From Siculibacillus lacustris (lineage in GTDB: Bacteria; Pseudomonadota; Alphaproteobacteria; Rhizobiales; Ancalomicrobiaceae): a stretch of DNA of 64,000 bases. Shown here in pieces: positions 1 to 64,000 of this stretch. Within the stretch, counting starts at the first letter, position 1. The number at the start of each line of letters is the position of its first letter. The notes below the pieces were generated by a model. The model saw only the letters and a program-made list of their open reading frames with translations. It had not been told where the DNA came from and made no database searches. Both the position numbers and the translations under genes were made by a program. The DNA is taken from contig NZ_SJFN01000010.1 in the NCBI RefSeq assembly GCF_004328075.1, forward strand, positions 124,001 through 188,000, in the 5' to 3' direction.

Positions 1-216
1 GACGATTTGTTGCAATTTTTACCGATCGCCCCCGCATCGATCGCCGAGGGCAGACCTCGCGCCGCCAATACATGACGTTGGGGAAGTGCGGTCCTCGCCC
101 GCTTCGCCTCGGGTCGACCGCCACCAGAGCCCTCGCGGCTTTCCCTCGCCCCGCCACGGGTCTAGACAGAACGGGCCGAGCCGCCGCAGAGCGCGCCGCC
201 CATCGGAGGACACCCC

Positions 217-672
217 ATGCTCATCGACCTCGATCCGCTCCTGACCCCGGACCTCTTGTGGGTTCTGGCCGCCATGGGCCACGGCGACGATCTCGCCTTC
301 GTCGATTCCAACTTCCCGGCCGAGACCATCGCCCGGCGCACCACCTCCGGCCGTCTGATCCGGCTGCCGGCGATGTCGATGGCCCGCGCCGCGCGGGCGA
401 TCTTCTCGGTCCTGCCGATCGACACCTTCGTGCCCGATCCGGTCCGCCGCATCGAAGTGGTCGGCAAGCCCGACGAGGTGCTGCCGATCCACGCCGAAGT
501 GCTCGCCGAACTGACCGCCCGGGTCCCCGACGCCACCTTCGGCCGGATCGAACGCTTCGCCTTCTACGACACCGCCGCCCGCGGCTTCGCGGTGGTCCAG
601 GTCGGCGATCCGCGCGCCTACGGCTGCTTCATGATCAAGAAGGGCGTGATCTTCGGCGAACCCGAGCGCTGA
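217..672 (+). CDS. fucU: RbsD/FucU family sugar mutarotase (L-fucose mutarotase-like)
   Basis: The product has 151 residues, the usual size for the RbsD/FucU family, which interconverts alpha and beta anomers of monosaccharides in the cytoplasm. Family features seen are the LTPDLLWVLAAMGHGD segment near residues 9-24 with its conserved His, the DSNFPAET segment, and the C-terminal AYGCFMIKKGVI run. The FucU branch is preferred over RbsD because of the length and this C-terminus, but substrate is not certain from sequence. The ATG follows a GGAGG ribosome binding site. No other fucose or ribose gene is adjacent; the gene converges on a HAD phosphatase gene 36 bases away. It may serve the galactose, arabinose or fucose uptake systems of the region. 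Confidence 0.88.
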   Translation: MLIDLDPLLTPDLLWVLAAMGHGDDLAFVDSNFPAETIARRTTSGRLIRLPAMSMARAARAIFSVLPIDTFVPDPVRRIEVVGKPDEVLPIHAEVLAELTARVPDATFGRIERFAFYDTAARGFAVVQVGDPRAYGCFMIKKGVIFGEPER

Positions 673-708
673 GCGCCGGGCCCGCGCCCACCGCGGCGGC
701 GTCGAGCC

Positions 709-1434
709 TCAGGGGGCCGGCGCCGCGGCAGGGTCGACCAGAAGGGCCTCGAGCTCGGCGATCGACCCGAGCACGACGTCGGCTTCCGCCGCCAGGCGCG
801 CGCGGGTGCCGGTGCCGGTCAGCACCGCCACGCGCAGGCCGGCGTCGGCGGCGCGGGCCATGGCGAGGTCGTGCAGCGTGTCGCCGACCACCGCGACCGC
901 CTCCGGCGCCACCCCGATCGCCCGGCAGAAGGCCAGCACCATGCCCGGCCCGGGCTTGCCGCCGTGACCCGAATCCCAACCGGCGACGAAGTCGATCAGC
1001 CCTTCGAGCCCGAACCGCTCGACCGTCGCGCGGATCGCCGCCTCGCCGTCGCTCGACGCGATGCCGAGGCGATAGCCGCGCCGAGCGAGACGCCCGAGGA
1101 TCGCCGCGAGATCGCCGACCGGCACCACGTCGCCGACCGCCGCGCAGAAGATCGCATCGAGTTCGTGGGTGAGCGAATCGACGTCGCCCGGCGCCCCCGC
1201 GGCGATCCACACGCGGGCGATGTCGGCGGCCGATCCCGCCGCGAAGACGCTGTCCGGATCGGCCCGGCGTCCGTCGAGCCCGATGCCCGCGACCGCCAGC
1301 AGTCGCTCGGCGAGAGCGGCGTCGCCGCGCGCCGCATGAGTCCCGGCGCGCACCGCGATCGGTCCCCAGCTCGGCCAGAAGTCGAGCAGCGTGCCGTCCT
1401 TGTCGAACAGGATCGCCCGAATGCCGTCGCTCAT
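709..1434 (-). CDS. HAD-superfamily hydrolase, phosphoglycolate phosphatase-like
   Basis: The 241-residue protein begins with HAD motif I (FDKDGTLLD, about residues 9-17), with a C1 cap domain after it. It ends with the Mg-binding motif VVGDTLHDLAMARAADAG near residue 195. It should dephosphorylate a small phosphorylated metabolite in the cytoplasm. The motif I is not the FDWAGT of phosphonoacetaldehyde hydrolase, so a PhnX role is unlikely. It starts 4 bases after the stop of the upstream ABC ATPase gene, so it is the last gene of that transport operon. This suggests that the imported compound is a phosphate ester or gives rise to one; the substrate itself cannot be read from the sequence. 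Confidence 0.85.
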   Translation of the reverse strand: MSDGIRAILFDKDGTLLDFWPSWGPIAVRAGTHAARGDAALAERLLAVAGIGLDGRRADPDSVFAAGSAADIARVWIAAGAPGDVDSLTHELDAIFCAAVGDVVPVGDLAAILGRLARRGYRLGIASSDGEAAIRATVERFGLEGLIDFVAGWDSGHGGKPGPGMVLAFCRAIGVAPEAVAVVGDTLHDLAMARAADAGLRVAVLTGTGTRARLAAEADVVLGSIAELEALLVDPAAAPAP

Positions 1435-1438
1435 GCCC

Positions 1439-2503
1439 TCACCCGCCGGCCACCACCAGGAGATCGTCGCGGGCGAAACACAGGGTCACCGGCTCGCCGG
1501 CCGCCGGTAGGCGCACCGCGGGCTGGTTGAAGGCGTCGAGCGACACCGTCTGGCTCTCCAGCCGCACGCGGATCCGCACCACGGCGCCGAGGAAGCTCAC
1601 CGCCTCGACCGTCCCGGCCAGCTCGTCGCGTCCGTCCGCGGCTTCCCCGAAGGTCACCGCCTCCGGCCGCAGGGCCACCGTCACGGTATCACCGCTCGCC
1701 CGCCCCTCGACCGTATGCGCCGCCAACACCTCGCGTCCGTCGATCGCCAGGCGCCCGTTCTCGGCGTCGATCACCGTGGCGGTGAGGATGTTGAGCGTGC
1801 CGACGAAGGAGGCGACGAAGCGGGTGCGCGGGTAGTTGTAGACCTCGAACGGCGTGCCGATCTGCTCGGCGCGGCCTTCGTTCATCACCACCACGCGGTC
1901 GGACATCGACAGCGCCTCTTCCTGATCATGGGTCACGAAGATCGTGGTGATGCCGAGGTCCTTCTGCAGCGAGCGAATTTCTTCGCGCAGGCTGACCCGG
2001 ATCTTGGCGTCGAGCGCCGACAGCGGTTCGTCGAGCAGCAACACCTGCGGCTTGACGGCGATCGCCCGGGCGAGCGCCACCCGCTGCTGCTGGCCGCCCG
2101 ACAGTTGGTAGGGATAGCGGCCGGCGATGTCCGGCAGCTTGATCAGCCGCAGCATCTCCTCGACCCGCGCGGCGATCTCGTCGGGGCCGCGCCGGGCGAC
2201 CCTGAGGCCGAAGGCGATGTTCTGGGCGACCGTCATGTTGGGGAACAGGGCGTAGGCCTGAAACACCATGCCGACGTTGCGCTTGGCCGGCGGCAGGTCG
2301 GTGACCTCCTGCCCGTCGATGGTGATCGACCCGGCGCTCGCCGTCTCGAACCCGGCGATCATCCGCAGGATCGTCGTCTTGCCGCAGCCCGAGGGTCCGA
2401 GGAAGGAGACGAATTCGCCCCGCTCCACCGCCAGCGCGAAGTCGTGCACCACCGTGGCCGGTCCGAACGACTTCCTGAGGTTGCGAATGTCGATGAAGGT
2501 CAT
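1439..2503 (-). CDS. ABC importer ATPase (PotA/FbpC/PhnT type)
   Basis: A 354-residue nucleotide-binding subunit of an importer. It shows Walker A GPSGCGKTT near residue 37, the Q-loop VFQAYALFPNMT, the signature LSGGQQQR, Walker B VLLLDEPLSALD, and the switch histidine in VTHDQEEA. A C-terminal TOBE-like domain (after about residue 240) is typical of the spermidine/putrescine, ferric iron and 2-aminoethylphosphonate ATPases. The ATG has an AGGAG ribosome binding site. It follows the two permease genes and precedes the HAD gene, completing a binding protein-permease-permease-ATPase-phosphatase operon. The family alone does not fix the substrate. Confidence 0.92.
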   Translation of the reverse strand: MTFIDIRNLRKSFGPATVVHDFALAVERGEFVSFLGPSGCGKTTILRMIAGFETASAGSITIDGQEVTDLPPAKRNVGMVFQAYALFPNMTVAQNIAFGLRVARRGPDEIAARVEEMLRLIKLPDIAGRYPYQLSGGQQQRVALARAIAVKPQVLLLDEPLSALDAKIRVSLREEIRSLQKDLGITTIFVTHDQEEALSMSDRVVVMNEGRAEQIGTPFEVYNYPRTRFVASFVGTLNILTATVIDAENGRLAIDGREVLAAHTVEGRASGDTVTVALRPEAVTFGEAADGRDELAGTVEAVSFLGAVVRIRVRLESQTVSLDAFNQPAVRLPAAGEPVTLCFARDDLLVVAGG

Positions 2504-2548
2504 CGGAGCTCCTGGAACGACCGTCGCCCGGCGATCGGGCGGACGTTG

Positions 2549-3334
2549 CTATTTCGGTTGGGTCGGCCCCCGGGCCGCCCCGAACACCTGGATCAGCCCC
2601 ATGCAGGCCCAGGTGACGACGAAGGCGATGATCGCCAGCGCCGCCGGCTCATAGGCCCGGTTGGCGCCGACCAGTTGCAGATAGGGGCCGAAGGCCGGCC
2701 GATTGAGCAGGCTGGCGAAGGTGAACTCGCCGATCACGATCGCGAAGGTCAGGAACGCCCCCGACAGGATCGCCGAGCGGATGTTGGGGAAGATCACCTT
2801 GAACAGGATGGTCGACCAACTCGCCCCGAGGCTCTCGGCGGCCTCCGTCAGGGTGCGCACGTCGATCGCCCGGAGCCCGGTGTCGACCGAGCGATAGAGA
2901 TAGGGCAAGGCCAGCGTCACGTAGCCGAAGGTCAGGAGCAGATCGGTGCCGCGCGAGGAGTCGGTGAGCGGCAGAATGCTCTGCGAATTGTAGAGCCGGA
3001 GATAACCGAACACGATGACGATCGCCGGGATCACCAGCGGCAGCAGGGTGACGAACTCGACCAGCGGCCGCAGCTTGGGCAGACGCAGCTGCACCCAATA
3101 GGCGGTGGGCACCACCAAGAGCGTCCCGACCACGATGGTCGCCAGCGCCAACACCACCGAATAGAGGAACGACGCCTGGAAGTTCGGGTCGCCCAACACG
3201 ATCCGGTAGGCGTCGAAGGAATAGGTGCCGCGCCGCATCCGCAGCGAGAACTCGAAGGTGCCGATCAGCGGCACCAGGAAATAGAGCGCCCCCAGCGTGA
3301 CGGCGATCCACGGACCGATTCGCGAGGCCTTCAT
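2549..3334 (-). CDS. ABC importer permease (second, PotC-like)
   Basis: The 261-residue inner-membrane protein has about six hydrophobic segments, including one at the start (WIAVTLGALYFLVPLIGTF). An EAA-like cytoplasmic loop, LTEAAESLGASWSTILFKVIFP, lies around residues 160-182, the coupling motif of binding-protein-dependent permeases. The ATG overlaps the TGA of the preceding permease gene by four bases (ATGA), which fixes the start and indicates translational coupling. It is the partner of the permease encoded at 3331-4221 in the same importer. Confidence 0.9.
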   Translation of the reverse strand: MKASRIGPWIAVTLGALYFLVPLIGTFEFSLRMRRGTYSFDAYRIVLGDPNFQASFLYSVVLALATIVVGTLLVVPTAYWVQLRLPKLRPLVEFVTLLPLVIPAIVIVFGYLRLYNSQSILPLTDSSRGTDLLLTFGYVTLALPYLYRSVDTGLRAIDVRTLTEAAESLGASWSTILFKVIFPNIRSAILSGAFLTFAIVIGEFTFASLLNRPAFGPYLQLVGANRAYEPAALAIIAFVVTWACMGLIQVFGAARGPTQPK

Positions 3335-4221
3335 CGTGACCACCTCTCGGCCCGGCCGCGCAGCCAGATGTAGGCGACGTTGGACACCCCGGTGATGATG
3401 ATCATCCCGAGCGCCAGGGCGTAGCCGAGGTTCTGATTGTGCAGCACGTCGCCGCGGATCTGGGCATAGAGCAGGATGGTGACGATGTTCAGCGACGATC
3501 CCGTGAGCGCGTAGGCCGTGGCCACCGCCCCGAACGAATTGGCGAACAGCAGCAGGGTCGAGCCGAGCAGGCTCGGCCACAGCACCGGCAGCACCACCCA
3601 GCGCCAGTACTGACCGCGGCTCGCCCCGAGCGTCGAGGCCGCCTCGCGCCATTCGCGCTTCAATCCGTCGAGCGCCGGCGTCAGGATCAGCACCATCAAG
3701 GGGATCTGGAAATAGAGATAGGTCAGCGTCAGGCCGAAGAAGTTCAGGAGATTGAACCCGGTGGCATAGAGGCTGAAGCCGAACCACTGCATCAGCGCCC
3801 AGGTGACGAGGCCGGTGCGCCCGAGCGTCGCCAGGAAGGCGAAGGCCAGCGGCACGCCGGCGAAGTTCGAGGCGACGCCGGAGAAGGTCATCAGCGTCGG
3901 CCGGATCCACGCCGGCAGCCCGCCCGACACCGCGGCATGGGCCAACGCGAAGCCGATCAGCGCGCCGCCGAGCGCCGAGGCGGCCGAGATCTCGAGGCTG
4001 ATCTTGTAGGCCGCCAGGATCGTCGGTTGCGACAGATCGGTGAGGTTGACGAGGGTGAAATGGCCGTCGGCGTCCTGGAAGGCGCCGATGATCAGGAACG
4101 CCGTCGGCAGGATCAAGAACAGGGTGGCGAACAGGAAGAACGGCGCCACGCCGATCCACGCCAGCGCGGATCCCGACGGACGCCGCGCCGGCTTCGAAAT
4201 TGCGATCGTTCCGGCCGCCAT
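3331..4221 (-). CDS. ABC importer permease (first, PotB-like)
   Basis: A 296-residue membrane protein with a first transmembrane stretch (ALAWIGVAPFFLFATLFLILPTAF) and further helices. An EAA-type loop, REAASTLGASRGQYWRWVVLPVL, lies in the C-terminal half, as in family permeases. I chose the ATG at 4221, which is preceded by a purine-rich GGGGCGAGGGG stretch; a GTG at 4239 would add six residues. It sits downstream of the binding-protein gene, separated by two GC-rich hairpins, and overlaps the second permease gene by four bases. Confidence 0.88.
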   Translation of the reverse strand: MAAGTIAISKPARRPSGSALAWIGVAPFFLFATLFLILPTAFLIIGAFQDADGHFTLVNLTDLSQPTILAAYKISLEISAASALGGALIGFALAHAAVSGGLPAWIRPTLMTFSGVASNFAGVPLAFAFLATLGRTGLVTWALMQWFGFSLYATGFNLLNFFGLTLTYLYFQIPLMVLILTPALDGLKREWREAASTLGASRGQYWRWVVLPVLWPSLLGSTLLLFANSFGAVATAYALTGSSLNIVTILLYAQIRGDVLHNQNLGYALALGMIIITGVSNVAYIWLRGRAERWSR

Positions 4222-4252
4222 GCCCCTCGCCCCGTTCACTCGCGTCGGATCC

Positions 4253-4326
4253 GATCCACCACCGGACGGATCCCGGCCCGGCGGTGGATCGGCGATCGGG
4301 CCTCCGGCGTCGCCGTCGGAGGCCCG
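4253..4326 (-). promoter_or_regulatory. Two tandem hairpins after the binding-protein gene
   Basis: Two inverted repeats lie between the binding-protein stop (4334) and the first permease start. One pairs GATCCACC (4253-4260) with GGTGGATC (4283-4290). The other pairs CGGGCCTCCGGCG (4297-4309) with CGTCGGAGGCCCG (4314-4326) around a 4-base loop with one G-T pair. No T-run follows, so complete termination is unlikely. Partial termination or mRNA 3'-end protection, giving more binding protein than permease, is the likely role. Confidence 0.6.
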
Positions 4327-4333
4327 AACGAGG

Positions 4334-5440
4334 TCACTTGGCGACGTTGGCGCCGACCACGGCGTCCCACTGCTTGGTGATCACGTCCTTGGACGCCGCC
4401 TGCTCGGCGAGCGTCGGGAACACCGCCTTGGCATAGCCCTCGGCCGGCGGCAGCTTGGCGAGCACGTCGGCCGGTACCTTCTTGTTGGCGATCAGGTCGG
4501 CGAAGCGCACCGGGTGGCAGTAGCCGGCGAGCCAACCGACCTGGCCCTCGTCGGAGTAGAGATACTCGAGCCACAGCTTGGCGGCGGCCGGGTGCGGCGC
4601 GAAGGCCGAGATCGCCTGGACGTAGACGCCGGCGACGACGCCGGTCTTGGGGATCACCACGTCGACCGGCGGGTTGCCCTTCAGCGTGTCACGGTCGGCG
4701 AGCGCGTTGTAGTCCCAGCGGATGACGATCGGGGTGGCGCCCTGCGCCAGCGACGCGGCCTTGCCGATCACCGGCACGAAGTTGCCGGCCTTGTTGAGAT
4801 CGCCGAAGAACTTGAGGCCGGCTTCGCCGGCCTTGGCGGCGTCGTTGCCGGTGGCCGCGAGGCCGGCGGCGTAGACGCCCTGGATCGCCTGGTTGGCGGC
4901 GCGCGGATCACCGGCGAGCGCCACGGCGTTCTTGAATTCCGGCTTCAACAGATCGGCCCAGTCGGTCGGGCTGGTCTTCACCAGATCCTTGTTCACCTCG
5001 AAGGCCAGCACGCCGTAATAGTCGCCGGTCCAGTAGCCGTCGGCGTCCTTCTGGCTCGCCGGGATCGAATCCCAGGTCGAGACCTTGTAGGGCACGATCA
5101 GGCCGTCGGCCTTGGCGGTCGGACCGAACGACAGGCCGACGTCGACCACGTCGGGGGCCTGCGGGCCCTTGTTGCCCTTGTTGGCCTTGATCGCTTCGAT
5201 CTCGTCGCCCGAGCCGGCGTCGGGGTTCAGCTCGTTGACCTTGAGACCGTATTTGGCCTTGAAGGACTCGATGATCGGGCCATAGCCGCACCAGTCGTGC
5301 GGCAGCGCGATGACGGTCAGTTCGCCTTCCTTCTTGGCGGCGGCGACGAGATCGTCGAGCGGCGCGGCGGCGACGGTCGAGACGGAGGCGGCGACGGCGA
5401 GCGCCGCCACCGAGGCCAACAGGATACGATCGGTCTTCAT
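4334..5440 (-). CDS. ABC importer extracellular solute-binding protein, family 1
   Basis: A 368-residue periplasmic protein with a typical signal peptide (MKTDRILLASVAALAVAASV, cleavage near AAA/PLDD). The mature part has the two-lobe binding-protein layout of polyamine, iron and phosphonate receptors. Clues include DLVAAAKKEGELTVIALPHDW at the start and SPTDWADLLKPEFK in the middle. I chose the ATG at 5440, since the signal peptide begins there and an AAGGGG ribosome binding site precedes it. It is the first gene of the leftward importer operon. The ligand is unknown; the phosphatase at the operon end hints at a phosphorylated compound. Confidence 0.88.
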   Translation of the reverse strand: MKTDRILLASVAALAVAASVSTVAAAPLDDLVAAAKKEGELTVIALPHDWCGYGPIIESFKAKYGLKVNELNPDAGSGDEIEAIKANKGNKGPQAPDVVDVGLSFGPTAKADGLIVPYKVSTWDSIPASQKDADGYWTGDYYGVLAFEVNKDLVKTSPTDWADLLKPEFKNAVALAGDPRAANQAIQGVYAAGLAATGNDAAKAGEAGLKFFGDLNKAGNFVPVIGKAASLAQGATPIVIRWDYNALADRDTLKGNPPVDVVIPKTGVVAGVYVQAISAFAPHPAAAKLWLEYLYSDEGQVGWLAGYCHPVRFADLIANKKVPADVLAKLPPAEGYAKAVFPTLAEQAASKDVITKQWDAVVGANVAK

Positions 5441-5585
5441 CGGTGACACCCCTTCGAAGGCCAGCACGCTCGGCACCGGGCGGTGCGGGCGGCGGCGAAA
5501 TGCATGAGACGACCCTGGGCTATCAAGCCGACATGAACGTATCGTGTCGCTGCTAACCCGCGGAAATCGCCCGCTCTCGACAGGA

Positions 5586-5622
5586 CGTCACATGATGACG
5601 GAGCCTTCATGAGTTCGTCATG
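5586..5622. promoter_or_regulatory. Inverted repeats upstream of the binding-protein gene (candidate operator)
   Basis: About 150-180 bases before the binding-protein start is a perfect dyad, CGTCA-CATGA-TGACG (5586-5600), followed by a further CGTCATG (5616-5622) that can pair with the ATGACG half of the first. The surroundings are less GC-rich than the genes, as expected of a promoter region. No regulator gene is adjacent, so the binding protein, if any, is unknown. Confidence 0.3.
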
Positions 5623-5725
5623 CGAGCTCCGACTAAGCCCGACCGCAGGCCCTTCGGTCAAGCGGCTACGCGAGGGAAAGTACGGGTGATATCGCCGCGA
5701 CCCGGCGCACCGCCTTCCCCCACCG

Positions 5726-7357
5726 TCAGGCGCCCGCCGCCCCCCAGCTGCGGGCGAGCAGCCCGTCGGCGCGAATCTCGATCAGCGTCGGCACGTCGGC
5801 GGCGGCCGCGGCCGCCAGCGCAGCCACCAGATCGGCGTCGCGATCGGGCGCGACATGGGCGCAGCCATGGGCTTCGGCGAGCAGGTCGAGTCGCGGCCCG
5901 CCGATGTCGACGCCGATCGTCGGCAAGTCCTGCCCACGCATCCAGGTCTTGATCTCGCCATAGGCCTGGTTGTTCCAGACGATCACCGCCACGCCGATCC
6001 CGGCATCGACCGCACTCGCCAGTTCCGGTGCGGTGAACTGCAGGCCGCCGTCGCCGATCACGCATACGACCGCCCGCTCGGGCGCGGCGAGCTTCGCCCC
6101 GAAGGCTGCCGGCAGGGCGTAGCCGAGGGTGCCGTAGCCGGTCGAGGCGTTGAAGAACGACCGCACCCGCGGCGCGCGGTGGATCTGGTTGCCGGCATAG
6201 ACCGGCTCGGTCTGATCGCCGACCACGATCGCGTCGGGCAGCGCCGCATCGATCGCCGCGAACAGATGGGCATGCACCCGGCAGGCCGGCCACAGCAGCG
6301 CCTCGGTGCGCCGCACCAGATCGGCCGCCCGCGCCGCGCCGTCGCGTCGCCCCGGACCGGCCCCGAGGCGCGCCAGCAGCGCCTCGGCGGCGATCCGGGC
6401 ATCGGCGACGATCGACAGCGCCGCCAGCGCCGGCCGCGAGGTCTGTTCGGGGTCGATGTCGATGCGGATCAACCGCCCGCCGAAGGTCAGCGGCCGCGGG
6501 TCGGGATACATCTCGGTCTCGCCGAATTCGGTGCCGATCGCCAGCACCACGTCGGCCGCGGCGAGCTCGTCGTAGAGCGGCGCCAAGGCGAGATTGCCCG
6601 AGAGCCCGAGCGGATGATCGGGCGGCAGGATGCCCTTGGCGTTGACCGTGGTGAACAGCGGCGCGTCGAGCCGCTCGGCGAGGCCGCGGATCGCCCGCGC
6701 CGCCCCGACCGCGCCGCCGCCGGCGACGATCAACGGCCGTTGCGCGGCCGCGAGCCAGATCGCCGCCTGTTCGATGGCGCGCGCATCGGCCCCGGGCGCG
6801 AAGGGCCGCGGCGGTGGCGAAACCGCCGGCCCGGCGACCGGAGCGACGATCACGTCGATCGGAATCTCGATGTGCACCGGCCGCGGCCGCGCCGCCGCGA
6901 AGATCGCGAAGGCCCGCGCCAGCACTTCCGGCAATTGCTCCGGGTCGAGCAGGGTGTGGCTGAAGGCCGACACTCCGGCGATCAGCGCCCGCTGCGACGG
7001 CAATTCGTGCAGTTTGCCGCGGCCCATGCCGAGATCGGCCCGCCCCGTCACCGCCGAGATCACCAGCATCGGCACCGAATCGGCATAGGCCTGCCCCATC
7101 GCCGTGGCGATGTTGGTCATGCCCGGACCGGTGACGATGAACGCCGCCGCCGGCCGACCGCAGGCCCGCGCGTAGCCGTCGGCCATGAAGCCGGCGCCCT
7201 GCTCGTGGCGCGGCGTGACGTGGCGGATCCGGGTCGCCGGCAGGCCGCGGTAGAGCTCGACGGTGTGGATCCCGGGAATGCCGAAGATCGTGTCGATGCC
7301 ATAGGCCTCGAGCAGCTGCACCAGTCGTTCGCCGCAGGTGACGGTCGTCGGGCTCAT
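5726..7357 (-). CDS. Thiamine diphosphate-dependent enzyme, acetolactate synthase/AruI-like
   Basis: The 543-residue protein has the three-domain layout of the acetolactate synthase family. The N-terminal PYR domain carries the catalytic glutamate in PRHEQGAGFMADGYAR (about residue 50). A central domain follows, and the C-terminal PP domain has the cofactor motif VIGDGGLQF...NNQAYG. It would use ThDP and Mg to decarboxylate a 2-oxo acid. The RGKLHELPSQ stretch and overall form recall 5-guanidino-2-oxopentanoate decarboxylase (AruI), which I offer as the best guess from memory. I set the start at the ATG at 7357 because the upstream extension is not conserved-looking. It lies downstream of galKT on the same strand but 108 bases away, so it may be separate. 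Confidence 0.75.
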   Translation of the reverse strand: MSPTTVTCGERLVQLLEAYGIDTIFGIPGIHTVELYRGLPATRIRHVTPRHEQGAGFMADGYARACGRPAAAFIVTGPGMTNIATAMGQAYADSVPMLVISAVTGRADLGMGRGKLHELPSQRALIAGVSAFSHTLLDPEQLPEVLARAFAIFAAARPRPVHIEIPIDVIVAPVAGPAVSPPPRPFAPGADARAIEQAAIWLAAAQRPLIVAGGGAVGAARAIRGLAERLDAPLFTTVNAKGILPPDHPLGLSGNLALAPLYDELAAADVVLAIGTEFGETEMYPDPRPLTFGGRLIRIDIDPEQTSRPALAALSIVADARIAAEALLARLGAGPGRRDGAARAADLVRRTEALLWPACRVHAHLFAAIDAALPDAIVVGDQTEPVYAGNQIHRAPRVRSFFNASTGYGTLGYALPAAFGAKLAAPERAVVCVIGDGGLQFTAPELASAVDAGIGVAVIVWNNQAYGEIKTWMRGQDLPTIGVDIGGPRLDLLAEAHGCAHVAPDRDADLVAALAAAAAADVPTLIEIRADGLLARSWGAAGA

Positions 7358-7447
7358 CGCACGGATCCTCGTCGGCCGCCCCCGGCGGAGGCGGAACGCC
7401 CCATCCATAGCCGCGCCGGGCCTCCCTTGGGAAGCCGCGGGCCGAGG

Positions 7448-7465
7448 GGCCCGTCGTCGCGGGCC
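7448..7465 (-). terminator. Short hairpin after galT
   Basis: GGCCCG (7448-7453) pairs with CGGGCC (7460-7465) around a 6-base loop, directly beside the galT stop codon. It has no T-run. It could be a weak terminator or mRNA 3'-end structure. Confidence 0.3.
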
Positions 7466-8506
7466 TCAGCGGTCGAGGTAGTGCACCGCCGGCATCTCGC
7501 GCAGCCGTGCCGCCGCGGCCTCGGCGGTGATGTCGCGCTGCGGCGAGCCGAGCAGCTCGAACCCGACCATGAACTTCTTGACCGTCGCCGAGCGCAGCAG
7601 CGGCGGATAGAAATGGCCGTGCAGATGCCATTCCGGATGGGCCGCGCCGTCGGTCGGGGCCTGATGGAAGCCCATCGAATAGGGAAACGACGTCTGGAAC
7701 AGATTGTCGTAGCGGATGGTCAGAGCCGACAGCGCTTCGGCGAGGCTCTCCCGCTCGGCGGCATCGAGATCGGTCAATGAGGCGGCATGGCGGCGCGACA
7801 GCACCATCGTCTCGAACGGCCACACCGCCCAGAACGGCACCAACACCACGAAATCCGCGTTCTGGTGGACGATCCGCTCGCCGAGCGCGAGCTCGCGCGC
7901 CAGATAGGCGCAGAGCAGACAGTCGTCGTGGGTCGCGTGCCACGCCGCCTGATGCTCGGTCTCCTTGGCCAGCTCGTTGGGCAGGCTGTGGCTCGCCCAG
8001 ATCTGGCCGTGGGGATGGGGGTTGCTGCAACCCATCATCTCGCCGCGGTTCTCGAAGATCTGGACCGCCCCGATCGCCGGATCGGCGCCGAGGTTGCGGG
8101 TCTGGTCGACCCACACCTCGACCACCCGGGCGATCTCGGCGACGCTCATCCGCGCCAGCGTCAGATCGTGGCGCGGCGAGAAGCACACCACCCGGCAGAT
8201 CCCCGGCTCGCCCTCCGACACCAGCAGGCCGCGGTCGTCGTTGCGCGCCGCCGGCGCGGTCGGCGTCAGCGCGGCGAAGTCGTTGTCGAACACGAAGGTG
8301 TCGACATAGTCGGGGTTGCGCTGCCCGCCCATCCGGGTGTTGCCGGCGCAGAGATAGCATGTCGGATCGTGGGCGAGCCCGGCCGGCACGGCGACCGCTT
8401 CCATCTGCCCTTGCCACGGCCGCTGGGTGCGATGCGGCGACACCAGCACCCATTCGCCGGTCAAGGGGTTGAAGCGGCGATGCGGGGCGTTCTGCGGCGC
8501 ACTCAT
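7466..8506 (-). CDS. galT: Galactose-1-phosphate uridylyltransferase
   Basis: This 346-residue Leloir pathway enzyme transfers UMP from UDP-glucose to galactose 1-phosphate. Seen are the N-terminal [17 protein letters not shown], the zinc-site cysteines in CYLCAGN, the active-site [11 protein letters not shown] (the HPH nucleophile histidine), and the C-terminal [15 protein letters not shown]. The length matches the family. Its ATG overlaps the galK stop by four bases, so the two are translationally coupled. No galE or galM lies in the window. Confidence 0.97.
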
Positions 8507-9669
8507 GACCGCACCTCGACGACACCGACGCCGGCCGCCGGCGAACAGGCGAAGACCGTCGGATCGAGCCCGGTCGCCGCCCGGTAGGACGCCGCCACCG
8601 TGGCCATGAATTCGCCGACCGCCGCCGTCTCGACCAGACTGACCGTGCAGCCGCCGAAGCCGCCGCCGGTCATCCGCGAGCCGAGCACTCCCGGCAGCTT
8701 CTGGGCGATGTCGACCAGCACGTCGACCTCCGCGCAACTGATCTCGTAGTCGTCGCGCATCGAGGCGTAGGAGGCGTTCATCAGCGTCCCGAAGGTGACG
8801 AGGTCGCCGACCTCGAGGGCTTCCGCGGCGGCCACCACCCGTTCGTTCTCGGTGACGATGTGGCGGCAGCGGCGATGGGTGACCTCGTCGAGGAGATGGG
8901 CATGATCCTCGAGCTCGGTCGGGCCGACGTCGCGCAGCGCTCGGATCGGTCCGAGCGCATCCTGGAGCCGGGCCACGCCTTCTTCGCAGGAGCGCCGCCG
9001 GGCGTTGTAGTCGCCGCCGCCGGCCAGTTGGTGGTGGACCATCGAATTGACCACGACGATCTTGGCGCGCGGATCGATCGGCACCGCGCGCGCCTCGAGG
9101 CTGCGGCAGTCGATCATCAGCGCGTGGTCGGCGACGCCGCGGCAGGAGATGAACTGGTCCATGATGCCGCAGCGCATGCCGACGAACTCGTTCTCGGCAC
9201 GCTGGCAGGTCAGCGCCAGGGCGGTGAGGTCGATCGCCACGCCGGCGGCGGCGAGCAGGGCATGGCCGACCGACACCTCCAGCGCCGCCGAAGAACTCAG
9301 CCCCGAGCCCATCGGCACGGTGGTGGTCAGCGTCAGGTCGACGCCGGTCAGCCGATGGCCGGCCCGCTCCAGCATCACGGCGACGCCGCGGACGTAGTCG
9401 CTCCAGTCCTCGACCGGAGTCGGGGTCGGATCGTCGAGATCGAAGGTGCGGGTCTCGTCGCGGGCCCGCGAATGGACCCGGAGGATCCGGTCGCTGCGCG
9501 GCGCCGCCGCCGCATAGGTCGCGAAGTCGAGCGCCGCCGGCATCACGAAGCCGTCGTTGTAGTCGGTGTGCTCGCCGATCAGGTTGACCCGCCCCGGCGC
9601 CCGATGGATCTGCGGCCGGCGTCCATACCGCCCCACGAAATCGCGGACGAGAAGGTCGAGATCGGGCAT
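8503..9669 (-). CDS. galK: Galactokinase
   Basis: A 388-residue GHMP kinase that phosphorylates galactose with ATP. The galactokinase signature [19 protein letters not shown] is near residue 25. The ATP-binding glycine-rich [15 protein letters not shown] lies near residue 120, and the third motif [16 protein letters not shown] is near the C-terminus. It is preceded by an AAGGACG ribosome binding site and overlaps galT. It sits directly downstream of the ChvE-GguAB transporter genes on the same strand but behind a hairpin, which links galactose uptake with its first metabolic step. Confidence 0.97.
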
Positions 9670-9747
9670 CGTCGGGACGTCCTTGCTGATCGCGCCGGCC
9701 AGGGCCGACCGGGGCTGGAGAGAGAGGAATGGCGAAAGGAAGGTTCC

Positions 9748-9770
9748 CCCCCGGGCTTCTTTCCCGGGGG
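9748..9770 (-). terminator. Hairpin between gguB and galK
   Basis: CCCCCGGG (9748-9755) and CCCGGGGG (9763-9770) form a perfect 8-bp stem with a 7-base pyrimidine-rich loop, 11 bases past the end of the gguB reading frame. On the leftward transcript it is followed by a mixed pyrimidine tract rather than a clean T-run. It probably separates the transporter operon from galKT at least in part. Confidence 0.5.
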
Positions 9771-9780
9771 TTGGGTGTTT

Positions 9781-10820
9781 TCAGCGTTTGACCTTGTTGT
9801 AGACGTCGAAGAAGACGGCTGCGAGGAGGACGGAGCCTTTGATGACCTGCTGCCAGTCGATGCCGATGCCGAGGATCGACATGCCGTTGTTCATCACGCC
9901 CATGATGAAGGCGCCGATCACCGCGCCGGTGACCTTGCCGACGCCGCCGGTGGCGGAGGCCCCGCCGATGAAGCAGGCGGCGATCACGTCGAGCTAGATC
10001 CGCCGGCCGATGGTCATCTTCTGGGTCACGAAGGCATAGAGCACGATCAGCAGGAACATGATGATCAGCACGTTGGGCAGGCCCTTGTAGGAGGCGAGCA
10101 GCCAGCCGAGCCCGACCATCGCCACGAACAGCGCGGCGATCTTGCCGACGAAGAACGGCATCGGCTCGACCTCGACGCCGTAGTGGAGCCGCTTGACCCG
10201 GTCGCGGATCGACACCACCGCCAGGATCGTCGGCACCGCCACGGTCAGGATCACCGTCAGCACATGGACCCCGGGGACGGCGAACAGGTCGGGGATGAAG
10301 CCCGACGACAGGCGCTGGAAGGCCACCGGGAAGGGCCCCACCGACTGGCCGGCCAACAGCGCCAGACACAGGCCGCGGAACACCAGCATGCCGGCCAGCG
10401 TGACGATGAACGCCGGGATCCGGAAGTAGGCGACGAACCACCCCTGGGCGGCGCCGATCGCCCCGCCGACGATCAGGCTGATCACCGTGGTGGTGACGAA
10501 GTCGACGCCGTAGTCGACCATCAGGATCGCCGCCAGCGCGCCGATGAAGCCGACCACCGAACCGACCGACAGGTCGATGTGGCCGGCGACGATCACCAGC
10601 AGCATGCCCAGCGCCATGATCACGATGTAGCTGTTCTGCAGCACCAGATTGGTCAGGTTGAGCGGCAACAGCAGCGTGCCGTTGGTCATGTACTGGAAGA
10701 ACACCATGATCGCGATCAACGACAGCAACATGCCGTAGTCGCGCAGGTTGCGCCCGGCGAAGCCGAGCACGGAGGGCGCCTTGGGCCGCTCGGGGGCCGG
10801 GGTTTCCAGGGTTTCGCTGC

Positions 10821-10824
<4 letters not shown>
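9781..10824 (-). pseudogene. gguB: gguB sugar ABC permease, broken by an internal deletion and stop
   Basis: The frame encodes a GguB/XylH-type permease of the ChvE system. It runs intact for 276 codons from the ATG at 10824 (overlapping gguA by four bases) to ...TIGRRI, then hits TAG at 9994-9996. The same frame continues with [20 protein letters not shown] to the normal end at 9781. In intact relatives, including both permeases at 28003-30014, about 55 residues lie between these two stretches, starting with YAxGGN. Here they are missing, and the stop is formed at the junction. The lost part includes the cytoplasmic coupling loop, so readthrough would not rescue function. A sequencing or assembly error is the main alternative. 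Confidence 0.85.
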
Positions 10825-12368
<1,544 letters not shown>

Positions 12369-12442
12369 CTTGGGGCCCCTGGGGCAGAGGAGGACGGGCG
12401 GAGGCGGACGGGACCGGCGGCCCGGCGGGTCCGGTCGGTCGG

Positions 12443-12465
12443 CACCGCCCGCACCGCGGGCGGTG
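12443..12465 (-). promoter_or_regulatory. Intercistronic hairpin between chvE and gguA
   Basis: CACCGCCCGC (12443-12452) and GCGGGCGGTG (12456-12465) form a perfect 10-bp stem with a 3-base loop. No T-run follows. It lies within the spacer before gguA and may act as an attenuator or exonuclease barrier. Confidence 0.5.
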
Positions 12466-12623
12466 GAGAAGCGGCAGGCCCGGTCGGGTCGCCCACCCGG
12501 GCGATCCCGGGGCGGCGCGGCGTCGGATCGCGGCGCGCACCGGGCGGAACGCCGCGCGGGCTGCCGCTCGCGACCGTCCGCCGGGTCACGGCCGGCGAGC
12601 CGGGTCGGCCGGCGGACGACGGG

Positions 12624-12657
12624 GTCCCCCGCGCCGGCCGCAGCCGACCCGGGGGAC
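12624..12657 (-). promoter_or_regulatory. Hairpin just after chvE
   Basis: GTCCCCCG (12624-12631) pairs with CGGGGGAC (12650-12657), 22 bases downstream of the chvE stop. The 18-base loop is GC-rich and may fold further. Its position right after a binding-protein gene matches the hairpins at 4253-4326 and 26261-26286. Confidence 0.5.
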
Positions 12658-12678
12658 GAGGGACGAGGTCGAGCCCGA

Positions 12679-13746
12679 TCAGTGGATCTGGCTCTCCTTG
12701 TAGTAGCCGCTGTCGATCAGGATCGCCTTCCAGTTCGACTTGTCGACGCTGACCGGCTTCAGGAGGTAGGACGGAACCACCTTCTTGCCGTTGTCGTAGG
12801 TCTTGGTGTCGTTGATCGGCGGCTGGCTGCCGGTCAGCAGCGCGTCGACCATGCCGACCGTGACCTTGGCCAGTTCACGGGTGTCCTTGAACACCGTCGA
12901 GCGCTGCTCGCCGGCGAGGATCGACTTGACCGACTGGACTTCCGCGTCCTGACCGGTGACCACCGGCATCGGCAGGTCCTTGCCGCCGTAGCCGACGCCC
13001 TTCAGCGACGAGATGATGCCGATCGACAGGCCGTCGTAGGGCGACAGCACCGCGTCGACCCGCTTGCCCTTGCCGGAGTAGAAGGCCGACAGGAGGTTGT
13101 CCATGCGGGCCTGGGCCACCGCGCCGTCCCAGCGCAGGGTCGAGACCTTGTCCATGCCGGTCTGGCCGGAGCCGATCACCAGCTTCTTGGAGTCGATGTA
13201 GGGCTGCAGCACCGACATGGCGCCGTTGTAGAAGAAGAAGGCGTTGTTGTCGTCGGGCGAGCCGCCGAACAGTTCGATGTTGAACGGACCCTTGCCGGCC
13301 TTCAGATCGAGCGCGCTCTCGATGTAGGAGGCCTGGATCACCCCGACCTGGAAGTTGTCGAAGGTCGCATAGTAGTCGACGTCGGCCGAGCCGCGGATCA
13401 GCCGGTCGTAGGCGATGATCTTGACGTTCTTCTCGTGCGCCTTGTGCAGCACGTCGGTCAGCGTGGTGCCGTCGATCGCCGCGATCACCAGGACGTTGAC
13501 GCCCTTGGTCACCATGTTCTCGATCTGCGCCAGCTGGTTGGGGATGTCGTCGTCGGCGTACTGGAGATCGGCCTTGTAGCCCTTCTCCTCCAGATACTTC
13601 ACCATGTTCGCCCCGTCCGCGATCCACCGCGCCGAAGACTTCGTCGGCATCGATACCCCGATCGAACCCTTCTCCGCGGCAGAGGCCGAACCGAGCGTCA
13701 TCAGACCCAGCGCCAACGCCGCCACGGCCGTCTTGAGAAACCTCAT
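12679..13746 (-). CDS. chvE: ChvE-type multiple monosaccharide-binding protein
   Basis: A 355-residue periplasmic protein with a signal peptide ([20 protein letters not shown], cleavage after ASA). Long stretches match what I recall of Agrobacterium Chv[80 protein letters not shown] and [22 protein letters not shown]. ChvE binds galactose, glucose, arabinose and related sugars. It feeds GguAB and in Agrobacterium also chemotaxis and VirA sensing. The start at 13746 coincides with the signal peptide and has GGGAGAAGACGAGG before it. A gbpR-like regulator gene is divergent, as in Agrobacterium. Confidence 0.95.
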
Positions 13747-14339
13747 CCTCGTCTTCTCCCCTGATCGTTGCCGGACCGCCGGCGACACCGGCCGTCCCCC
13801 ATGGCGCCGGAGGTCGTGCGCCCCCGAACCCTTGCCACGGTCGACCGATCGCCGAGCCACAGCCGACGCCCGATCGCAGCCCGCAACTTCCGTCCGACCC
13901 GACGGGCTGTCAAATGACGAGTTGACGGATATCCATATCGTTTGGAGTATACCTTCAAGATTCTGCCACGGCGCCGAATGGCCCGACGAAGCGGCGGCGA
14001 TCGTCGCCGGACCCCGTCGCGGGGGCCTCGGGACGAGACCCGGGAGGGGGGATAAATGGCGTTCGATCAGCGACTTGTACTGAAATTTCGATTGCTTTGC
14101 GGCGCCTTGCGTATGTTTCCGGGCGGTCGCCGGAGCGGGGCAGCCCTGCTCGAACGCGTGGCAGGATCTTCCAGGGTGCGACGAGTTTGCCCTACTAAGG
14201 TCGCAAACGCACATCGGAGCGCCGTCCGCTCGACCTTGCGAGATCTCTCTTTCGGTATGCCGGAGGCCGTGCGCTCCACGCCCGACGGGCGGATCGTCCG
14301 CCACCGCAGCCCGGTGCGCAAGCCCGAGGAGGGGCGGTC
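13747..14339. other. Divergent chvE/gbpR control region
   Basis: This is a 593-base spacer between divergent genes, with no credible coding sequence. Base composition drops sharply in AT content around 13905-13975 and 14060-14110, as expected of promoters. A small dyad, GATAT-CC-ATATC, lies at 13928-13939, and a longer one at 14186-14207. I cannot fix the start sites: candidate hexamers such as TTGACG at 13922 lack a well-spaced -10. Confidence 0.5.
14186..14207. promoter_or_regulatory. Inverted repeat upstream of gbpR (candidate LysR-type operator)
   Basis: TTTGC (14186-14190) and GCAAA (14203-14207) form an inverted repeat across 12 bases, flanked by further matching TGCG/CGCA bases. It lies about 130 bases before the gbpR start in the divergent region. 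LysR-type proteins usually bind such interrupted dyads (T-N11-A core), so autoregulation by GbpR is possible but unproven. Confidence 0.35.
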
Positions 14340-15320
14340 GTGAGCTTCGACGAGACCGCGCTCGACCACGGCCGGGGGCCGCGCGGCGGCGCCTTCGACC
14401 ATCCGATCACCACGCGGCTGAAGCTGCGCCATCTCCACCTGCTGGTGGCCCTCGACGACCACCGCAAGCTCAACCGGGCGGCGACCGAATTGCGCCTGTC
14501 GCAGCCGGCGGCCTCCAAGATGCTCGCCGAGATCGAGAAGATCGTCGGGGTGTCGCTGTTCGACCGCCTGCCGCGCGGCATCGAGCCGACCTGGTACGGC
14601 GAAGCCTTGATCCGGCGGACCCGCACGGTGCTGTCGGAGCTCGGCCAGGCCGGCGAGGAGATCGCCGCGCTGCGCTCGGGCACCGGTGGTTCGGCGTCGA
14701 TCGGCGCGGTGATGGCGCCGGCGGTGGAGATGCTGACCGCGGCGGTGACGGCGGCGCGGGCGCGTCTCAAGGGCCTGCAGGTGACCATCGACGTCGAGAC
14801 CAGCGACGTGCTGGTCGGACGGCTCCTCGCCTCCAAGCTCGACTTCGTGATCTCGCGGATTCCCGCCGGCTTCGACCCCGAGCCCTTCGACTACGAGGAG
14901 ATCGGCGCGGAGACGCTGTGCATGATGGTGCGGCGCGACCATCCGCTGGCCGAGCTGGCGAGCGTGCGGCCGAGCGACCTCGCCGACCGCGAATGGTTGA
15001 TGCAGCCGCGCGGCTCGCTGATCCGGCGCAGCGTCGAGACGATGTTGCTGCGTCACGGTCTGCCGGCGCCGAGCCGGGTGGTGGCTTCCGCCTCGATCCT
15101 GATGACCCTGGTGATGACCGGCCGGACCGACGCCATCGCGCCGCTGCCGGTGCCGGTCGCCGAGATCTTCCTCAAGACCGGCGACTACCGCACCCTGACG
15201 CTCGCCGAGCCGATCGCCATCGCCCCCTACGGCCTGCTCAGGGTCAAGGGGCGGCCGCTGTCGCCGGCGGCGCGGATCCTGTTCGATCTGGTGCGCGAGC
15301 AGATCACGGGACCGGCGTGA
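14340..15320 (+). CDS. gbpR: LysR-type regulator, GbpR-like
   Basis: The 326-residue protein has an N-terminal winged helix-turn-helix of LysR type ([36 protein letters not shown], about residues 30-65), followed by an effector-binding domain. It is divergent from chvE, the arrangement known for gbpR in Agrobacterium. There GbpR activates chvE in response to galactose or arabinose. The start is GTG, preceded by GAGGAGGGG. The last 17 bases overlap the 3' end of the convergent araC gene. The GbpR assignment rests on context and general similarity. Confidence 0.85.
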
Positions 15321-16320
15321 GGACGCGGCGCTCCTCGAAGGGCACCGGCGGGCGGCCGTGATGGGTGCGGAAGGCGCGGGGGCTCCGGCCGGTGTAGCGG
15401 CGGAAGACGCGCGAGAAATAGAGCGGATCCTCGAAGCCGACCTGGGCGGCGATCTGTTTGATCGGGCTCGGCGAGACCAGGAGCAGCTGGCAGGCGAACT
15501 GGATCAGCTGTTCCTCGCGCCATTTGAGGATCGAACGGCCGAGGGTGGCGCTGAACAGATGGGCGAGCCGCGACGGCGACAGACACACCGCCTGGGCGAT
15601 CTCGGCGACGGTCAGCGGCCGGTGCAGGTTGTCGGTCATGAACTTGCAGGCCATCAACAGGCGCTCGTCGAAGCGGTTGGTGGCGACGGTGGCGCGATCG
15701 CTCTTGGCGCAGAGCAGGATGATGCGCTCCAGGATGTTCATCGCCAGTTCCATCGACAACAGGTCGGTGTTGGCCGACCAGCCGGCGACCTCGGCGAACA
15801 GGCCATCGAGCACCGGCAGCAGATCGCCGTCGCGGCGGCGCTGGACATAGAGCCCGCCCTGGGCCTCGCGCCACGACAACCAGGTCGACCAGGAGGCGCG
15901 CGGCTGGAAGTAGATCCAGCGATGCCACCATTCGCCGGCGCCGGGGTCGCGGCCGTAGTCGTGGATCGCCCCGGGCGGGAACAGCACCAGATCGCCGGCC
16001 TCGACGCGGAACCGGCCACGGCCGTCGTGGATGGTGCCGACGCCCTTGATGGTCAGGTTGATGATCCAGCCGTGCATCCCGTCGGGGCGGGAGATGCCGA
16101 AGTCGAGGGGTCCGTCGCGCTCGATCGGGGTGATGCCGGCGACCAGCCGGGTCTCGAAGTGGAAGCCGGGAAACAGCGGCGCCACCTCGGGATCGGGCGA
16201 GCGCTCGGTGCCCGCCTGGAGCAGCGAGAGGCGGCGAATGATGCTCTCGACCTGGATCGGTGTCGAGCTCGAGACGGCAGAATCATCCATGTAAAAAGCC
16301 GGATCGCCCCTTTGGGTCAT
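15304..16320 (-). CDS. araC: Arabinose operon regulator AraC
   Basis: The 338-residue protein resembles E. coli AraC itself along its whole length, not only the HTH. The N-terminal cupin half has LVAGITPIERDGPLDFGISRPDGMHG, FPPGAIHDYGRD and EWWHRWIYFQPRASW. These keep residues equivalent to Thr24, Arg38, Tyr82, His93 and Trp95, which contact arabinose in E. coli AraC. The C-terminal half has two helix-turn-helix motifs (LTVAEIAQAVCLSPSRLAHLF and IKQIAAQVGFEDPLYFSRVFRRYTG). It is divergent from araBDA. The start is uncertain: ATG at 16320 or ATG at 16290, and the araI-like operator overlaps both. This implies autoregulation. Confidence 0.93.
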   Translation of the reverse strand: MTQRGDPAFYMDDSAVSSSTPIQVESIIRRLSLLQAGTERSPDPEVAPLFPGFHFETRLVAGITPIERDGPLDFGISRPDGMHGWIINLTIKGVGTIHDGRGRFRVEAGDLVLFPPGAIHDYGRDPGAGEWWHRWIYFQPRASWSTWLSWREAQGGLYVQRRRDGDLLPVLDGLFAEVAGWSANTDLLSMELAMNILERIILLCAKSDRATVATNRFDERLLMACKFMTDNLHRPLTVAEIAQAVCLSPSRLAHLFSATLGRSILKWREEQLIQFACQLLLVSPSPIKQIAAQVGFEDPLYFSRVFRRYTGRSPRAFRTHHGRPPVPFEERRVLTPVP

Positions 16321-16339
16321 CGCCCGGAGCGACTATAGT
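16275..16339 (+). promoter_or_regulatory. araI-like AraC operator and araB promoter
   Basis: Two tandem half-sites are visible. The first is CGGC-N7-TCCATG (16275-16291); the second begins AAGC (16296) and continues CGGATCG. They start 21 bases apart. A -10-like TATAGT lies at 16334-16339, 38 bases after the second half-site start. From memory, E. coli araI1-I2 has TAGC-N7-TCCATA, a 21-base repeat, TAGCGGATC for I2 and a -10 about 37 bases on. The same pattern recurs at 24558-24622. The octamer ACTATAGT around the -10 is self-complementary, so it may also serve the leftward araC promoter, with TTGTTC 17 bases upstream on that strand. Confidence 0.75.
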
Positions 16340-16483
16340 CCGCGCCGGCTATGTGAACAATAACAGCAATTTAAAAAATTTCAGCGCTGACCTGGGGAGC
16401 GGACGAGACCGCTCCGCATGCGGCGTCACGACGAAGAGCCGGGGAGATGAGCACAGCTTCCGCCGGCCGGGAGGATCCGCATC

Positions 16484-18121
16484 ATGGCTCACGCTTCAGA
16501 TGCCCATGTCATCGGGCTCGATTTCGGTTCCGACAGCGTCCGCGCGGTCCTGTTCCGGGCCGACGACGGCGGCGAAGTCGCCCGCTCGGTGATCGCCTAT
16601 CCCCGCTGGGGGCGGGGCGACTATTGCGACGCCGGCCGACAGCAGTTCCGTCAGCACCCGCTCGATCACGCCGAATCGATGCGCGAAGCGGTGCGCGGGC
16701 TGGTGGCGGCGGCCCCGGCCGCGGCCGCGAAGGTGGTCGGCATCGGCGTCGACACCACCGGCTCGTCGCCGCTGCCGCTCGGCGCCGACGGTCTGCCGCT
16801 CGCCTACGACCCGGCCTTCCGCGACGATCCCGATGCGCTCTGCGTGCTGTGGAAGGATCATACCGCGCTGATCGAGGCCGAAGAGATCAACCGTCTGTGC
16901 CATTCCGGCGCGATCACCGACTACACCCGCTACGTCGGCGGCATCTATTCCTCGGAATGGTTCTGGGCGAAGATTCTCCACATCCATCGTTCGAGCCCCA
17001 AGGTGGCGGCGGCGGTGGTCTCCTGGGTGGAGATGTGCGACTGGATTCCGGCGCTGCTGTGCGGCGTGCGCGACCCGGCGAAGATCGTCCGCGGCCGCTG
17101 CGCCGCCGGGCACAAGGCGCTGTGGCACCCCGAATGGGGTGGTCTGCCGGGCCGCGAATTCTACGAGAAGCTCGATCCGCTGCTGACCAAGCTGCCCTAT
17201 CCGCTCTACGAAGGGCCGGTGGCCGCCGATCAGCCGGCGGGCAAACTGTCGCCGGAATGGGCCGAGACCTTCGGTCTGCCGGCGGGAATCGTGGTGGCGG
17301 TCGGGGCCTTCGACTGCCACATGGGCGCGGTCGGCGCCGGCCTCGAGCCCTATGAACTCGCCCGCGTGATGGGCACCTCGACCTGCGACATCCTGATCGC
17401 CCCGCCGGCCGACGTCGGCTCGACCCTGGTCGCCGGCATCTGCGGCCAGGTGCCGGACAGCGTGCTGCCGGGTTACATCGGCTTCGAGGCGGGACAATCG
17501 TCGTTCGGCGACGTCTTCGCCTGGTTCAAGCAGTTGCTGACCTGGGGCGATGCCGGGTCGGAGCGCAGCGCCGGTCTCCTCAAGGCGCTGGGCGAAGCGG
17601 CGGCGGCTCTGCCGCCGGGGGCCGGTGGCGAGATCGCGCTGGACTGGTTCAACGGACGGCGCACCCCCGACGCCGATCAGCGGCTGAAGGCGGCGATCGC
17701 CGGCCTGCATCTCGGCTCGACGGCGCCGGCGATCTACCGGGCGCTGATCGAGGCGACGGCCTATGGCACGCGGGCGATCGTCGATCGCTTCGTCGAGGAA
17801 GGCATCCCGGTGACGCGGATCGTCGCGCTCGGCGGGATCCCGCAGAAGTCGCCGCTGACCGTCCAGATCTGCGCCGACGTGCTCGATCGGCCGATCGGCG
17901 TGGTCGCCTCGGAGGAGTGCTGTGCGCTCGGCGCGGCGGTGTTCGCGGCGACGGTTTCCGGCTGCCATCAGTCGGCGGAAGCCGCCAAGCAGGCGATGAA
18001 GAGCGGCATCCTCACCGAATATACCCCCGATCCGGCCGCCGCGGCGGCCTATCGGGAGCTCTACGCCCGGCGTGGACGGCTCGCCGCCTACGCCGAAGCC
18101 GACGCCCACCCGGTGTCGTGA
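16484..18121 (+). CDS. araB: Ribulokinase AraB
   Basis: A 545-residue FGGY-family kinase that phosphorylates L-ribulose to L-ribulose 5-phosphate. It has the N-terminal phosphate-binding segment IGLDFGSDSVRAVLF (about residues 9-23). It also has the ribulokinase-type GVDTTGSSPLPLG near residue 90, a long insert around LWKDHTA, and the C-terminal ATP-binding VALGGIPQKSPL and AALGAAVFA segments. Length and motifs fit AraB rather than xylulokinase. The ATG is preceded by GGGAGGATCC. It is the first gene of araB-araD-araA, behind the araI-like operator. Confidence 0.95.
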   Translation: MAHASDAHVIGLDFGSDSVRAVLFRADDGGEVARSVIAYPRWGRGDYCDAGRQQFRQHPLDHAESMREAVRGLVAAAPAAAAKVVGIGVDTTGSSPLPLGADGLPLAYDPAFRDDPDALCVLWKDHTALIEAEEINRLCHSGAITDYTRYVGGIYSSEWFWAKILHIHRSSPKVAAAVVSWVEMCDWIPALLCGVRDPAKIVRGRCAAGHKALWHPEWGGLPGREFYEKLDPLLTKLPYPLYEGPVAADQPAGKLSPEWAETFGLPAGIVVAVGAFDCHMGAVGAGLEPYELARVMGTSTCDILIAPPADVGSTLVAGICGQVPDSVLPGYIGFEAGQSSFGDVFAWFKQLLTWGDAGSERSAGLLKALGEAAAALPPGAGGEIALDWFNGRRTPDADQRLKAAIAGLHLGSTAPAIYRALIEATAYGTRAIVDRFVEEGIPVTRIVALGGIPQKSPLTVQICADVLDRPIGVVASEECCALGAAVFAATVSGCHQSAEAAKQAMKSGILTEYTPDPAAAAAYRELYARRGRLAAYAEADAHPVS

Positions 18122-18152
18122 CGCATCTCGGGACGCGCCGATCCCCGGCCGC

Positions 18153-18172
18153 CGTCGCCCGCAAGGGCGGCG
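18153..18172 (+). promoter_or_regulatory. GNRA-capped hairpin between araB and araD
   Basis: CGTCGCCC (18153-18160) and GGGCGGCG (18165-18172) form an 8-bp stem with one T-G pair, capped by the stable tetraloop GCAA. It sits in the araB-araD spacer, about 40 bases before the araD start. A role in mRNA processing or stability is likely. Confidence 0.4.
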
Positions 18173-18212
18173 CGTGGGCGGATCGATCCGAAAAACCCGG
18201 AAAGGGGACACG

Positions 18213-18911
18213 ATGAAGTTGAAGACCCTGCGCGACGCCGTCTGTGAAGCCAATCTCGAGCTCGAGCGGCGGCGCATCGTGGTCCATACCTGGGGCAACG
18301 TGTCGGCGATCGATCGCGAACGTGGGCTGGTGGTGATCAAGCCCTCGGGCGTCTCCTACGACCGGCTGACCCCCGACAAGATGGTGGTGGTCGATCTCGA
18401 GGGCACGGTGGTCGAGGGTGATCTCAACCCGTCGACCGACACCCGCACCCATCTGGTGCTCTACCGGGCGTTCCCGGCGATCGGCGGCGTCGCCCATACC
18501 CATTCCGGCCATGCGGTCGCCTGGGCGCAGGCGCGGCGCGAGATTCCCTGCTTCGGCACCACCCATGCCGACTACTGCCATGGGCCGGTGCCGCTGACCG
18601 CGCCGCTGAGCGCGGCCGAAGTGGCCTCGGACTACGAGGCGGAGACCGGACTGGCGATCGTGCGGCGCTTCGGCAACGAAGATCCGCTGGCCCGGCCGAT
18701 GGTGCTGGTGGCCGGCCACGGGCCCTTCACCTGGGGCAAGTCGGCGGCCGACGCGGTGCTCAACGCGGTGTTCCTGGAAGAGATCGCCCGGATCGCCAGC
18801 GCGACCATCGCCATCGATCCGGCGGCGCAGCCGGTCGAGGACCACGTGCTCGAATATCACTATCAACGCAAACACGGTCCCGGGGCCTGGTACGGCCAGA
18901 AGACGTCCTGA
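18213..18911 (+). CDS. araD: L-ribulose-5-phosphate 4-epimerase AraD
   Basis: A 232-residue class II aldolase-family enzyme converting L-ribulose 5-phosphate to D-xylulose 5-phosphate. E. coli AraD has 231 residues. The zinc-binding histidines are in VAHTHSGHAVAWAQ (near residue 95) and in VAGHGPFTWG (near 170). The N-terminal HTWGNVSAIDRE and KPSGVSYDRLTPD are family hallmarks. I chose the ATG at 18213 because the open frame before it is not conserved-looking and AAAGGGG precedes this ATG. Confidence 0.96.
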   Translation: MKLKTLRDAVCEANLELERRRIVVHTWGNVSAIDRERGLVVIKPSGVSYDRLTPDKMVVVDLEGTVVEGDLNPSTDTRTHLVLYRAFPAIGGVAHTHSGHAVAWAQARREIPCFGTTHADYCHGPVPLTAPLSAAEVASDYEAETGLAIVRRFGNEDPLARPMVLVAGHGPFTWGKSAADAVLNAVFLEEIARIASATIAIDPAAQPVEDHVLEYHYQRKHGPGAWYGQKTS

Positions 18912-18947
18912 AGACGGGAACCAGAGCCAAGACGGAGGAAGCGCGAC

Positions 18948-20354
18948 ATGTCACTCGCCGTGGTCGGTCGGAAGCCCGTGATCGGGTTGCTCGGCATCAT
19001 GCAGGAACTCTACGACAAGATGCTGCCGGGGATCACCGAGCGGCAGGAAAGCTACGGACGCGCCGTGGCGGCGAAACTCGAAGGCGTCGCCGAGGTGCGC
19101 TTCCCCAAGGCGGTGCGCTGCCGGGAAGACATCGAAGAAGTGATGGGCGGCTTCCAGCGCGATGGCGTCGACGGCGTGCTGATCGTCATGCTGACCTACG
19201 GGCCGGGCCTGCGGCTGGTCAACGCCTTCCGCGACTGCTCGCTGCCCCTGATGCTCGCCAACATCCAGCCGGAGCCCAAGGTGACGCCGGCCTGGGACAT
19301 GGGCGACCTCACCTACAACCAGGGTGTCCATGGCGCCCAGGACACCGCCAACACGCTGATCCGTCTCGGCAAGCAGTTCACGGTGTTCTCCGGTGACTGG
19401 CAGAGCGAGGCCTTCGTGACGGCGTTCGAGACCTTCGCGGTCGCCGCCCACACGGTCACGGCGATGAAGCAGGCGAAGATCGCGGTGTTCGGGCGGATGC
19501 CCGGCATGGGCGACATCCTGACCGATCCGCACACCTTCATGCGGCGTCTCGGGCCGCAGGTCGACCACATCGGCATGGGCTCGATCGTCTACGAGATGGA
19601 GCAGTCGACCAAGGCCGACATCGACGCGGTGCTGGCCTATTGCAACGCCAATTTCGAGATGGATCCGAAGCTCAAGCCGGCCCAGCTCGAAGAGGCGGCG
19701 AAGATCCAGGTCGGCATCGCCCGCGTGCTGGAGAAGGGTGGCTACGACGGCTTCTCGCTGTACTTCAACGAGATCGGCTTCGACGGGCGCTTCACCCAGA
19801 TCCACATGATGGCCGCCTCCAACCTGATGGCCGAAGGCTACGGCTATGCCGCGGAAGGCGACACCAACTGTGCCTCGCTGATGGTCGCGGCCCGGGCGAT
19901 CGCCCCGGATCCGCACTTCACCGAAATGTACGCCATGGACTTCGAGCGCGACGCGGCGCTGCAGAGCCACATGGGCGAGGGCAACTGGAAGGTGGCGCGG
20001 CGCGACCGCAAGCCGAAGCTGATCGATCGGCCGCTCGGCATCGGTGGGCTCGACAATCCGCCGACCGTGCTGTTCCAGGCCGAGCCGGGTCCGGCGACCC
20101 TGGTCAGTCTGGTGTCGCTCGGCGGCGACGCCTACCGGCTGGTGGTGGTGCAGGGCACGATTCTCGAGACCGAGGACCTGCCGACCGTCGAGATGCCCTA
20201 CTTCTTCTATCGGCCCGACACCGGCGTCACCGAATGTCTGACCGGCTGGCTGAAGAACGGCGGCACCCACCATCAGGTGCTGCACCTCGGCGACGTGCGG
20301 CCGCGCTGGAAGGCCTATTGCGAACTCGCCGGCATCGAATACGTCGAAGTCTGA
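18948..20354 (+). CDS. araA: L-arabinose isomerase AraA
   Basis: A 468-residue isomerase converting L-arabinose to L-ribulose with Mn. It shows LTYGPGLRLVNAFRDCSLPLMLANIQPE in the N-terminal domain, GRMPGMGDI in the middle, and the metal-site region AEGDTNCASLMVAARA. Near the C-terminus is GGTHHQVLHLGD with a ligand histidine. It is somewhat shorter than the 500-residue E. coli enzyme and seems to belong to a divergent AraA branch. GGAGGAA precedes the ATG. The order araB-araD-araA differs from E. coli araBAD. A strong terminator follows. Confidence 0.92.
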   Translation: MSLAVVGRKPVIGLLGIMQELYDKMLPGITERQESYGRAVAAKLEGVAEVRFPKAVRCREDIEEVMGGFQRDGVDGVLIVMLTYGPGLRLVNAFRDCSLPLMLANIQPEPKVTPAWDMGDLTYNQGVHGAQDTANTLIRLGKQFTVFSGDWQSEAFVTAFETFAVAAHTVTAMKQAKIAVFGRMPGMGDILTDPHTFMRRLGPQVDHIGMGSIVYEMEQSTKADIDAVLAYCNANFEMDPKLKPAQLEEAAKIQVGIARVLEKGGYDGFSLYFNEIGFDGRFTQIHMMAASNLMAEGYGYAAEGDTNCASLMVAARAIAPDPHFTEMYAMDFERDAALQSHMGEGNWKVARRDRKPKLIDRPLGIGGLDNPPTVLFQAEPGPATLVSLVSLGGDAYRLVVVQGTILETEDLPTVEMPYFFYRPDTGVTECLTGWLKNGGTHHQVLHLGDVRPRWKAYCELAGIEYVEV

Positions 20355-20383
20355 TCGACACCACCATCGTCGAAGCCGCTCAG

Positions 20384-20410
20384 CGGGCCGGGATCTTCCC
20401 GGCCCGTTTT
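20384..20410 (+). terminator. Rho-independent terminator of araBDA
   Basis: CGGGCCGGGA (20384-20393) and TCCCGGCCCG (20397-20406) form a perfect 10-bp stem with a 3-base loop, followed by TTTT and more pyrimidines. It lies 30 bases after the araA stop. Confidence 0.9.
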
Positions 20411-20875
20411 CGTTCGTCGGACAGCGCGCGGCCGTCGGGCGTCATCGCCGCGTCGCGAGCAGCGCGCAAATTTCGCAATTGCGAAGAGTGATCGCGCGAA
20501 CGTCAACGTCCGGACGTCGGCGAGACCCGCTGCAGCGCAGCAAGATTTCGAAATCTGAGCAGTCGAGCGTACGTAGTCACCGTGATGCCCCCCCGTCGCG
20601 GGCGGTAGATGCTTCCCGACGGCTTGACGGCGACGGCCGAAAGGGCCACCAACTGTCTGCTACATTCGTCGTACGACGACGGCGGACGGGGTGGCTGCGT
20701 CACTCGGTCCCACTCGTCACGAAGGAAAATCGAGAGTGTTTGCTGCAATGCACGCTCCGTCCGGTGATCCGCACTGCAGCACGAGTCCTGCCGCACTGCG
20801 CCGACCGCGACACACAGAACCATTTCCGCCGAACCGAGGCCGCCGCAGCGCGTCCTCCTGCCACCGAGGCCCGTC
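20411..20875. other. ackA upstream region with three palindromes
   Basis: These 465 bases carry no convincing gene and are clearly less GC-rich than the genes. Three perfect palindromes stand out: TTCGCAATTGCGAA (20472-20485), AGATTTCGAAATCT (20542-20555) and CGTCGTACGACG (20667-20678). They are candidate operators for ackA-pta. A TACATT at 20661 could be a -10, but no good -35 lies at the right distance. Confidence 0.4.
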
Positions 20876-22081
20876 ATGTCGTCCGCTCTGAAACTCGTCC
20901 TGGTGATCAACTGCGGCAGCTCGTCGCTGAAATTCTCGCTCCTGCCGGTGGGTAGCAACGAGCCGCTGATGTCGGGTCTGGCCGAGTGCCTCGGGCTCGC
21001 CGACGCCCGGCTGGTGATCAAGAAGGACGGTGAGAAGACCACCTCGTCGCTGCTCGGCGGCGCCCACGGCGAGGCGCTGGCCTCGCTGCTGGCTCACATC
21101 CGCGAACTCGGGCTGCTCGAATCGATCCGTGCGGTCGGTCATCGCATGGTCCACGGCGGCGAGCGCTTCACCGCCTCGGCGCTGATCACCCCGGAGATCC
21201 TGACCGACATCCAGGCCTGCAACCCGCTGGCGCCGCTCCACAACCCGGCCAACCTGCTCGGCGTGCGCGCCGCGCTGGCGAGCCTGCCGGGAATCCCGCA
21301 GGTGGCGGTGTTCGACACCGCCTTCCACCAGACCATGCCGCCCGAGGCCTATACCTACGCGATCCCGCAGAAATACTATCGTGAGCTCGGCGTGCGCCGC
21401 TACGGCTTCCACGGCACCTCGCATCGCTACGTCGCCGAAGAGGCGGTGCGGCTGCTGGCGCTCGATCCCGCCGACCACGGCATCGTCATCGCCCATCTCG
21501 GCAACGGCGCCTCGGCGACCGCGGTGCTGAACGGCGCCAGCGTCGACACCACCATGGGGCTGACCCCGCTCGAAGGTCTGGTGATGGGGACGCGGGCCGG
21601 CGACGTCGATTTCGGGGCGATCGCCCACATCGCCCGGGCCGAAGGCTTCGACCTCGACCGCGTCGAGACGCTGCTCAACAAGGAGAGCGGCCTGCTCGGG
21701 ATCTCGGAACTGTCGAGCGACTGCCGGGCCCTGGAAGCGGCGATCGACGACGGCCATCACGGCGCCAAGCTGGCGCTCGACGTCTTCGTGCATCGCCTCG
21801 CCCGCCACGTCGGCGGCCTCGCCACCGCGCTGCCGCGCTTCGACGCGCTGATCTTCACCGGCGGCATCGGCGAGAACTCGCGGCGCATCCGCGCCATGAC
21901 CATCGCCCGGCTCGCGGTGTTCGGCCTCGTGCTCGACCCGGCGGCCAACGACGCCACGGTCGGCGGCAAGGCCGGCAAGATCGCCGTCGCCCCGTCCGGC
22001 CTCGTCGCGGCCGTGGTGCCGACCGACGAGGAGAGCATGATCGCCCGCGACACCGCCCGTATCGCCGGTCTTTCCGCCTGA
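20876..22081 (+). CDS. ackA: Acetate kinase
   Basis: The 401-residue ASKHA-fold kinase interconverts acetyl phosphate and acetate with ADP/ATP. Family motifs are VLVINCGSSSLKFSL at the start, VGHRMVHGGERF near residue 85, YGFHGTSHRYVAEEA near 180, NGASVDTTMGLTPLEGL, and FTGGIGENS near 325. The length is typical. It is followed 74 bases later by pta, the usual pairing for acetate overflow or acetate and acetyl phosphate use. Confidence 0.97.
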   Translation: MSSALKLVLVINCGSSSLKFSLLPVGSNEPLMSGLAECLGLADARLVIKKDGEKTTSSLLGGAHGEALASLLAHIRELGLLESIRAVGHRMVHGGERFTASALITPEILTDIQACNPLAPLHNPANLLGVRAALASLPGIPQVAVFDTAFHQTMPPEAYTYAIPQKYYRELGVRRYGFHGTSHRYVAEEAVRLLALDPADHGIVIAHLGNGASATAVLNGASVDTTMGLTPLEGLVMGTRAGDVDFGAIAHIARAEGFDLDRVETLLNKESGLLGISELSSDCRALEAAIDDGHHGAKLALDVFVHRLARHVGGLATALPRFDALIFTGGIGENSRRIRAMTIARLAVFGLVLDPAANDATVGGKAGKIAVAPSGLVAAVVPTDEESMIARDTARIAGLSA

Positions 22082-22094
22082 TCCGCACGCGTCC

Positions 22095-22124
22095 CGGGTT
22101 CCGTGGGCGCGCCCGCGGGACCCG
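22095..22124 (+). promoter_or_regulatory. Long hairpin between ackA and pta
   Basis: CGGGTTCCGTGGGCG (22095-22109) directly abuts CGCCCGCGGGACCCG (22110-22124). They pair over 15 positions with two G-T pairs, the central bases forming the loop. It lies 13 bases after the ackA stop with no T-run, so it is probably an intercistronic stabilising or attenuating structure. Confidence 0.5.
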
Positions 22125-22155
22125 ACGCACTCAACTCTCGAGGACACGTCGCGCC

Positions 22156-24294
22156 ATGAACGCTCGCTCTCGTCATCGCACCTTCTATCTCGTCCCGATC
22201 TCGCGGGAGACCGGCCTCACCTCGATGGCCCTCGGTCTGGTCCGCGCCCTGCAGCTCGCCGGCGTGCGGGTCGGCTTCGTCAAGCCGATCGTCCAGCCGG
22301 AATCGATGATCGGCGACACCGATCTCGCCAGCCATTTCGCCCGCACCCTGTGCGGCACCACGACCCCCGACCCGATCCCCTTCGCCCATGCCGCCGAACT
22401 GGTGCGCACCGGTCAGATCGGTTCGCTGATGGAAGAAGTGGTGGCGCTGGTCGAAACGGTGCGCGCCAACCACGACGTGGTGGTGGTCGAGGGCCTGATC
22501 CCCGACGCCGACATCCAGATCGCCACCCGCCTCAACATCGGCACGATCCGCAGCCTCGGCGCCGATCTGATCCCGGTGATCGCCGGCGGTTCCCGTGACG
22601 CGACCGAACTGGCGGCGATCGCCGCCACGGCCGCCGAACAATACGGCGACGAAGGCCGGCGGCCGCTGGCCGGCGTGCTGGTCAACCACTGCGGCGACGG
22701 CGCCGGCGCCGACCTGCTGATGACCGTCGGGGCGCTCGACGTGCCGGGCACCGAGAAGCCGGTGGCGATCCTGTCGGCGGTGCCGACGGTGACGCGGGTG
22801 TCGGCGCCGCGCGTGCTCGACGTCGCGGAAGGCCTGGGGCTGGGCATCTTCCATCGCGGCGCGATCGAGACGGTGCGCGCCGAGTCGATCCTGGTCGCCG
22901 CCCGCTCGCCCGAGAAGCTGATGCGCCATCTGAAGTCGGGCACCCTGGTGGTGACCCCGTCCGACCGCAGCGACGCGATCCTGACCGCGGCGCTGGTGGC
23001 GCAGCGCGGCATGCCGCTGGCCGGCCTGGTGCTGACCTGCGGCGGGACGATGGTGCCGGAACTGGCGGCGCTGTTCGACACGCCGCCGCTCGACCGTCTG
23101 CCGATTCTGACCACCGACGACGACACCTTCACCACCGCGTCGCGTCTGTCCAACCTGTCGAGCCATGTCGGCCGCGAGGACGGCGAGCGGATGGAGCGGA
23201 TGATCTCCTTCATCGCCGAGAAGGTCGACACCCGGCCGTTGCTGCGCCGGCTCGACCTGCCGGTCGAACAGTTGATGCCGCCGCCGGTGTTCCGTCACCG
23301 TCTGGTCGAGGCGGCGCGTCTCGCCGGCAAGCGCATCGTGCTGCCGGAGGGCGACGAGCCCCGCACCATCCGCGCTGCGGCGATCTGCGCGGAGAAGCGC
23401 ATCGCCCATTGCGTTCTGCTCGGGGCGCCCGACCGCATCCGCGCGGTCGCCAAGGCGCACGGCATCGATCTGCCGGCCGAGGTCGAGATCGTCGACCCCG
23501 AGACCGTGCGGGGGACCTACGTCGACCCGATGGTCGAATTGCGCAAGGCCAAGGGCCTCAATGCCCTCCAGGCTCACAAGCAGCTCGAGGACACGGTGGT
23601 GCTCGGCACCATGATGCTGGCCAAGGGCGACGTCGACGGACTGGTGTCCGGCGCGGTGCACACCACCGCTTCGACGGTGCGGCCGGCACTGCAGCTGATC
23701 AAGACCGCGCCCGGCTCGTCGATCGTGTCGAGCGTGTTCTTCATGCTGATGCCCGATCAGGTGCTGGTCTACGGCGACTGCGCGATCAACCCCGACCCGA
23801 CCGCCCAGGAACTGGCCGAGATCGCCATCCAGTCGGCGGATTCGGCGCGGGCCTTCGGCATCGAGCCGAAGGTGGCGATGATCTCCTATTCGACCGGCTC
23901 CTCGGGCACCGGCCTCGACGTCGACAAGGTGCGCGAAGCGACCGCCCTGGTGCGCGGCCGTCGGCCGGATCTGGTGATCGACGGGCCGATCCAGTACGAC
24001 GCCGCGTCGGTGGAGAGCGTCGGCCGCCAGAAGGCGCCCGACAGCCCGCTCGACGGCCATGCCAACGTGTTCATCTTCCCCGACCTCAACACCGGCAACA
24101 CCACCTACAAGGCGGTGCAGCGGTCGGCCGGGGTGGTGTCGGTCGGTCCGATGCTGCAGGGGCTGCGCAAGCCGGTCAACGACCTGTCGCGCGGCGCTCT
24201 GGTCGACGACATCGTCTATACGATCGCCCTCACGGCGATCCAGGCGGCCGCCGGCGACAAGACCGTGGCGGAACTCGATACCGCCGCCGAATGA
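22156..24294 (+). CDS. pta: Phosphate acetyltransferase, long form
   Basis: A 712-residue long-form Pta that interconverts acetyl-CoA and acetyl phosphate. The N-terminal third resembles a P-loop dethiobiotin synthetase-like domain (FYLVPISRETGLTSMALGLVRAL...GFVKPI). A DRTGG-type regulatory domain is in the middle. The catalytic domain from about residue 390 has RIVLPEGDEPRTIRAA, GLVSGAVHTTASTVRPALQLI and STGSSGTG. The length agrees with E. coli Pta (about 714). It is co-directional with ackA and probably in one operon. Confidence 0.95.
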   Translation: MNARSRHRTFYLVPISRETGLTSMALGLVRALQLAGVRVGFVKPIVQPESMIGDTDLASHFARTLCGTTTPDPIPFAHAAELVRTGQIGSLMEEVVALVETVRANHDVVVVEGLIPDADIQIATRLNIGTIRSLGADLIPVIAGGSRDATELAAIAATAAEQYGDEGRRPLAGVLVNHCGDGAGADLLMTVGALDVPGTEKPVAILSAVPTVTRVSAPRVLDVAEGLGLGIFHRGAIETVRAESILVAARSPEKLMRHLKSGTLVVTPSDRSDAILTAALVAQRGMPLAGLVLTCGGTMVPELAALFDTPPLDRLPILTTDDDTFTTASRLSNLSSHVGREDGERMERMISFIAEKVDTRPLLRRLDLPVEQLMPPPVFRHRLVEAARLAGKRIVLPEGDEPRTIRAAAICAEKRIAHCVLLGAPDRIRAVAKAHGIDLPAEVEIVDPETVRGTYVDPMVELRKAKGLNALQAHKQLEDTVVLGTMMLAKGDVDGLVSGAVHTTASTVRPALQLIKTAPGSSIVSSVFFMLMPDQVLVYGDCAINPDPTAQELAEIAIQSADSARAFGIEPKVAMISYSTGSSGTGLDVDKVREATALVRGRRPDLVIDGPIQYDAASVESVGRQKAPDSPLDGHANVFIFPDLNTGNTTYKAVQRSAGVVSVGPMLQGLRKPVNDLSRGALVDDIVYTIALTAIQAAAGDKTVAELDTAAE

Positions 24295-24302
24295 CGGGAC
24301 GA

Positions 24303-24332
24303 CCCGACGCGCGACCCCGGTCGTGCGTCGGG
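24303..24332 (+). terminator. Hairpin after pta
   Basis: CCCGACGCGCGACC (24303-24316) pairs with GGTCGTGCGTCGGG (24319-24332) over 14 positions with one G-T pair, just 8 bases after the pta stop. No T-run follows, so termination may depend on other factors, but the position suits an operon end. Confidence 0.55.
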
Positions 24333-24557
24333 CCGATCTGCGGCGGTGGCCGGTTCGGGCGGGTCGATCCGTGGCGACGCCCGGTGCGGCGACGTCCGCG
24401 CAACGGCGAGGCCGGCCCGGTGCTTTGCCGTCGCACACCGCTCGGATGACCGATCCGATTGCCGAATCTGGCGATCTCGCGCCCGTTCTCGTCCTTTCCG
24501 CCGACCTTCCGGCGGTGACGGAGCCGGTCTTCGGACCCTCCGGTGCTATTTCACGCC

Positions 24558-24622
24558 CGACAGAATCCTCCATGTAAACAGCCGGATCGCCACTGTGCGC
24601 GATCCGGGCCGATGCTTATACT
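24558..24622 (+). promoter_or_regulatory. Second araI-like AraC operator and promoter
   Basis: The site repeats the layout at 16275-16339. The first half-site is CGAC-N7-TCCATG (24558-24574); 21 bases on, CAGC (24579) starts the second half with the same CGGATCG. A -10-like TATACT lies at 24617-24622, again 38 bases from the second half-site start. Some 30 bases are nearly identical between the two copies. It points rightward to the ytfQ-like transporter genes, whose first start codon is about 670 bases on. Confidence 0.72.
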
Positions 24623-24629
24623 CCCGGAC

Positions 24630-25296
24630 GATCAATCGACCGCAGTGTCGAAGAACGAGAAGCGAGGGGTGCGGTCAGTCGCATGAGCCGTCGCCGTCGG
24701 AGGGAACGGGAGCTCGGCTCCCGAGGGGAAAGGGTGCTTCGATCATGGTCAGCCCGAACATCTGAGACCGCCCACGGTGCCGTCGGCGATCTTCGGCGCA
24801 TGCGCGTCGAGGCTCGATGCCGTCGGCCACGCGGACGGACTCCCGGCTCGATCGCGCCGGGTATCGATCACGAAATTCCAGAACGGACCGGACGAGACCT
24901 GCGCGGATGAGCCGCTGCGGACGAAGATCGTCCATATTCTGAAATGCGAGCGAATTCGTTCGGCGCCGCCGAACGTCCGAGCGTGAGGGGTCGTGGGAGC
25001 GCGCTTCGCGGGGCGCCTCGCCTCCTCGCAGGGGCCGGCCGATCGGTCCGGCTGCGGTTGCCGCTCCGGGGCTCAGGTCTCGGGGCGGGCGACTCGGAAT
25101 CACGGTCGGGAGCTCCGACCGCAGGGGCGACGCGTCGAGCGCCGCCCGGGAACAGGATCCGGACCCGCGGCGGACGGCGGGTGGTGGGATCCGAGACCGA
25201 CTGCCGTCCGTGCCGCCTCGTCCGAGACGCCCAACGCGTCCGGCGGGTGGTGATCGCCGACACCAGAACAAGACGTCAACGATGTGGAGGAAGACC
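24630..25296 (+). other. Long presumed leader before the ytfQ-like gene
   Basis: If the araI-like promoter at 24558-24622 is used, about 667 bases of transcript precede the binding-protein gene. I find no credible gene here on either strand; the open frames present are low-complexity and Arg-rich. A short hairpin, CGGGAGC-TCG-GCTCCCG, lies at 24707-24723. The part around 24900-24960 is richer in A and T, so a second promoter nearer the gene is possible. A decayed gene cannot be ruled out. Confidence 0.4.
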
Positions 25297-26247
25297 ATGA
25301 CCAGGACCAAGCTTCTCGGCGCCGCGACCTTCGGGTTCGGCCTGCTTCTGGCGGCCGGCAGCGCCTCGGCGCTGACCATCGGCTTCTCGCAGGTCGGTTC
25401 GGAAGGTGACTGGCGGCCGGCCTTCTCCAAGGACATGAAGGACGAAGCGGCCAAGCGCAACATCGACCTCAAGTACTCCGACGCCCAGGGCAAGGAAGAG
25501 AACCAGCTCAAGGCGGTTCGTTCGTTCATCGCCCAGAAGGTCGATGCGATCATCATCGCGCCGGTGGTGGTCACCGGTTGGGACGCGGTCCTCAAGGAAG
25601 CCAAGGCCGCCAAGATCCCGGTGTTCCTGGCCGACCGCGACGTCGACTCGGATCCGTCGCTGTTCGTCACCCGCATCTCCGCCGACTTCAACCTCGAAGG
25701 TCGTCTCGCCGGCGCCTGGCTCGCACAGGCGAGCAAGGGCAAGTGCGACGTCGTCGAGCTGCAGGGCACGGTCGGTTCCGCGCCGGCGTTGCAGCGCAAG
25801 AAGGGCTTCGAGTCGGTCACCGCGCTGTTCCCGGACATCAAGATCGTCAAGTCGCAGTCGGGTGACTTCACCACCGCCGGCGGCAAGGAAGTGGCCGAGA
25901 GCTTCATCAAGGCGACCAACGGCTTCAAGGGCATCTGCGCGGTCTATGCGCACAACGACAACATGCAGCTCGGCGCCATCCAGGCGATGAAGGAAGCCGG
26001 CCTGAAGCCGGGCAAGGACGTTCTGCTGGTCTCCGTCGACGGCGTGCCGGACATGTTCCGTCTGCTCGCCGCCGGTGAGGCCAATGCCTCGGTCGAACTC
26101 AAGTCCGACATCGGCAAGAACATCTATGACGTGGTCGAAGCCTACCTGAAGGGCAAGACCGACTTCCCGAAGTGGGTGCTGATCCCGTCCGATCTGCACA
26201 CCCAGGCCGACGCGGCCGCCGAGCTGGCCAAGCGCGGACTGAAGTGA
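25297..26247 (+). CDS. ytfQ: YtfQ-type furanose-binding protein (probable L-arabinose receptor)
   Basis: The 316-residue periplasmic protein has a signal peptide (MTRTKLLGAATFGFGLLLAA, cleavage after ASA). It closely follows E. coli YtfQ as I remember it: LTIGFSQVGSEGDWR, ENQLKAVRSFIAQKVDAIIIAPVV, VELQGTVGSAPALQRKKGF, KSQSGDFTTAGGKEV, VYAHNDNMQLGAIQAMKEAGLKPGKD and SVDGVPDMF. YtfQ binds galactofuranose; relatives in other bacteria take arabinose. The upstream AraC-type operator favours L-arabinose, probably its furanose form. I chose the ATG at 25297 because GTGGAGGA lies just before it; an ATG at 25282 is in frame. Confidence 0.9.
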   Translation: MTRTKLLGAATFGFGLLLAAGSASALTIGFSQVGSEGDWRPAFSKDMKDEAAKRNIDLKYSDAQGKEENQLKAVRSFIAQKVDAIIIAPVVVTGWDAVLKEAKAAKIPVFLADRDVDSDPSLFVTRISADFNLEGRLAGAWLAQASKGKCDVVELQGTVGSAPALQRKKGFESVTALFPDIKIVKSQSGDFTTAGGKEVAESFIKATNGFKGICAVYAHNDNMQLGAIQAMKEAGLKPGKDVLLVSVDGVPDMFRLLAAGEANASVELKSDIGKNIYDVVEAYLKGKTDFPKWVLIPSDLHTQADAAAELAKRGLK

Positions 26248-26260
26248 GACCGAGGGCCGT

Positions 26261-26286
26261 GCGGGTCGGGGTTCGTCCCCGCCCGC
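26261..26286 (+). promoter_or_regulatory. Hairpin just after the ytfQ-like gene
   Basis: GCGGGTCGGGG (26261-26271) pairs with CCCCGCCCGC (26277-26286) around a TTCGT loop, with one bulged T. It begins 14 bases after the binding-protein stop, and no T-run follows. The position mirrors the hairpins after the other two binding-protein genes whose permease and ATPase genes lie downstream, and it probably sets a higher receptor level. Confidence 0.5.
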
Positions 26287-26497
26287 CCGGCTCTCACGGT
26301 GCGGATCCTGCCCCTTCCGGTGTTCCTCCTCCTCGCTGCGGGGGCGCGGTCCGGGCGGCCGACGGCGACCCCCGTCGGCCGCCTGTCCGCGGACGCGCGG
26401 CGGCGTGGGGCGAGATCCGCGACGGGGCGACGCATCGACGCTCGCCGCGGACCGTTCCGCGACGTAGACTTGCGAACCACCACAGGAGCAGCGGCGC

Positions 26498-28006
26498 ATG
26501 GACGTTCCGGCGCGGCCCCGGGTCGTCATGCGGGGCATCACCAAGACGTTTCCGGGGGTCAAGGCCCTCGACGGCGTCGATTTCACTCTGGCCCCGGGCG
26601 AGATCCATGCCCTGCTCGGCGAGAACGGTGCGGGCAAATCGACCCTGGTCAAGGTTCTGACCGGGGTTCTGGCGGCGGATGCCGGTACGGTCGAACTCGA
26701 CGGCGTGCCCATCCGGGTGGCCTCACCGGCGGCGGCCCAGGATCTGGGCATCAACACCGTCTATCAGGAGGTCAATCTCGTCCCGACCCTGTCGGTGGCC
26801 GAGAACCTGATGCTCGAGCGGCAGTCGTCGCGCTTCGGGCTGATCTCCTGGCGCAAGACGCGGGAACGGGCCGAGGCGGCGCTGGCCCGCCTCAAGATCC
26901 ACGTCGACGTCGGCCGGTCGCTCGGCTCCTGCTCGCTGGCGATCCAACAATTGGTGGCGATCGCCCGGGCGCTCGATCGCGACACCCGCGTCCTGGTGCT
27001 CGACGAGCCGACCGCCAGTCTCGACGCCCACGAGGTCGAAGGCCTGTTCACGGTGTTGCGCGACATCCGCGCCCGCGGCATCGCCATCGTCTTCATCACC
27101 CACTTCATCGATCAGGTCTACGCCATCGCCGACCGGATCACCGTGCTGCGCAACGGGCGCTTCGCCGGCACCGGCACGATCGCCGAAGTGCCGCGGATGC
27201 GGCTGGTCACCCTGATGCTCGGCAAGCAGATCGAGAGCCACTATGCCGAGCGGCCGACCACCGAGAGCATCGACCAGACCGGCGCGCCGGTGATCGCCGC
27301 GACCGGGCTCGGGCGGGCCCGTTGGTTGGAACCGATCGATCTCTCGGTGCGCGCCGGGGAAGTGGTCGGGCTCGCCGGCCTGCTCGGATCCGGGCGGACC
27401 GAAACGGCCAAGCTGCTGTTCGGCGCCGAACGGGCCGACAAGGGCTCGCTGGTGATCGACGGTGTCCCGGTGACCCTGCGCTCGCCCGGTCAGGCGATCC
27501 GCATGGGCTTCGGATTCTGTCCGGAAGACCGCAAGCACGAGGGGCTGATCCTCGACCTCAGCGTGCGCGAGAACCTGATCCTGGCGCTGCAGTGTCGGCG
27601 CGGATGGTGGAACCGGGTCGGTCAGGCCGAGCAGAACCGTATCGCCGCCGAAATGATCGCGGCGCTCGGCATCGCCACGCCGGACGCCGAGAAGCCGGTC
27701 GGACAATTGTCCGGCGGCAATCAGCAGAAGGTGATCCTGGCGCGCTGGCTGGCGGCCAAGCCGCGGCTGCTGATCCTCGACGAACCGACCCGCGGCATCG
27801 ACATCGGCGCGCATGCCGAGATCGTCGGCCTGATTCGGCGGCTGTGCCGCGAAGGTCTGGCGCTGATCGTCGCCTCGTCGGAGCTCGAGGAGATCGTCGC
27901 CTTCAGCCATCGCGTCGCGGTGCTGCGCGATCGGCGCAAGGTGTCCGAGATCGTCGGCGCCGACATCACCCAGTCGACCATCGTGGAGGCGATCGCCAAC
28001 TCATGA
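26498..28006 (+). CDS. ytfR: YtfR-type sugar ABC importer ATPase
   Basis: The 502-residue double ATPase has a first half with Walker [10 protein letters not shown] and Walker [14 protein letters not shown], and a weak signature (CSLAIQQLVAIARAL). The second half has the usual degenerate Walker A GLLGSGRTE, then [15 protein letters not shown] and [13 protein letters not shown]. It energises the two permeases encoded next. AGGAG precedes the ATG. A 250-base spacer with a hairpin separates it from the ytfQ-like gene; its stop overlaps the next start (ATGA). Confidence 0.93.
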   Translation: MDVPARPRVVMRGITKTFPGVKALDGVDFTLAPGEIHALLGENGAGKSTLVKVLTGVLAADAGTVELDGVPIRVASPAAAQDLGINTVYQEVNLVPTLSVAENLMLERQSSRFGLISWRKTRERAEAALARLKIHVDVGRSLGSCSLAIQQLVAIARALDRDTRVLVLDEPTASLDAHEVEGLFTVLRDIRARGIAIVFITHFIDQVYAIADRITVLRNGRFAGTGTIAEVPRMRLVTLMLGKQIESHYAERPTTESIDQTGAPVIAATGLGRARWLEPIDLSVRAGEVVGLAGLLGSGRTETAKLLFGAERADKGSLVIDGVPVTLRSPGQAIRMGFGFCPEDRKHEGLILDLSVRENLILALQCRRGWWNRVGQAEQNRIAAEMIAALGIATPDAEKPVGQLSGGNQQKVILARWLAAKPRLLILDEPTRGIDIGAHAEIVGLIRRLCREGLALIVASSELEEIVAFSHRVAVLRDRRKVSEIVGADITQSTIVEAIANS

Positions 28007-29043
28007 TCCCGGTCCCCCCTCCTTCGGAACCCGCCACCAAGACGCGCCGGCCGTTGCCGGCGGTGGTGTGGCCGCTCGTCGCGCTGGCGGCGATCCTGGT
28101 CGTCGACGGCTTCATCAGCCCGTCCTTCTTTTCGATCCGCCTCGTCGAAGGGCGGCTCTACGGCAGCCTGATCGACATCGTCTATCGCGGCACGCCGATC
28201 GCACTCCTGGCGCTCGGCATGGCGATCGTCATCGGTGCCAAGGGTATCGACCTGTCGGTCGGCTCGGTGGTGGCGATCGCCGGTGCGGTGATGGCCCATT
28301 TCATCCATCTCGGCTTCGATCCGGCGGTGGTGGTGGCGGCGACGCTGGCGGTCGGCCTGCTGTGCGGCCTGTGGAACGGCTTCCTGGTGGCGGTCCTGTC
28401 GATCCAGCCGATCATCGCGACGCTGATCCTGATGGTCGCCGGTCGCGGCATCGCCCTGATGATCAACGGCGGTCGCATCCCGACCTTCCGCTCCGACTTC
28501 TTCTCGGCGCTGTCGACCGGCCGCATCTGGGTGATCCCGTCGCGGCTGTTCCTGGTGGCGCTGGTGTTCCTGGTGCTGTGGGCGGTGCTGCGGCGCACGG
28601 CCTTCGGCCTGTTCGTCGAAGCGGTCGGCGGCAATGCGTCGGCGGCGCGGCTCGCCGGCATCGGCACGCGGATGGTGACGCTGGCGACCTACGGCATCTC
28701 GGGGGTCTGTGCGGCGCTGGCCGGGATCATCATCACCGGCGACACCCGCTCGTCGGATGCGGTGACCGCGGGGATGTGGTCGGAACTCGACGCCATCCTG
28801 GCGGTGGTGCTCGGCGGGGCGTCGCTCAACGGCGGCCGCATCTTCCTCGCCACGACCCTGGTCGGGGTGCTGATCATCCAGTCGCTGACCACCTCGATCC
28901 TGATGAGCGGCCTGCCGCCGGAGTTCAATCTGGTGGTCAAGGCGGTGGTGATCCTGGCGGTTCTGCTGGTGCAGGCGCCGAAGGTACGGACGGCGGTCGG
29001 TTCGCTGGTGGCGGCCTTCCGGCCGAGGAGGACGGAACGATGA
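28003..29043 (+). CDS. ytfT: YtfT-type sugar ABC permease
   Basis: A 346-residue inner-membrane permease of the RbsC/BPD_transp_2 family with about eight to ten hydrophobic segments. The characteristic [22 protein letters not shown] lies near residue 80. The coupling region EAVGGNASAARLAGI is in the C-terminal half, followed by LDAILAVVLGGASLNGG. This is the part missing from gguB. The ATG overlaps the ytfR-like stop by four bases, which excludes the longer open frame upstream. It pairs with the next permease as a heterodimer. Confidence 0.92.
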   Translation: MIPVPPPSEPATKTRRPLPAVVWPLVALAAILVVDGFISPSFFSIRLVEGRLYGSLIDIVYRGTPIALLALGMAIVIGAKGIDLSVGSVVAIAGAVMAHFIHLGFDPAVVVAATLAVGLLCGLWNGFLVAVLSIQPIIATLILMVAGRGIALMINGGRIPTFRSDFFSALSTGRIWVIPSRLFLVALVFLVLWAVLRRTAFGLFVEAVGGNASAARLAGIGTRMVTLATYGISGVCAALAGIIITGDTRSSDAVTAGMWSELDAILAVVLGGASLNGGRIFLATTLVGVLIIQSLTTSILMSGLPPEFNLVVKAVVILAVLLVQAPKVRTAVGSLVAAFRPRRTER

Positions 29044-30014
29044 GAGAGCGACGCCTGCCGATCCTGGCGACCATCGCCGTCTTCGTCCTGCTCTATGCGC
29101 TGGGCGGCCTCCACTTCAACCACTTCCTGTCGACCGGTGTCTTCGGCAACCTGTTGACCGACAACGCCTTCGTCATCATCGCCGGGCTCGGCATGACCTT
29201 CGTCATCCTGTCCGGGGGGATCGATCTGTCGGTCGGCTCGATGATCGGCTTCGTCGGCATCGCCATGGCGACGATGGTCGCCCACGGCTGGCATCCGCTG
29301 GCGGCGATCGCCGTGCTGCTGGTGATGGGCATCGTGCTCGGCGCGCTCATGGGCTGGATCATCGACGCCTTCGAGATCCAACCGTTCATCGTGACGCTGA
29401 CCGCGATGTTCCTGCTGCGCGGCCTGTGTTTCGTCATCAGCCTCGACTCGGTGCCGATCAAGCATCCCTTCGTCGAGGCCTTCTCCGACTTCCATCTGGC
29501 GCTGCCCGGGGACGGGTGGTTGTCGGGGCCGGCGCTGGTGATGCTGGCGGCGCTGGCCTTCGCGGTGGTCGTCGCCCACTTCACCCGCTTCGGCGCCAAC
29601 GTCTATGCGGTCGGCGGCGATGCGGCCTCGGCGCTGCTGCTCGGCGTGCCGGTGCGGCGGACGATCGTCGGGGTCTATGCGCTCAACGGCGCCTTCGGGG
29701 TGCTGGCGGGGGCGACCTATGCCTTCTACACCTCGTCGGGCTACCCGCTGGCGGCCAGTGGCGTCGAGCTCGATGCCATCGCCGCGGTGGTGATCGGCGG
29801 CACGCTGCTCACCGGCGGCGTCGGTCTGGTGATCGGCACGGTGTTCGGCGGGCTGATCCAGGGCCTGATCCAGACGCTGATCATCTTCGACGGGTCGCTC
29901 GACAGCTGGTGGATCCGCATCGTCATCGGCGGCCTGCTGTTCGTGTTCATCGTGTTGCAGAAGCTGATCATGCGCTCGGTCACTGCGCTCGGCGCGTCGG
30001 CCGCGCCGGGCTGA
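29040..30014 (+). CDS. yjfF: YjfF-type sugar ABC permease
   Basis: The 324-residue second permease of the YtfQRT-YjfF-type importer. It has SGGIDLSVGSMIGFVGIAMAT near residue 60, the loop YAVGGDAASALLLGV, and ELDAIAAVVIGGTLLTGGVG near the C-terminus. The ATG at 29040 overlaps the previous stop by four bases. It closes the transporter operon; a GC-rich dyad follows. Confidence 0.92.
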   Translation: MRERRLPILATIAVFVLLYALGGLHFNHFLSTGVFGNLLTDNAFVIIAGLGMTFVILSGGIDLSVGSMIGFVGIAMATMVAHGWHPLAAIAVLLVMGIVLGALMGWIIDAFEIQPFIVTLTAMFLLRGLCFVISLDSVPIKHPFVEAFSDFHLALPGDGWLSGPALVMLAALAFAVVVAHFTRFGANVYAVGGDAASALLLGVPVRRTIVGVYALNGAFGVLAGATYAFYTSSGYPLAASGVELDAIAAVVIGGTLLTGGVGLVIGTVFGGLIQGLIQTLIIFDGSLDSWWIRIVIGGLLFVFIVLQKLIMRSVTALGASAAPG

Positions 30015-30019
30015 GGCCG

Positions 30020-30063
30020 CGCGCCGTCGGCGGGCGTCCCCCCGTCCGTCGGCGACGCGCGCC
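30020..30063 (+). terminator. GC-rich dyad after the yjfF-like gene
   Basis: GCGCG-C-CGTCG (30020-30030) can pair with CGACG-CGCGC (30054-30063), leaving one bulged base and a GC-rich loop that can fold further. It starts 6 bases after the stop and has no T-run. It is possibly an operon-end structure. Confidence 0.35.
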
Positions 30064-30086
30064 GAAGAGTCGCGCGGGCGAAGGGC

Positions 30087-30114
30087 TTGCCGCCTCCATA
30101 CAGTCCTGTATGGT
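30087..30114 (+). promoter_or_regulatory. soxB promoter overlapping a perfect palindromic operator
   Basis: TTGCCG (30087-30092), a 16-base spacer and TATGGT (30109-30114) form a plausible promoter. The spacer and -10 are covered by the dyad CCATACAGTCCTGTATGG (30096-30113), with 8-bp arms and a 2-base centre. This is typical of a TetR-family repressor site. A related site is at 36663-36680 beside a tetR gene. Confidence 0.65.
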
Positions 30115-30156
30115 CGAGATCGCGGGGTTCGCCCGCGGTCTTCGAGCGGTGACGCG

Positions 30157-31416
30157 ATGCAGCGGTATTCGGCCTTTTCCCTGGCGCGCCGGGCGCTCGG
30201 CGGACATCGCGGCTGGGAGCCGGCGTGGCGCAAGGCGACGCTGCGCGGTGCTTACGACGTGGTGGTGATCGGCGGCGGCGGCCACGGTCTGGCGACCGCC
30301 TATTACCTCATGGCCAATCACGGGGTCGCCCGCGTCGCGGTGATCGAGAAGGGCTGGATCGGCGGCGGCAACGTCGGCCGCAACACCACGGTGTTCCGCT
30401 CCAACTACCTGCTCGAAGACAACATCCGCTTCTACGAGCACGCCCTGAAGCTGTGGGAAGGGCTGACGGAAGAGCTCGACTTCAACCTGATGGTGTCGCA
30501 GCGCGGCTGCCTGATGCTCGCGACCTCGCTCGGCGAGATGAACGCGCTGCGCCGGCGCGGCAACATGATGCGGCTCGCCGGCACCGACGCCGAGTATCTC
30601 TCCGGCGACGAGGTGCGGCGCGAAGTCCCCAACGTGGTCGGCGAGGACGACGGCCTGTGGCCGATCTACGGCGGATTGATGCAGCGCCGGGCCGGCACCA
30701 TCCGCCACGATGCGGTCGCCTGGGGGCTGGCCCGCGGCGCCTCGGCGCGCGGTGCCGACATCGTCGAGAACTGCGAGGCGCTCGATTTCCTGTGGACCGG
30801 CGGGCGGATCTCCGGCGTGCGCACCACGCTCGGCGACGTCACCTGCGACAAGGTGGTGCTGGCGACCGCCGGTTCGGCGTCGCTGCTCGCCGCCAAGGCC
30901 GGATTGCGCCTGCCGATCGAGAGCCACCTGCTCCAGGCCTTCGTCACCGAAGGGCTGAAGCCGCTGGTCGACACGGTGATCGTGTGGGGCGGCCCCGGCC
31001 ACTTCTACATCTCCCAGTCCGACAAGGGCGGGCTGGTGTTCGGCGGCGATCTCGACGGCTACAATTCCTACGCCCAGCGCGGCAACCTGCCGCTGGTCGA
31101 AGACGTGATCTCGGCCGGGATCGGCCTGATGCCGAACATTTCGCGGCTGCGCCTGCTGCGCCACTGGGGCGGCATCATGGACATGACCATGGACGGCAGC
31201 CCGATCATCGGGCCGGCGCCGGTCGACGGGCTGATCCTCGACGTCGGCTGGTGCTACGGCGGCTTCAAGGCGATTCCCGCCGGCGGCTGGCTGGCGGCGC
31301 ACGCCGCGGCGACCGGAAGCCCCCACGAACTGGCGCCGCCCTTCGCGCTCGACCGCTTCGCCCGTGGCCGGCTCCTCGACGAGACCGGCAACGGCCCCGT
31401 GCCCAATCGCCAATGA
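30157..31416 (+). CDS. soxB: Sarcosine oxidase beta subunit
   Basis: The 419-residue flavoprotein subunit of heterotetrameric sarcosine oxidase demethylates sarcosine to glycine. It begins with a dinucleotide-binding motif after a short N-terminal segment (VVVIGGGGHGLATAYYLMANHG, near residue 34). GGNVGRNTTVFRSNY follows, typical of SoxB. The stretch RHDAVAWGLARGA near residue 185 likely holds the histidine that binds FMN covalently in the family. The C-terminal IDGSPIIGPAP-like segment and GWCYGGFKAIPAGG complete the FAD site. It is the first gene of soxBDAG, behind a palindromic operator. Confidence 0.95.
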   Translation: MQRYSAFSLARRALGGHRGWEPAWRKATLRGAYDVVVIGGGGHGLATAYYLMANHGVARVAVIEKGWIGGGNVGRNTTVFRSNYLLEDNIRFYEHALKLWEGLTEELDFNLMVSQRGCLMLATSLGEMNALRRRGNMMRLAGTDAEYLSGDEVRREVPNVVGEDDGLWPIYGGLMQRRAGTIRHDAVAWGLARGASARGADIVENCEALDFLWTGGRISGVRTTLGDVTCDKVVLATAGSASLLAAKAGLRLPIESHLLQAFVTEGLKPLVDTVIVWGGPGHFYISQSDKGGLVFGGDLDGYNSYAQRGNLPLVEDVISAGIGLMPNISRLRLLRHWGGIMDMTMDGSPIIGPAPVDGLILDVGWCYGGFKAIPAGGWLAAHAAATGSPHELAPPFALDRFARGRLLDETGNGPVPNRQ

Positions 31417-31466
31417 CCGTGGCGGGCCGCGCCCGCCGCTCTCGATCTCACCCAGGACGACCGACC

Positions 31467-31748
31467 GTGATCCTCATCTCCTGCCCCTGGTGCGGCGACC
31501 GTGATCAGACCGAGTTCGCCTATGGCGGCGACGCCACGGTGCAACGCCCGGCCCCCGACGACGCCGATCCCACGCGCTGGTTCGACTATGTCCACACCCG
31601 TGACAATCCGCGCGGAAGCCACCGCGAACTGTGGTTCCACGCCTTCGGCTGCCGGCAATGGGTCGAGGTGACCCGCGACACGGCGACCCATGCGGTCGCC
31701 GGTGCGGTGCTGGCCGGGCTGCGGGTCGGCGAAGGAGAGACGCCATGA
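31467..31748 (+). CDS. soxD: Sarcosine oxidase delta subunit
   Basis: A small 93-residue subunit starting at GTG 31467, preceded by AGGACG. It has the delta-subunit zinc motif: CPWCG at residues 6-10 and, further on, H-E-L-W-F-H-A-F-GC near residue 60, with HTRDNPRGSHRELWFH typical of SoxD. It stabilises the alpha-beta flavoenzyme and has no activity of its own. The stop overlaps the soxA start by four bases. Without the GTG start the gene is easily missed. Confidence 0.93.
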   Translation: MILISCPWCGDRDQTEFAYGGDATVQRPAPDDADPTRWFDYVHTRDNPRGSHRELWFHAFGCRQWVEVTRDTATHAVAGAVLAGLRVGEGETP

Positions 31749-34705
31749 GCGCGGGACCCCATCGCCTCGACGGGGGCGGGCTGATCGATCGCGCCCGGCC
31801 GCTCGGCTTCACCTTCGACGGGACGCCCTTCACCGGCTTCGCCGGCGACACGCTGGCCTCGGCCCTGCTCGGCGCCGGCGTCCGGGTGATCGGCCGCAGC
31901 TTCAAATACCATCGGCCGCGTGGGATTCTCACCGCCGGTTCGGAGGAGCCCAACGGTCTGGTGACGCTCGGCCACGGCGCGCGGCGCGATCCCAACGCCC
32001 GGGCGACCATGGTGGAGCTGACCCAGGGCCTCGAGGCGGCGAGCCAGAACGCCTGGCCGAGCCTCGGTTTCGATCTGATGTCCTTCGTGACAGGGCCGTT
32101 CGGGCGCTTCCTGCCGGCCGGCTTCTATTACAAGACCTTCAAATGGCCGGCGTCGTGGTGGGAGCCGGTCTATGAGCGGATCATCCGCGCCGCCGCCGGG
32201 CTCGGGGCCGCGCCGCAAGGTACCGATCCCGATCGCTACGAGCGGATCTTCGGCCATACCGACGTGTTGGTGGTCGGCGCCGGCGCCGCCGGGCTCGCCG
32301 CGGCGCAGGCGGCGGGCGAAGCCGGGCTGAGCGTCACGCTGGTCGACGAGGGCGATCGGGTCGGCGGGGCGATCCTGGCGGAGAGCGGTCTCGTCGACGG
32401 CGCCGCGCCGGCCGATCGGGTCGCCGCGGCGCTCGCCCGGCTCGCCGGGCTCGGCGTCCGCGTGCTCACCCGCACCACCGCCTTCGGGCTCTACGACGGC
32501 GGCTCGGTCGGACTGGTCGAGCGCGTCGCACCGGGGTCGGTGGAAGCCGCGCGGGAGATCCTTCATGTCCTGCGCACCCGGGCGATCGTGTTGGCGACCG
32601 GGGCGATCGAACAGCCGCTGGTGTTCGCCGACAACGATCGTCCCGGCCATTTCACCGCCGGGGCGGCGCGGCTCTACCTCAACCGCTTCGGCGTGGCGGT
32701 CGGGCGGCGGATCGTCGTCGCCACCGCGACCGACGCGGCCTATGCCACGGCCTTCGATCTGGTCGCGGTGGGGCTCGATGTGCCGGTGATCGCCGATCGC
32801 CGGGTCACGCCGCCGACCGATCTGGTGGCGCGGGCCCGCGATCTCGGCATCGACGTGCGGCCGGCGACGGCGATCCACGGCACGCGCGGTCGTTCGGCGG
32901 TCGCCGGGGCCGAGATCGGTCCGGTGTTCGGGGCGCCGTCGACGATCGAATGCGATGCGATCGTGACCTCGGGCGGCTTCGCCCCGGCGATCCATCTCGC
33001 CGCGCAGGGCCGCGAGCGGCCGGTGTGGGATCCCGAAACCGCGTCGTTCCGTCTCGCGGACTCGGCGGGACCGGTGTTCGTCGCCGGCGCCGCCGACGGT
33101 CGCGGCACGCTCGCCGCGGCGCAGGCCGACGGCCGGGCGGTCGGCGAACGGGTCGCCGCCGTCCTCGGGCGCACCACCGCCCGCGCTCCGGCCGAGCGCC
33201 CCGCGCCGATCGCCGCGGTGCCGCCGCCGGCGCCGCCCTCGGGCGAGGATCACGCCTTCCTCGACTTCCAGAACGACGTGAAGGTCTCCGACGTGGCGCT
33301 CGCGGCGCGCGAGGGCTACGTCTCGGTCGAGCACATGAAGCGCTACACCACGCTCGGCATGGCGATCGACCAGGGCAAGACCGGCGCCGTCGCGGCGATC
33401 GATCGGCTCGCCTCGGCCCGGGGCCTGCCGATCGACGAGGTCGGCACCACGCTCTATCGCCCGCCCTATACGCCGGTGACGCTCGGGGCGCTGGCCGGGC
33501 GCCAGGTCGGGCTGCATCTGCGGCCGACCGCGCTGGTGCCCCTGCACGCGATCCACCGCGACCGCGGCGCGGTGTTCATCCGCACCGGGGCTTGGCTCCG
33601 GCCGCATTTCTATCCGCGCGGCGACGAGGGCATCGTCGCGGCGGCGCTGCGCGAAGCGCAATACGTGCGCGAGGGGGTCGGCGTCTGCGACGTCTCGACC
33701 CTCGGCAAGGTCTTCGTCGAAGGCCCCGACGCGGCAGTCTTCCTCGAACGGCTCTATGCGGTGCGGATTGCCAGTCTGAAGCCGGGGCGGGCGCGTTACG
33801 GCGTGATGCTGCGCGACGACGGCCATGCCTTCGACGACGGCATCGTCTGCCGGATCGATGCTTCGCGCTTCTACCTCACCACCACCACCGCCAAGGCCGG
33901 CGAGATCGAGGCGCTGTTCGCCAAGCGCCTGCAGATCGATTGGCCCGAGCTCGAAGTGGCGGTGACCTGGGCGACCGAGACCTTCGCGGCGCTGGCGGTG
34001 ACCGGACCGCGGGCGCGCGAGGTCGTCGCCGGGCTGGTCGCCGAGGGCCTCGACGTCTCGGACGCCGCCCTGCCGCACATGAGCCACCGCCTCGCGACGA
34101 CCCGCGGCGGCATCGGCTTCCGGCTGCTCCGGGTGTCGTTCACCGGCGAGCGCGGCTACGAGTTGCACGTCCCGGCGGAGCGGGCGACGGCGCTGTTCGC
34201 CGAGCTCGAAGCGGCGGGAAAGCCGCAGGGGCTAGAACTCTTCGGGCTCGAGGCGCTCGACGTGTTGCGGCTGGAGAAGGGCTATCCGGCCGGCGCCGAG
34301 ATCGACGGCCGCACCACGCTCGCCGACCTCGGCCTCGACCGCTTCGCCAAGCCCGGCAGCGGCCATGCCGGGGCGGTGCTGGCGCGGCGCGAAGGCCTCG
34401 CCGATCCGCTGCGGCCGGCGATGGTCGGGCTCGTCGCCGCCGATCCGACGCAGAGCTTCTCGGCCGGGGCCCATCTCGTCGCGAGCGCCGATGCGCGGGC
34501 GCCCGGGCGTTCGCTCGGCTGGATCACCTCGGTCGGCGCCAGCCCGATGCTCGGGCGAACGATCGGCCTCGGCTTCCTCGCCGACGGCCGGGCGCGGATC
34601 GGCGGGCGAATCTTCGCGGCCGACCCTCTGGCCGGCCGCCATGTCGAACTGGTCGTCGGAGCCCCGGTGTTCCACGATCCGGAAGGAGACCGTGTCCGTG
34701 GCTGA
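31745..34705 (+). CDS. soxA: Sarcosine oxidase alpha subunit
   Basis: The 986-residue alpha subunit has a degenerate ferredoxin-like N-terminal domain (FTGFAGDTLASALLGAGVRVIGRSFKYHRPRG) without cluster cysteines, as usual in this family. A NAD-binding domain (DVLVVGAGAAGLAAAQAAGEAGL, near residue 175) follows. A linker near residue 510 has FLDFQNDVKVSDV. The C-terminal GcvT-like folate-binding domain carries the methylene group to tetrahydrofolate. The start is fixed by ATGA overlap with soxD. The length is close to the roughly 970-1000 of known SoxA. Confidence 0.96.
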   Translation: MSAGPHRLDGGGLIDRARPLGFTFDGTPFTGFAGDTLASALLGAGVRVIGRSFKYHRPRGILTAGSEEPNGLVTLGHGARRDPNARATMVELTQGLEAASQNAWPSLGFDLMSFVTGPFGRFLPAGFYYKTFKWPASWWEPVYERIIRAAAGLGAAPQGTDPDRYERIFGHTDVLVVGAGAAGLAAAQAAGEAGLSVTLVDEGDRVGGAILAESGLVDGAAPADRVAAALARLAGLGVRVLTRTTAFGLYDGGSVGLVERVAPGSVEAAREILHVLRTRAIVLATGAIEQPLVFADNDRPGHFTAGAARLYLNRFGVAVGRRIVVATATDAAYATAFDLVAVGLDVPVIADRRVTPPTDLVARARDLGIDVRPATAIHGTRGRSAVAGAEIGPVFGAPSTIECDAIVTSGGFAPAIHLAAQGRERPVWDPETASFRLADSAGPVFVAGAADGRGTLAAAQADGRAVGERVAAVLGRTTARAPAERPAPIAAVPPPAPPSGEDHAFLDFQNDVKVSDVALAAREGYVSVEHMKRYTTLGMAIDQGKTGAVAAIDRLASARGLPIDEVGTTLYRPPYTPVTLGALAGRQVGLHLRPTALVPLHAIHRDRGAVFIRTGAWLRPHFYPRGDEGIVAAALREAQYVREGVGVCDVSTLGKVFVEGPDAAVFLERLYAVRIASLKPGRARYGVMLRDDGHAFDDGIVCRIDASRFYLTTTTAKAGEIEALFAKRLQIDWPELEVAVTWATETFAALAVTGPRAREVVAGLVAEGLDVSDAALPHMSHRLATTRGGIGFRLLRVSFTGERGYELHVPAERATALFAELEAAGKPQGLELFGLEALDVLRLEKGYPAGAEIDGRTTLADLGLDRFAKPGSGHAGAVLARREGLADPLRPAMVGLVAADPTQSFSAGAHLVASADARAPGRSLGWITSVGASPMLGRTIGLGFLADGRARIGGRIFAADPLAGRHVELVVGAPVFHDPEGDRVRG

Positions 34706-35327
34706 CGTCCTCACCGATCGCCATCCGTTGCCGCCGCTCGACGGCGACGATCTCGCACTGCGGCCGTGGAGTCCGGCCCGGATCCTCTCGGCCACCGCCT
34801 GGAGCGAGGAGTCGCTCGCCCGCCTGGTCGCGGCGCTCGGGGTGGAGCGTCCGAACGACGGGCGCCGAGCCCAAGCCGCGCCGCAGGGTCGGGTGTGGTG
34901 GACCGCGCCGCGGAGGGCGCTGGTGATCGCCGAGACTTCGGACGCGCCGAGTCTCGGCGAGGGCGAGGGCTGGGTGATGCAGGCCGAAACCGGGGCGCAT
35001 GTCGGGTTCCGGGTTGCGGGGGGCACGGCGCGGCGGCTGCTGGCGCGGTTGGTGCCGATCGATCTCGCCGAGGCGGTGTTTCCGATCGACGCCTTTGCCA
35101 CCACCCGCGCCGACGGGGTGTTGGTCCATGTCCAGCGGCGCATCGCCGAGGCGGCGCCGGAGGGCGACGGCTTCGATCTGATGGTGGCGCGCAGCCAGGG
35201 GCGGTTCTTCGCCGAGATTCTGGTCGACGCCGCGACCGCCTTCGGCGTCACGGTGCCGGACGAGATGCGCCGGGGCACCGCGGCGCGGCGCCTGTCGTCG
35301 CGCGAGGTGTTCGGGCCGTCCCGCTGA
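34692..35327 (+). CDS. soxG: Sarcosine oxidase gamma subunit
   Basis: The 211-residue gamma subunit, a GcvT-like partial fold, completes the heterotetramer. Recognisable segments are HVGFRVAGGTARRLLARLVPIDL, TTRADGVLVHVQRRIA and DLMVARSQGRFFAEIL. The start is GTG at 34692 or GTG at 34698, both after the AGGAG at 34684-34688; either overlaps the soxA end by 8 to 14 bases. A bidirectional terminator follows. Confidence 0.9.
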   Translation: MSVADVLTDRHPLPPLDGDDLALRPWSPARILSATAWSEESLARLVAALGVERPNDGRRAQAAPQGRVWWTAPRRALVIAETSDAPSLGEGEGWVMQAETGAHVGFRVAGGTARRLLARLVPIDLAEAVFPIDAFATTRADGVLVHVQRRIAEAAPEGDGFDLMVARSQGRFFAEILVDAATAFGVTVPDEMRRGTAARRLSSREVFGPSR

Positions 35328-35352
35328 GGCGGCCGGTCTCGATCGGACGAAC

Positions 35353-35388
35353 AAGGCCGGAGCGTCGGGCGACGATCCGGCCTTTTCC
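35353..35388. terminator. Bidirectional terminator between soxG and the binding-protein gene
   Basis: AAGGCCGGA (35353-35361) pairs with TCCGGCCTT (35376-35384). An inner CGTCG/CGACG stem extends it, and TTTT follows in the rightward direction. On the leftward strand the stem is followed by a short T-containing tract, so it could also end the convergent transcript. Confidence 0.8.
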
Positions 35389-35437
35389 GTCGATGGTGTG
35401 TCGCCCCCCGCCGGCGCGCGGCGAGGGGCGGCGAGGA

Positions 35438-36547
35438 TCACGGCGCGATCGGCGCGTACTTGCCTTCGTGCCACTTGTTGATGTCGTAGCTCGGGTCCTT
35501 GATGTCGCCCTTCTTGTCGAGAGCGATCGAGCCGAGCACGGTCTCGAAGGGCTTGCCGTCCTTCAGGGCGGCGGCGACCTTGCCGGCGTTGTCGGCGCCG
35601 GCGCGCTTGACGCCTTCGGCGATCGCCTCGACCACGGCATAGCTGAACAGGGTGAAGCCTTCCGGCTCGAACTTCTGTTCCTTGAACTTGGCCAGCGCCG
35701 CGACCGCATTGGGCGAGCGGCGCGGATCGGTCGGGAAGGTGAACAGCGTGCCTTCGCCGGCCGGTCCCGAAATCGACCAGAACTCGGCGGTGGCGAGGCT
35801 GTCGCCCATGATCAGGGTGAACTTGTAGCCGGCATCCGACGCCTGACGCAGGATCAGGCCGGCCTCGGCATGGTAGCCGCCGAAGTAGACGACGTCGGCG
35901 CCGGCGGCCTTCAGCTTGGAGACGACCGCCGAATAGTCCTTCTCACCGGGGGTGATGCCCTCGAAGAAGATGTCCTTGAGGCCGGCGGCGTTGGCGGTCT
36001 CCTTGACCACGGTGGCCAGGCCCTTGCCATAGGCGCCCTTGTCGTGGATGACCACGAACTTCTTGCCGGCATAGGTTTTGGCGATCCACGGACCGATGAA
36101 CGCGCCCTGCGCGTCGTCGCGGCCATAGAGGCGCAGGATGGTCGGATAGCCCTTTTCGGTGAGCACCGGGTTCGACGAGGCCGGGGTGGCCATCAACACC
36201 GAATTCTCGTTGTAGACGTCGGCGGCGGCGATCGAGGCGCCGGAGCAGGCGTGGCCGGCGACGTACTTCACTTGGTTGCCGACGATCCGGTTGGCGACGG
36301 TGACCGCCTGTTTCGGGTCGCACTGATCGTCCTCGATGACGATCTTGATCTTCTTGCCGGCGACACCGCCCTTGTCGTTGATCACCGCCGCGGCGGCTTC
36401 GGCACCGCGCTTCTGCTGTTCGCCGATCGAGGCGAGCGCCCCGGTCATCGGACCGACGACGGCGATGGTGATGTCCTGGGCGACGACGGGCGTCGCGACC
36501 AGGGCGAGGGCGAGGCCCAGCCAAGTTCCCTTGATCTCGTAGTTCAT
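35438..36547 (-). CDS. Branched-chain amino acid-type ABC binding protein (LivJ/LivK family)
   Basis: A 369-residue periplasmic binding protein with a signal peptide (MNYEIKGTWLGLALALVATP, cleavage near VVA/QDI). Family features include ITIAVVGPMTGALASIGEQQKRGAEAAAAVIN, the disulfide pair around DDQCDPKQAV...GHACSGASIAAADVY, and TPASSNPVLTEKG. The rest of a Liv transporter (permeases and ATPases) is not in the window, so it must work with components encoded elsewhere. Its promoter region carries the same operator as soxB, suggesting a methylated amine or amino acid ligand. That is inference. Confidence 0.9.
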   Translation of the reverse strand: MNYEIKGTWLGLALALVATPVVAQDITIAVVGPMTGALASIGEQQKRGAEAAAAVINDKGGVAGKKIKIVIEDDQCDPKQAVTVANRIVGNQVKYVAGHACSGASIAAADVYNENSVLMATPASSNPVLTEKGYPTILRLYGRDDAQGAFIGPWIAKTYAGKKFVVIHDKGAYGKGLATVVKETANAAGLKDIFFEGITPGEKDYSAVVSKLKAAGADVVYFGGYHAEAGLILRQASDAGYKFTLIMGDSLATAEFWSISGPAGEGTLFTFPTDPRRSPNAVAALAKFKEQKFEPEGFTLFSYAVVEAIAEGVKRAGADNAGKVAAALKDGKPFETVLGSIALDKKGDIKDPSYDINKWHEGKYAPIAP

Positions 36548-36662
36548 GAGTTCCACTCCCTGAGGCGTCCGGACCGCCGTGCGGTCACGGCGCGAGCCGT
36601 CGCCGAGTTCGAAAGGACGTGGGACCGCTCGGGCGAACCTTCCTCGACGTCGGGGCGGGCCA

Positions 36663-36680
36663 AGATACACAAGCGTATGG
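36663..36680 (-). promoter_or_regulatory. Operator before the binding-protein gene, similar to the soxB site
   Basis: Read on the gene strand it is CCATAC-GCTTGT-GTATCT, matching the soxB operator CCATAC-AGTCCT-GTATGG in both half-sites and 6-base spacing. As at soxB, CTTGCCG lies just upstream as a likely -35, and TATCTT could be the -10. It lies 116 bases before the start and directly after the tetR gene end. Confidence 0.55.
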
Positions 36681-36717
36681 AACCTCGGCAAGCGCGGCGG
36701 GCCCCGTCTAAAGCCGG

Positions 36718-37323
36718 TCAGCAGTTGTGCGGATCGTCGTCGGCGGGCATGTCGACCCCGGTCAGCACCCGGAAATAGGTCGGCAGCAGGCGGCGCCGGA
36801 GATCGTCGGGTTCGGCGATGCGCAGCGCGTAGTAGCCGACCTGATGGTAGTAGACGATGCGGGCGCGCACTTCGGCCTCGATCGCCGAACAGCCGAGTTC
36901 GGCGAACAGGGTGGCGAGCCCGGCGATGCGGGCGCCGTCGACGGCGCGCACCGCCGCATCGACCGCGGCGCTGCCGCGCGCCCAGTCGCGCACCGCCGCG
37001 TCGTGGTCGGGATCGTAGCGGGCGGTATCGAGCCAGACCTCGAAATAGGCCAGGAGCCGGCGTTCGGGGCGACCCCGAACCTCCGCGACGACGCGGGCGA
37101 AGGGCGCCAGCGCGCAGTCGCGCCAGTCGTCGAGGAGGGCGTCGAGGAGATCGTCGCGGGCGGCGAAGTGCCAATAGAAGCTGCCCCGCGTCACCGCCAA
37201 TCGGCGGGCGAGGGCGTCGATCTTGATCTCGCCGACCCCTTTGTCGACGAGGACGCGGCGGGCCTCGTCGATCCAGGCGCGGCGGGTGAGGGCGGGGCGG
37301 GAGGACTCTGCGGACGAGGACAC
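36718..37323 (-). CDS. TetR-family transcriptional regulator
   Basis: The 201-residue protein has an N-terminal helix-turn-helix (IDALARRLAVTRGSFYWHFAARDDLLDALLDDW, about residues 35-67), the strong TetR hallmark with the YWHF segment, and a less conserved ligand-binding domain. The start is GTG at 37323 with no good ribosome binding site. It reads toward the binding-protein gene on the same strand, 170 bases away. I infer that it is the regulator of the shared CCATAC-N6-GTAT operators, since it is the only TetR gene in the window and lies beside one of them. Confidence 0.9.
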   Translation of the reverse strand: MSSSAESSRPALTRRAWIDEARRVLVDKGVGEIKIDALARRLAVTRGSFYWHFAARDDLLDALLDDWRDCALAPFARVVAEVRGRPERRLLAYFEVWLDTARYDPDHDAAVRDWARGSAAVDAAVRAVDGARIAGLATLFAELGCSAIEAEVRARIVYYHQVGYYALRIAEPDDLRRRLLPTYFRVLTGVDMPADDDPHNC

Positions 37324-37758
37324 CGAGGGGAAGATCTCCGTGGGCGATCGGTCGCGTCGCCGGGGTGACGGCGGGCCGGGAGCGCGCCGTCACCGGCGCC
37401 ACACCGGGTCCGACCCCGGCCGGGCGCCGACTCCGACAACCGGCGCGACGATATCAGACGCGGCCGCCCGTCGCGCCTTCGGTCGGCTCCGCGATGCGTC
37501 GGTTCGGGCGCCGATCGTCCTCACGAAAACGTGATCTGTGCCCGAGTGATCGGGTTGAGCTACGCTACGTAGCAACACGTAACGAGCGGATCAAAACGTT
37601 TGCGACGGTCGCTCGCTCCGGTCGTTTCCCGCCTTCGGACTCCCGTCCCGACTCGCCGCTCCGATTGTTTTGCCGTTTCCCCGGCGGCCCGCCGTCCGCT
37701 TTCGCTCCATCCCCGCCGCAGCGGGTCCCCGTCGATCCCTTCCAGACGCGAGGTAGCG
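37324..37758. other. tetR-bufB divergent region
   Basis: This 435-base spacer has no convincing gene on either strand. In particular I see no small cysteine-rich secreted peptide of the bufferin precursor type. A perfect palindrome GCTACGTAGC lies at 37564-37573 in the least GC-rich part, about 190 bases before bufB, and may belong to its promoter. Confidence 0.45.
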
Positions 37759-38655
37759 ATGATCTCGACCCCGACCGCATCCGGCTCTCCGATCGTCACC
37801 TTGCCGGCGGTCGCCGGCGTCGGCCTCAACCCCGCCCATGTCGCCGAGATCCTGGCCGGCGGTACCCCGGTCGGTTTCTTCGAGGTCCTTGCGGAAAACT
37901 ATATGGGGGCGGGCGGGCCGCCGCACCGGCGGCTGACGGCGATCCGCGAGCGGTTTCCGCTGTCGGTGCACGGGGTCGGCCTGTCGATCGGGGGCGCGGA
38001 GCCGCTCGATCGCGATCATCTCGCGCGGCTCGCCTGTCTGGTGGCGCGCTACCAGCCGGCGGCGGTGTCGGAACATCTCGGCTGGTCGAGCCACGACGGC
38101 CGACATCTCGGCGAACCCTTGCCGCTGCCCTACACCGAGGAGACGCTGGCGCGGGTGGTCGAGCGCGTCGACGAGGTGCAGACGGCGCTCGGTCGGCCGA
38201 TTCTGCTCGAGAACCCGGCGTCCTATCTGCGCTTCGCGGCGAGCACGATTCCGGAGGTCGACTTCCTGGCGGCGGTGGCCGAACGCTCGGGCTGCGGCCT
38301 GCTGCTCGACGTCGCCAATCTCGACGTCTCGGCGACCAACCTCGGCTTCGATGCGGCGGCGGCGATCGACGCCTTCCCGATGCGCCACGTCGGCGAGATC
38401 CATCTCGCCGGGCGGTTCGAGACGGTCGACGAGGCCGGCCAGCCGCTGTTCGTCGCCGCCCACGACGGGCCGGTGCCGGAATCGGTGTGGAGCCTGTGGG
38501 AGCGGGCGCTGGCGCGGTCGGGGCCGATCCCGACGGTGATCGAATGGGACGCCGAGCTGCCGGGCTGGACGATCGTGGCGGCCGAGGCGGCGCGCGCCGA
38601 GCGGCGCCTCGCCGCCCTGCGCCGCGCCCGGGGGACCGCCGATGCCGCCGCATGA
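37759..38655 (+). CDS. bufB: DUF692 (MNIO family) protein, BufB-like
   Basis: A 298-residue TIM-barrel protein of the DUF692/multinuclear non-haem iron oxidase family. Motifs seen: GVGLNPAHVAEIL, FFEVLAENYMG near the start, LSVHGVGLSIGG, SEHLGWSSH, LLENPASYL, LLDVANLDVSATN, and EIHLAGRF with candidate iron ligands (His, Glu, Asp, Asn). Family members modify cysteines of small peptides, making copper-binding bufferins or methanobactin, with a partner protein. The ATG follows GAGGTAG. The next gene encodes the partner; the peptide substrate is not seen here. Confidence 0.9.
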   Translation: MISTPTASGSPIVTLPAVAGVGLNPAHVAEILAGGTPVGFFEVLAENYMGAGGPPHRRLTAIRERFPLSVHGVGLSIGGAEPLDRDHLARLACLVARYQPAAVSEHLGWSSHDGRHLGEPLPLPYTEETLARVVERVDEVQTALGRPILLENPASYLRFAASTIPEVDFLAAVAERSGCGLLLDVANLDVSATNLGFDAAAAIDAFPMRHVGEIHLAGRFETVDEAGQPLFVAAHDGPVPESVWSLWERALARSGPIPTVIEWDAELPGWTIVAAEAARAERRLAALRRARGTADAAA

Positions 38656-39427
38656 GATCCAGGCGGCCTTCGCGGCGGCGCTGATCGATACCGAGCGACC
38701 GCCGCCCGAAGGGCTGATCGGCCGCGACGGCGGACCGGTGGCGCGACGCTTCGCGGTTCATCGCGCGGCGCGGCTCGCCGGCCTGATCGGCGCGCTCGAG
38801 GTCCGCCATCCGGTGGTGGCGCGGCTGGTCGGCGACGCCTTCTTCACCGCGATGGCCCAGGCCTTCGTCGCCGCCCATCCGCCGGCCTCGCCGCTGCTCC
38901 TCGCCTGGGGCGACGATTTGCCGGCGTTCCTCGGGCGCTTCCGGCCGTCGGCGCGGATCCCCTATCTCGCCGACGTGGCGCGGCTGGAATCGGCCTGGGC
39001 GCGCGCCCATCACGCCGCCGAGGCGGTCGCCCTGACGCCCGCCGCCCTCGACGCGCTCGCCCCGCCGGACCGGCAGGCCGCGACGATCGTCGCCCATCCG
39101 TCGGTCGGTCTGGTGGCCTCGGACCATCCGGTGGTGTCGATCTGGCTCGCCCATCGCCGCGACGGCGATCCCCAGCCGCCGGCGGCCTGGGTCGGGGAAG
39201 CGGCCCTGGTGGTGCGGCCGGAGGCCGAGGTGCGGGTCCATCGCCTGACGCCGGGGGCGCACGCGCTCGCCGCCGCCCTGCTCGCCGGGGCGAGCGTCGC
39301 GGCGGCGACGGCGGCCGCGAAGGCCGCGGACGAGAGCTGCGACGCCGACGCGGCGCTGGCCGACCTGGTGCAGTTCGGGGCGGTGACCGGGTTCACCTCG
39401 GCCGACCCCGCCGATCGGCGGCTTTGA
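38642..39427 (+). CDS. bufC: DUF2063 protein, BufC-like partner
   Basis: The 261-residue protein has the DUF2063 N-terminal domain (IQAAFAAALIDTERPPPEGLIGRDG...RRFAVHRAARLAGLIGALEVRHPVVARLVGDAFF). The later part has PYLADVARLESAWARAHHA. It is the usual partner of DUF692 proteins, thought to recruit the substrate peptide. It overlaps bufB by 14 bases, so translation is coupled. The C-terminus includes an Ala-rich stretch. It contains no DNA-binding motif I can identify, despite the old family name. Confidence 0.88.
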   Translation: MPPHEIQAAFAAALIDTERPPPEGLIGRDGGPVARRFAVHRAARLAGLIGALEVRHPVVARLVGDAFFTAMAQAFVAAHPPASPLLLAWGDDLPAFLGRFRPSARIPYLADVARLESAWARAHHAAEAVALTPAALDALAPPDRQAATIVAHPSVGLVASDHPVVSIWLAHRRDGDPQPPAAWVGEAALVVRPEAEVRVHRLTPGAHALAAALLAGASVAAATAAAKAADESCDADAALADLVQFGAVTGFTSADPADRRL

Positions 39428-39484
39428 CAGGGCGCCGGCGGTCTGGTCGACTGGCCGCGCCCTTCACCGACCGCGACGGATTCC

Positions 39485-40804
39485 ATGGCCGACCCGACGC
39501 CCAACCCTTGCGCCGCCGACCGCCCGCCGCCGAGCCTCGCCGAGGCGACGCGGGTGTGGGCGCGAATCGGCTGCCTCGGGTTCGGCGGACCGGCCGGCCA
39601 GATCGCCCTGATGCACCAGGAGGTGGTCGAGGAGCGCGGCTGGGTCGACGAGGACCGATTTCTCCATGCCCTCAATTTCTGCATGTTGCTGCCGGGGCCT
39701 GAGGCGCAGCAGCTGGCGACCTATCTCGGCTGGCTGATGCACGGCACGCGCGGCGGCCTGATCGCCGGCGGGCTGTTCGTGCTGCCGGGCTTCGTGCTGC
39801 TGACCACCCTGTCGGTGCTCTATGTCGAGTTCCGGTCGACCTCCTGGCTCTCCGGCCAGTTCTTCGGGCTCAAGGCGGCGGTGTTGGCGATCGTCGTGCA
39901 GGCGGTGATCAAGGTCGGGCGACGGGCGTTGAAGACGCCGCGGGCGCTGGTCCTGGCGATCGCCGCCTTTCTCGCCCTCGCGGTGTTCGCGGTGCCCTTC
40001 CCTGTCGTGGTGCTGGTCGCCGGGGCGATCGGCGCGGTGCTCGGCGGCGAGGGCGCGGCAGTGCCGGCGGCGCCACGGTCGGAGGCGGGCGGGTTCGGAC
40101 GGGCGGGGCGGGTGATCGCCGTATGGGGCGGCGTCTGGCTCGTGCCGATCGTCGCGGTGGCGGTGATCTTCGGCGCCGACAGCCGGTTTCTGGCACTCGC
40201 GACCTATTTCTCGCAGATGGCGGTGGTGACCTTCGGCGGCGCCTATGCGGTGCTGGCGGCGGTCGCCCAGCACGTGGTGGCGGTCGACGGCTGGCTGACC
40301 CCGGGCGAGATGCTCGACGGTCTGGCGCTCGCCGAGACGACGCCGGGGCCGCTGATCCTGGTCTTGACCTGGGTCGGGTTCCTCGCCGGCTTCCGAGCGC
40401 CGGGGGCCTTGCCGCCGCTGGTCGGTGGGCTCCTCGGGGCGGTGGTCACCACCTGGGTGACCTTCGCGCCGTGCTTCCTGTGGATCTTCCTCGGCGCCCC
40501 CCATGTCGAGCGGCTGCGCGCCAACCGCTGGTTCTCCGCCGCCTCGGCGGCGATCGGCGCGGCGGTGGTCGGGGTGATCGCCGATCTCGCCCTGTGGTTC
40601 GCGCTGCACGTGCTGTTCGGTGCGGTCGGCACTTGGCAGGTCGGGCCGGTGCGGCTGGCGGTGCCGGTGGCGGCGAGTTTCGATCCGCGCGCCGCGGTGG
40701 TGGCGGCGCTGGCCGCGGCCGCGCTGTTCGGGCTGCGGTTCGGCGTGGCGCGCACGCTGGCCGTGGCGGCGGTGGTCGGCTGGGGTCTGGCGGCCTGGGG
40801 GTGA
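39485..40804 (+). CDS. chrA: Chromate transporter ChrA
   Basis: A 439-residue inner-membrane protein of the long CHR family, made of two homologous halves. Each has the CHR motif: FGGPAGQIALMHQEVVEERGWV with LPGPEAQQLATYLGW in the first, and FGGAYAVLAAVAQHVV with ETTPGPLILVLTWVGFLAG in the second. It exports chromate driven by the membrane potential. It lies 57 bases after bufC and may share its transcript, hinting at a metal stress role for the group. Confidence 0.93.
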   Translation: MADPTPNPCAADRPPPSLAEATRVWARIGCLGFGGPAGQIALMHQEVVEERGWVDEDRFLHALNFCMLLPGPEAQQLATYLGWLMHGTRGGLIAGGLFVLPGFVLLTTLSVLYVEFRSTSWLSGQFFGLKAAVLAIVVQAVIKVGRRALKTPRALVLAIAAFLALAVFAVPFPVVVLVAGAIGAVLGGEGAAVPAAPRSEAGGFGRAGRVIAVWGGVWLVPIVAVAVIFGADSRFLALATYFSQMAVVTFGGAYAVLAAVAQHVVAVDGWLTPGEMLDGLALAETTPGPLILVLTWVGFLAGFRAPGALPPLVGGLLGAVVTTWVTFAPCFLWIFLGAPHVERLRANRWFSAASAAIGAAVVGVIADLALWFALHVLFGAVGTWQVGPVRLAVPVAASFDPRAAVVAALAAAALFGLRFGVARTLAVAAVVGWGLAAWG

Positions 40805-40845
40805 GGGGCCCGAAACTATGGTCGAAGGCGGCTTTCCCGCCCCCG

Positions 40846-40859
40846 TTGACCTGAATCAA
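40846..40859. promoter_or_regulatory. FNR/FixK box
   Basis: TTGACCTGAATCAA matches the FNR/FixK consensus TTGAY-N4-RTCAA fully. It lies 75 bases before the 3-hydroxyacyl-CoA dehydrogenase-like gene and 42 bases after chrA, in the right place to control the former under low oxygen. Confidence 0.65.
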
Positions 40860-40933
40860 GCCTTTGCCCGACGGCAGGATTAAACCGATGCGATCCACGG
40901 CGACGCCAAGTCGCCGGGCAGGGAGGCGAGGCG

Positions 40934-41866
40934 ATGACGGGCAGAGTGGTGAAGCGCATCGGCGTGGTCGGTGCGGGGACGATCGGCGCGAGCTGGGCGG
41001 CCTATTTCCTGGCGCGCGGGCTCGACGTGGTGGCGACCGATCCGGCGCCGGGGTCGCGCGAGCGGATCCTGGAGATGGTCCATCGCTTCTGGCCGGTGCT
41101 CGAGGCGATGGGGCTCGATGCCGGCGCCTCCCTCGACCGCCTGACCATCACCCCCGACGGGGCGCTCGATCTCGACGGCGTCGACTTCGTGCAGGAGAGC
41201 GGGCCGGAACGCGAAGACCTCAAGATCGATCTGTTCCGCCGCCTCGACGCGGTGCTGCCGGCCGACGTGGTGATCGCCTCGAGCTCGTCGGGGCTGAAGA
41301 TCTCCAACGTCCAGAGCGCCTGCGCCCATCCCGAGCGCTGCCTGATCGGCCATCCGTTCAACCCGCCGCACATCATCCCGCTGGTCGAGGTGGTGGCCGG
41401 GCGCCAGACCGGCGACGCGGCGATGCAGGCGGCGATCGACTTCTACCGGGCGATCGGCAAGCACCCGATCCGCCTCAACAAGGAGGTCACCGGCCACGTC
41501 GCCAACCGTCTGCAGGGCGCGGTGTGGCGCGAGGCGCTGCATCTGGTGCTGACCGGGGTGGCCAGTGCGGCGGACGTCGACGACGCGATGTCCTACGGGC
41601 CGGGCATGCGCTGGGCGCTGATGGGGCCGTCGCTGACCTTCCATCTCGGCGGCGGCGAGGGCGGCATCGGCGCCTTCCTGAAGCATCTCGGCGGGCCGGT
41701 GCAGAGCTGGTGGGACGATCTCGGCCATCCCGACCTGACCCCGGAGACCATTGCGCTGGTCGAGGCGGCGATCCTCGAGGAGGTCGCCGGGCGCTCGACC
41801 GCGGAACTGGCGGCGCGGCGCGACAAGTTCCTGCTCGGGCTGATGCGGCTCAAGGCCGAACTGTGA
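40934..41866 (+). CDS. 3-hydroxyacyl-CoA dehydrogenase / carnitine dehydrogenase-like
   Basis: The 310-residue NAD-dependent dehydrogenase has a Rossmann motif KRIGVVGAGTIGASWAAYFLARG (residues 7-29) and FVQESGPEREDLK. The catalytic-site GHPFNPPHIIPLVEVVAG carries the family histidine near residue 145. The C-terminal helical domain has YGPGMRWALMGPSLTFHLGGGEGG. This form is shared by 3-hydroxybutyryl-CoA, L-carnitine and L-gulonate dehydrogenases, and I cannot choose among them with confidence. It stands alone, converges on the polysaccharide operon, and has an FNR/FixK box upstream. Confidence 0.82.
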   Translation: MTGRVVKRIGVVGAGTIGASWAAYFLARGLDVVATDPAPGSRERILEMVHRFWPVLEAMGLDAGASLDRLTITPDGALDLDGVDFVQESGPEREDLKIDLFRRLDAVLPADVVIASSSSGLKISNVQSACAHPERCLIGHPFNPPHIIPLVEVVAGRQTGDAAMQAAIDFYRAIGKHPIRLNKEVTGHVANRLQGAVWREALHLVLTGVASAADVDDAMSYGPGMRWALMGPSLTFHLGGGEGGIGAFLKHLGGPVQSWWDDLGHPDLTPETIALVEAAILEEVAGRSTAELAARRDKFLLGLMRLKAEL

Positions 41867-41881
41867 CCGGCGCGACGCCGC

Positions 41882-43744
41882 TCAGGCGCGGCGGCGGGGA
41901 TCGGCGCCGGGCGGCGTGAGCCGCCGGTCGGCGTCGGCCGAAGGCGCGAGGCGGGCGAGAAGGTGGTCGCCGAGCGCGGTGCGGGCGGCGACCGTGGTCA
42001 GCGAGTGGTCGGCGTCGGCGATCCGGACGATCTCGAGTCCCGACAGGTCGGCGACCCGTTCGCCGCCGGGTCCGCAATGGTGTTCGAATTCCTCGACCGC
42101 CCGGTCGCCGTCGGAGAGCACCACCGAGACGGCGAGGCCGCGGCGCGCGAAGTCGCGGAAGCGCCGCTCGACGAGCCCGTCGCTGCGCCCGAGCAGCACC
42201 CGCCGTAGGCCGGCGAGGATCGGCCGGGCGAGGCTGCGGGCCGGAGCCAGGAGGCGGGCGAGGGCGCCGAGGGGCGGCGCATCTTCGGGCCCGGAGGCGG
42301 CGCGGACCTCGGCCTCGAACTCGTGGGGACGAGCGGTCATCCAGGCGGAGAGATGGACCGCATAGGCCGCCGCCCAGACGAAGCACAGGGTGTTGACCAG
42401 CACCAGCCCGGCGATGCGCGGGTCGGGGTCGGCGGCGGCGTGGAACGCCTGATGGGCGCCGGAACAGGCGCCGATCAGGGTGATGCGGCGGTAGCCGCGA
42501 CGCTCCATCTCGTCGAGGGCGGCGAAGACGTCGGTGCGGCCGTCGCCGTGGTAGAGCGCGGTGCGCGGCGTCGCCGGGCGGGCCGGGCTGTCGCCGATGC
42601 CGGCGAAATCGAAGCGCAGCACCGCCACCCCGGCGGCGGCGAGGCGGCGCGACTGGTCGACGGTCTGGCGGGCCCAGCCGATGTGGTGGTTGCGTCCGGA
42701 ATTCATCCAGATCGCCGCATGGTCGGGCGATCCGCCGTCGGCCGGGCGGCACAGGATGCCGATCAGGCCGTCGGCGAAGACCAGCGCCTCCTCCGTCCAA
42801 CCGTCGCCGTGCAGCACCGGCGGGGCGAGCGGCGCTCGGCGCGGCGCGGCGACCGGCATCGGCAGGCCGGGCCGCACCAGACGATCGACCACCCGCCGGA
42901 GGGTGGCGAGCGGCGGCTCCGAGGCGGTCGGATCGCACATCATCCGGGCATAGCCCTCGAAGGGCTCGCAGTCGACGTGGGCGCCGGTCGCCGCCAGACG
43001 CTCGACCAAGCGGGCGGTGGCGGGCGAGTCGGCTTCGCCGACCACCAGGACGTCGGCGGCCGGGCAATGGTCGAGGGCTTCGAGATCGATCGCCCGCAGC
43101 CCCGCCAGGGTGGCGGCGGAGAGGCGGAATCCGGCGATGTCGACGTCGCCGGGGGCGAGGGTCGGATCGATCGGGGCACCGGTCAGGCGGGCGAGGATGG
43201 TCAGTTCGCGGGCATGGGCGCGGCCGCCGTTGGGCGGGGCGAGCAGCACCAGCCGTTCGACGGGGGCCTCTCGGCGGGTGGCGGCGGCGGCGATCAGCGC
43301 GCCGAGGCGGAAGCCGACCAGCACCACTTCGCGCACCCCGACGACCCGGCGCATCCAGTCGACGGCGCGGCCGACGTCGTCGATCCAGGCGGCGACGCGG
43401 TCGGCTTCGGGCGGCAGATCGAGGGAATCGCCGGTGTCGCGCCAGTCGAAGCGCAGGGCCGGCAGGCCGGCGGCGGCGCAGGCGTCGGCGAAGCCGGTGA
43501 GGGCGGGCCGCGCGCAGAGGTCCTCGTAGCCGAAGGCGCCGGCGATCACCACGCCGCGGCGCCCGGCGGCGGGATGGAACCAGGCGGCGGCGTCGCCGAG
43601 GGCGACCGGGCGCGGCAGGCGCCGGGTGCCGGCCGGCGCGGGCTGAGCGGCGGCTGGCACGGTCGCGGGGCGGAAACGGCGCAGCGCCGCGGGAAGCGGG
43701 AGGAACAACGACGCGGCGGAGGCGAAGAGGGCCGAGCGGATCAT
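41882..43744 (-). CDS. Fused double alpha/beta-hydrolase protein of the polysaccharide cluster
   Basis: The 620-residue protein contains two alpha/beta-hydrolase domains. Domain 1 (about residues 60-290) has LRFDWRDTGDS and a nucleophile elbow GFRLG (144-148), with Arg where Ser is expected. Domain 2 (about 320-610) has LRFDFAGIGDSPARP and the elbow GACSG (425-429), with Cys in that place, and a C-terminal His in ADADHSLTT. From memory, separate hydrolases of this kind accompany exosortase/EpsH polysaccharide loci; here they seem fused. No exosortase gene is present. Its ATG overlaps the GH5 gene stop (ATGA). It is the last gene of the operon. Confidence 0.75.
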   Translation of the reverse strand: MIRSALFASAASLFLPLPAALRRFRPATVPAAAQPAPAGTRRLPRPVALGDAAAWFHPAAGRRGVVIAGAFGYEDLCARPALTGFADACAAAGLPALRFDWRDTGDSLDLPPEADRVAAWIDDVGRAVDWMRRVVGVREVVLVGFRLGALIAAAATRREAPVERLVLLAPPNGGRAHARELTILARLTGAPIDPTLAPGDVDIAGFRLSAATLAGLRAIDLEALDHCPAADVLVVGEADSPATARLVERLAATGAHVDCEPFEGYARMMCDPTASEPPLATLRRVVDRLVRPGLPMPVAAPRRAPLAPPVLHGDGWTEEALVFADGLIGILCRPADGGSPDHAAIWMNSGRNHHIGWARQTVDQSRRLAAAGVAVLRFDFAGIGDSPARPATPRTALYHGDGRTDVFAALDEMERRGYRRITLIGACSGAHQAFHAAADPDPRIAGLVLVNTLCFVWAAAYAVHLSAWMTARPHEFEAEVRAASGPEDAPPLGALARLLAPARSLARPILAGLRRVLLGRSDGLVERRFRDFARRGLAVSVVLSDGDRAVEEFEHHCGPGGERVADLSGLEIVRIADADHSLTTVAARTALGDHLLARLAPSADADRRLTPPGADPRRRA

Positions 43745-44913
43745 GGCGTGCCCTCGCTGCGGGCGGAGGCCGGCCGCGACGGGCGGGCGGTCGCGGGGAG
43801 CGGGGCGAGCGGCAGCAGGGCGGCGAGGGTCGCCGTATCGAGGCGCCCGTCGGCGTTGACGAAGCCGAAGCCGTCGCGGAATTCCCAATGGGTCCAGCCC
43901 AGGCAATGGCGCTCGGCGGCGGCGGTGACCGCGGCGAGCCAGGCCCGGCGCTCGGCCGGCGCGGCGGCGCCGCGGTAGACGCCGAATTCGCCGATCACCA
44001 CCGGACGCGAGCGCGCCCGGCTCCAGTCCGCCAAGCGCGCCATGTGGCGCTCGATGTCGTCGAGGCCGAAGGTCACGGCGCGCAGGCTGTCGAGATAGGT
44101 CGCGACCTCGCCGGCGCCGCCGGCTCGGGCGGTGGCGGCGAGCGCGGCGAGGCGGCGATCGTCGCCGCGGAAGGGGAAGGGCACGCCCTTCAACTCGGCG
44201 ATCGGATCGGGCCGCATCCAGTCGGCGCCCTGGTGGGTGAAGACCATCGGATCGTAATAGTGCACCGCCCAGACCGTCGCCGGGTCGGGCAGCGGGGTCG
44301 ATGCGGCGAGGCGCTCGACCCGCTGCGGACCGCCGGTCGACAGGATCAGCGTCGTGGACGGCATCACCCGGCGCGCTGCGGCGACGATCTCGGCCTGCAT
44401 GCGGGCCCAGGTGGCATCGTCGAGCGGCGGTTCGTTGAGGATCTCGGCGAAGACGCGACCGGCCGGGCGGGCAGCGAGGATCGGCCCGAGCTCGGTCCAG
44501 ATGGCGATCACCGCCCGTTCGGCGGCGGAAGCATCGGTGCGGAACAGGGTCTCCAGGGCGTCGCCGCCGTGCAGATCGACGACCACCGCGAAGTCGAGGG
44601 CGAGCAGCCGGTCGATCGCCGCGGCGACCGCCCGGCGGGTGCGGGCGACGTCGGCGGCCGGTGTGAAGCGCGGCGACAGGGTCTCGGCGCGGACCGGCAG
44701 GCGCACATGGGTCATGCCGCGGGCGCGCAGGTCGGCGAGCATGCGGGCCTCGGGTGGGCGCGCGGGGACGTCGTCGAACCAGCCGGTGAGCGAGAAGCCG
44801 CGCGCCAGCGGATCCCCCGGCGCCACCGGACAGTCGGGGGTCGCGGCGGCGACCGGCCCGGCGAAGAGGGCGGCGGCGAGGATCACGGTGCGGGCGACGG
44901 CGGCGTGGTCCAT
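43741..44913 (-). CDS. Glycoside hydrolase family 5 protein (secreted)
   Basis: A 390-residue exported enzyme with a signal peptide (VARTVILAAALFAGPVAAA). The GH5 pattern is clear: GFSLTGWFDD at the start, a substrate-binding HVRLPVRAE, the acid/base glutamate in FAEILNEPP (Glu161), HYYDP near residue 220, and the nucleophile in VVIGEFG (Glu309). It likely cuts or trims the beta-linked polymer made by this cluster in the periplasm. It starts 4 bases after the glycosyltransferase gene upstream and overlaps the hydrolase gene downstream. Confidence 0.9.
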   Translation of the reverse strand: MDHAAVARTVILAAALFAGPVAAATPDCPVAPGDPLARGFSLTGWFDDVPARPPEARMLADLRARGMTHVRLPVRAETLSPRFTPAADVARTRRAVAAAIDRLLALDFAVVVDLHGGDALETLFRTDASAAERAVIAIWTELGPILAARPAGRVFAEILNEPPLDDATWARMQAEIVAAARRVMPSTTLILSTGGPQRVERLAASTPLPDPATVWAVHYYDPMVFTHQGADWMRPDPIAELKGVPFPFRGDDRRLAALAATARAGGAGEVATYLDSLRAVTFGLDDIERHMARLADWSRARSRPVVIGEFGVYRGAAAPAERRAWLAAVTAAAERHCLGWTHWEFRDGFGFVNADGRLDTATLAALLPLAPLPATARPSRPASARSEGTP

Positions 44914-44917
44914 GCGG

Positions 44918-45754
44918 TCACCCCGTCCGGGTCAGGAGCAGGCGCAGGGCCGAGAAATTGGTGTGGAAATAACGGGGCCCGAGGCGGCGCGGCTCGAGGG
45001 CGGTGCGCCAGGCCCATTCCAGCCCGAGGTCCTGGAGCAGTCGCGGCGCGCGCGGCCGGCGTCCGGCGACGAAGTCGAACAGGCCGCCGGCGGTCTTGAC
45101 CACGCCGACCCCGGTCAGGCGGTGGAGATTGCGCAGCGCGAAGTCCTGCTCCTTGGGCACGCCGAGGCCGAGCCACAGCACGTCGGGGGCGAAGTCGTTG
45201 ACCAGATCGATGATCCGTTCCTCCTCGTCGCGGGCGAAATAGCCGTGGTGGCCGCGCACTTCCGGCGCGTCGGGATAGAGCCGGTTGAGGGTGGCGACGG
45301 CGTCGCGGTTGACGTCCGCCGTGGCGCCGAGCAGGAAGGAGCGGACGCCGTCGGTGGCCGCCCGTCCCATCACGTCGTGGATCAGATCGGTGGTGGCGAC
45401 GCGCTCGGGCAGCGGCGTGTCGGTCAAGAGCCACGAGGCGAAGACCATCGGCATGCCGTCGGCATGGATCGCGTCGGCGGCGAGGAACTGGCGGCGCACC
45501 TCGGGATCGCGATCGCACAGCACCAGAACCTGGCCGTTGGCGGACGTCTGGAAGCTCGGGGGCATGGCCACGCCACGGCGCAACAGCGCCACTTCGACGA
45601 TACGGCGCGCCGCCTCCGGCCGATCGACCACGGCGATCGGCAGGCCGCCGATGAGCACGGACCGTTGGCTGCGAGCGAGTGGTGACGTCTCTGCGTGGTG
45701 GAGGCCGCTACCTCGAGGGTTGCGACCGACCACGGGAGTCGAATGTTTGTTCAT
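44918..45754 (-). CDS. WecG/TagA/CpsF family glycosyltransferase
   Basis: The 278-residue GT26-family enzyme has QVLVLCDRDPEVR, IHADGMPMVFAS with the conserved Asp, FLLGATADV, and LWLGLGVPKEQDF. Near the end is KTAGGLFDFVAGRRPRAPRLLQDLGLEWAWR. Such enzymes add a sugar, often ManNAc or a uronic acid, to a lipid-linked intermediate at the cytoplasmic membrane. I chose the ATG at 45754 because GGGAGAAG precedes it. It is separated from the flippase gene by 91 relatively AT-rich bases that may hold an internal promoter. Confidence 0.92.
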   Translation of the reverse strand: MNKHSTPVVGRNPRGSGLHHAETSPLARSQRSVLIGGLPIAVVDRPEAARRIVEVALLRRGVAMPPSFQTSANGQVLVLCDRDPEVRRQFLAADAIHADGMPMVFASWLLTDTPLPERVATTDLIHDVMGRAATDGVRSFLLGATADVNRDAVATLNRLYPDAPEVRGHHGYFARDEEERIIDLVNDFAPDVLWLGLGVPKEQDFALRNLHRLTGVGVVKTAGGLFDFVAGRRPRAPRLLQDLGLEWAWRTALEPRRLGPRYFHTNFSALRLLLTRTG

Positions 45755-45845
45755 CGACGGGCTTCTCCCGCCGAGAACCCTAGCGTCACGCCCCGTCGAA
45801 GGAGTGAATCCGCAGCGATTCAAATTGGCATTTTAGCTGTAAACG

Positions 45846-47171
45846 TTAATCGCGATCGGGCGAATTCATCGGCATTTTATGGAAGATCCCGAAGATGCTC
45901 GGATCGATGCCGATTTTTCGGATGCACACGACGGTGACGACGATCGCCAACGGGGCAACCGCGATCACCACGGCGATCGCCGCGCCGATCAGCCCGAAAT
46001 TCGGCACCAATGCGACGAAGAGTCCCACCCGCACCACCAGGGCGACGGCGATCAGGCGCAGATAGAGCTGCTCGCGGCCGGTGGTCAGCATCAACAGCGG
46101 CCCGGGGCCGGCGAGGGTGCCGAAGGCGGTGACACCGGCGAGGATCGACAGGATCGTCGTCTGCTCGCGATAGGCCGCGCCGAACAGCGACAACAGCCAG
46201 CCGCCGCCGAACAGCACGCCGGCGAGGACCGCGGCGACCAGCACCAGGGCCAGCGCCATCACCCGGCTCATCAAGGCCTGGAGTTCGACGTGGCGGTCGG
46301 CGAAGTAGAGGGTCGAGATGCGCGAGGCGGTGTAGTTGTGCAGGCCGCTGGTCAGCATCGTGAAGACGTTGGCGATGCGCACCGCCACGAACCAACCGGC
46401 CGAGACGCGCGGCCCGGCGAGCGCGCCGATCAGCACCACGTCGGCATATTGATTGGCCGCCTCGATCATCGCCGCGCTGGTCATGGTGGCGCCCAGTCGC
46501 GACCAGGCCGCGGCCAGATAGGTCGGGCGTGCGACGCGGACCGCGGCGGGCAGGCCGCGCCGCACCGCCACGGTCTGGGCGAGGAGCGCGACGATCTGGC
46601 CGACGGTTGCCACCGCGAAGAAGGTGGCGATCGAGGTGGTGCGACCGGCCAAGAGGCCGAGGCCGAGCACCAGCACCAGCGGCAGGCGCCAGGTCAGTTC
46701 GCGATGGGGTTCGGAATGGAGGATGCCGCGCACCGCCCGGGTCAGGCTCGAGGCGTAGAGCAGCAGCGTCTGGGTCACCAGGAAGGCGGCCGCCGCGGCG
46801 AGATCGGGGGCGGCGAGACGGCCGTCGACGAAGCCGGCCCAACCGACGAAGCCGGCGGCGGCGAGAAGCGCACCGCCGCTCGCCACTGCGAGGCCCCAGC
46901 GCAGGGCGCCGCGGGCGGTGCCCGGGGCCTGTTCGACGAACTCGCCCCAGGCGCGCAGGATCAGTGTCTCCTGTCCGAGCACCGCCAGGACGGCGAGGAA
47001 GGACACGACGTTGAACACGATCACCAGGAGGCCGAAGGCGGCGACGTCCATGGTGCGCGCGGCCAGCGCGAACATCACCAGAGCGGTGCCCGAGCCGGCG
47101 ACCTTGACCGCCAGGGCGAGGCCGGCGCCGCGGATCGAGCGGTCGGCGAGGGCACGGGCGAGACGCGACAT
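45846..47171 (-). CDS. Polysaccharide flippase, Wzx-like
   Basis: A 441-residue membrane protein with about 12-14 hydrophobic segments and the MATE/MVF-like layout of Wzx flippases (VFNVVSFLAVLAVLGQETLILRAWG, ANQYADVVLIGAL, GWFVAVRIANVF). It would move lipid-linked repeat units across the inner membrane. The start ATG overlaps the preceding stop by one base (TGATG). It sits between the GINT-like and WecG genes. Confidence 0.88.
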   Translation of the reverse strand: MSRLARALADRSIRGAGLALAVKVAGSGTALVMFALAARTMDVAAFGLLVIVFNVVSFLAVLAVLGQETLILRAWGEFVEQAPGTARGALRWGLAVASGGALLAAAGFVGWAGFVDGRLAAPDLAAAAAFLVTQTLLLYASSLTRAVRGILHSEPHRELTWRLPLVLVLGLGLLAGRTTSIATFFAVATVGQIVALLAQTVAVRRGLPAAVRVARPTYLAAAWSRLGATMTSAAMIEAANQYADVVLIGALAGPRVSAGWFVAVRIANVFTMLTSGLHNYTASRISTLYFADRHVELQALMSRVMALALVLVAAVLAGVLFGGGWLLSLFGAAYREQTTILSILAGVTAFGTLAGPGPLLMLTTGREQLYLRLIAVALVVRVGLFVALVPNFGLIGAAIAVVIAVAPLAIVVTVVCIRKIGIDPSIFGIFHKMPMNSPDRD

Positions 47172-48694
47172 CACGGTTCGCCTCGCGGGCGGGTCCGCGC
47201 CTCGACCACGCGGGCGAGCAGGCGGGAGCGCGGCCGCAGCACCGAGCCGTCGATCACCTCGAGGCGGCCGACCCGGTTGAGGGTGTGGAGGCGACGGCCG
47301 GGCCAGCGCCGGCCGGGACGCAGCACGGCGCGGACCTCCTGGCGGAAATCGTCGTCGTCGAGCCGGGTGATCTCGGCCAGCACCAGGGCGCCGCCGTAGC
47401 CGTCGCTGCAATCCTGGGCGGGGCGGAACAGCCGGTCGCCGCGGCGGAACACCGCGCCGGCCGGACGCGCCTGGGTGCGATCGACCAGCGGCGCCTCGAC
47501 CGCGTGCGGCCGCCAGGGGCCGAAGGGTGAGGGGGCGACGTGGATCGACAGGGTGTCGGACCAGCCGCCGCCGCCGTCGCGCGCCGTGCCGAACATCCAC
47601 CAGCGGCCGGCGTGTTCGAAGATCGTGGCGTCGGACAGGACCAGATCGTCGAGCAGCGTCGCCACCCGTTCCCAGCGGTCGGGGAAGGCGGTGCAGCGGT
47701 AGAGCGCGACGTCGCGGGCGCCGGTGCTCTCGGGGATCATCCACAGCGCGCCGTCATGGGCGAAGACGAAGGGGTAGGAGAGGTGCCAGGGCTCTTGGAG
47801 CACCGGTCGGGCGGGGCCGCTGGGGCCGCGCGCGTCGAAGGGGATCGCCGAGACGACGCCGCGGCCGAGGCGGTGGTCGAGGTCTTCGACGAACAGCGCG
47901 GTGCGGCCCTCCCAGGTGGCGACGAAGGGATCGGCGTAGAAGCGCGGGCCGGGATCGGCGAGGACCTGAAACAGCGGGCCGGAGAGATCGCCGGTCTCGG
48001 CGATGCCCGGGCCGTCGTGGAGGCGCCAGCCGACCCGCCAATGGGGGGCGTGGCAGCACAGGCGATAGACGCTGCGCACCAGCGTCGCGGCCAAGGTCTG
48101 GGCCAAGGCGCGGCCCGCGGAGCGGGCGAGGCCGCGGGCGGGCGCGAAAATCGCCGGCGGGATCGGGCGGGCGCGGCCGGCGGCGACGGCGCCGACATGG
48201 GCGAGGACCAGGGTCGCGACCCGAGCGCCGACCGCTTCGATCCCACCGCGCAGGCCGGCCGCCGCCTCGAGCGAGGGCAGGCCGCGTTCGACCACGGCGC
48301 CGGCGGTGTCGACGATCTCGATCAGCGGGGTCGATCCGGCGGTGAGCGCGGCGATCGCCGCATCTTCGCCGGGAAGGCCGTCGGCGTGGAGGACCAGCCG
48401 GTTTGCCGGGCCGGGCTCCGGCGGCGCTCTGGTCAGATCGAGGGTCAGGTCGGGGGCGAAGTCGGCGTCGGGCGGCGGCGCGATGGTCGTCGGCGCAACC
48501 CGGTCGGCGCCGCTCGGCCGCAGGCGGCCGACCAGCAGGCGCTCGAGCTCGAGCACTTCGGCGAGGAGCGCCGGCGGCGGTGGTGCGGTGACGCCCTCGC
48601 AACGCACGAGGTGGCCGCGCGCGATCAGCGACGCGGCGAGGTCGGCCATCCAACGGCGCGGGCGGGCGGTTTCGACGATCAGCAGCAGCTTCAT
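47171..48694 (-). CDS. GINT1-like putative glycosyltransferase/beta-propeller protein
   Basis: The 507-residue protein has a loosely conserved N-terminal part of about 220 residues. The C-terminal part looks like the five-bladed propeller type seen in glucosamine inositolphosphorylceramide transferase 1 and GH43/GH68-like proteins. Segments are RFYADPFVATWEGRTALFVEDLDH, LSYPFVFAHDGALWMIPEST, LSDATIFEHAGRWWMFGTA, RPAGAVFRRGDRLFRPAQDC and LHTLNRVG. It probably adds or modifies a sugar in the polymer. It overlaps the GT4 gene by four bases. The functional call is tentative; the domain resemblance is from memory. Confidence 0.7.
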   Translation of the reverse strand: MKLLLIVETARPRRWMADLAASLIARGHLVRCEGVTAPPPPALLAEVLELERLLVGRLRPSGADRVAPTTIAPPPDADFAPDLTLDLTRAPPEPGPANRLVLHADGLPGEDAAIAALTAGSTPLIEIVDTAGAVVERGLPSLEAAAGLRGGIEAVGARVATLVLAHVGAVAAGRARPIPPAIFAPARGLARSAGRALAQTLAATLVRSVYRLCCHAPHWRVGWRLHDGPGIAETGDLSGPLFQVLADPGPRFYADPFVATWEGRTALFVEDLDHRLGRGVVSAIPFDARGPSGPARPVLQEPWHLSYPFVFAHDGALWMIPESTGARDVALYRCTAFPDRWERVATLLDDLVLSDATIFEHAGRWWMFGTARDGGGGWSDTLSIHVAPSPFGPWRPHAVEAPLVDRTQARPAGAVFRRGDRLFRPAQDCSDGYGGALVLAEITRLDDDDFRQEVRAVLRPGRRWPGRRLHTLNRVGRLEVIDGSVLRPRSRLLARVVEARTRPRGEP

Positions 48695-49848
48695 CGCATC
48701 CCCCCTCCGGTCACGTCATCGATCAGGCGGGCGTAGGCGTCGACCATCGCATCGAGCGAGAAGCGCCGATCGAGCCCGGCGCCGGCGCGGCGGAGGTCGG
48801 CGGCGAGCCCCGGATCGGCGAAGATCCGGTCGACCGCCGCGGCGAAGGCGGCGCCGTCGGTCGGGTCGACGAACAGCGCGGCGGCGGCGCCGTCGCAGGC
48901 CAGCACTTCGCGCAGCACCGGCAGGTCGGCGGCGACCACCGGAATGCCGGCCTGGGCGGCTTCGACCCCGGCGAGGCCGAAGGTCTCGGCGGCGGTGGGG
49001 AAGACGAAGACGTCGAGGGCGGCGAGGAAATCGCCGACTCGGGTCGGTTGCAGCTCGCCGACGAAATGGACGCGGGCCGCGACGCCGAGCTCGTGGGCGA
49101 AGCCGGTCAGGCGGGCGAGGTCGGGGCCCTGGCCGGCCAGCGCGAGATGGCGGTCGGGCATGCGGGCGAGGAGACGCACCGCGGCGTCGAGGCGCTTGGT
49201 CGGATGGAGCCGGGCGGCGCAGCCGAGGAGCTCGACGTCCTGCGGCAGATCGAGGCGGCGGCGGGCCTCGGCGCGGTCGAGCGGGCTCTTCTTGCGCTCG
49301 AAGCCGTGGGGGATCGCCACGATGCGGGCGCGGTAGGCGGCGGGATGGCCGGCATAGAGCCGCGCCGTCTCGTCGGAATTGACGGTGATCCGGTCGTAGA
49401 GGCCGAAGCGGCCGAGCGCGCGGTCGACGATGCGCAAAGGGCCGTTGGTGACCTCGGTCGCCGAGACCTGATTGGCGACGATCGCCGGGACGCCGGCGAG
49501 TCGCGACAGGGGGGCGCCGAGGACATTGCCCCAGTGCTGGAAGGTCAGGACCACGTCGGGGGCGATGCGGGCGATGCGGCGGCGGGTCTCGACCAGGAAA
49601 CGGGCGAAGGCCAGCGGATTGCCGGGCCGTGCGGCGACGCAGACCTCGACGTCGCCGAGATCGGTGGCTCCCCCGGTGCGGCTGTAGAAGAACAGATGGC
49701 GCACCGCGTGGCCGCGGCGGGCGAGGCCGGCGCCGACCAGACGGGAGATCTCCTGGGCGCCGGCGTTCTCCGCCTGGGTCTGGATCATCAGCACGGTCCG
49801 CGGGCGGGCGGCCGGCGGGCTCGCCGGGGTGTCGGGCGTGTCGGCCAT
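48691..49848 (-). CDS. GT4-family glycosyltransferase
   Basis: A 385-residue GT-B enzyme. The N-terminal Rossmann half begins after a Pro/Ala-rich stretch with TVLMIQTQAENAGAQEISRLVGAGLARRGH. The C-terminal half has GCAARLHPTKRLDAAVRLLA, LAGQGPDLARL, and the donor-site FVFPTAAETFGLAGVEAAQAGIPVVAADLP with the E-x7-E motif. It transfers a sugar from an NDP donor with retention. It overlaps neighbours on both sides (TGATG and ATGA), so is in the middle of one operon. Confidence 0.93.
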   Translation of the reverse strand: MADTPDTPASPPAARPRTVLMIQTQAENAGAQEISRLVGAGLARRGHAVRHLFFYSRTGGATDLGDVEVCVAARPGNPLAFARFLVETRRRIARIAPDVVLTFQHWGNVLGAPLSRLAGVPAIVANQVSATEVTNGPLRIVDRALGRFGLYDRITVNSDETARLYAGHPAAYRARIVAIPHGFERKKSPLDRAEARRRLDLPQDVELLGCAARLHPTKRLDAAVRLLARMPDRHLALAGQGPDLARLTGFAHELGVAARVHFVGELQPTRVGDFLAALDVFVFPTAAETFGLAGVEAAQAGIPVVAADLPVLREVLACDGAAAALFVDPTDGAAFAAAVDRIFADPGLAADLRRAGAGLDRRFSLDAMVDAYARLIDDVTGGGMR

Positions 49849-51383
49849 CAGGTCCTCTCGACGGCGAGGGCGGCGGGCGCCGGTTCGGGACGGCGTTCGG
49901 CGGATCCGATCACCAGACCGGTGAAGGCCAGGACCAGGCCGAGGGCGAGCGGCGAGAAGAGCGCCTCCTCCTGGAACAGGCCGTTGACCACCACGATCAG
50001 CGTGGCGAAGGCGGCGAGGCCCTGGTGGAGGTTGCCGGAGCGGGCGTAGAGACGCCAGGCCCGCGCGGCGATCGCCAGATAATGGGCGAGAACCAGCAGG
50101 CCGGCGACCCCCATCTGCCACAACAGCACGCCGATCGCACTCTCCACCGCGCCGTCGAAACTGCCGGCCTCCTGGGCCTTCGACCATTCCGCCATGGTGA
50201 TGGCGCCGGCGAGGTTGCCGCCCGAGCCGATGCCGTGGCCGAGCGGCAGGGCGACGAAGCCCTTGAGCCCGCCCATCAGACCGATCACGTGGTAGTCGCC
50301 GCCGGCGAGCCCGGTGACGATCATCGCCGCGACATAGATCACCAATACCGCCAGCAGCACCGGCAAGGTCCGCGCGGCGCCGATCGCCCGCGAGCCGACC
50401 CAGGCGGCGACGACCAGCAGCAAGAGCGCCATCGCGCCCTTGACCGAGGCCAGCACCAGCAGCGGCGCGGAAAGCGCCGCGAACAGCGGCCGGCCGGCGG
50501 CGATCAGGTAGAGCGCCAGGAAGGCCAGGGCATAGCCGAAGGCGATGGCGTGGATGTTCGGCCCGTGCAGGCGCATCACTTCGATACCGTCGAAATAGGG
50601 GGTGTTGAACAGGTTGATACGGAAATAGTCCTCGATGTCGCGATAGACGAAGCCGGTCTGGGCGAGCACGTCCTCCCAATAGCCCGAGCTGCGCATGCCG
50701 GCGGCGTTGAACTCCCAATAGCCGTCGCCGTTGGTCAGCGCCAGCCAGCTGCGCCGCGACAGCATCTCGAGCCAGCCGCAGGCGAAGACCATGCCCGCAT
50801 AGACCACGATCATCCGGCCGACGTCGAGGCGGGCGCGGGCGGCGGTGAGCAGGCAGATGTGGAACAGCAGCAGCGGCGTGACGATGTTGCGGGTGTAGAC
50901 GATGGTCGCCGAGCCGTTGGCCGGCAGACCGAGGGCGGCGAAGGCGCCGATCACCGCGAACAGCCCGAGGCCCTGGAAGATCAGGCGGCGGATCGCCGGC
51001 GAATGCGCGGCGGGGGCGCGTAGAAAATCGACGATCAACACCGCCCAGACCACCACGGTCTCGAGAAAGGTGTAGCCGCGGATGAAGGTGAAGACGTCGG
51101 CATCGGGGATCAGCGGCGACAACAGCGACACGAACAGGTTCTGGAACATCATCGCGAAGATCAGCACCGCCGGCACGAAGCGCCAGAGGTGGTTGGCGAG
51201 GAGGAAGGCGAGGATCACGGCGAGCGGCACGCCGATCAGCGGCGACACCAGTTGGGCGAGCATCGGCGCGGCGGTGACGCCGCAGGCCAGGGCCAAGGTC
51301 GCCGCGACCGAGCCGAAGGCGACCGGGGCGGTGGCCCTGCCGTCGGCGGGCGGTGCGCCGAGGCGCGGGGCGGCGGCGTCCAT
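49848..51383 (-). CDS. O-antigen ligase/polymerase-like membrane protein (Wzy/WaaL type)
   Basis: The 511-residue protein has about 10-12 transmembrane segments and a large periplasmic loop in the middle (about residues 205-260, with NGDGYWEFNAAGMRSSGYWEDV and NTPYFDGIEVMRLHGPN). A late segment has ALPLGHGIGSGGN, typical of the Wzy_C/O-antigen ligase region. It likely polymerises repeat units. I chose the ATG at 51383 with CGAGGAGGACC before it. It is the first gene of the seven-gene leftward operon. Confidence 0.85.
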   Translation of the reverse strand: MDAAAPRLGAPPADGRATAPVAFGSVAATLALACGVTAAPMLAQLVSPLIGVPLAVILAFLLANHLWRFVPAVLIFAMMFQNLFVSLLSPLIPDADVFTFIRGYTFLETVVVWAVLIVDFLRAPAAHSPAIRRLIFQGLGLFAVIGAFAALGLPANGSATIVYTRNIVTPLLLFHICLLTAARARLDVGRMIVVYAGMVFACGWLEMLSRRSWLALTNGDGYWEFNAAGMRSSGYWEDVLAQTGFVYRDIEDYFRINLFNTPYFDGIEVMRLHGPNIHAIAFGYALAFLALYLIAAGRPLFAALSAPLLVLASVKGAMALLLLVVAAWVGSRAIGAARTLPVLLAVLVIYVAAMIVTGLAGGDYHVIGLMGGLKGFVALPLGHGIGSGGNLAGAITMAEWSKAQEAGSFDGAVESAIGVLLWQMGVAGLLVLAHYLAIAARAWRLYARSGNLHQGLAAFATLIVVVNGLFQEEALFSPLALGLVLAFTGLVIGSAERRPEPAPAALAVERT

Positions 51384-51446
51384 CCGGTCCTCCTCGCGAG
51401 GGTCGTTGCGCGGGCGGTTGCGTCTCTTTCCTGATACCGCCGAAGT

Positions 51447-51464
51447 CGTAAGCAAGGGTTAACC
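51447..51464. promoter_or_regulatory. CtrA-like box in the divergent polysaccharide promoter region
   Basis: The sequence GTAA-N7-TTAACC lies between the polymerase gene and the Wzz-like gene. It matches the CtrA consensus TTAA-N7-TTAAC with one mismatch in the first half. GGTTAACC is itself a palindrome. The position suits control of one or both divergent units, but a single imperfect match is weak. Confidence 0.3.
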
Positions 51465-51568
51465 AAGATCGCGCTTGATGGAGCGTGGCGCATGCCGGCG
51501 ACGAGCGACCGGCCGCGCCTCGCGGCGGCACCTCGGGGGCGACGCCGCCGACCCATCGAAGGACTGCC

Positions 51569-53971
51569 ATGGCATCGGCTGGATCGGGGCTGGACTGGGA
51601 GGAACCGGGCGGTCGCGCGGCGGCCCCCGTCGTGCGCCTGCCCGGGCTGATCGATCTCACCGGCGTGGCCGCGGCACTCGCCGCCCGCTGGCCGTCGATC
51701 CTGATCGCCACGATCCTCGGGGCGGCGGTGGCGGTCGGCGTCTGGACGGTGTGGCCGGCGAAATACACCGCCACCGCCCTGATCATGATCGACCCGCGCA
51801 CCGCTCGGGCGACATCGACCGACGAGGTTCTGCCCGGGATCGGCGGCGACGGCATGGCGATCGCCAGCCTCGCCGAGATCGCCACCTCGGACGGCGTGCT
51901 GATTCCGCTGATCGAGAGCGCCAAGCTCGCGGCGATGCCCGACCTCGCCGGGGCGTCGAGTGCGTCGGCGGATGTCGCCGCCACGCTCCGGCGCGGGCTG
52001 AAGGTCGCCCGGCGCGGCCTGACCTATGTGATCGAAGTGTCGATGACCGCCCGCAGCGCCGCCGGCGCGGCGCAGATCGCCAATCTGGTGGCCACCGACA
52101 TCGTGCGCCGCCAGAGCGCGACGCGGATCGAGGCCTCGACCGGCGTGTCGGGGGCGCTCGGGGCGCGGCTCGCCGATCTGCGCGCCGCGGCGCTGGCCTC
52201 TGAACGGGCGGTCGCCGATTATCGCCAGGCCCACGGACTGCTCGATGCCGGGGCGGACGCCAGCGTCGGGCAACGGCGGTTGTCGGCGCTGACCCAGCAG
52301 GCGACGGCGCTGCGTGGCCGCCTCGAGGAGGCGCGGGCGCGGTTCGAGGAATTGAAGCGGGCACGGTCCCAGGACGTCGGCGGCTCGGCCTCGCCGCGCT
52401 CGGACCTGCTCTCCGGGCTCAGGGCGCAGTTCGCCGAGGAGACGCGGCAGTCGGCGGAGGCGACGCGGGTGTTCGGGCCGCGGCATCCCCGCGTCGAAGC
52501 GGCGCAGCAGCGCCTCGCCACGCTCTCCGGCCAGATCCGCGCCGAGACCGATCGGCTGGTCGAACAGGCGCGCACCGAACTCGACACCCTGTCGAAGCAG
52601 ACGGCGGCGGCGGAACTGGAACTCACCACGCGCACCCGTGACGAATTGGCGCTCGACCAGGACGAGGTCGGACTGCGCGACCTGATCCGCCGCGCCCAGA
52701 GCGACCGTCAGATCTACGAGCAGTTCCTCACCCGCCAGAAGGCGACGCAGGAGCAGCCGGCGCTCACCCGTCCCGACACCGAGATCGTCTCGCCGGCGCT
52801 GCCGCCGGCCAAGTCCGACAAGCCGAGCCCGATCGTCGTGGCGGTGGTCGGGGCGATGATCGGGCTGCTGGCCGGCGGAGTCCGGGCCGTGGGCCGCGGA
52901 CCCAAGGCCCCGGTGCCGGCGCGGTTCGCGCCGCTCGGCGTGCTGCGCCGCGTCCGGGTGGCGGATCTGGTGCACCACGAGGAGGCCCCGGCGCTGTCGG
53001 TCGCCGCAGCGGCGATCCCCGTGGCCGCGCCCTCCGTGACGCCGGTGGCGATCGCTCCGCCCGCGGTGGTCGCTCCCTCTGCTGTGGTCCCTCCGCCCGC
53101 GGTGGTCGCGACGCCCCAGATTCCTGCGGCGGCGGAAGCCCCGATCGTCCTTCCGGTACCGGCCCCGTCCGAACCGATCGCACCAGCGCCGGCCGCACCG
53201 GCCGAAATCCCGATCGCTCCGGCCGCGGTGGTCGCCCGGCCGTCGCCGGCGATCGTCGTGCCGCCGCCCGTGCCGTCCCGCCTCGACGCGGCGACGATCT
53301 TCGCCACGCTCGGGTTGCCGGTGGTCGCCGACGTGCCGACGCTGGTGGGATCGGCGGAGGACGCCACCGATATCGACGTCGATCTCGACGTGGTCGATGC
53401 GCGCGGGGCGATCGCCGGATTCGCCGCGACCTTCCTCGCCCATCTGCCGACCGACGCAGGCACCGCGCTGATCGTCACCGCGGCGACCGGGGCGATCGGC
53501 CGCACCACGCTGGCCCTGGCGATCGCCCGTGCGGCGGAAGCTGCGGGGCTGGCCACGCTGATCGTCACCGACCACGACGGCGACGGCGCCCTCGATCCGT
53601 CGTTGCGCGACCTCCTCGACGGCGCCGCCGATCTCGACCGCGATCCGCCCGCCGAGACCTACGACCGGGTCAGCGTCGCCGCCTTCGACGGCCGACCCGC
53701 CGGCTTCTGGTCGGTGGCCGCGGATCCGGGCTTTCCGGAACTGATCGCCGATCTCTGCCGGATGTGGGATCTGGTGGTGCTCGACTGTCCGGCGCCGGCC
53801 ACCCTGGCGCAGTCGCTGAGCGTGGCGGCGGTCGATGCGGTGCCCGCGGTGTTGGTGATCGCCGATCCCGCGCGCACCTCGCCCGAGGCCCTGTCGGCGG
53901 CGACGCAGGTGTGGCGGCGCGACGACCGGCGGCTGGTGATGGTTGCCCTGAACCGGCCCGGCGGCGATTGA
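51569..53971 (+). CDS. Wzz/BY-kinase-like polysaccharide co-polymerase with altered P-loop
   Basis: The 800-residue protein starts with a Wzz domain: transmembrane segment near residues 43-62, a long periplasmic coiled-coil region, and a second transmembrane segment near 420-437. A linker of about 150 residues very rich in Ala, Pro and Val follows. The C-terminal domain resembles the BY-kinase fold, with IVTAATGAIGRTTLALAIARAA and Walker B-like DLVVLDCPAP. The Walker A lysine is replaced by Arg (about residue 645), and no tyrosine cluster ends the protein. It likely controls chain length or export without normal kinase activity. AAGGA precedes the ATG; it is divergent from the polymerase gene. 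Confidence 0.85.
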   Translation: MASAGSGLDWEEPGGRAAAPVVRLPGLIDLTGVAAALAARWPSILIATILGAAVAVGVWTVWPAKYTATALIMIDPRTARATSTDEVLPGIGGDGMAIASLAEIATSDGVLIPLIESAKLAAMPDLAGASSASADVAATLRRGLKVARRGLTYVIEVSMTARSAAGAAQIANLVATDIVRRQSATRIEASTGVSGALGARLADLRAAALASERAVADYRQAHGLLDAGADASVGQRRLSALTQQATALRGRLEEARARFEELKRARSQDVGGSASPRSDLLSGLRAQFAEETRQSAEATRVFGPRHPRVEAAQQRLATLSGQIRAETDRLVEQARTELDTLSKQTAAAELELTTRTRDELALDQDEVGLRDLIRRAQSDRQIYEQFLTRQKATQEQPALTRPDTEIVSPALPPAKSDKPSPIVVAVVGAMIGLLAGGVRAVGRGPKAPVPARFAPLGVLRRVRVADLVHHEEAPALSVAAAAIPVAAPSVTPVAIAPPAVVAPSAVVPPPAVVATPQIPAAAEAPIVLPVPAPSEPIAPAPAAPAEIPIAPAAVVARPSPAIVVPPPVPSRLDAATIFATLGLPVVADVPTLVGSAEDATDIDVDLDVVDARGAIAGFAATFLAHLPTDAGTALIVTAATGAIGRTTLALAIARAAEAAGLATLIVTDHDGDGALDPSLRDLLDGAADLDRDPPAETYDRVSVAAFDGRPAGFWSVAADPGFPELIADLCRMWDLVVLDCPAPATLAQSLSVAAVDAVPAVLVIADPARTSPEALSAATQVWRRDDRRLVMVALNRPGGD

Positions 53972-54085
53972 CGTCGGTTTGATCGTCGGGAGGCCGGCGG
54001 TGGCTGGCTCGGCGCGTGGGATGGCCTATGGTGGTGCGGTGTCGTTCCTCCCGCTTCCCGTCGGCCGACCCGAAAGGACTCTGCG

Positions 54086-55015
54086 ATGACCGGATCTTCG
54101 CCCGGTGGCCTGTTCGGCCGCCTGTTCGGAGGGGCGCGGAGCCCCGATGCCACGCCGGAACCCGCCCCGATGATCGCGGTCGCGCCGGCCCCGGCCCCCG
54201 CGCCGGCTCCGACGGTTCCGCCCAGCGTGTTTCTCGGCGATCATCGCGTGTTGACCCGGACCCGCCACGGGGTGCGGATGATCCTCGACACCCGCGACAT
54301 CATCCTGACGCCGATCCTGCTGCTGGAGGGTCTGTGGGAGCCCGAGACCACGCAGTTGCTGGTCGACATCCTGAAGCCGGGCATGAACTTCGTCGACGTC
54401 GGCGCCAACGTCGGTTACTTCGCCTGCCTCGCCGGTCGGCTCAATCGCCCGGGCGGCAAGTTGTGGGCGTTCGAGGCCGATCCGGTGACCTTCGAATACC
54501 TGACCGACAACGTCAATCTCAACTGGTTCTTCGACGATGTCGAGTTGGTGCACAAGGCGGCCTACGAGACCTCCGGCACCCTGACGCTGCATCAGCGCCA
54601 GAAATACAAGGGCAACACCAGCATCGGCCAGACCCGGCAGGCCGATCTCGACACCCTGCGCGATGCCTCGATCGCGATCGAGGTCGCGGCGGTGTCGCTC
54701 GACGACCATTTCCGCGCCAACGATGAACGCATCGATCTGGTCAAGATCGACGTCGAGGGCGCCGAGCCCTTCGTGCTGCGCGGCATGCGCGGGCTGATCG
54801 AACGCCAGCCGGAGATGCGGATCCTGTTCGAATGGTCGCCGGGCCAGATCCGCGGCGTCGGCGAGGATCCCGCCGGCCTCCTCGCGGTGCTCGACGACTT
54901 CGGCTTCGATCTCGAACGGGTCGGCACGACGCTGCAACCGGTCGACGCGGCGGCGCTCGGCGGCATCGGCCACGCCATGGTGCTGGCGACCCGTCGGGCC
55001 ACGCGGGTCGCGTGA
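54086..55015 (+). CDS. FkbM-family methyltransferase
   Basis: The 309-residue SAM-dependent methyltransferase carries an Ala/Pro-rich N-terminal stretch (about residues 20-45) of unclear role. The SAM motif FVDVGANVGYFACLAG lies near residue 107. WAFEADPVTFEYLTDNVNLN follows, and the FkbM-typical IDLVKIDVEGAEPFVLRGM is near residue 215. It probably O-methylates a sugar of the polymer. It follows the Wzz-like gene by 114 bases and converges on mobB. Confidence 0.9.
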   Translation: MTGSSPGGLFGRLFGGARSPDATPEPAPMIAVAPAPAPAPAPTVPPSVFLGDHRVLTRTRHGVRMILDTRDIILTPILLLEGLWEPETTQLLVDILKPGMNFVDVGANVGYFACLAGRLNRPGGKLWAFEADPVTFEYLTDNVNLNWFFDDVELVHKAAYETSGTLTLHQRQKYKGNTSIGQTRQADLDTLRDASIAIEVAAVSLDDHFRANDERIDLVKIDVEGAEPFVLRGMRGLIERQPEMRILFEWSPGQIRGVGEDPAGLLAVLDDFGFDLERVGTTLQPVDAAALGGIGHAMVLATRRATRVA

Positions 55016-55031
55016 CCGCGGCGCGGCGGAG

Positions 55032-55532
55032 TCAGCCGGCGAGACCGACGCGGCGGCAGACGAAATCGGCGATCGCCTCGACGTCGTCGAGGTCGAGGAC
55101 CGGCACGCCGACCCCGATCAAGGGCTGGTCGCTGGCCACCGCGACGATGTCGGAGTTCTCGCGCCACATCAGGTCGTGGCCTTCGGACGGGCGATGAATC
55201 TCGATGGTCGGGTGGGCGTGGGTGTGGAAACCCTCGATCAGCACCAGATCGACCGGGGCGAGGCGAGCGATCAGCTCTTCGAGCGGCGGTTCGACCCCGT
55301 CGCGGATCTCGTGCATCAGGGCCCAACGGTCGCCGGCGACCAGCATCACCTCGCCGGCGCCGGCCTCGCGGTGGCGGAACGAATCCTTGCCGGGCCGGTC
55401 GAGATCGAAGCCGTGATGGGCGTGTTTGACCGTCGAGACGGTCAAGCCGCGGCGGATCAGCGCCGGCAGCAGGGCCACCATCAGGGTCGTCTTGCCGGAG
55501 CCGGAACGGCCGACCAGTCCGAAGATCTTCAT
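55032..55532 (-). CDS. mobB: Molybdopterin-guanine dinucleotide biosynthesis protein MobB
   Basis: A 166-residue P-loop GTPase with IFGLVGRSGSGKTTLMVALLPALIRRG at the start, VSTVKHAHHGFDLDRPGKDS, and LVLIEGFHTHAHPTIEIHR. It assists MobA in attaching GMP to molybdopterin, giving the cofactor used by DMSO reductase-family enzymes. The ATG at 55532 is where the conserved protein begins. It lies downstream of dorA on the same strand, past a strong hairpin, which fits its role. Confidence 0.95.
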   Translation of the reverse strand: MKIFGLVGRSGSGKTTLMVALLPALIRRGLTVSTVKHAHHGFDLDRPGKDSFRHREAGAGEVMLVAGDRWALMHEIRDGVEPPLEELIARLAPVDLVLIEGFHTHAHPTIEIHRPSEGHDLMWRENSDIVAVASDQPLIGVGVPVLDLDDVEAIADFVCRRVGLAG

Positions 55533-55600
55533 GTGTCGCTCGCTTGTCACGCGGATGGGGGAGAGCGTCGCCGCTCCCCCCCATCGTCGCCGCAGGGGAT

Positions 55601-55636
55601 GGCCGCGGGTGACCCGTACCCGGTCACTCCGCGGCC
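55601..55636 (-). terminator. Strong hairpin after dorA
   Basis: GGCCGCGGGTGACC (55601-55614) pairs with GGTCACTCCGCGGCC (55622-55636), leaving one bulged base and a 7-base loop. It lies 10 bases after the dorA stop. No T-run follows, so it may end, slow or protect the dorCDA transcript ahead of mobB. Confidence 0.55.
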
Positions 55637-55646
55637 GGCGCACGGA

Positions 55647-58118
55647 TCATTCCGCGCCCTTCGGTGCCGTGAAGACACCGACGGTGACCGCGGGACCCGC
55701 GTATTTCTCGACTTCGCCGACCGCCGAGTGGGCGCAGTTGCCCTGGCCGAGCTTCGACGTGCCGACGTCCATGGTCAGGACGTTGACGTCGCCGTAACGG
55801 CAGAGTGACCCGGGCTTACCCGGTTCGATCGGATCGTACCAGCCGCCTTCGTTGACCCGCACCACGCCGGGGCGGATCTTGTCGGTGAGCTTGGCGCCGG
55901 CGAGGATCTGACCGCGGTCGTTGAACACGCGGACGACGTCACCGTCCTTGATGCCACGGGCTTCGGCGTCCTTGACGTTGATCAGGCAGGGCTCGTGGCC
56001 GGCGATCTGGTAGGTCTCGCGCAGCTTGGTGCCGCAGAGCTGCGAATGCAGGCGGCTCTTGGGGTGGCTGGTGGCGATGGCCAGCTTGTACTTGGTGGTC
56101 GGGCCGCCGAGGCGTTCCTTCGGCTCCATCCACATCGGATGGGGGCCGCAGTCGTCGTAGCCCATCTTCTCGATGTTCTTCGAGTAGATCTCGATCTTGC
56201 CCGACGGCGTGCCGAGTGGCTCGAGCAGCGGATCCTCGCGGAACTTGGCATAACGGACGAAGGATTTGCCGGTGGTGACCGGGAATTCGACGACGCCGGC
56301 GCCGTTCCAGAAGGCGTCGAACTCCGGCATCGGGATCTTCTTGGCCTTGGCCTGGGTCAGGGCCGCGTCATAGAAGGACTTGATCCATTCGAGTTCGGTC
56401 TTGCCTTCGGTGAACTCCTTGCCCTTGCCGAGCTTGTCGGCGATCAGCGCGAAGATGTCATAGTCGGTCTTGGACTCGAAGACCGGGTCGATGACCTTCT
56501 TCATGGCGAGGATCGCCGAGCCGGCATAGTCGCCGACGCTGTCGATGTCGTTGCGCTCGTAGGAGGTGGTCGCCGGCAGCACGATGTCGGCGAAGCGGGC
56601 GGTCGGCGTCCACTGGAAGTCCTGGACGATGAAGGTCTCGAACTTCTTCCAGGCCTCGACCATCCGGTTGCGGTCCTGATGATGGACGAACGGATTGCCG
56701 CCGACCCAATAGGCCATCTTGACGTCGGGATACTTGGCCTTGGTGCCGTTGAAGTCGAATTCCTTGCCCGGATTGAGCAGCATGTCGACGACGCGGGCGC
56801 AGGGGATGGTCGCCGCGCCGGCTTCGGTCATCCAGGCGGCACCCTCCTTGGCCTTGCCGCCGTCGGTGATGCCGGTCAGGACCGGGGCGTCGGCCGAGGG
56901 CGTGCCGCCGTTGGCGTAGTGGTAGGAGAAGCCGAAGCCGCCGCCGGGCAGGCCGATCTGGCCGAGCATCGAGGCGAGGGTGACGAGCATCCAGTGGCGC
57001 TGTTCGCCGTATTGCTGGCGCTGCAGCGCGAAGCCGCCGGCGAGCATGGTGCGGTTCTTGGCGAAGCGGCGGGCGAGGTCCTTGATGGTGTCGGCGGGAA
57101 TCTCGCAGATCGCCGCCGCCCATTCGGCCGACTTCGGGGTCTTGTCGGTCTCGCCCATCAGGTAGGGCAGGAACTTGTCGAAGCCGGTGGTGTAGGTCTT
57201 GAGGAACTTCTCGTCGTGCAGCTTCTCGACCACCAGGGTGTGGGCTATGCCGAGCATCAGGGCGACGTCGGTCTGCGGCCGCGGGGCGAGCCATTCGGCG
57301 CCGAAGAACTCGGCGGTCTCGGTGCGGACCGGATCGATGCAGATGACCTTGGTGCCCTTGGCCTTGAGCGCCTTCATGCCTTCGTAGCCGCCGTGATCGC
57401 CGATCACCCAGCTGATCTGGTTGGTGACCACCGGATCGGCGCCCCAGAACACCATCAGCTCGGTCTTCTCGACGACGACCGGCCACACCGTCTGCTGCTC
57501 GTACATCTCGAGCGTGCCGACCACGTGCGGCATGATGATCTGCGCCGCGCCGGTCGAATAGTCGCCCGAGGAGTTCACGAAGTTGCCCTTCAGATTCATC
57601 ATCCGGCGCAACAGGCTCTGGCAGTTGTGGAGACGGCCCGGGCTCTTCCAGCCGTAGGAGCCGGCGAAGGTGGCGGCCGGTCCGTAGGTCTTCTCGACGC
57701 GCTGCAGTTCCTTGGCGACCAGCTCGATCGCCTTGTCCCAGCTGACGCGGACGAAGTCACCGGTGCCGCGGCTCTCGACGTCGGCGCCGGGGCCCTTCTC
57801 GAGCCAGGCGCGGCGGACCATCGGATATTTGATGCGGGTCGGCGAATAGACCGAGTCGAGCACGCCGGCGAGCTGATGGCTCGGCGCGGGATCCTTCTCC
57901 CAGGGCTTCACCGACACCATGCGGCCGCCTTCGACCTTGGCGCGGAAGGCGCCCCAGTGGCAGCCGGTGAGGATCTCGCCGTCGGGCATGCCGGCGGCGC
58001 GGGCGCCGTTCACCAGCAGCGACGGGGCGAGGCCGAGGGCGCCGAGGGCGACGCCGTAGTTCAGAAACGAACGCCGAGACAGTTCGGCGCGGAACTCTTC
58101 CTTGGACGCGATCGACAT
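55647..58118 (-). CDS. dorA: Periplasmic DMSO/TMAO reductase DorA
   Basis: This 823-residue molybdoenzyme has a Tat signal (SRRSFLNYG, residues 14-22). It reduces DMSO or TMAO as terminal electron acceptor in the periplasm. With an offset of 41 from mature Rhodobacter numbering, Tyr155, Trp157 and Ser188 correspond to Tyr114, Trp116 and the molybdenum ligand Ser147, in GSYGWKSPG and SSGDYSTG. The Tyr is, as I recall, typical of DMSO reductases and lacking in TorA. There is no N-terminal FeS cluster motif, as usual for this type. Its gene is last in dorC-dorD-dorA. Confidence 0.95.
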   Translation of the reverse strand: MSIASKEEFRAELSRRSFLNYGVALGALGLAPSLLVNGARAAGMPDGEILTGCHWGAFRAKVEGGRMVSVKPWEKDPAPSHQLAGVLDSVYSPTRIKYPMVRRAWLEKGPGADVESRGTGDFVRVSWDKAIELVAKELQRVEKTYGPAATFAGSYGWKSPGRLHNCQSLLRRMMNLKGNFVNSSGDYSTGAAQIIMPHVVGTLEMYEQQTVWPVVVEKTELMVFWGADPVVTNQISWVIGDHGGYEGMKALKAKGTKVICIDPVRTETAEFFGAEWLAPRPQTDVALMLGIAHTLVVEKLHDEKFLKTYTTGFDKFLPYLMGETDKTPKSAEWAAAICEIPADTIKDLARRFAKNRTMLAGGFALQRQQYGEQRHWMLVTLASMLGQIGLPGGGFGFSYHYANGGTPSADAPVLTGITDGGKAKEGAAWMTEAGAATIPCARVVDMLLNPGKEFDFNGTKAKYPDVKMAYWVGGNPFVHHQDRNRMVEAWKKFETFIVQDFQWTPTARFADIVLPATTSYERNDIDSVGDYAGSAILAMKKVIDPVFESKTDYDIFALIADKLGKGKEFTEGKTELEWIKSFYDAALTQAKAKKIPMPEFDAFWNGAGVVEFPVTTGKSFVRYAKFREDPLLEPLGTPSGKIEIYSKNIEKMGYDDCGPHPMWMEPKERLGGPTTKYKLAIATSHPKSRLHSQLCGTKLRETYQIAGHEPCLINVKDAEARGIKDGDVVRVFNDRGQILAGAKLTDKIRPGVVRVNEGGWYDPIEPGKPGSLCRYGDVNVLTMDVGTSKLGQGNCAHSAVGEVEKYAGPAVTVGVFTAPKGAE

Positions 58119-58130
58119 GGGAGTCCTCCT

Positions 58131-58754
58131 CTAGCCGTGGGCTTCTTGTTGGGTACGGCCGGGTTGCGTTGGGCACTCGCGGGCGACGGCGACGACCAGG
58201 ATCCGGGCGGCGGCGGCCCAGAAGCCGGTGGTGTCGGCGGCGATGCAGCGAGACGCGAAGGTGGGGATCCAACCGGCGAGGCGAGCGGCCAATACGGCGC
58301 GGTCGGGATCGTCGGCGGCGACGAAGCGGGCCATCAGGGCCAGTTCGATCGCCAGATGGTCGGCCGGCTCGGCGACGGTGACCGAGACGGAGAGATCGTG
58401 AGCGGCGAGCAGGGCCTCCATTTCGGAGACCGGCGCCTGGAACAGGCGGCCGTCGCCGCGATGGGCGGATTCGTAGGGGGGCACGGTGTTCGGGCCGCCG
58501 ATCCCCTCGAACAGCCGGCCGTAACCGATGCCGAGCTGCGCGGTCGCGGCATCGTCGTCGCGGGCGGCCGCCAACACGGCGCGCAGTTCGACGACCGCCT
58601 CGGCGCAGTCGGGGTCGGCGGCCAACAGGTCGAGCCAGGGGATCGCTGCGCCCCCGCGGTGGTCGGCGACCAGTTCGCGATTCGGCGGGGCGGCGAACAG
58701 GGCGGCCAGCCAGCCGAACAGGCGGGCGGAGTCGACGGCGGCGACCTCACTCAT
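58131..58754 (-). CDS. dorD: DorD/TorD molybdoenzyme chaperone
   Basis: The 207-residue helical cytoplasmic chaperone of the TorD family binds the DorA precursor and helps cofactor insertion before Tat export. The motif GIGYGRLFEGIGGPNTVPPYESAHRG and the later EPADHLAIELALMARF match the E-P-x-D-H-L signature of the family. It overlaps dorC by 8 bases and ends 12 bases before the dorA start, matching the known dorCDA order in Rhodobacter. Confidence 0.93.
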   Translation of the reverse strand: MSEVAAVDSARLFGWLAALFAAPPNRELVADHRGGAAIPWLDLLAADPDCAEAVVELRAVLAAARDDDAATAQLGIGYGRLFEGIGGPNTVPPYESAHRGDGRLFQAPVSEMEALLAAHDLSVSVTVAEPADHLAIELALMARFVAADDPDRAVLAARLAGWIPTFASRCIAADTTGFWAAAARILVVAVARECPTQPGRTQQEAHG

Positions 58755-59907
58755 GGCGGCCTCCGGTGTCCTGGGCGTGCATCTGAAGGTACTTCTGGAG
58801 GAAGCGGTACTGCTCGTCGTCGAGCCCGATGAAGCGCTTCATGGCGTTGAGGTTGCCGATCCACTGGTTGGCGAGGTAGTGGCCGGTCGGCGGCAGCGAG
58901 TGGCAGAGGCCGCAACTGGCGTTGTACATTTCGGCGCCGTAGGCATCGAGGCGGGCGCGGTCGGCGACCAGGCCGTCGCTCTTGACCCAGGCGGTGAGCC
59001 GGCCCTCGCTCCACACCTGGTCGGTATCGGGGTCGGTCATGGTCTTGGACCGGACCACCTTCTCGACCGCGTCGGGACCGAGGGCGGCGGCGAAGATGCG
59101 CTTGCCCTGGAGGGCGTAGAACATCCGCTCGGCGCCTTCCTGCTGCCAGCCGGCGACCGCGATCTGGAGCCAGTCGCCGTCACGGGCGAGGACCGCGACC
59201 GGGGTGGCGGCGAGCAGCTTGCCGTCGCTGGTCGCATCGGCATCGGCCGGGCGGGCCAACCAGAACGGCTTGGTGGCGAGGGTATAGAGCGTATCGCCGG
59301 TCTTCGGCGCGAGCGATTTGCCGAGCGTCGCGAGCTCCTCGTAGAGCGACTTGTAGCCGGTCGACATGTCGGGGAGCTTGTGGGCGATGCCCTTGTGGCA
59401 ATCGATGCAGGTCGAGCCGTCGGTGGCCGCCTTCTGCATCTGCTCGGCGGCCTTGGGCCGCTGGTGGGTGAAGTCCATCGCCTGGAAGGAGTGACAGTTA
59501 CGGCATTCGCGGCTGTCGCTGTCCTTCATCGTCTGCCAGACGTGGCGGGCGAGGCCGAGGCGTTCGGCTTCGAACTTCTCGGGCGTGTCGATGGTGCCGG
59601 CGACCTTGTGCCAGAGCTCGTTGGTCGCCTGGATCTTGCGGACGATCTTGTGGGTCCAGTCCTTGGGGACGTGGCAATCGGAGCAGATCGCGCGCACGCC
59701 GGCCGGGTTCGAGTAGTGGATCGACTTCTTGTACTCTTCGTAGACGGTGCTGCGCATCTCATGGCAGGAGATGCAGAATTCCAGGCTGTTGGTGGCTTCC
59801 ATCACCGTATTGAAGCCGCCCCAGCCGATCACGCCGACGACGGCGCCGATCAGGCCGACCGCGGCCAAGGTCCATTTTCGATCGAATCTGGCAAAGATCT
59901 TCCACAC
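58747..59907 (-). CDS. dorC: Pentaheme c-type cytochrome DorC (NapC/NirT family)
   Basis: A membrane-anchored quinol oxidase that passes electrons to DorA. One N-terminal transmembrane segment (WTLAAVGLIGAVVGVIGW, about residues 12-29) is followed by four CXXCH sites near residues 45, 75, 135 and 167 (CISCH, CSDCH, CRNCH, CIDCH). A fifth, CGLCH, is near residue 340, giving five hemes as in DorC and TorC. I prefer the GTG at 59907, which has AGAGGGA before it; an ATG at 59946 would add 13 residues but lacks a ribosome binding site. Confidence 0.94.
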   Translation of the reverse strand: MWKIFARFDRKWTLAAVGLIGAVVGVIGWGGFNTVMEATNSLEFCISCHEMRSTVYEEYKKSIHYSNPAGVRAICSDCHVPKDWTHKIVRKIQATNELWHKVAGTIDTPEKFEAERLGLARHVWQTMKDSDSRECRNCHSFQAMDFTHQRPKAAEQMQKAATDGSTCIDCHKGIAHKLPDMSTGYKSLYEELATLGKSLAPKTGDTLYTLATKPFWLARPADADATSDGKLLAATPVAVLARDGDWLQIAVAGWQQEGAERMFYALQGKRIFAAALGPDAVEKVVRSKTMTDPDTDQVWSEGRLTAWVKSDGLVADRARLDAYGAEMYNASCGLCHSLPPTGHYLANQWIGNLNAMKRFIGLDDEQYRFLQKYLQMHAQDTGGRHE

Positions 59908-59956
59908 CGGCGCGAGTCCCTCTGCCGTGACGATGGCCGGAACCATGGCGCAGCGC

Positions 59957-60060
59957 GGTGAACAGGCTTTCGGCAGGCGGTGAATGCGATGTAGAGAATT
60001 GTAAACGGGTGTGAACGGCCGAACTGTCCGCTTGACGGTGCCCCGCCGGTGTCCTTGAAC
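59957..60060. promoter_or_regulatory. dorC/dorR divergent control region with TTCAC-type repeats
   Basis: On the leftward strand four copies of a TTCA box appear: GTTCAC (59959-59964), ATTCAC (59980-59985), GTTCAC (60011-60016) and GTTCAA (60055-60060). The spacings are 22, 31 and 44 bases, close to whole helical turns. TTCAC-type boxes are known for DorR/DmsR-type and TorR regulators. A -10-like TACAAT for dorC lies at 59998-60003 on the leftward strand, without a good -35, as expected of an activated promoter. Confidence 0.5.
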
Positions 60061-60067
60061 GGGCGCC

Positions 60068-60766
60068 ATGACGAAGAGCCACCACATCCTCGTGGTCGAA
60101 GACGACCCGGTCGGGCGCCAGACGCTGGCCGCCTATCTGCGCAAGGAGAACCATCGGGTCTCCGAGGCGGAGAACGGCGCGGCGATGCGGCGGGTGTTCG
60201 CGGCCGGCGACGTCGACGTGGTGATGCTCGACATCAACCTGCCCGGCGAGGACGGGTTGTCGCTGCTGCGCGAATTGCGCCGCCAGTCCGAGGTCGGGGT
60301 GATCATGGTCACCGGCCGCGACGACGACGTCGACCGGATCGTCGCGCTGGAGCTCGGCGCCGACGACTACGTGACCAAGCCCTACATGATGCGCGAGCTG
60401 CTGCCGCGTACCAAGAACCTCGCCCGCCGGGTGGTGGCGGCGCGGGCGATGGCCGCCGACGAGCCGATCAAGACCTTCGACGGCTGGACCCTCGACATTC
60501 CCCACTGGACCCTGACCGCGCCGGACGGCGAGGACGTGCGGCTGACCCGCGCGGAATTCGAGCTGCTCGCGACCTTCGTCACCCACCGCGGGCGGGTGAT
60601 GACCCGCGACGGGCTGATCGACCACGTCAGCCATCGCGAGCGCGACCCGCTCGACCGCACCATCGACGTGCTGGTCGGCCGGCTGCGGCGCAAGATCGAG
60701 AAGGATCCGGCGCGGCCGCGCCTGATCGTCACGGTGCACGGCGTCGGCTACGTCTTCGCCGGCTGA
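60068..60766 (+). CDS. dorR: Response regulator DorR
   Basis: A 232-residue OmpR/PhoB-type regulator. The receiver has EDD at 11-13, the phosphorylated Asp55 in VVMLDINLPGEDG and Lys in DDYVTKPY. The winged-helix domain has LTRAEFELLATFVTHRGRVMTRDGLIDHV and VLVGRLRRKIEKDP...TVHGVGYVF. Divergent from dorCDA and convergent with dorS, it is the TorR/DorR that activates the operon when S- or N-oxides are present. Its last 19 bases overlap the 3' end of dorS on the other strand. Confidence 0.94.
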   Translation: MTKSHHILVVEDDPVGRQTLAAYLRKENHRVSEAENGAAMRRVFAAGDVDVVMLDINLPGEDGLSLLRELRRQSEVGVIMVTGRDDDVDRIVALELGADDYVTKPYMMRELLPRTKNLARRVVAARAMAADEPIKTFDGWTLDIPHWTLTAPDGEDVRLTRAEFELLATFVTHRGRVMTRDGLIDHVSHRERDPLDRTIDVLVGRLRRKIEKDPARPRLIVTVHGVGYVFAG

Positions 60767-63138
60767 GCCTCGCCGAGACGCCGCCAGGTGCGATCGAGAA
60801 GGGCGCGGGCGTCGCGACAGGCGCTGGCCAGATCGTTCGCGGGGCCGGTGATCGCGCCGTCGCGAGTCCCGCGGGCGGTGGTCTCGACCGCGGCGGCGCG
60901 GGCGGCGAGTGCCGCGAGCCCGACATGGGCGGAGGCGCTCTTCAGGCGATGGGCGATCTCGGCGATCGCCGCGCGGTCGCCGGTCGCCGCGCAGCGTTCG
61001 AGATCGGCGGGCAGATCGGCGGTGGTGGCGGCGAAGGCGGCGACGATGCGGCCGGTCGGCGCGGCGCCGAGGACAGCGACATGGCCGGCGAGCACCGTCT
61101 CGTCGATGGTGGCGGGTTCGATCCCCGCCGCCGGTTCGGGATCGACGGGCGGGGCCGGCGGCGGGGCGGCGGCGATCACCCGGCGCAGCGTCGCCTCGAG
61201 CCGGTCGAGATGGAACGGCTTGCCGAGGAAGTCGTTCATGCCGGCGGCGATACAGGCTTCGATGTCGGCCTTCAGGACCTGGGCGGACAGCGCGACGATC
61301 GGGATCGCCGCCTTGGCGGGATCGGCCAGTGCACGGATCCGGCGGGTCACCTCGAGGCCGTCCATGTCGGGCAGGCGCAGGTCCATCAGCACCAGATGAT
61401 GGCGGCCGGACTCGATGCAGGCGAGGGCGTCGGCACCGGTGGCGGCGATGGTGGCGCGATGGCCGGCGCGCTCCAGGAGGCCGCCGGCGACCATCGAGTT
61501 GACCTCGTTGTCCTCGACCACCAGCACGTCGAGCGAGGCCGGCAGCGGCGGCGCATCGGCGTCGCTGCCGGCGCGGCGGGCCGGTTCCAGGCCGAGGCCG
61601 CGCTCGAAGGGCACGGTGAACCAGAAACGGCTGCCCTCGCCGAGGCGGCTGTCGACGCCGATCTCGCCGCCGAAGCGCTGGACCAGGCTGCGGCAGATGG
61701 CGAGCCCCAGACCGCTGCCGCCGAAGCGGCGGGCGACCGAGCCGTCGGACTGGGTGAAGGGTTCGAAGATCGAGGCGAGCTTGGATTCGGCGATGCCCAT
61801 GCCGGTGTCGGCGACCACGAAGCGCAGCATCCAGGCGTCGCCGGGCCCCGAGACGTCCTCGATCGCCAGCCAGACGGTGCCGCTCTCGGTGAACTTGACG
61901 GCATTGCCGATCAGATTGAGCAGGATCTGGCGCAGTTTGCCGGGATCGCCGACCACCGTCGGCAGGCGCGGCGTCTCGAGGATCAGGCGCAGGTCGGGCT
62001 TGCGGCGGGCGAGCGGCTGCATCAGGCCGAAGACGTCGTCGATCACCGCGGCGACCGAGAACTCGATGTGTTCGAGATCGAGCACCCCGGCCTCGATCTT
62101 GGAATAGTCGAGGATGTCGGAGACCACCGAGGACAGCATCTCGCCGGAGCGGGCGATCGCCTCGACCTTGTCGTGGTCCTGGTCGTCGAGCGGACGCTCG
62201 CGCAGCAACTCGGCGAGCCCGAGGATGCCGTGGATCGGGGTGCGGATCTCGTGGCTCATGGTGGCGAGGAAGGCCGACTTGGCGCGATCGGCGCGTTCGG
62301 CGTCTTCGGTGGCGCGGCGATATTCGGTGATGTCGACCAGGATCACCACGGTGCCGAGGTATTTCTCCGAGACGTCGAGCATCCGCTGGGTCTTGATGTC
62401 GAACCAGCGCGGCCCGAGGTTGGTCGGCAGCCGGCGCTCGCAGGCGAGATCGGCGCCGCCGACCAGATCGAGACCGAGGATCTCGGCCATCGGCACCCGC
62501 GCGTCGCCGTAGTAGCGCGCGCCGGGGGCGTCGCCGGCTCCGAACAGGGCGAAGGCGGCGTGGTTGAGGTTCTCGACCGCCCCGGTCTCGTCGATCAGCA
62601 CCACCGGATCGTTGAGGCTCTCGAAGATGGTCAGATACTTGTTCTTCTCGTTGGTCATCGCCCGGTTCTGGGCGCGCAGCTGATCGAACTGCTCGTCGGC
62701 GGGGCGGCCGGCCCATTCGTCGCAGAAGCCGACTTCGACCCGGTCGAAGAAGTTCTCCACCAGATCGGCGGCGGCGGCGCGCTCCTCCGGCGCGAGGTCG
62801 GTCGCGGCGACCAGATCGAGATAGGACCGGCGGTAGCTCTTCATCAGGCCGAGGAACAGCCCGAGAGTGATGCCGCGGGTGCGGTGGCGGCGCGCCGCCT
62901 CGATGCCGTAGCGGGCGATCGGATCGCGGGCATAGTCGGGCTCGGCCGACACCGCGGCGATCGTGCGGCCTTCGGCGAGGGCGGCCAGCAGCGGTTCCGA
63001 CAGACCGCGGATCGAAGCGAGCCAGGCCTGTTCGAGGGTCGAGGTGAAGGGCGTGAAGCCGCGCTGCTTGGCATAGTGGATGATCCGGGCGGTGAGCCAC
63101 TTCTCGCCCCCGGCGACGATGTCGTGCAGCCGTTCCAT
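60748..63138 (-). CDS. dorS: Hybrid sensor histidine kinase DorS, apparently soluble
   Basis: The 796-residue protein has an unassigned helical N-terminal domain (about 1-160), a PAS domain (about 165-275), a histidine kinase core with His296 in ATMSHEIRTP, and N, G1 and G2 boxes to about 510. The receiver has Asp586 in VLMDLRLPDMDG. An HPt domain with His730 in AEIAHRLKSASAHVG follows. The relay would run His296-Asp586-His730 to Asp55 of DorR. TorS of E. coli has periplasmic sensing; here I see no transmembrane segment, so the signal should be cytoplasmic. The dorS name rests on location beside dorR. Confidence 0.88.
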   Translation of the reverse strand: MERLHDIVAGGEKWLTARIIHYAKQRGFTPFTSTLEQAWLASIRGLSEPLLAALAEGRTIAAVSAEPDYARDPIARYGIEAARRHRTRGITLGLFLGLMKSYRRSYLDLVAATDLAPEERAAAADLVENFFDRVEVGFCDEWAGRPADEQFDQLRAQNRAMTNEKNKYLTIFESLNDPVVLIDETGAVENLNHAAFALFGAGDAPGARYYGDARVPMAEILGLDLVGGADLACERRLPTNLGPRWFDIKTQRMLDVSEKYLGTVVILVDITEYRRATEDAERADRAKSAFLATMSHEIRTPIHGILGLAELLRERPLDDQDHDKVEAIARSGEMLSSVVSDILDYSKIEAGVLDLEHIEFSVAAVIDDVFGLMQPLARRKPDLRLILETPRLPTVVGDPGKLRQILLNLIGNAVKFTESGTVWLAIEDVSGPGDAWMLRFVVADTGMGIAESKLASIFEPFTQSDGSVARRFGGSGLGLAICRSLVQRFGGEIGVDSRLGEGSRFWFTVPFERGLGLEPARRAGSDADAPPLPASLDVLVVEDNEVNSMVAGGLLERAGHRATIAATGADALACIESGRHHLVLMDLRLPDMDGLEVTRRIRALADPAKAAIPIVALSAQVLKADIEACIAAGMNDFLGKPFHLDRLEATLRRVIAAAPPPAPPVDPEPAAGIEPATIDETVLAGHVAVLGAAPTGRIVAAFAATTADLPADLERCAATGDRAAIAEIAHRLKSASAHVGLAALAARAAAVETTARGTRDGAITGPANDLASACRDARALLDRTWRRLGEAQPAKT

Positions 63139-63241
63139 GACGTCTCCTCTTCGCCGCGAAGGCTATCGGAAGGCGTGCGCGCCCGCCATCCGGCGAACCA
63201 TCCAGGGGCGGGGTCGGGGCGGGGGCGCGGAACGGCGGCGA

Positions 63242-64000
63242 TCAGGCGGCTTCGCGGGTCTCGGCGCGCTCGGTGGCGGCGCGGACGATCGCCGGGATCT
63301 CGGCGCGCACCCGTTCGGACGAGCGGCGCATGTCGCCGGAGACGCCGACCACGGCTTCGGCGGATGCCGTCGAGCGGTCGACCATGCCGGCGATGTCGAT
63401 CATCCGGGCGGCGACGTCGTCGACCGCGCCGCTCGCCTCCTGGATGGCGGCGGAGAACGAGCCCATGGCGGTGCGCTGCTCCTCCATCGCCGCGGCGATC
63501 GCCCCGGAGACGCCGTCGATCTCGACGATCTCGGCGGCGATGGTGCGGATCGACTCGACGGCGTCGCGCGACGCGGTCTGGATCTCGACGACCTTGCGGC
63601 CGATCTCCTCGGTGGAATGGGCGGTCTGGCCGGCCAGCGCCTTGACCTCCTGGGCGACGATGGCGAAGCCACGGCCGGCGGTGCCGGCGCGGGCCGCTTC
63701 GATCGTCGCATTGAGGGCGAGCAGATTGGTCCGCCCGGCGATCTGGGTGATGGTCGCGACGATCGCGTCGATGTCGGCGGTGACCCGGGTCAGGCCGTCG
63801 ATCACCGCATGCGACCGGGTCGCACGGTCGACGGCGTCGCGGGTCAGCTGCGACGAGCGGCCGACCTGATCGGCGATCTCGCCGATCGCCAGGGTGACCT
63901 GGGTGGTCATGGCGGCGGCCTGGGCGTTGAGCTCGCGGGTGGTGGCGGCGGAGGACGCGGCGACGGTGGTCGCGGCATGGGCGGCGCGCAGGGTCGCGAG
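63242..64000 (-). CDS. Methyl-accepting chemotaxis protein, C-terminal part (cut by window end)
   Basis: The frame is open from beyond the right edge of the window to the stop at 63242, so only the last 252 residues are seen. They contain the highly conserved signalling tip ([47 protein letters not shown]) and the surrounding Ala-rich methylation helices. It relays signals to CheA and CheW. There is no C-terminal CheR-tethering pentapeptide. The sensing domain lies outside the window. A smaller internal ATG at 63910 is not the true start. Confidence 0.93.

Follow-up and report, generated by a model that had tools for sequence, protein, structure and literature searches.

A candidate AraC-dependent promoter upstream of a GafABCD-type importer in the arabinose cluster of Siculibacillus lacustris

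In Escherichia coli, araBAD is activated with AraC bound to two direct half-sites beside the core promoter, and AraC has reportedly also been the subject of a genome-scale study by Stringer et al. in 2014. The exact arrangement AGC-N7-TCCAT-N6-AGC is found in E. coli K-12 in the upstream regions of araB, araF and ytfQ, in the last case 187 bases before the gene start, and at araE it appears only if three mismatches are admitted. The regulation of E. coli ytfQRTyjfF by AraC is described in PMC10191376, in which the system has been renamed GafABCD. In EHEC the ytfQRTyjfF genes are reported among those most strongly induced by arabinose (PMC11127945), and for Pectobacterium an AraC site is predicted before ytfQRTyjfF (PMC7843439). 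ChIP/qPCR work on AraC made use of ytfQ primers, and according to this source enrichment there was not assessable in the untagged control (PMC3738151). As described in these sources, the link between AraC and ytfQRT-yjfF is not new in kind, being reported for E. coli and predicted for Pectobacterium. At E. coli ytfQ, GalR is reported to bind as well (PMC5110547). A second close relative of the system described here is GafABCD (AraUVWZ) of Shewanella sp. ANA-3, where the importer likewise lies in an arabinose cluster and the binding protein likewise carries Phe at the selectivity position (PMC10191376, PMC2996990). However, the regulator predicted for the Shewanella locus is the GntR-type AraR-II (PMC2996990), whereas we propose AraC here. 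A literature search for such a circuit in Rhizobiales returned no paper; prior publication is still possible.

The window analysed here is a stretch of 64,000 nucleotides on contig 90 of the 5.02-Mb genome of Siculibacillus lacustris. It contains an ara cluster in which araC is divergent from araB, araD, araA, ackA and pta, followed by ytfQ, ytfR, ytfT and yjfF. The araC gene is on the reverse strand (15304..16320; NF007860 AraC, 340 bits, cut-off 208) with a likely start codon at M11 (16290); in the eight genomes of a related genus (f44) the AraC matches start at residue 11 (seven genomes) or residue 6 (one genome). Aligned over 280 residues, its product shares 45% identity with E. coli AraC, also in the C-terminal part, which contains the DNA-binding domain. 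All other genes of the cluster are on the forward strand. They comprise araB for ribulokinase (16484..18121; NF003154, 699.5 bits), araD for L-ribulose-5-phosphate 4-epimerase (18213..18911, start approximate; NF006047, 329.6 bits), araA for a divergent L-arabinose isomerase-like protein (18948..20354), an ackA-like gene for an acetate/propionate family kinase (20876..22081; TIGR00016, 472.3 bits, cut-off 293.4) and pta for phosphate acetyltransferase (22156..24294; NF004167, 895.8 bits). The araA product reached 182 bits with NF002795, below the cut-off of 622, and is 24-28% identical to the araA matches of f44. The genes ackA and pta sit between araA and the importer; a phosphoketolase (PF09364) was considered as an explanation for their presence in the cluster and rejected, the best match of 22 bits being below the cut-off of 23.7.

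The importer genes are ytfQ/gafA for the substrate-binding protein (25297..26247; NF041827, 407.6 bits, below the equivalog cut-off of 510, with ORF 25210-26247 scanned), ytfR/gafB for the ATP-binding subunit (26498..28006; NF041861, 732.6 bits, below the cut-off of 850), ytfT/gafC for a permease (28003..29043, start approximate; PF02653 in frame, open translation) and yjfF/gafD for a second permease (29040..30014; NF008630, 423.5 bits, cut-off 363, with ORF 28068-30014 scanned). The four subunits of a GafABCD system are present in order, with YjfF above its curated cut-off and YtfQ and YtfR below theirs. The alpha-L-arabinofuranosidase domain PF06964 gave no match in the S. lacustris genome and matched 5 of 14 control genomes. 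On the 3' side of the importer, on the same strand, sarcosine oxidase-like subunits with DAO, SO_alpha_A3 and GCV_T domains are encoded (30157-34705). Compared with the AraC regulon of E. coli, the locus has in common an AraC-type regulator, a tandem AGC-N7-TCCAT-N6-AGC upstream of ytfQ and a four-gene importer. It differs in that the importer operon lies within the ara cluster, its relatives belong to the alphaproteobacteria, YtfQ carries Phe where the E. coli protein has Glu41, and an unusually long stretch of 675 bases (24623-25296) separates the -10-like hexamer from the start of ytfQ.

The araI-like tandem operator of araB is located at 16276..16311 on the forward strand, and a candidate AraC tandem operator lies 5' of ytfQ at 24559..24594 on the same strand. 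The two are identical at 32 of 36 bases; the earlier note, which had read the second site as a near-copy of the first, was right in this and had placed it correctly. The ytfQ site consists of two direct AGC-N7-TCCAT-type half-sites starting at 24559 and 24580, and a base count bears out the claim that the step of 21 bases is the same at both sites. TCCAT and the second AGC are exact in the ytfQ site, and the first AGC is replaced by GAC, amounting to two mismatches in 11 fixed positions. At both sites 37 bases separate the second AGC from a -10-like hexamer, which is TATAGT at araB (16334..16339, forward strand) and TATACT in the predicted ytfQ promoter (24617..24622, forward strand), with 5/6 bases identical. 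The equal distance had been recognized before; only its value, then given as 38 bases, differs by a matter of counting. In contrast to the sites, their surroundings have diverged, with 7/22 bases identical between site and hexamer and 8/30 in the 30 bases 5' of each site, so the description of a conserved site between diverged flanks holds. The cognate AraC is encoded in the same genome, by the gene adjoining araB. A scan of 24200-25320 with the sigma-70 consensus returned no promoter, and the promoter call at 24559-24622 is therefore based on spacing and comparison. In its fixed bases, its 21-base step and its -10-like hexamer at a nearly equal distance, the site resembles the araI1-I2 promoter of E. 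coli araBAD.

Within its own genome the ytfQ site is rare. A BLAST search with 24500-24700 (201 bases) returned, besides the query itself, only the araB site (40 nt, 88%, E 4.8e-7). When as many as three mismatches were tolerated, both TCCATGTAAANAGCYGGATC and GNCAGNATCNTCCATGNANANAGCYGGAT matched exactly these two sites in the 5.0-Mb genome, and the reversed control of these patterns had no match in the genome; because the patterns were modelled on the two sites themselves, this is a measure of rarity and not independent support. The short pattern TCCATGTAAANAGC had two exact matches in the genome, which are again the two sites. Allowing one mismatch, it gave 11 matches in 7 of 15 family genomes versus 14 for the reversed control, and it was discarded as family-wide evidence, being at chance level beyond the genome of S. 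lacustris. A matrix trained only on araC-araB/D sites of relatives (seven loci, four distinct sequences), below called the f11-only matrix after the related genus f11, contained no window sequence. With this matrix the ytfQ site scored 30.2 bits, whereas 200 Markov-1 controls modelled on its upstream region averaged 7.4 and did not go beyond 17.8, and over the window the two sites took ranks 1 and 2, with the third place at 14.9 bits. A matrix built from the three E. coli sites ranked the araB site first in the window and the ytfQ site outside the top six; it was set aside as a detector of the latter, being too unlike the Siculibacillus lineage.

AraC orthologues were searched at E<=1e-60 in 297 genomes drawn from the order, that of S. 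lacustris included, and were found in 16 of them: S. lacustris itself, six f11 genomes, eight f44 genomes and G001, which has a distant protein (44%) on a contig different from that of its ytfQ locus (L048). G001 aside, 11 other listed members of the window's own family had no AraC match. The genes araC, araD and araA share 73-86% identity with their counterparts in the f11 genomes and the Pleomorphomonas MAG locus L016, and the gaf genes are 76-84% identical to those of L015 and L016. From such comparisons, a transfer of the ara-gaf region (15304-30014) between families is possible. In the araC-araB/D regions the operator is kept at 28-30 of 36 positions in seven loci of relatives, namely the six of f11 (L052-L057) and L016, all of which have TATAAT at the same distance from it. 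The f44 loci reached 18-21/36 versus the araB reference of the window, which is near background.

Upstream of ytfQ, the site and its layout also recur in relatives bearing AraC. A ytfQ homologue was found in all 14 f11 and f44 genomes searched, and in 13 of these 14 genomes with an AraC orthologue a candidate site precedes it; as f11 and f44 are one genus each, this amounts to two lineages. Some 150-225 bases separate the candidate sites from the ytfQ match downstream, which starts near residue 28. The fourteenth genome (G211) has no site, and there ytfQ directly follows araA at a distance of about 220 bases, so that a separate ytfQ promoter may be unneeded. In L016, a block of 43 bases around the site is identical to the window at 36 positions (E 1.3e-8) and is, among non-coding matches in the region before ytfQ, the sole one below E 0.1; a match at E 0.004, second in order, falls in the ytfQ start itself, and all others are at E 0.15 or worse. 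This preservation of the site amid an otherwise diverged region, together with the identity of 32/36 in the window next to diverged flanks (8/30) and a diverged spacer before the -10 (7/22), argues against the view that the ytfQ site is a nonworking leftover from the duplication or rearrangement of a promoter, which might have happened, for example, when ackA-pta came between araA and ytfQ. The gene order did change within the group, since Oryzibacter (L015/L082) has araA directly before ytfQ and no site, and the long leader would also fit such an origin, but we consider it very improbable that the site is a mere remnant.

The wider lineages were compared with a matrix combining sites from f11 with those from E. 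coli, covering about 200-380 bases near ytfQ per locus (for L016, 200 bases around the known site). Within the fetched stretches, the best position near ytfQ took rank 1 at 10 of the 14 loci (L016 and 13 others) and rank 2 at the other four; at these four the top place was between araC and araD in L016 and L086, and in L092 and L094 it was upstream of araD. No site near ytfQ was detected with this matrix in L018 and L048-L051, where the best positions ranked 4th to 76th with scores <=3.4. The genomes of L049, L050 and L051 gave no match to AraC at E<=1e-60, and L048 is from G001 with its distant AraC on another contig. Two loci were left to the f11-only matrix, L017 (313 bases upstream) and L019 (Allorhizocola, distant), and neither showed a site. 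The comparison with this matrix covered 314-1302 bases per locus; three of the 14 loci (L083, L085, L093) stayed at or below the best of their 60 controls, and L049, from a genome with no AraC orthologue of such kind, reached 17.1 bits, level with several f11 candidates (16.2-19.2). The E. coli-only matrix ranked the sites of L016, L083 and L092 13th, 21st and 14th, respectively. L048 and L049, which belong to the same genus, have a conserved element of their own about 225 bases 5' of the ytfQ match, GGGAAGTTCGTTGATGCAA.. / GGAAACTTCGTTGATGCAA.., which occupies the position of the AraC sites in other lineages and is perhaps the site of another regulator. The case for the ytfQ site of the window is thus carried mainly by its likeness to the araB site, by the f11-only matrix and by L016, with the wider lineages as supporting evidence. 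Overall, AraC very probably does use this site as an operator, one of an ordinary kind.

The leader between the promoter and ytfQ deserves separate consideration. It is also long in L016 (about 510 bases), and its sequence is not conserved there. Scanned against Rfam at E<=1, the region 24200-26600 returned no match. Neither a terminator-like nor a sigma-70-like site was found between operator and ytfQ; a single terminator-like site, at 24531-24543, is located before the operator. A stretch of 675 bases could suggest that a real AraC-dependent promoter at 24559 yields a short transcript, a small RNA or a small ORF in 24629-25296, and that ytfQ has a nearer promoter of its own. We regard this as very improbable, however, given that Rfam is empty in the scanned region, that no terminator- or sigma-70-like site intervenes, that, at E below 0.1, the leader shares nothing else non-coding with L016, and that the site stands near ytfQ in f11, f44 and E. 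coli.

We favour the reading that 24559-24622 is, with high probability, an AraC-dependent promoter switching on the GafABCD (YtfQRT-YjfF) importer along with araBDA. The assignment of the transporter to the arabinose regulon, made in the earlier note, is supported by the conservation in relatives, by the operator layout at E. coli araB, araF and ytfQ and by the position in the ara cluster. We propose that in the presence of L-arabinose an AraC dimer would occupy the two direct half-sites at 24559 and 24580, the second of which adjoins the position at which a -35 element is missing, and that RNA polymerase would be recruited to the -10 at 24617. By analogy, the mode of action is most likely that of E. 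coli araBAD. The ytfQ-ytfR-ytfT-yjfF (gafABCD) genes would thereby be transcribed together with araBDA-ackA-pta, which would be expressed from the matching promoter at 16276-16339, and the ytfQ transcript would cross the whole leader before reaching the gene. It is AraC binding, activation, the ligand and the read-through to ytfQ that we infer in this scheme.

At araB, the operator overlaps the likely start codon of araC (ATG at 16290, the complement of TCCAT). This differs from E. coli, where the start codons of araB and araC are 338 bases apart with araI between them. The TATAGT hexamer at 16334-16339 forms part of the palindrome ACTATAGT, and the hexamer may also serve araC on the opposite strand. 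A TTGTTC element is found 17 bases from ACTATAGT on the opposite strand, and its counterpart in the f11 loci and L016 is TTGCTC. Together, ACTATAGT and TTGTTC could constitute an araC promoter overlapping the araB promoter; if so, this would be a compact layout letting AraC block its own gene.

Regarding the substrate, Trp37, Arg38 and Asp111 (E. coli numbering), by which GafABCD-type binding proteins can be recognized, are all kept in the aligned YtfQ of the window, and its best PDB match is the GafA structure 5ocp of Shewanella sp. ANA-3 (357.7 bits). The window protein has Phe at position 40 of Shewanella GafA, corresponding to Glu41 of E. coli; the equivalence follows from that of Asp110 and Asp111 given in PMC10191376 and from gapless alignments between these residues. 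Shewanella GafA is described as binding L-arabinose and not galactose, with Phe40 possibly conferring selectivity for L-arabinofuranose, and the E. coli protein is reported to bind L-arabinose too (PMC10191376). The ligand of the importer is therefore by analogy probably L-arabinose, and probably its furanose form, whose uptake would be the outcome of the induction proposed above. A search for AraF homologues found none in the S. lacustris genome at E<=1e-3, and the same query matched G249 at E 5.8e-96; the importer may thus be the main arabinose ABC importer of this organism. The earlier note had described a transporter of the YtfQRT-YjfF type and named galactofuranose as the substrate of its E. 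coli homologue. The type is correct, given the four subunits in order, and the emphasis on galactofuranose is probably misplaced in view of the Phe and of the L-arabinose binding by the E. coli protein. It is conceivable that the operator is read correctly and that the main substrate is nevertheless D-galactofuranose or another sugar, arabinose control being inherited from a broader role. The family name and the galactofuranose structure of E. coli YtfQ point in this direction, as does the description of YtfQ from both E. coli and Mycobacterium smegmatis as binding both sugars (PMC10191376). The Phe at the Shewanella Phe40 position, the ara neighbourhood and the result of the AraF search speak for L-arabinose, and we hold the galactofuranose alternative to be unlikely.

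Among the homologues, Phe is also present in YtfQ of L015 and L082, which evidently represent one organism, and of L016, L017, L048, L049 and L050; L018 has Trp and L019 has Asn, and Glu is found in E. coli, L051 and 13 other f11/f44 proteins. From this distribution it follows that AraC-type candidate sites precede both Phe-type and Glu-type YtfQ. Tentatively, and as an idea we find conceivable rather than probable, AraC could have captured a furanose importer more than once, with AraC operators before Phe-type and Glu-type GafA operons in this alphaproteobacterial order, the link being kept as importer clade and specificity changed, and with Gaf as the main arabinose importer here.

In conclusion, our analysis gives the importer a well-supported regulatory annotation and predicts L-arabinose, probably in the furanose form, as its substrate instead of the galactofuranose of automatic family names. 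A matched operator pair with diverged surroundings in one genome would help in experiments on the base requirements of AraC. The AraC-Gaf link would be extended from enterobacteria to an alphaproteobacterial group.
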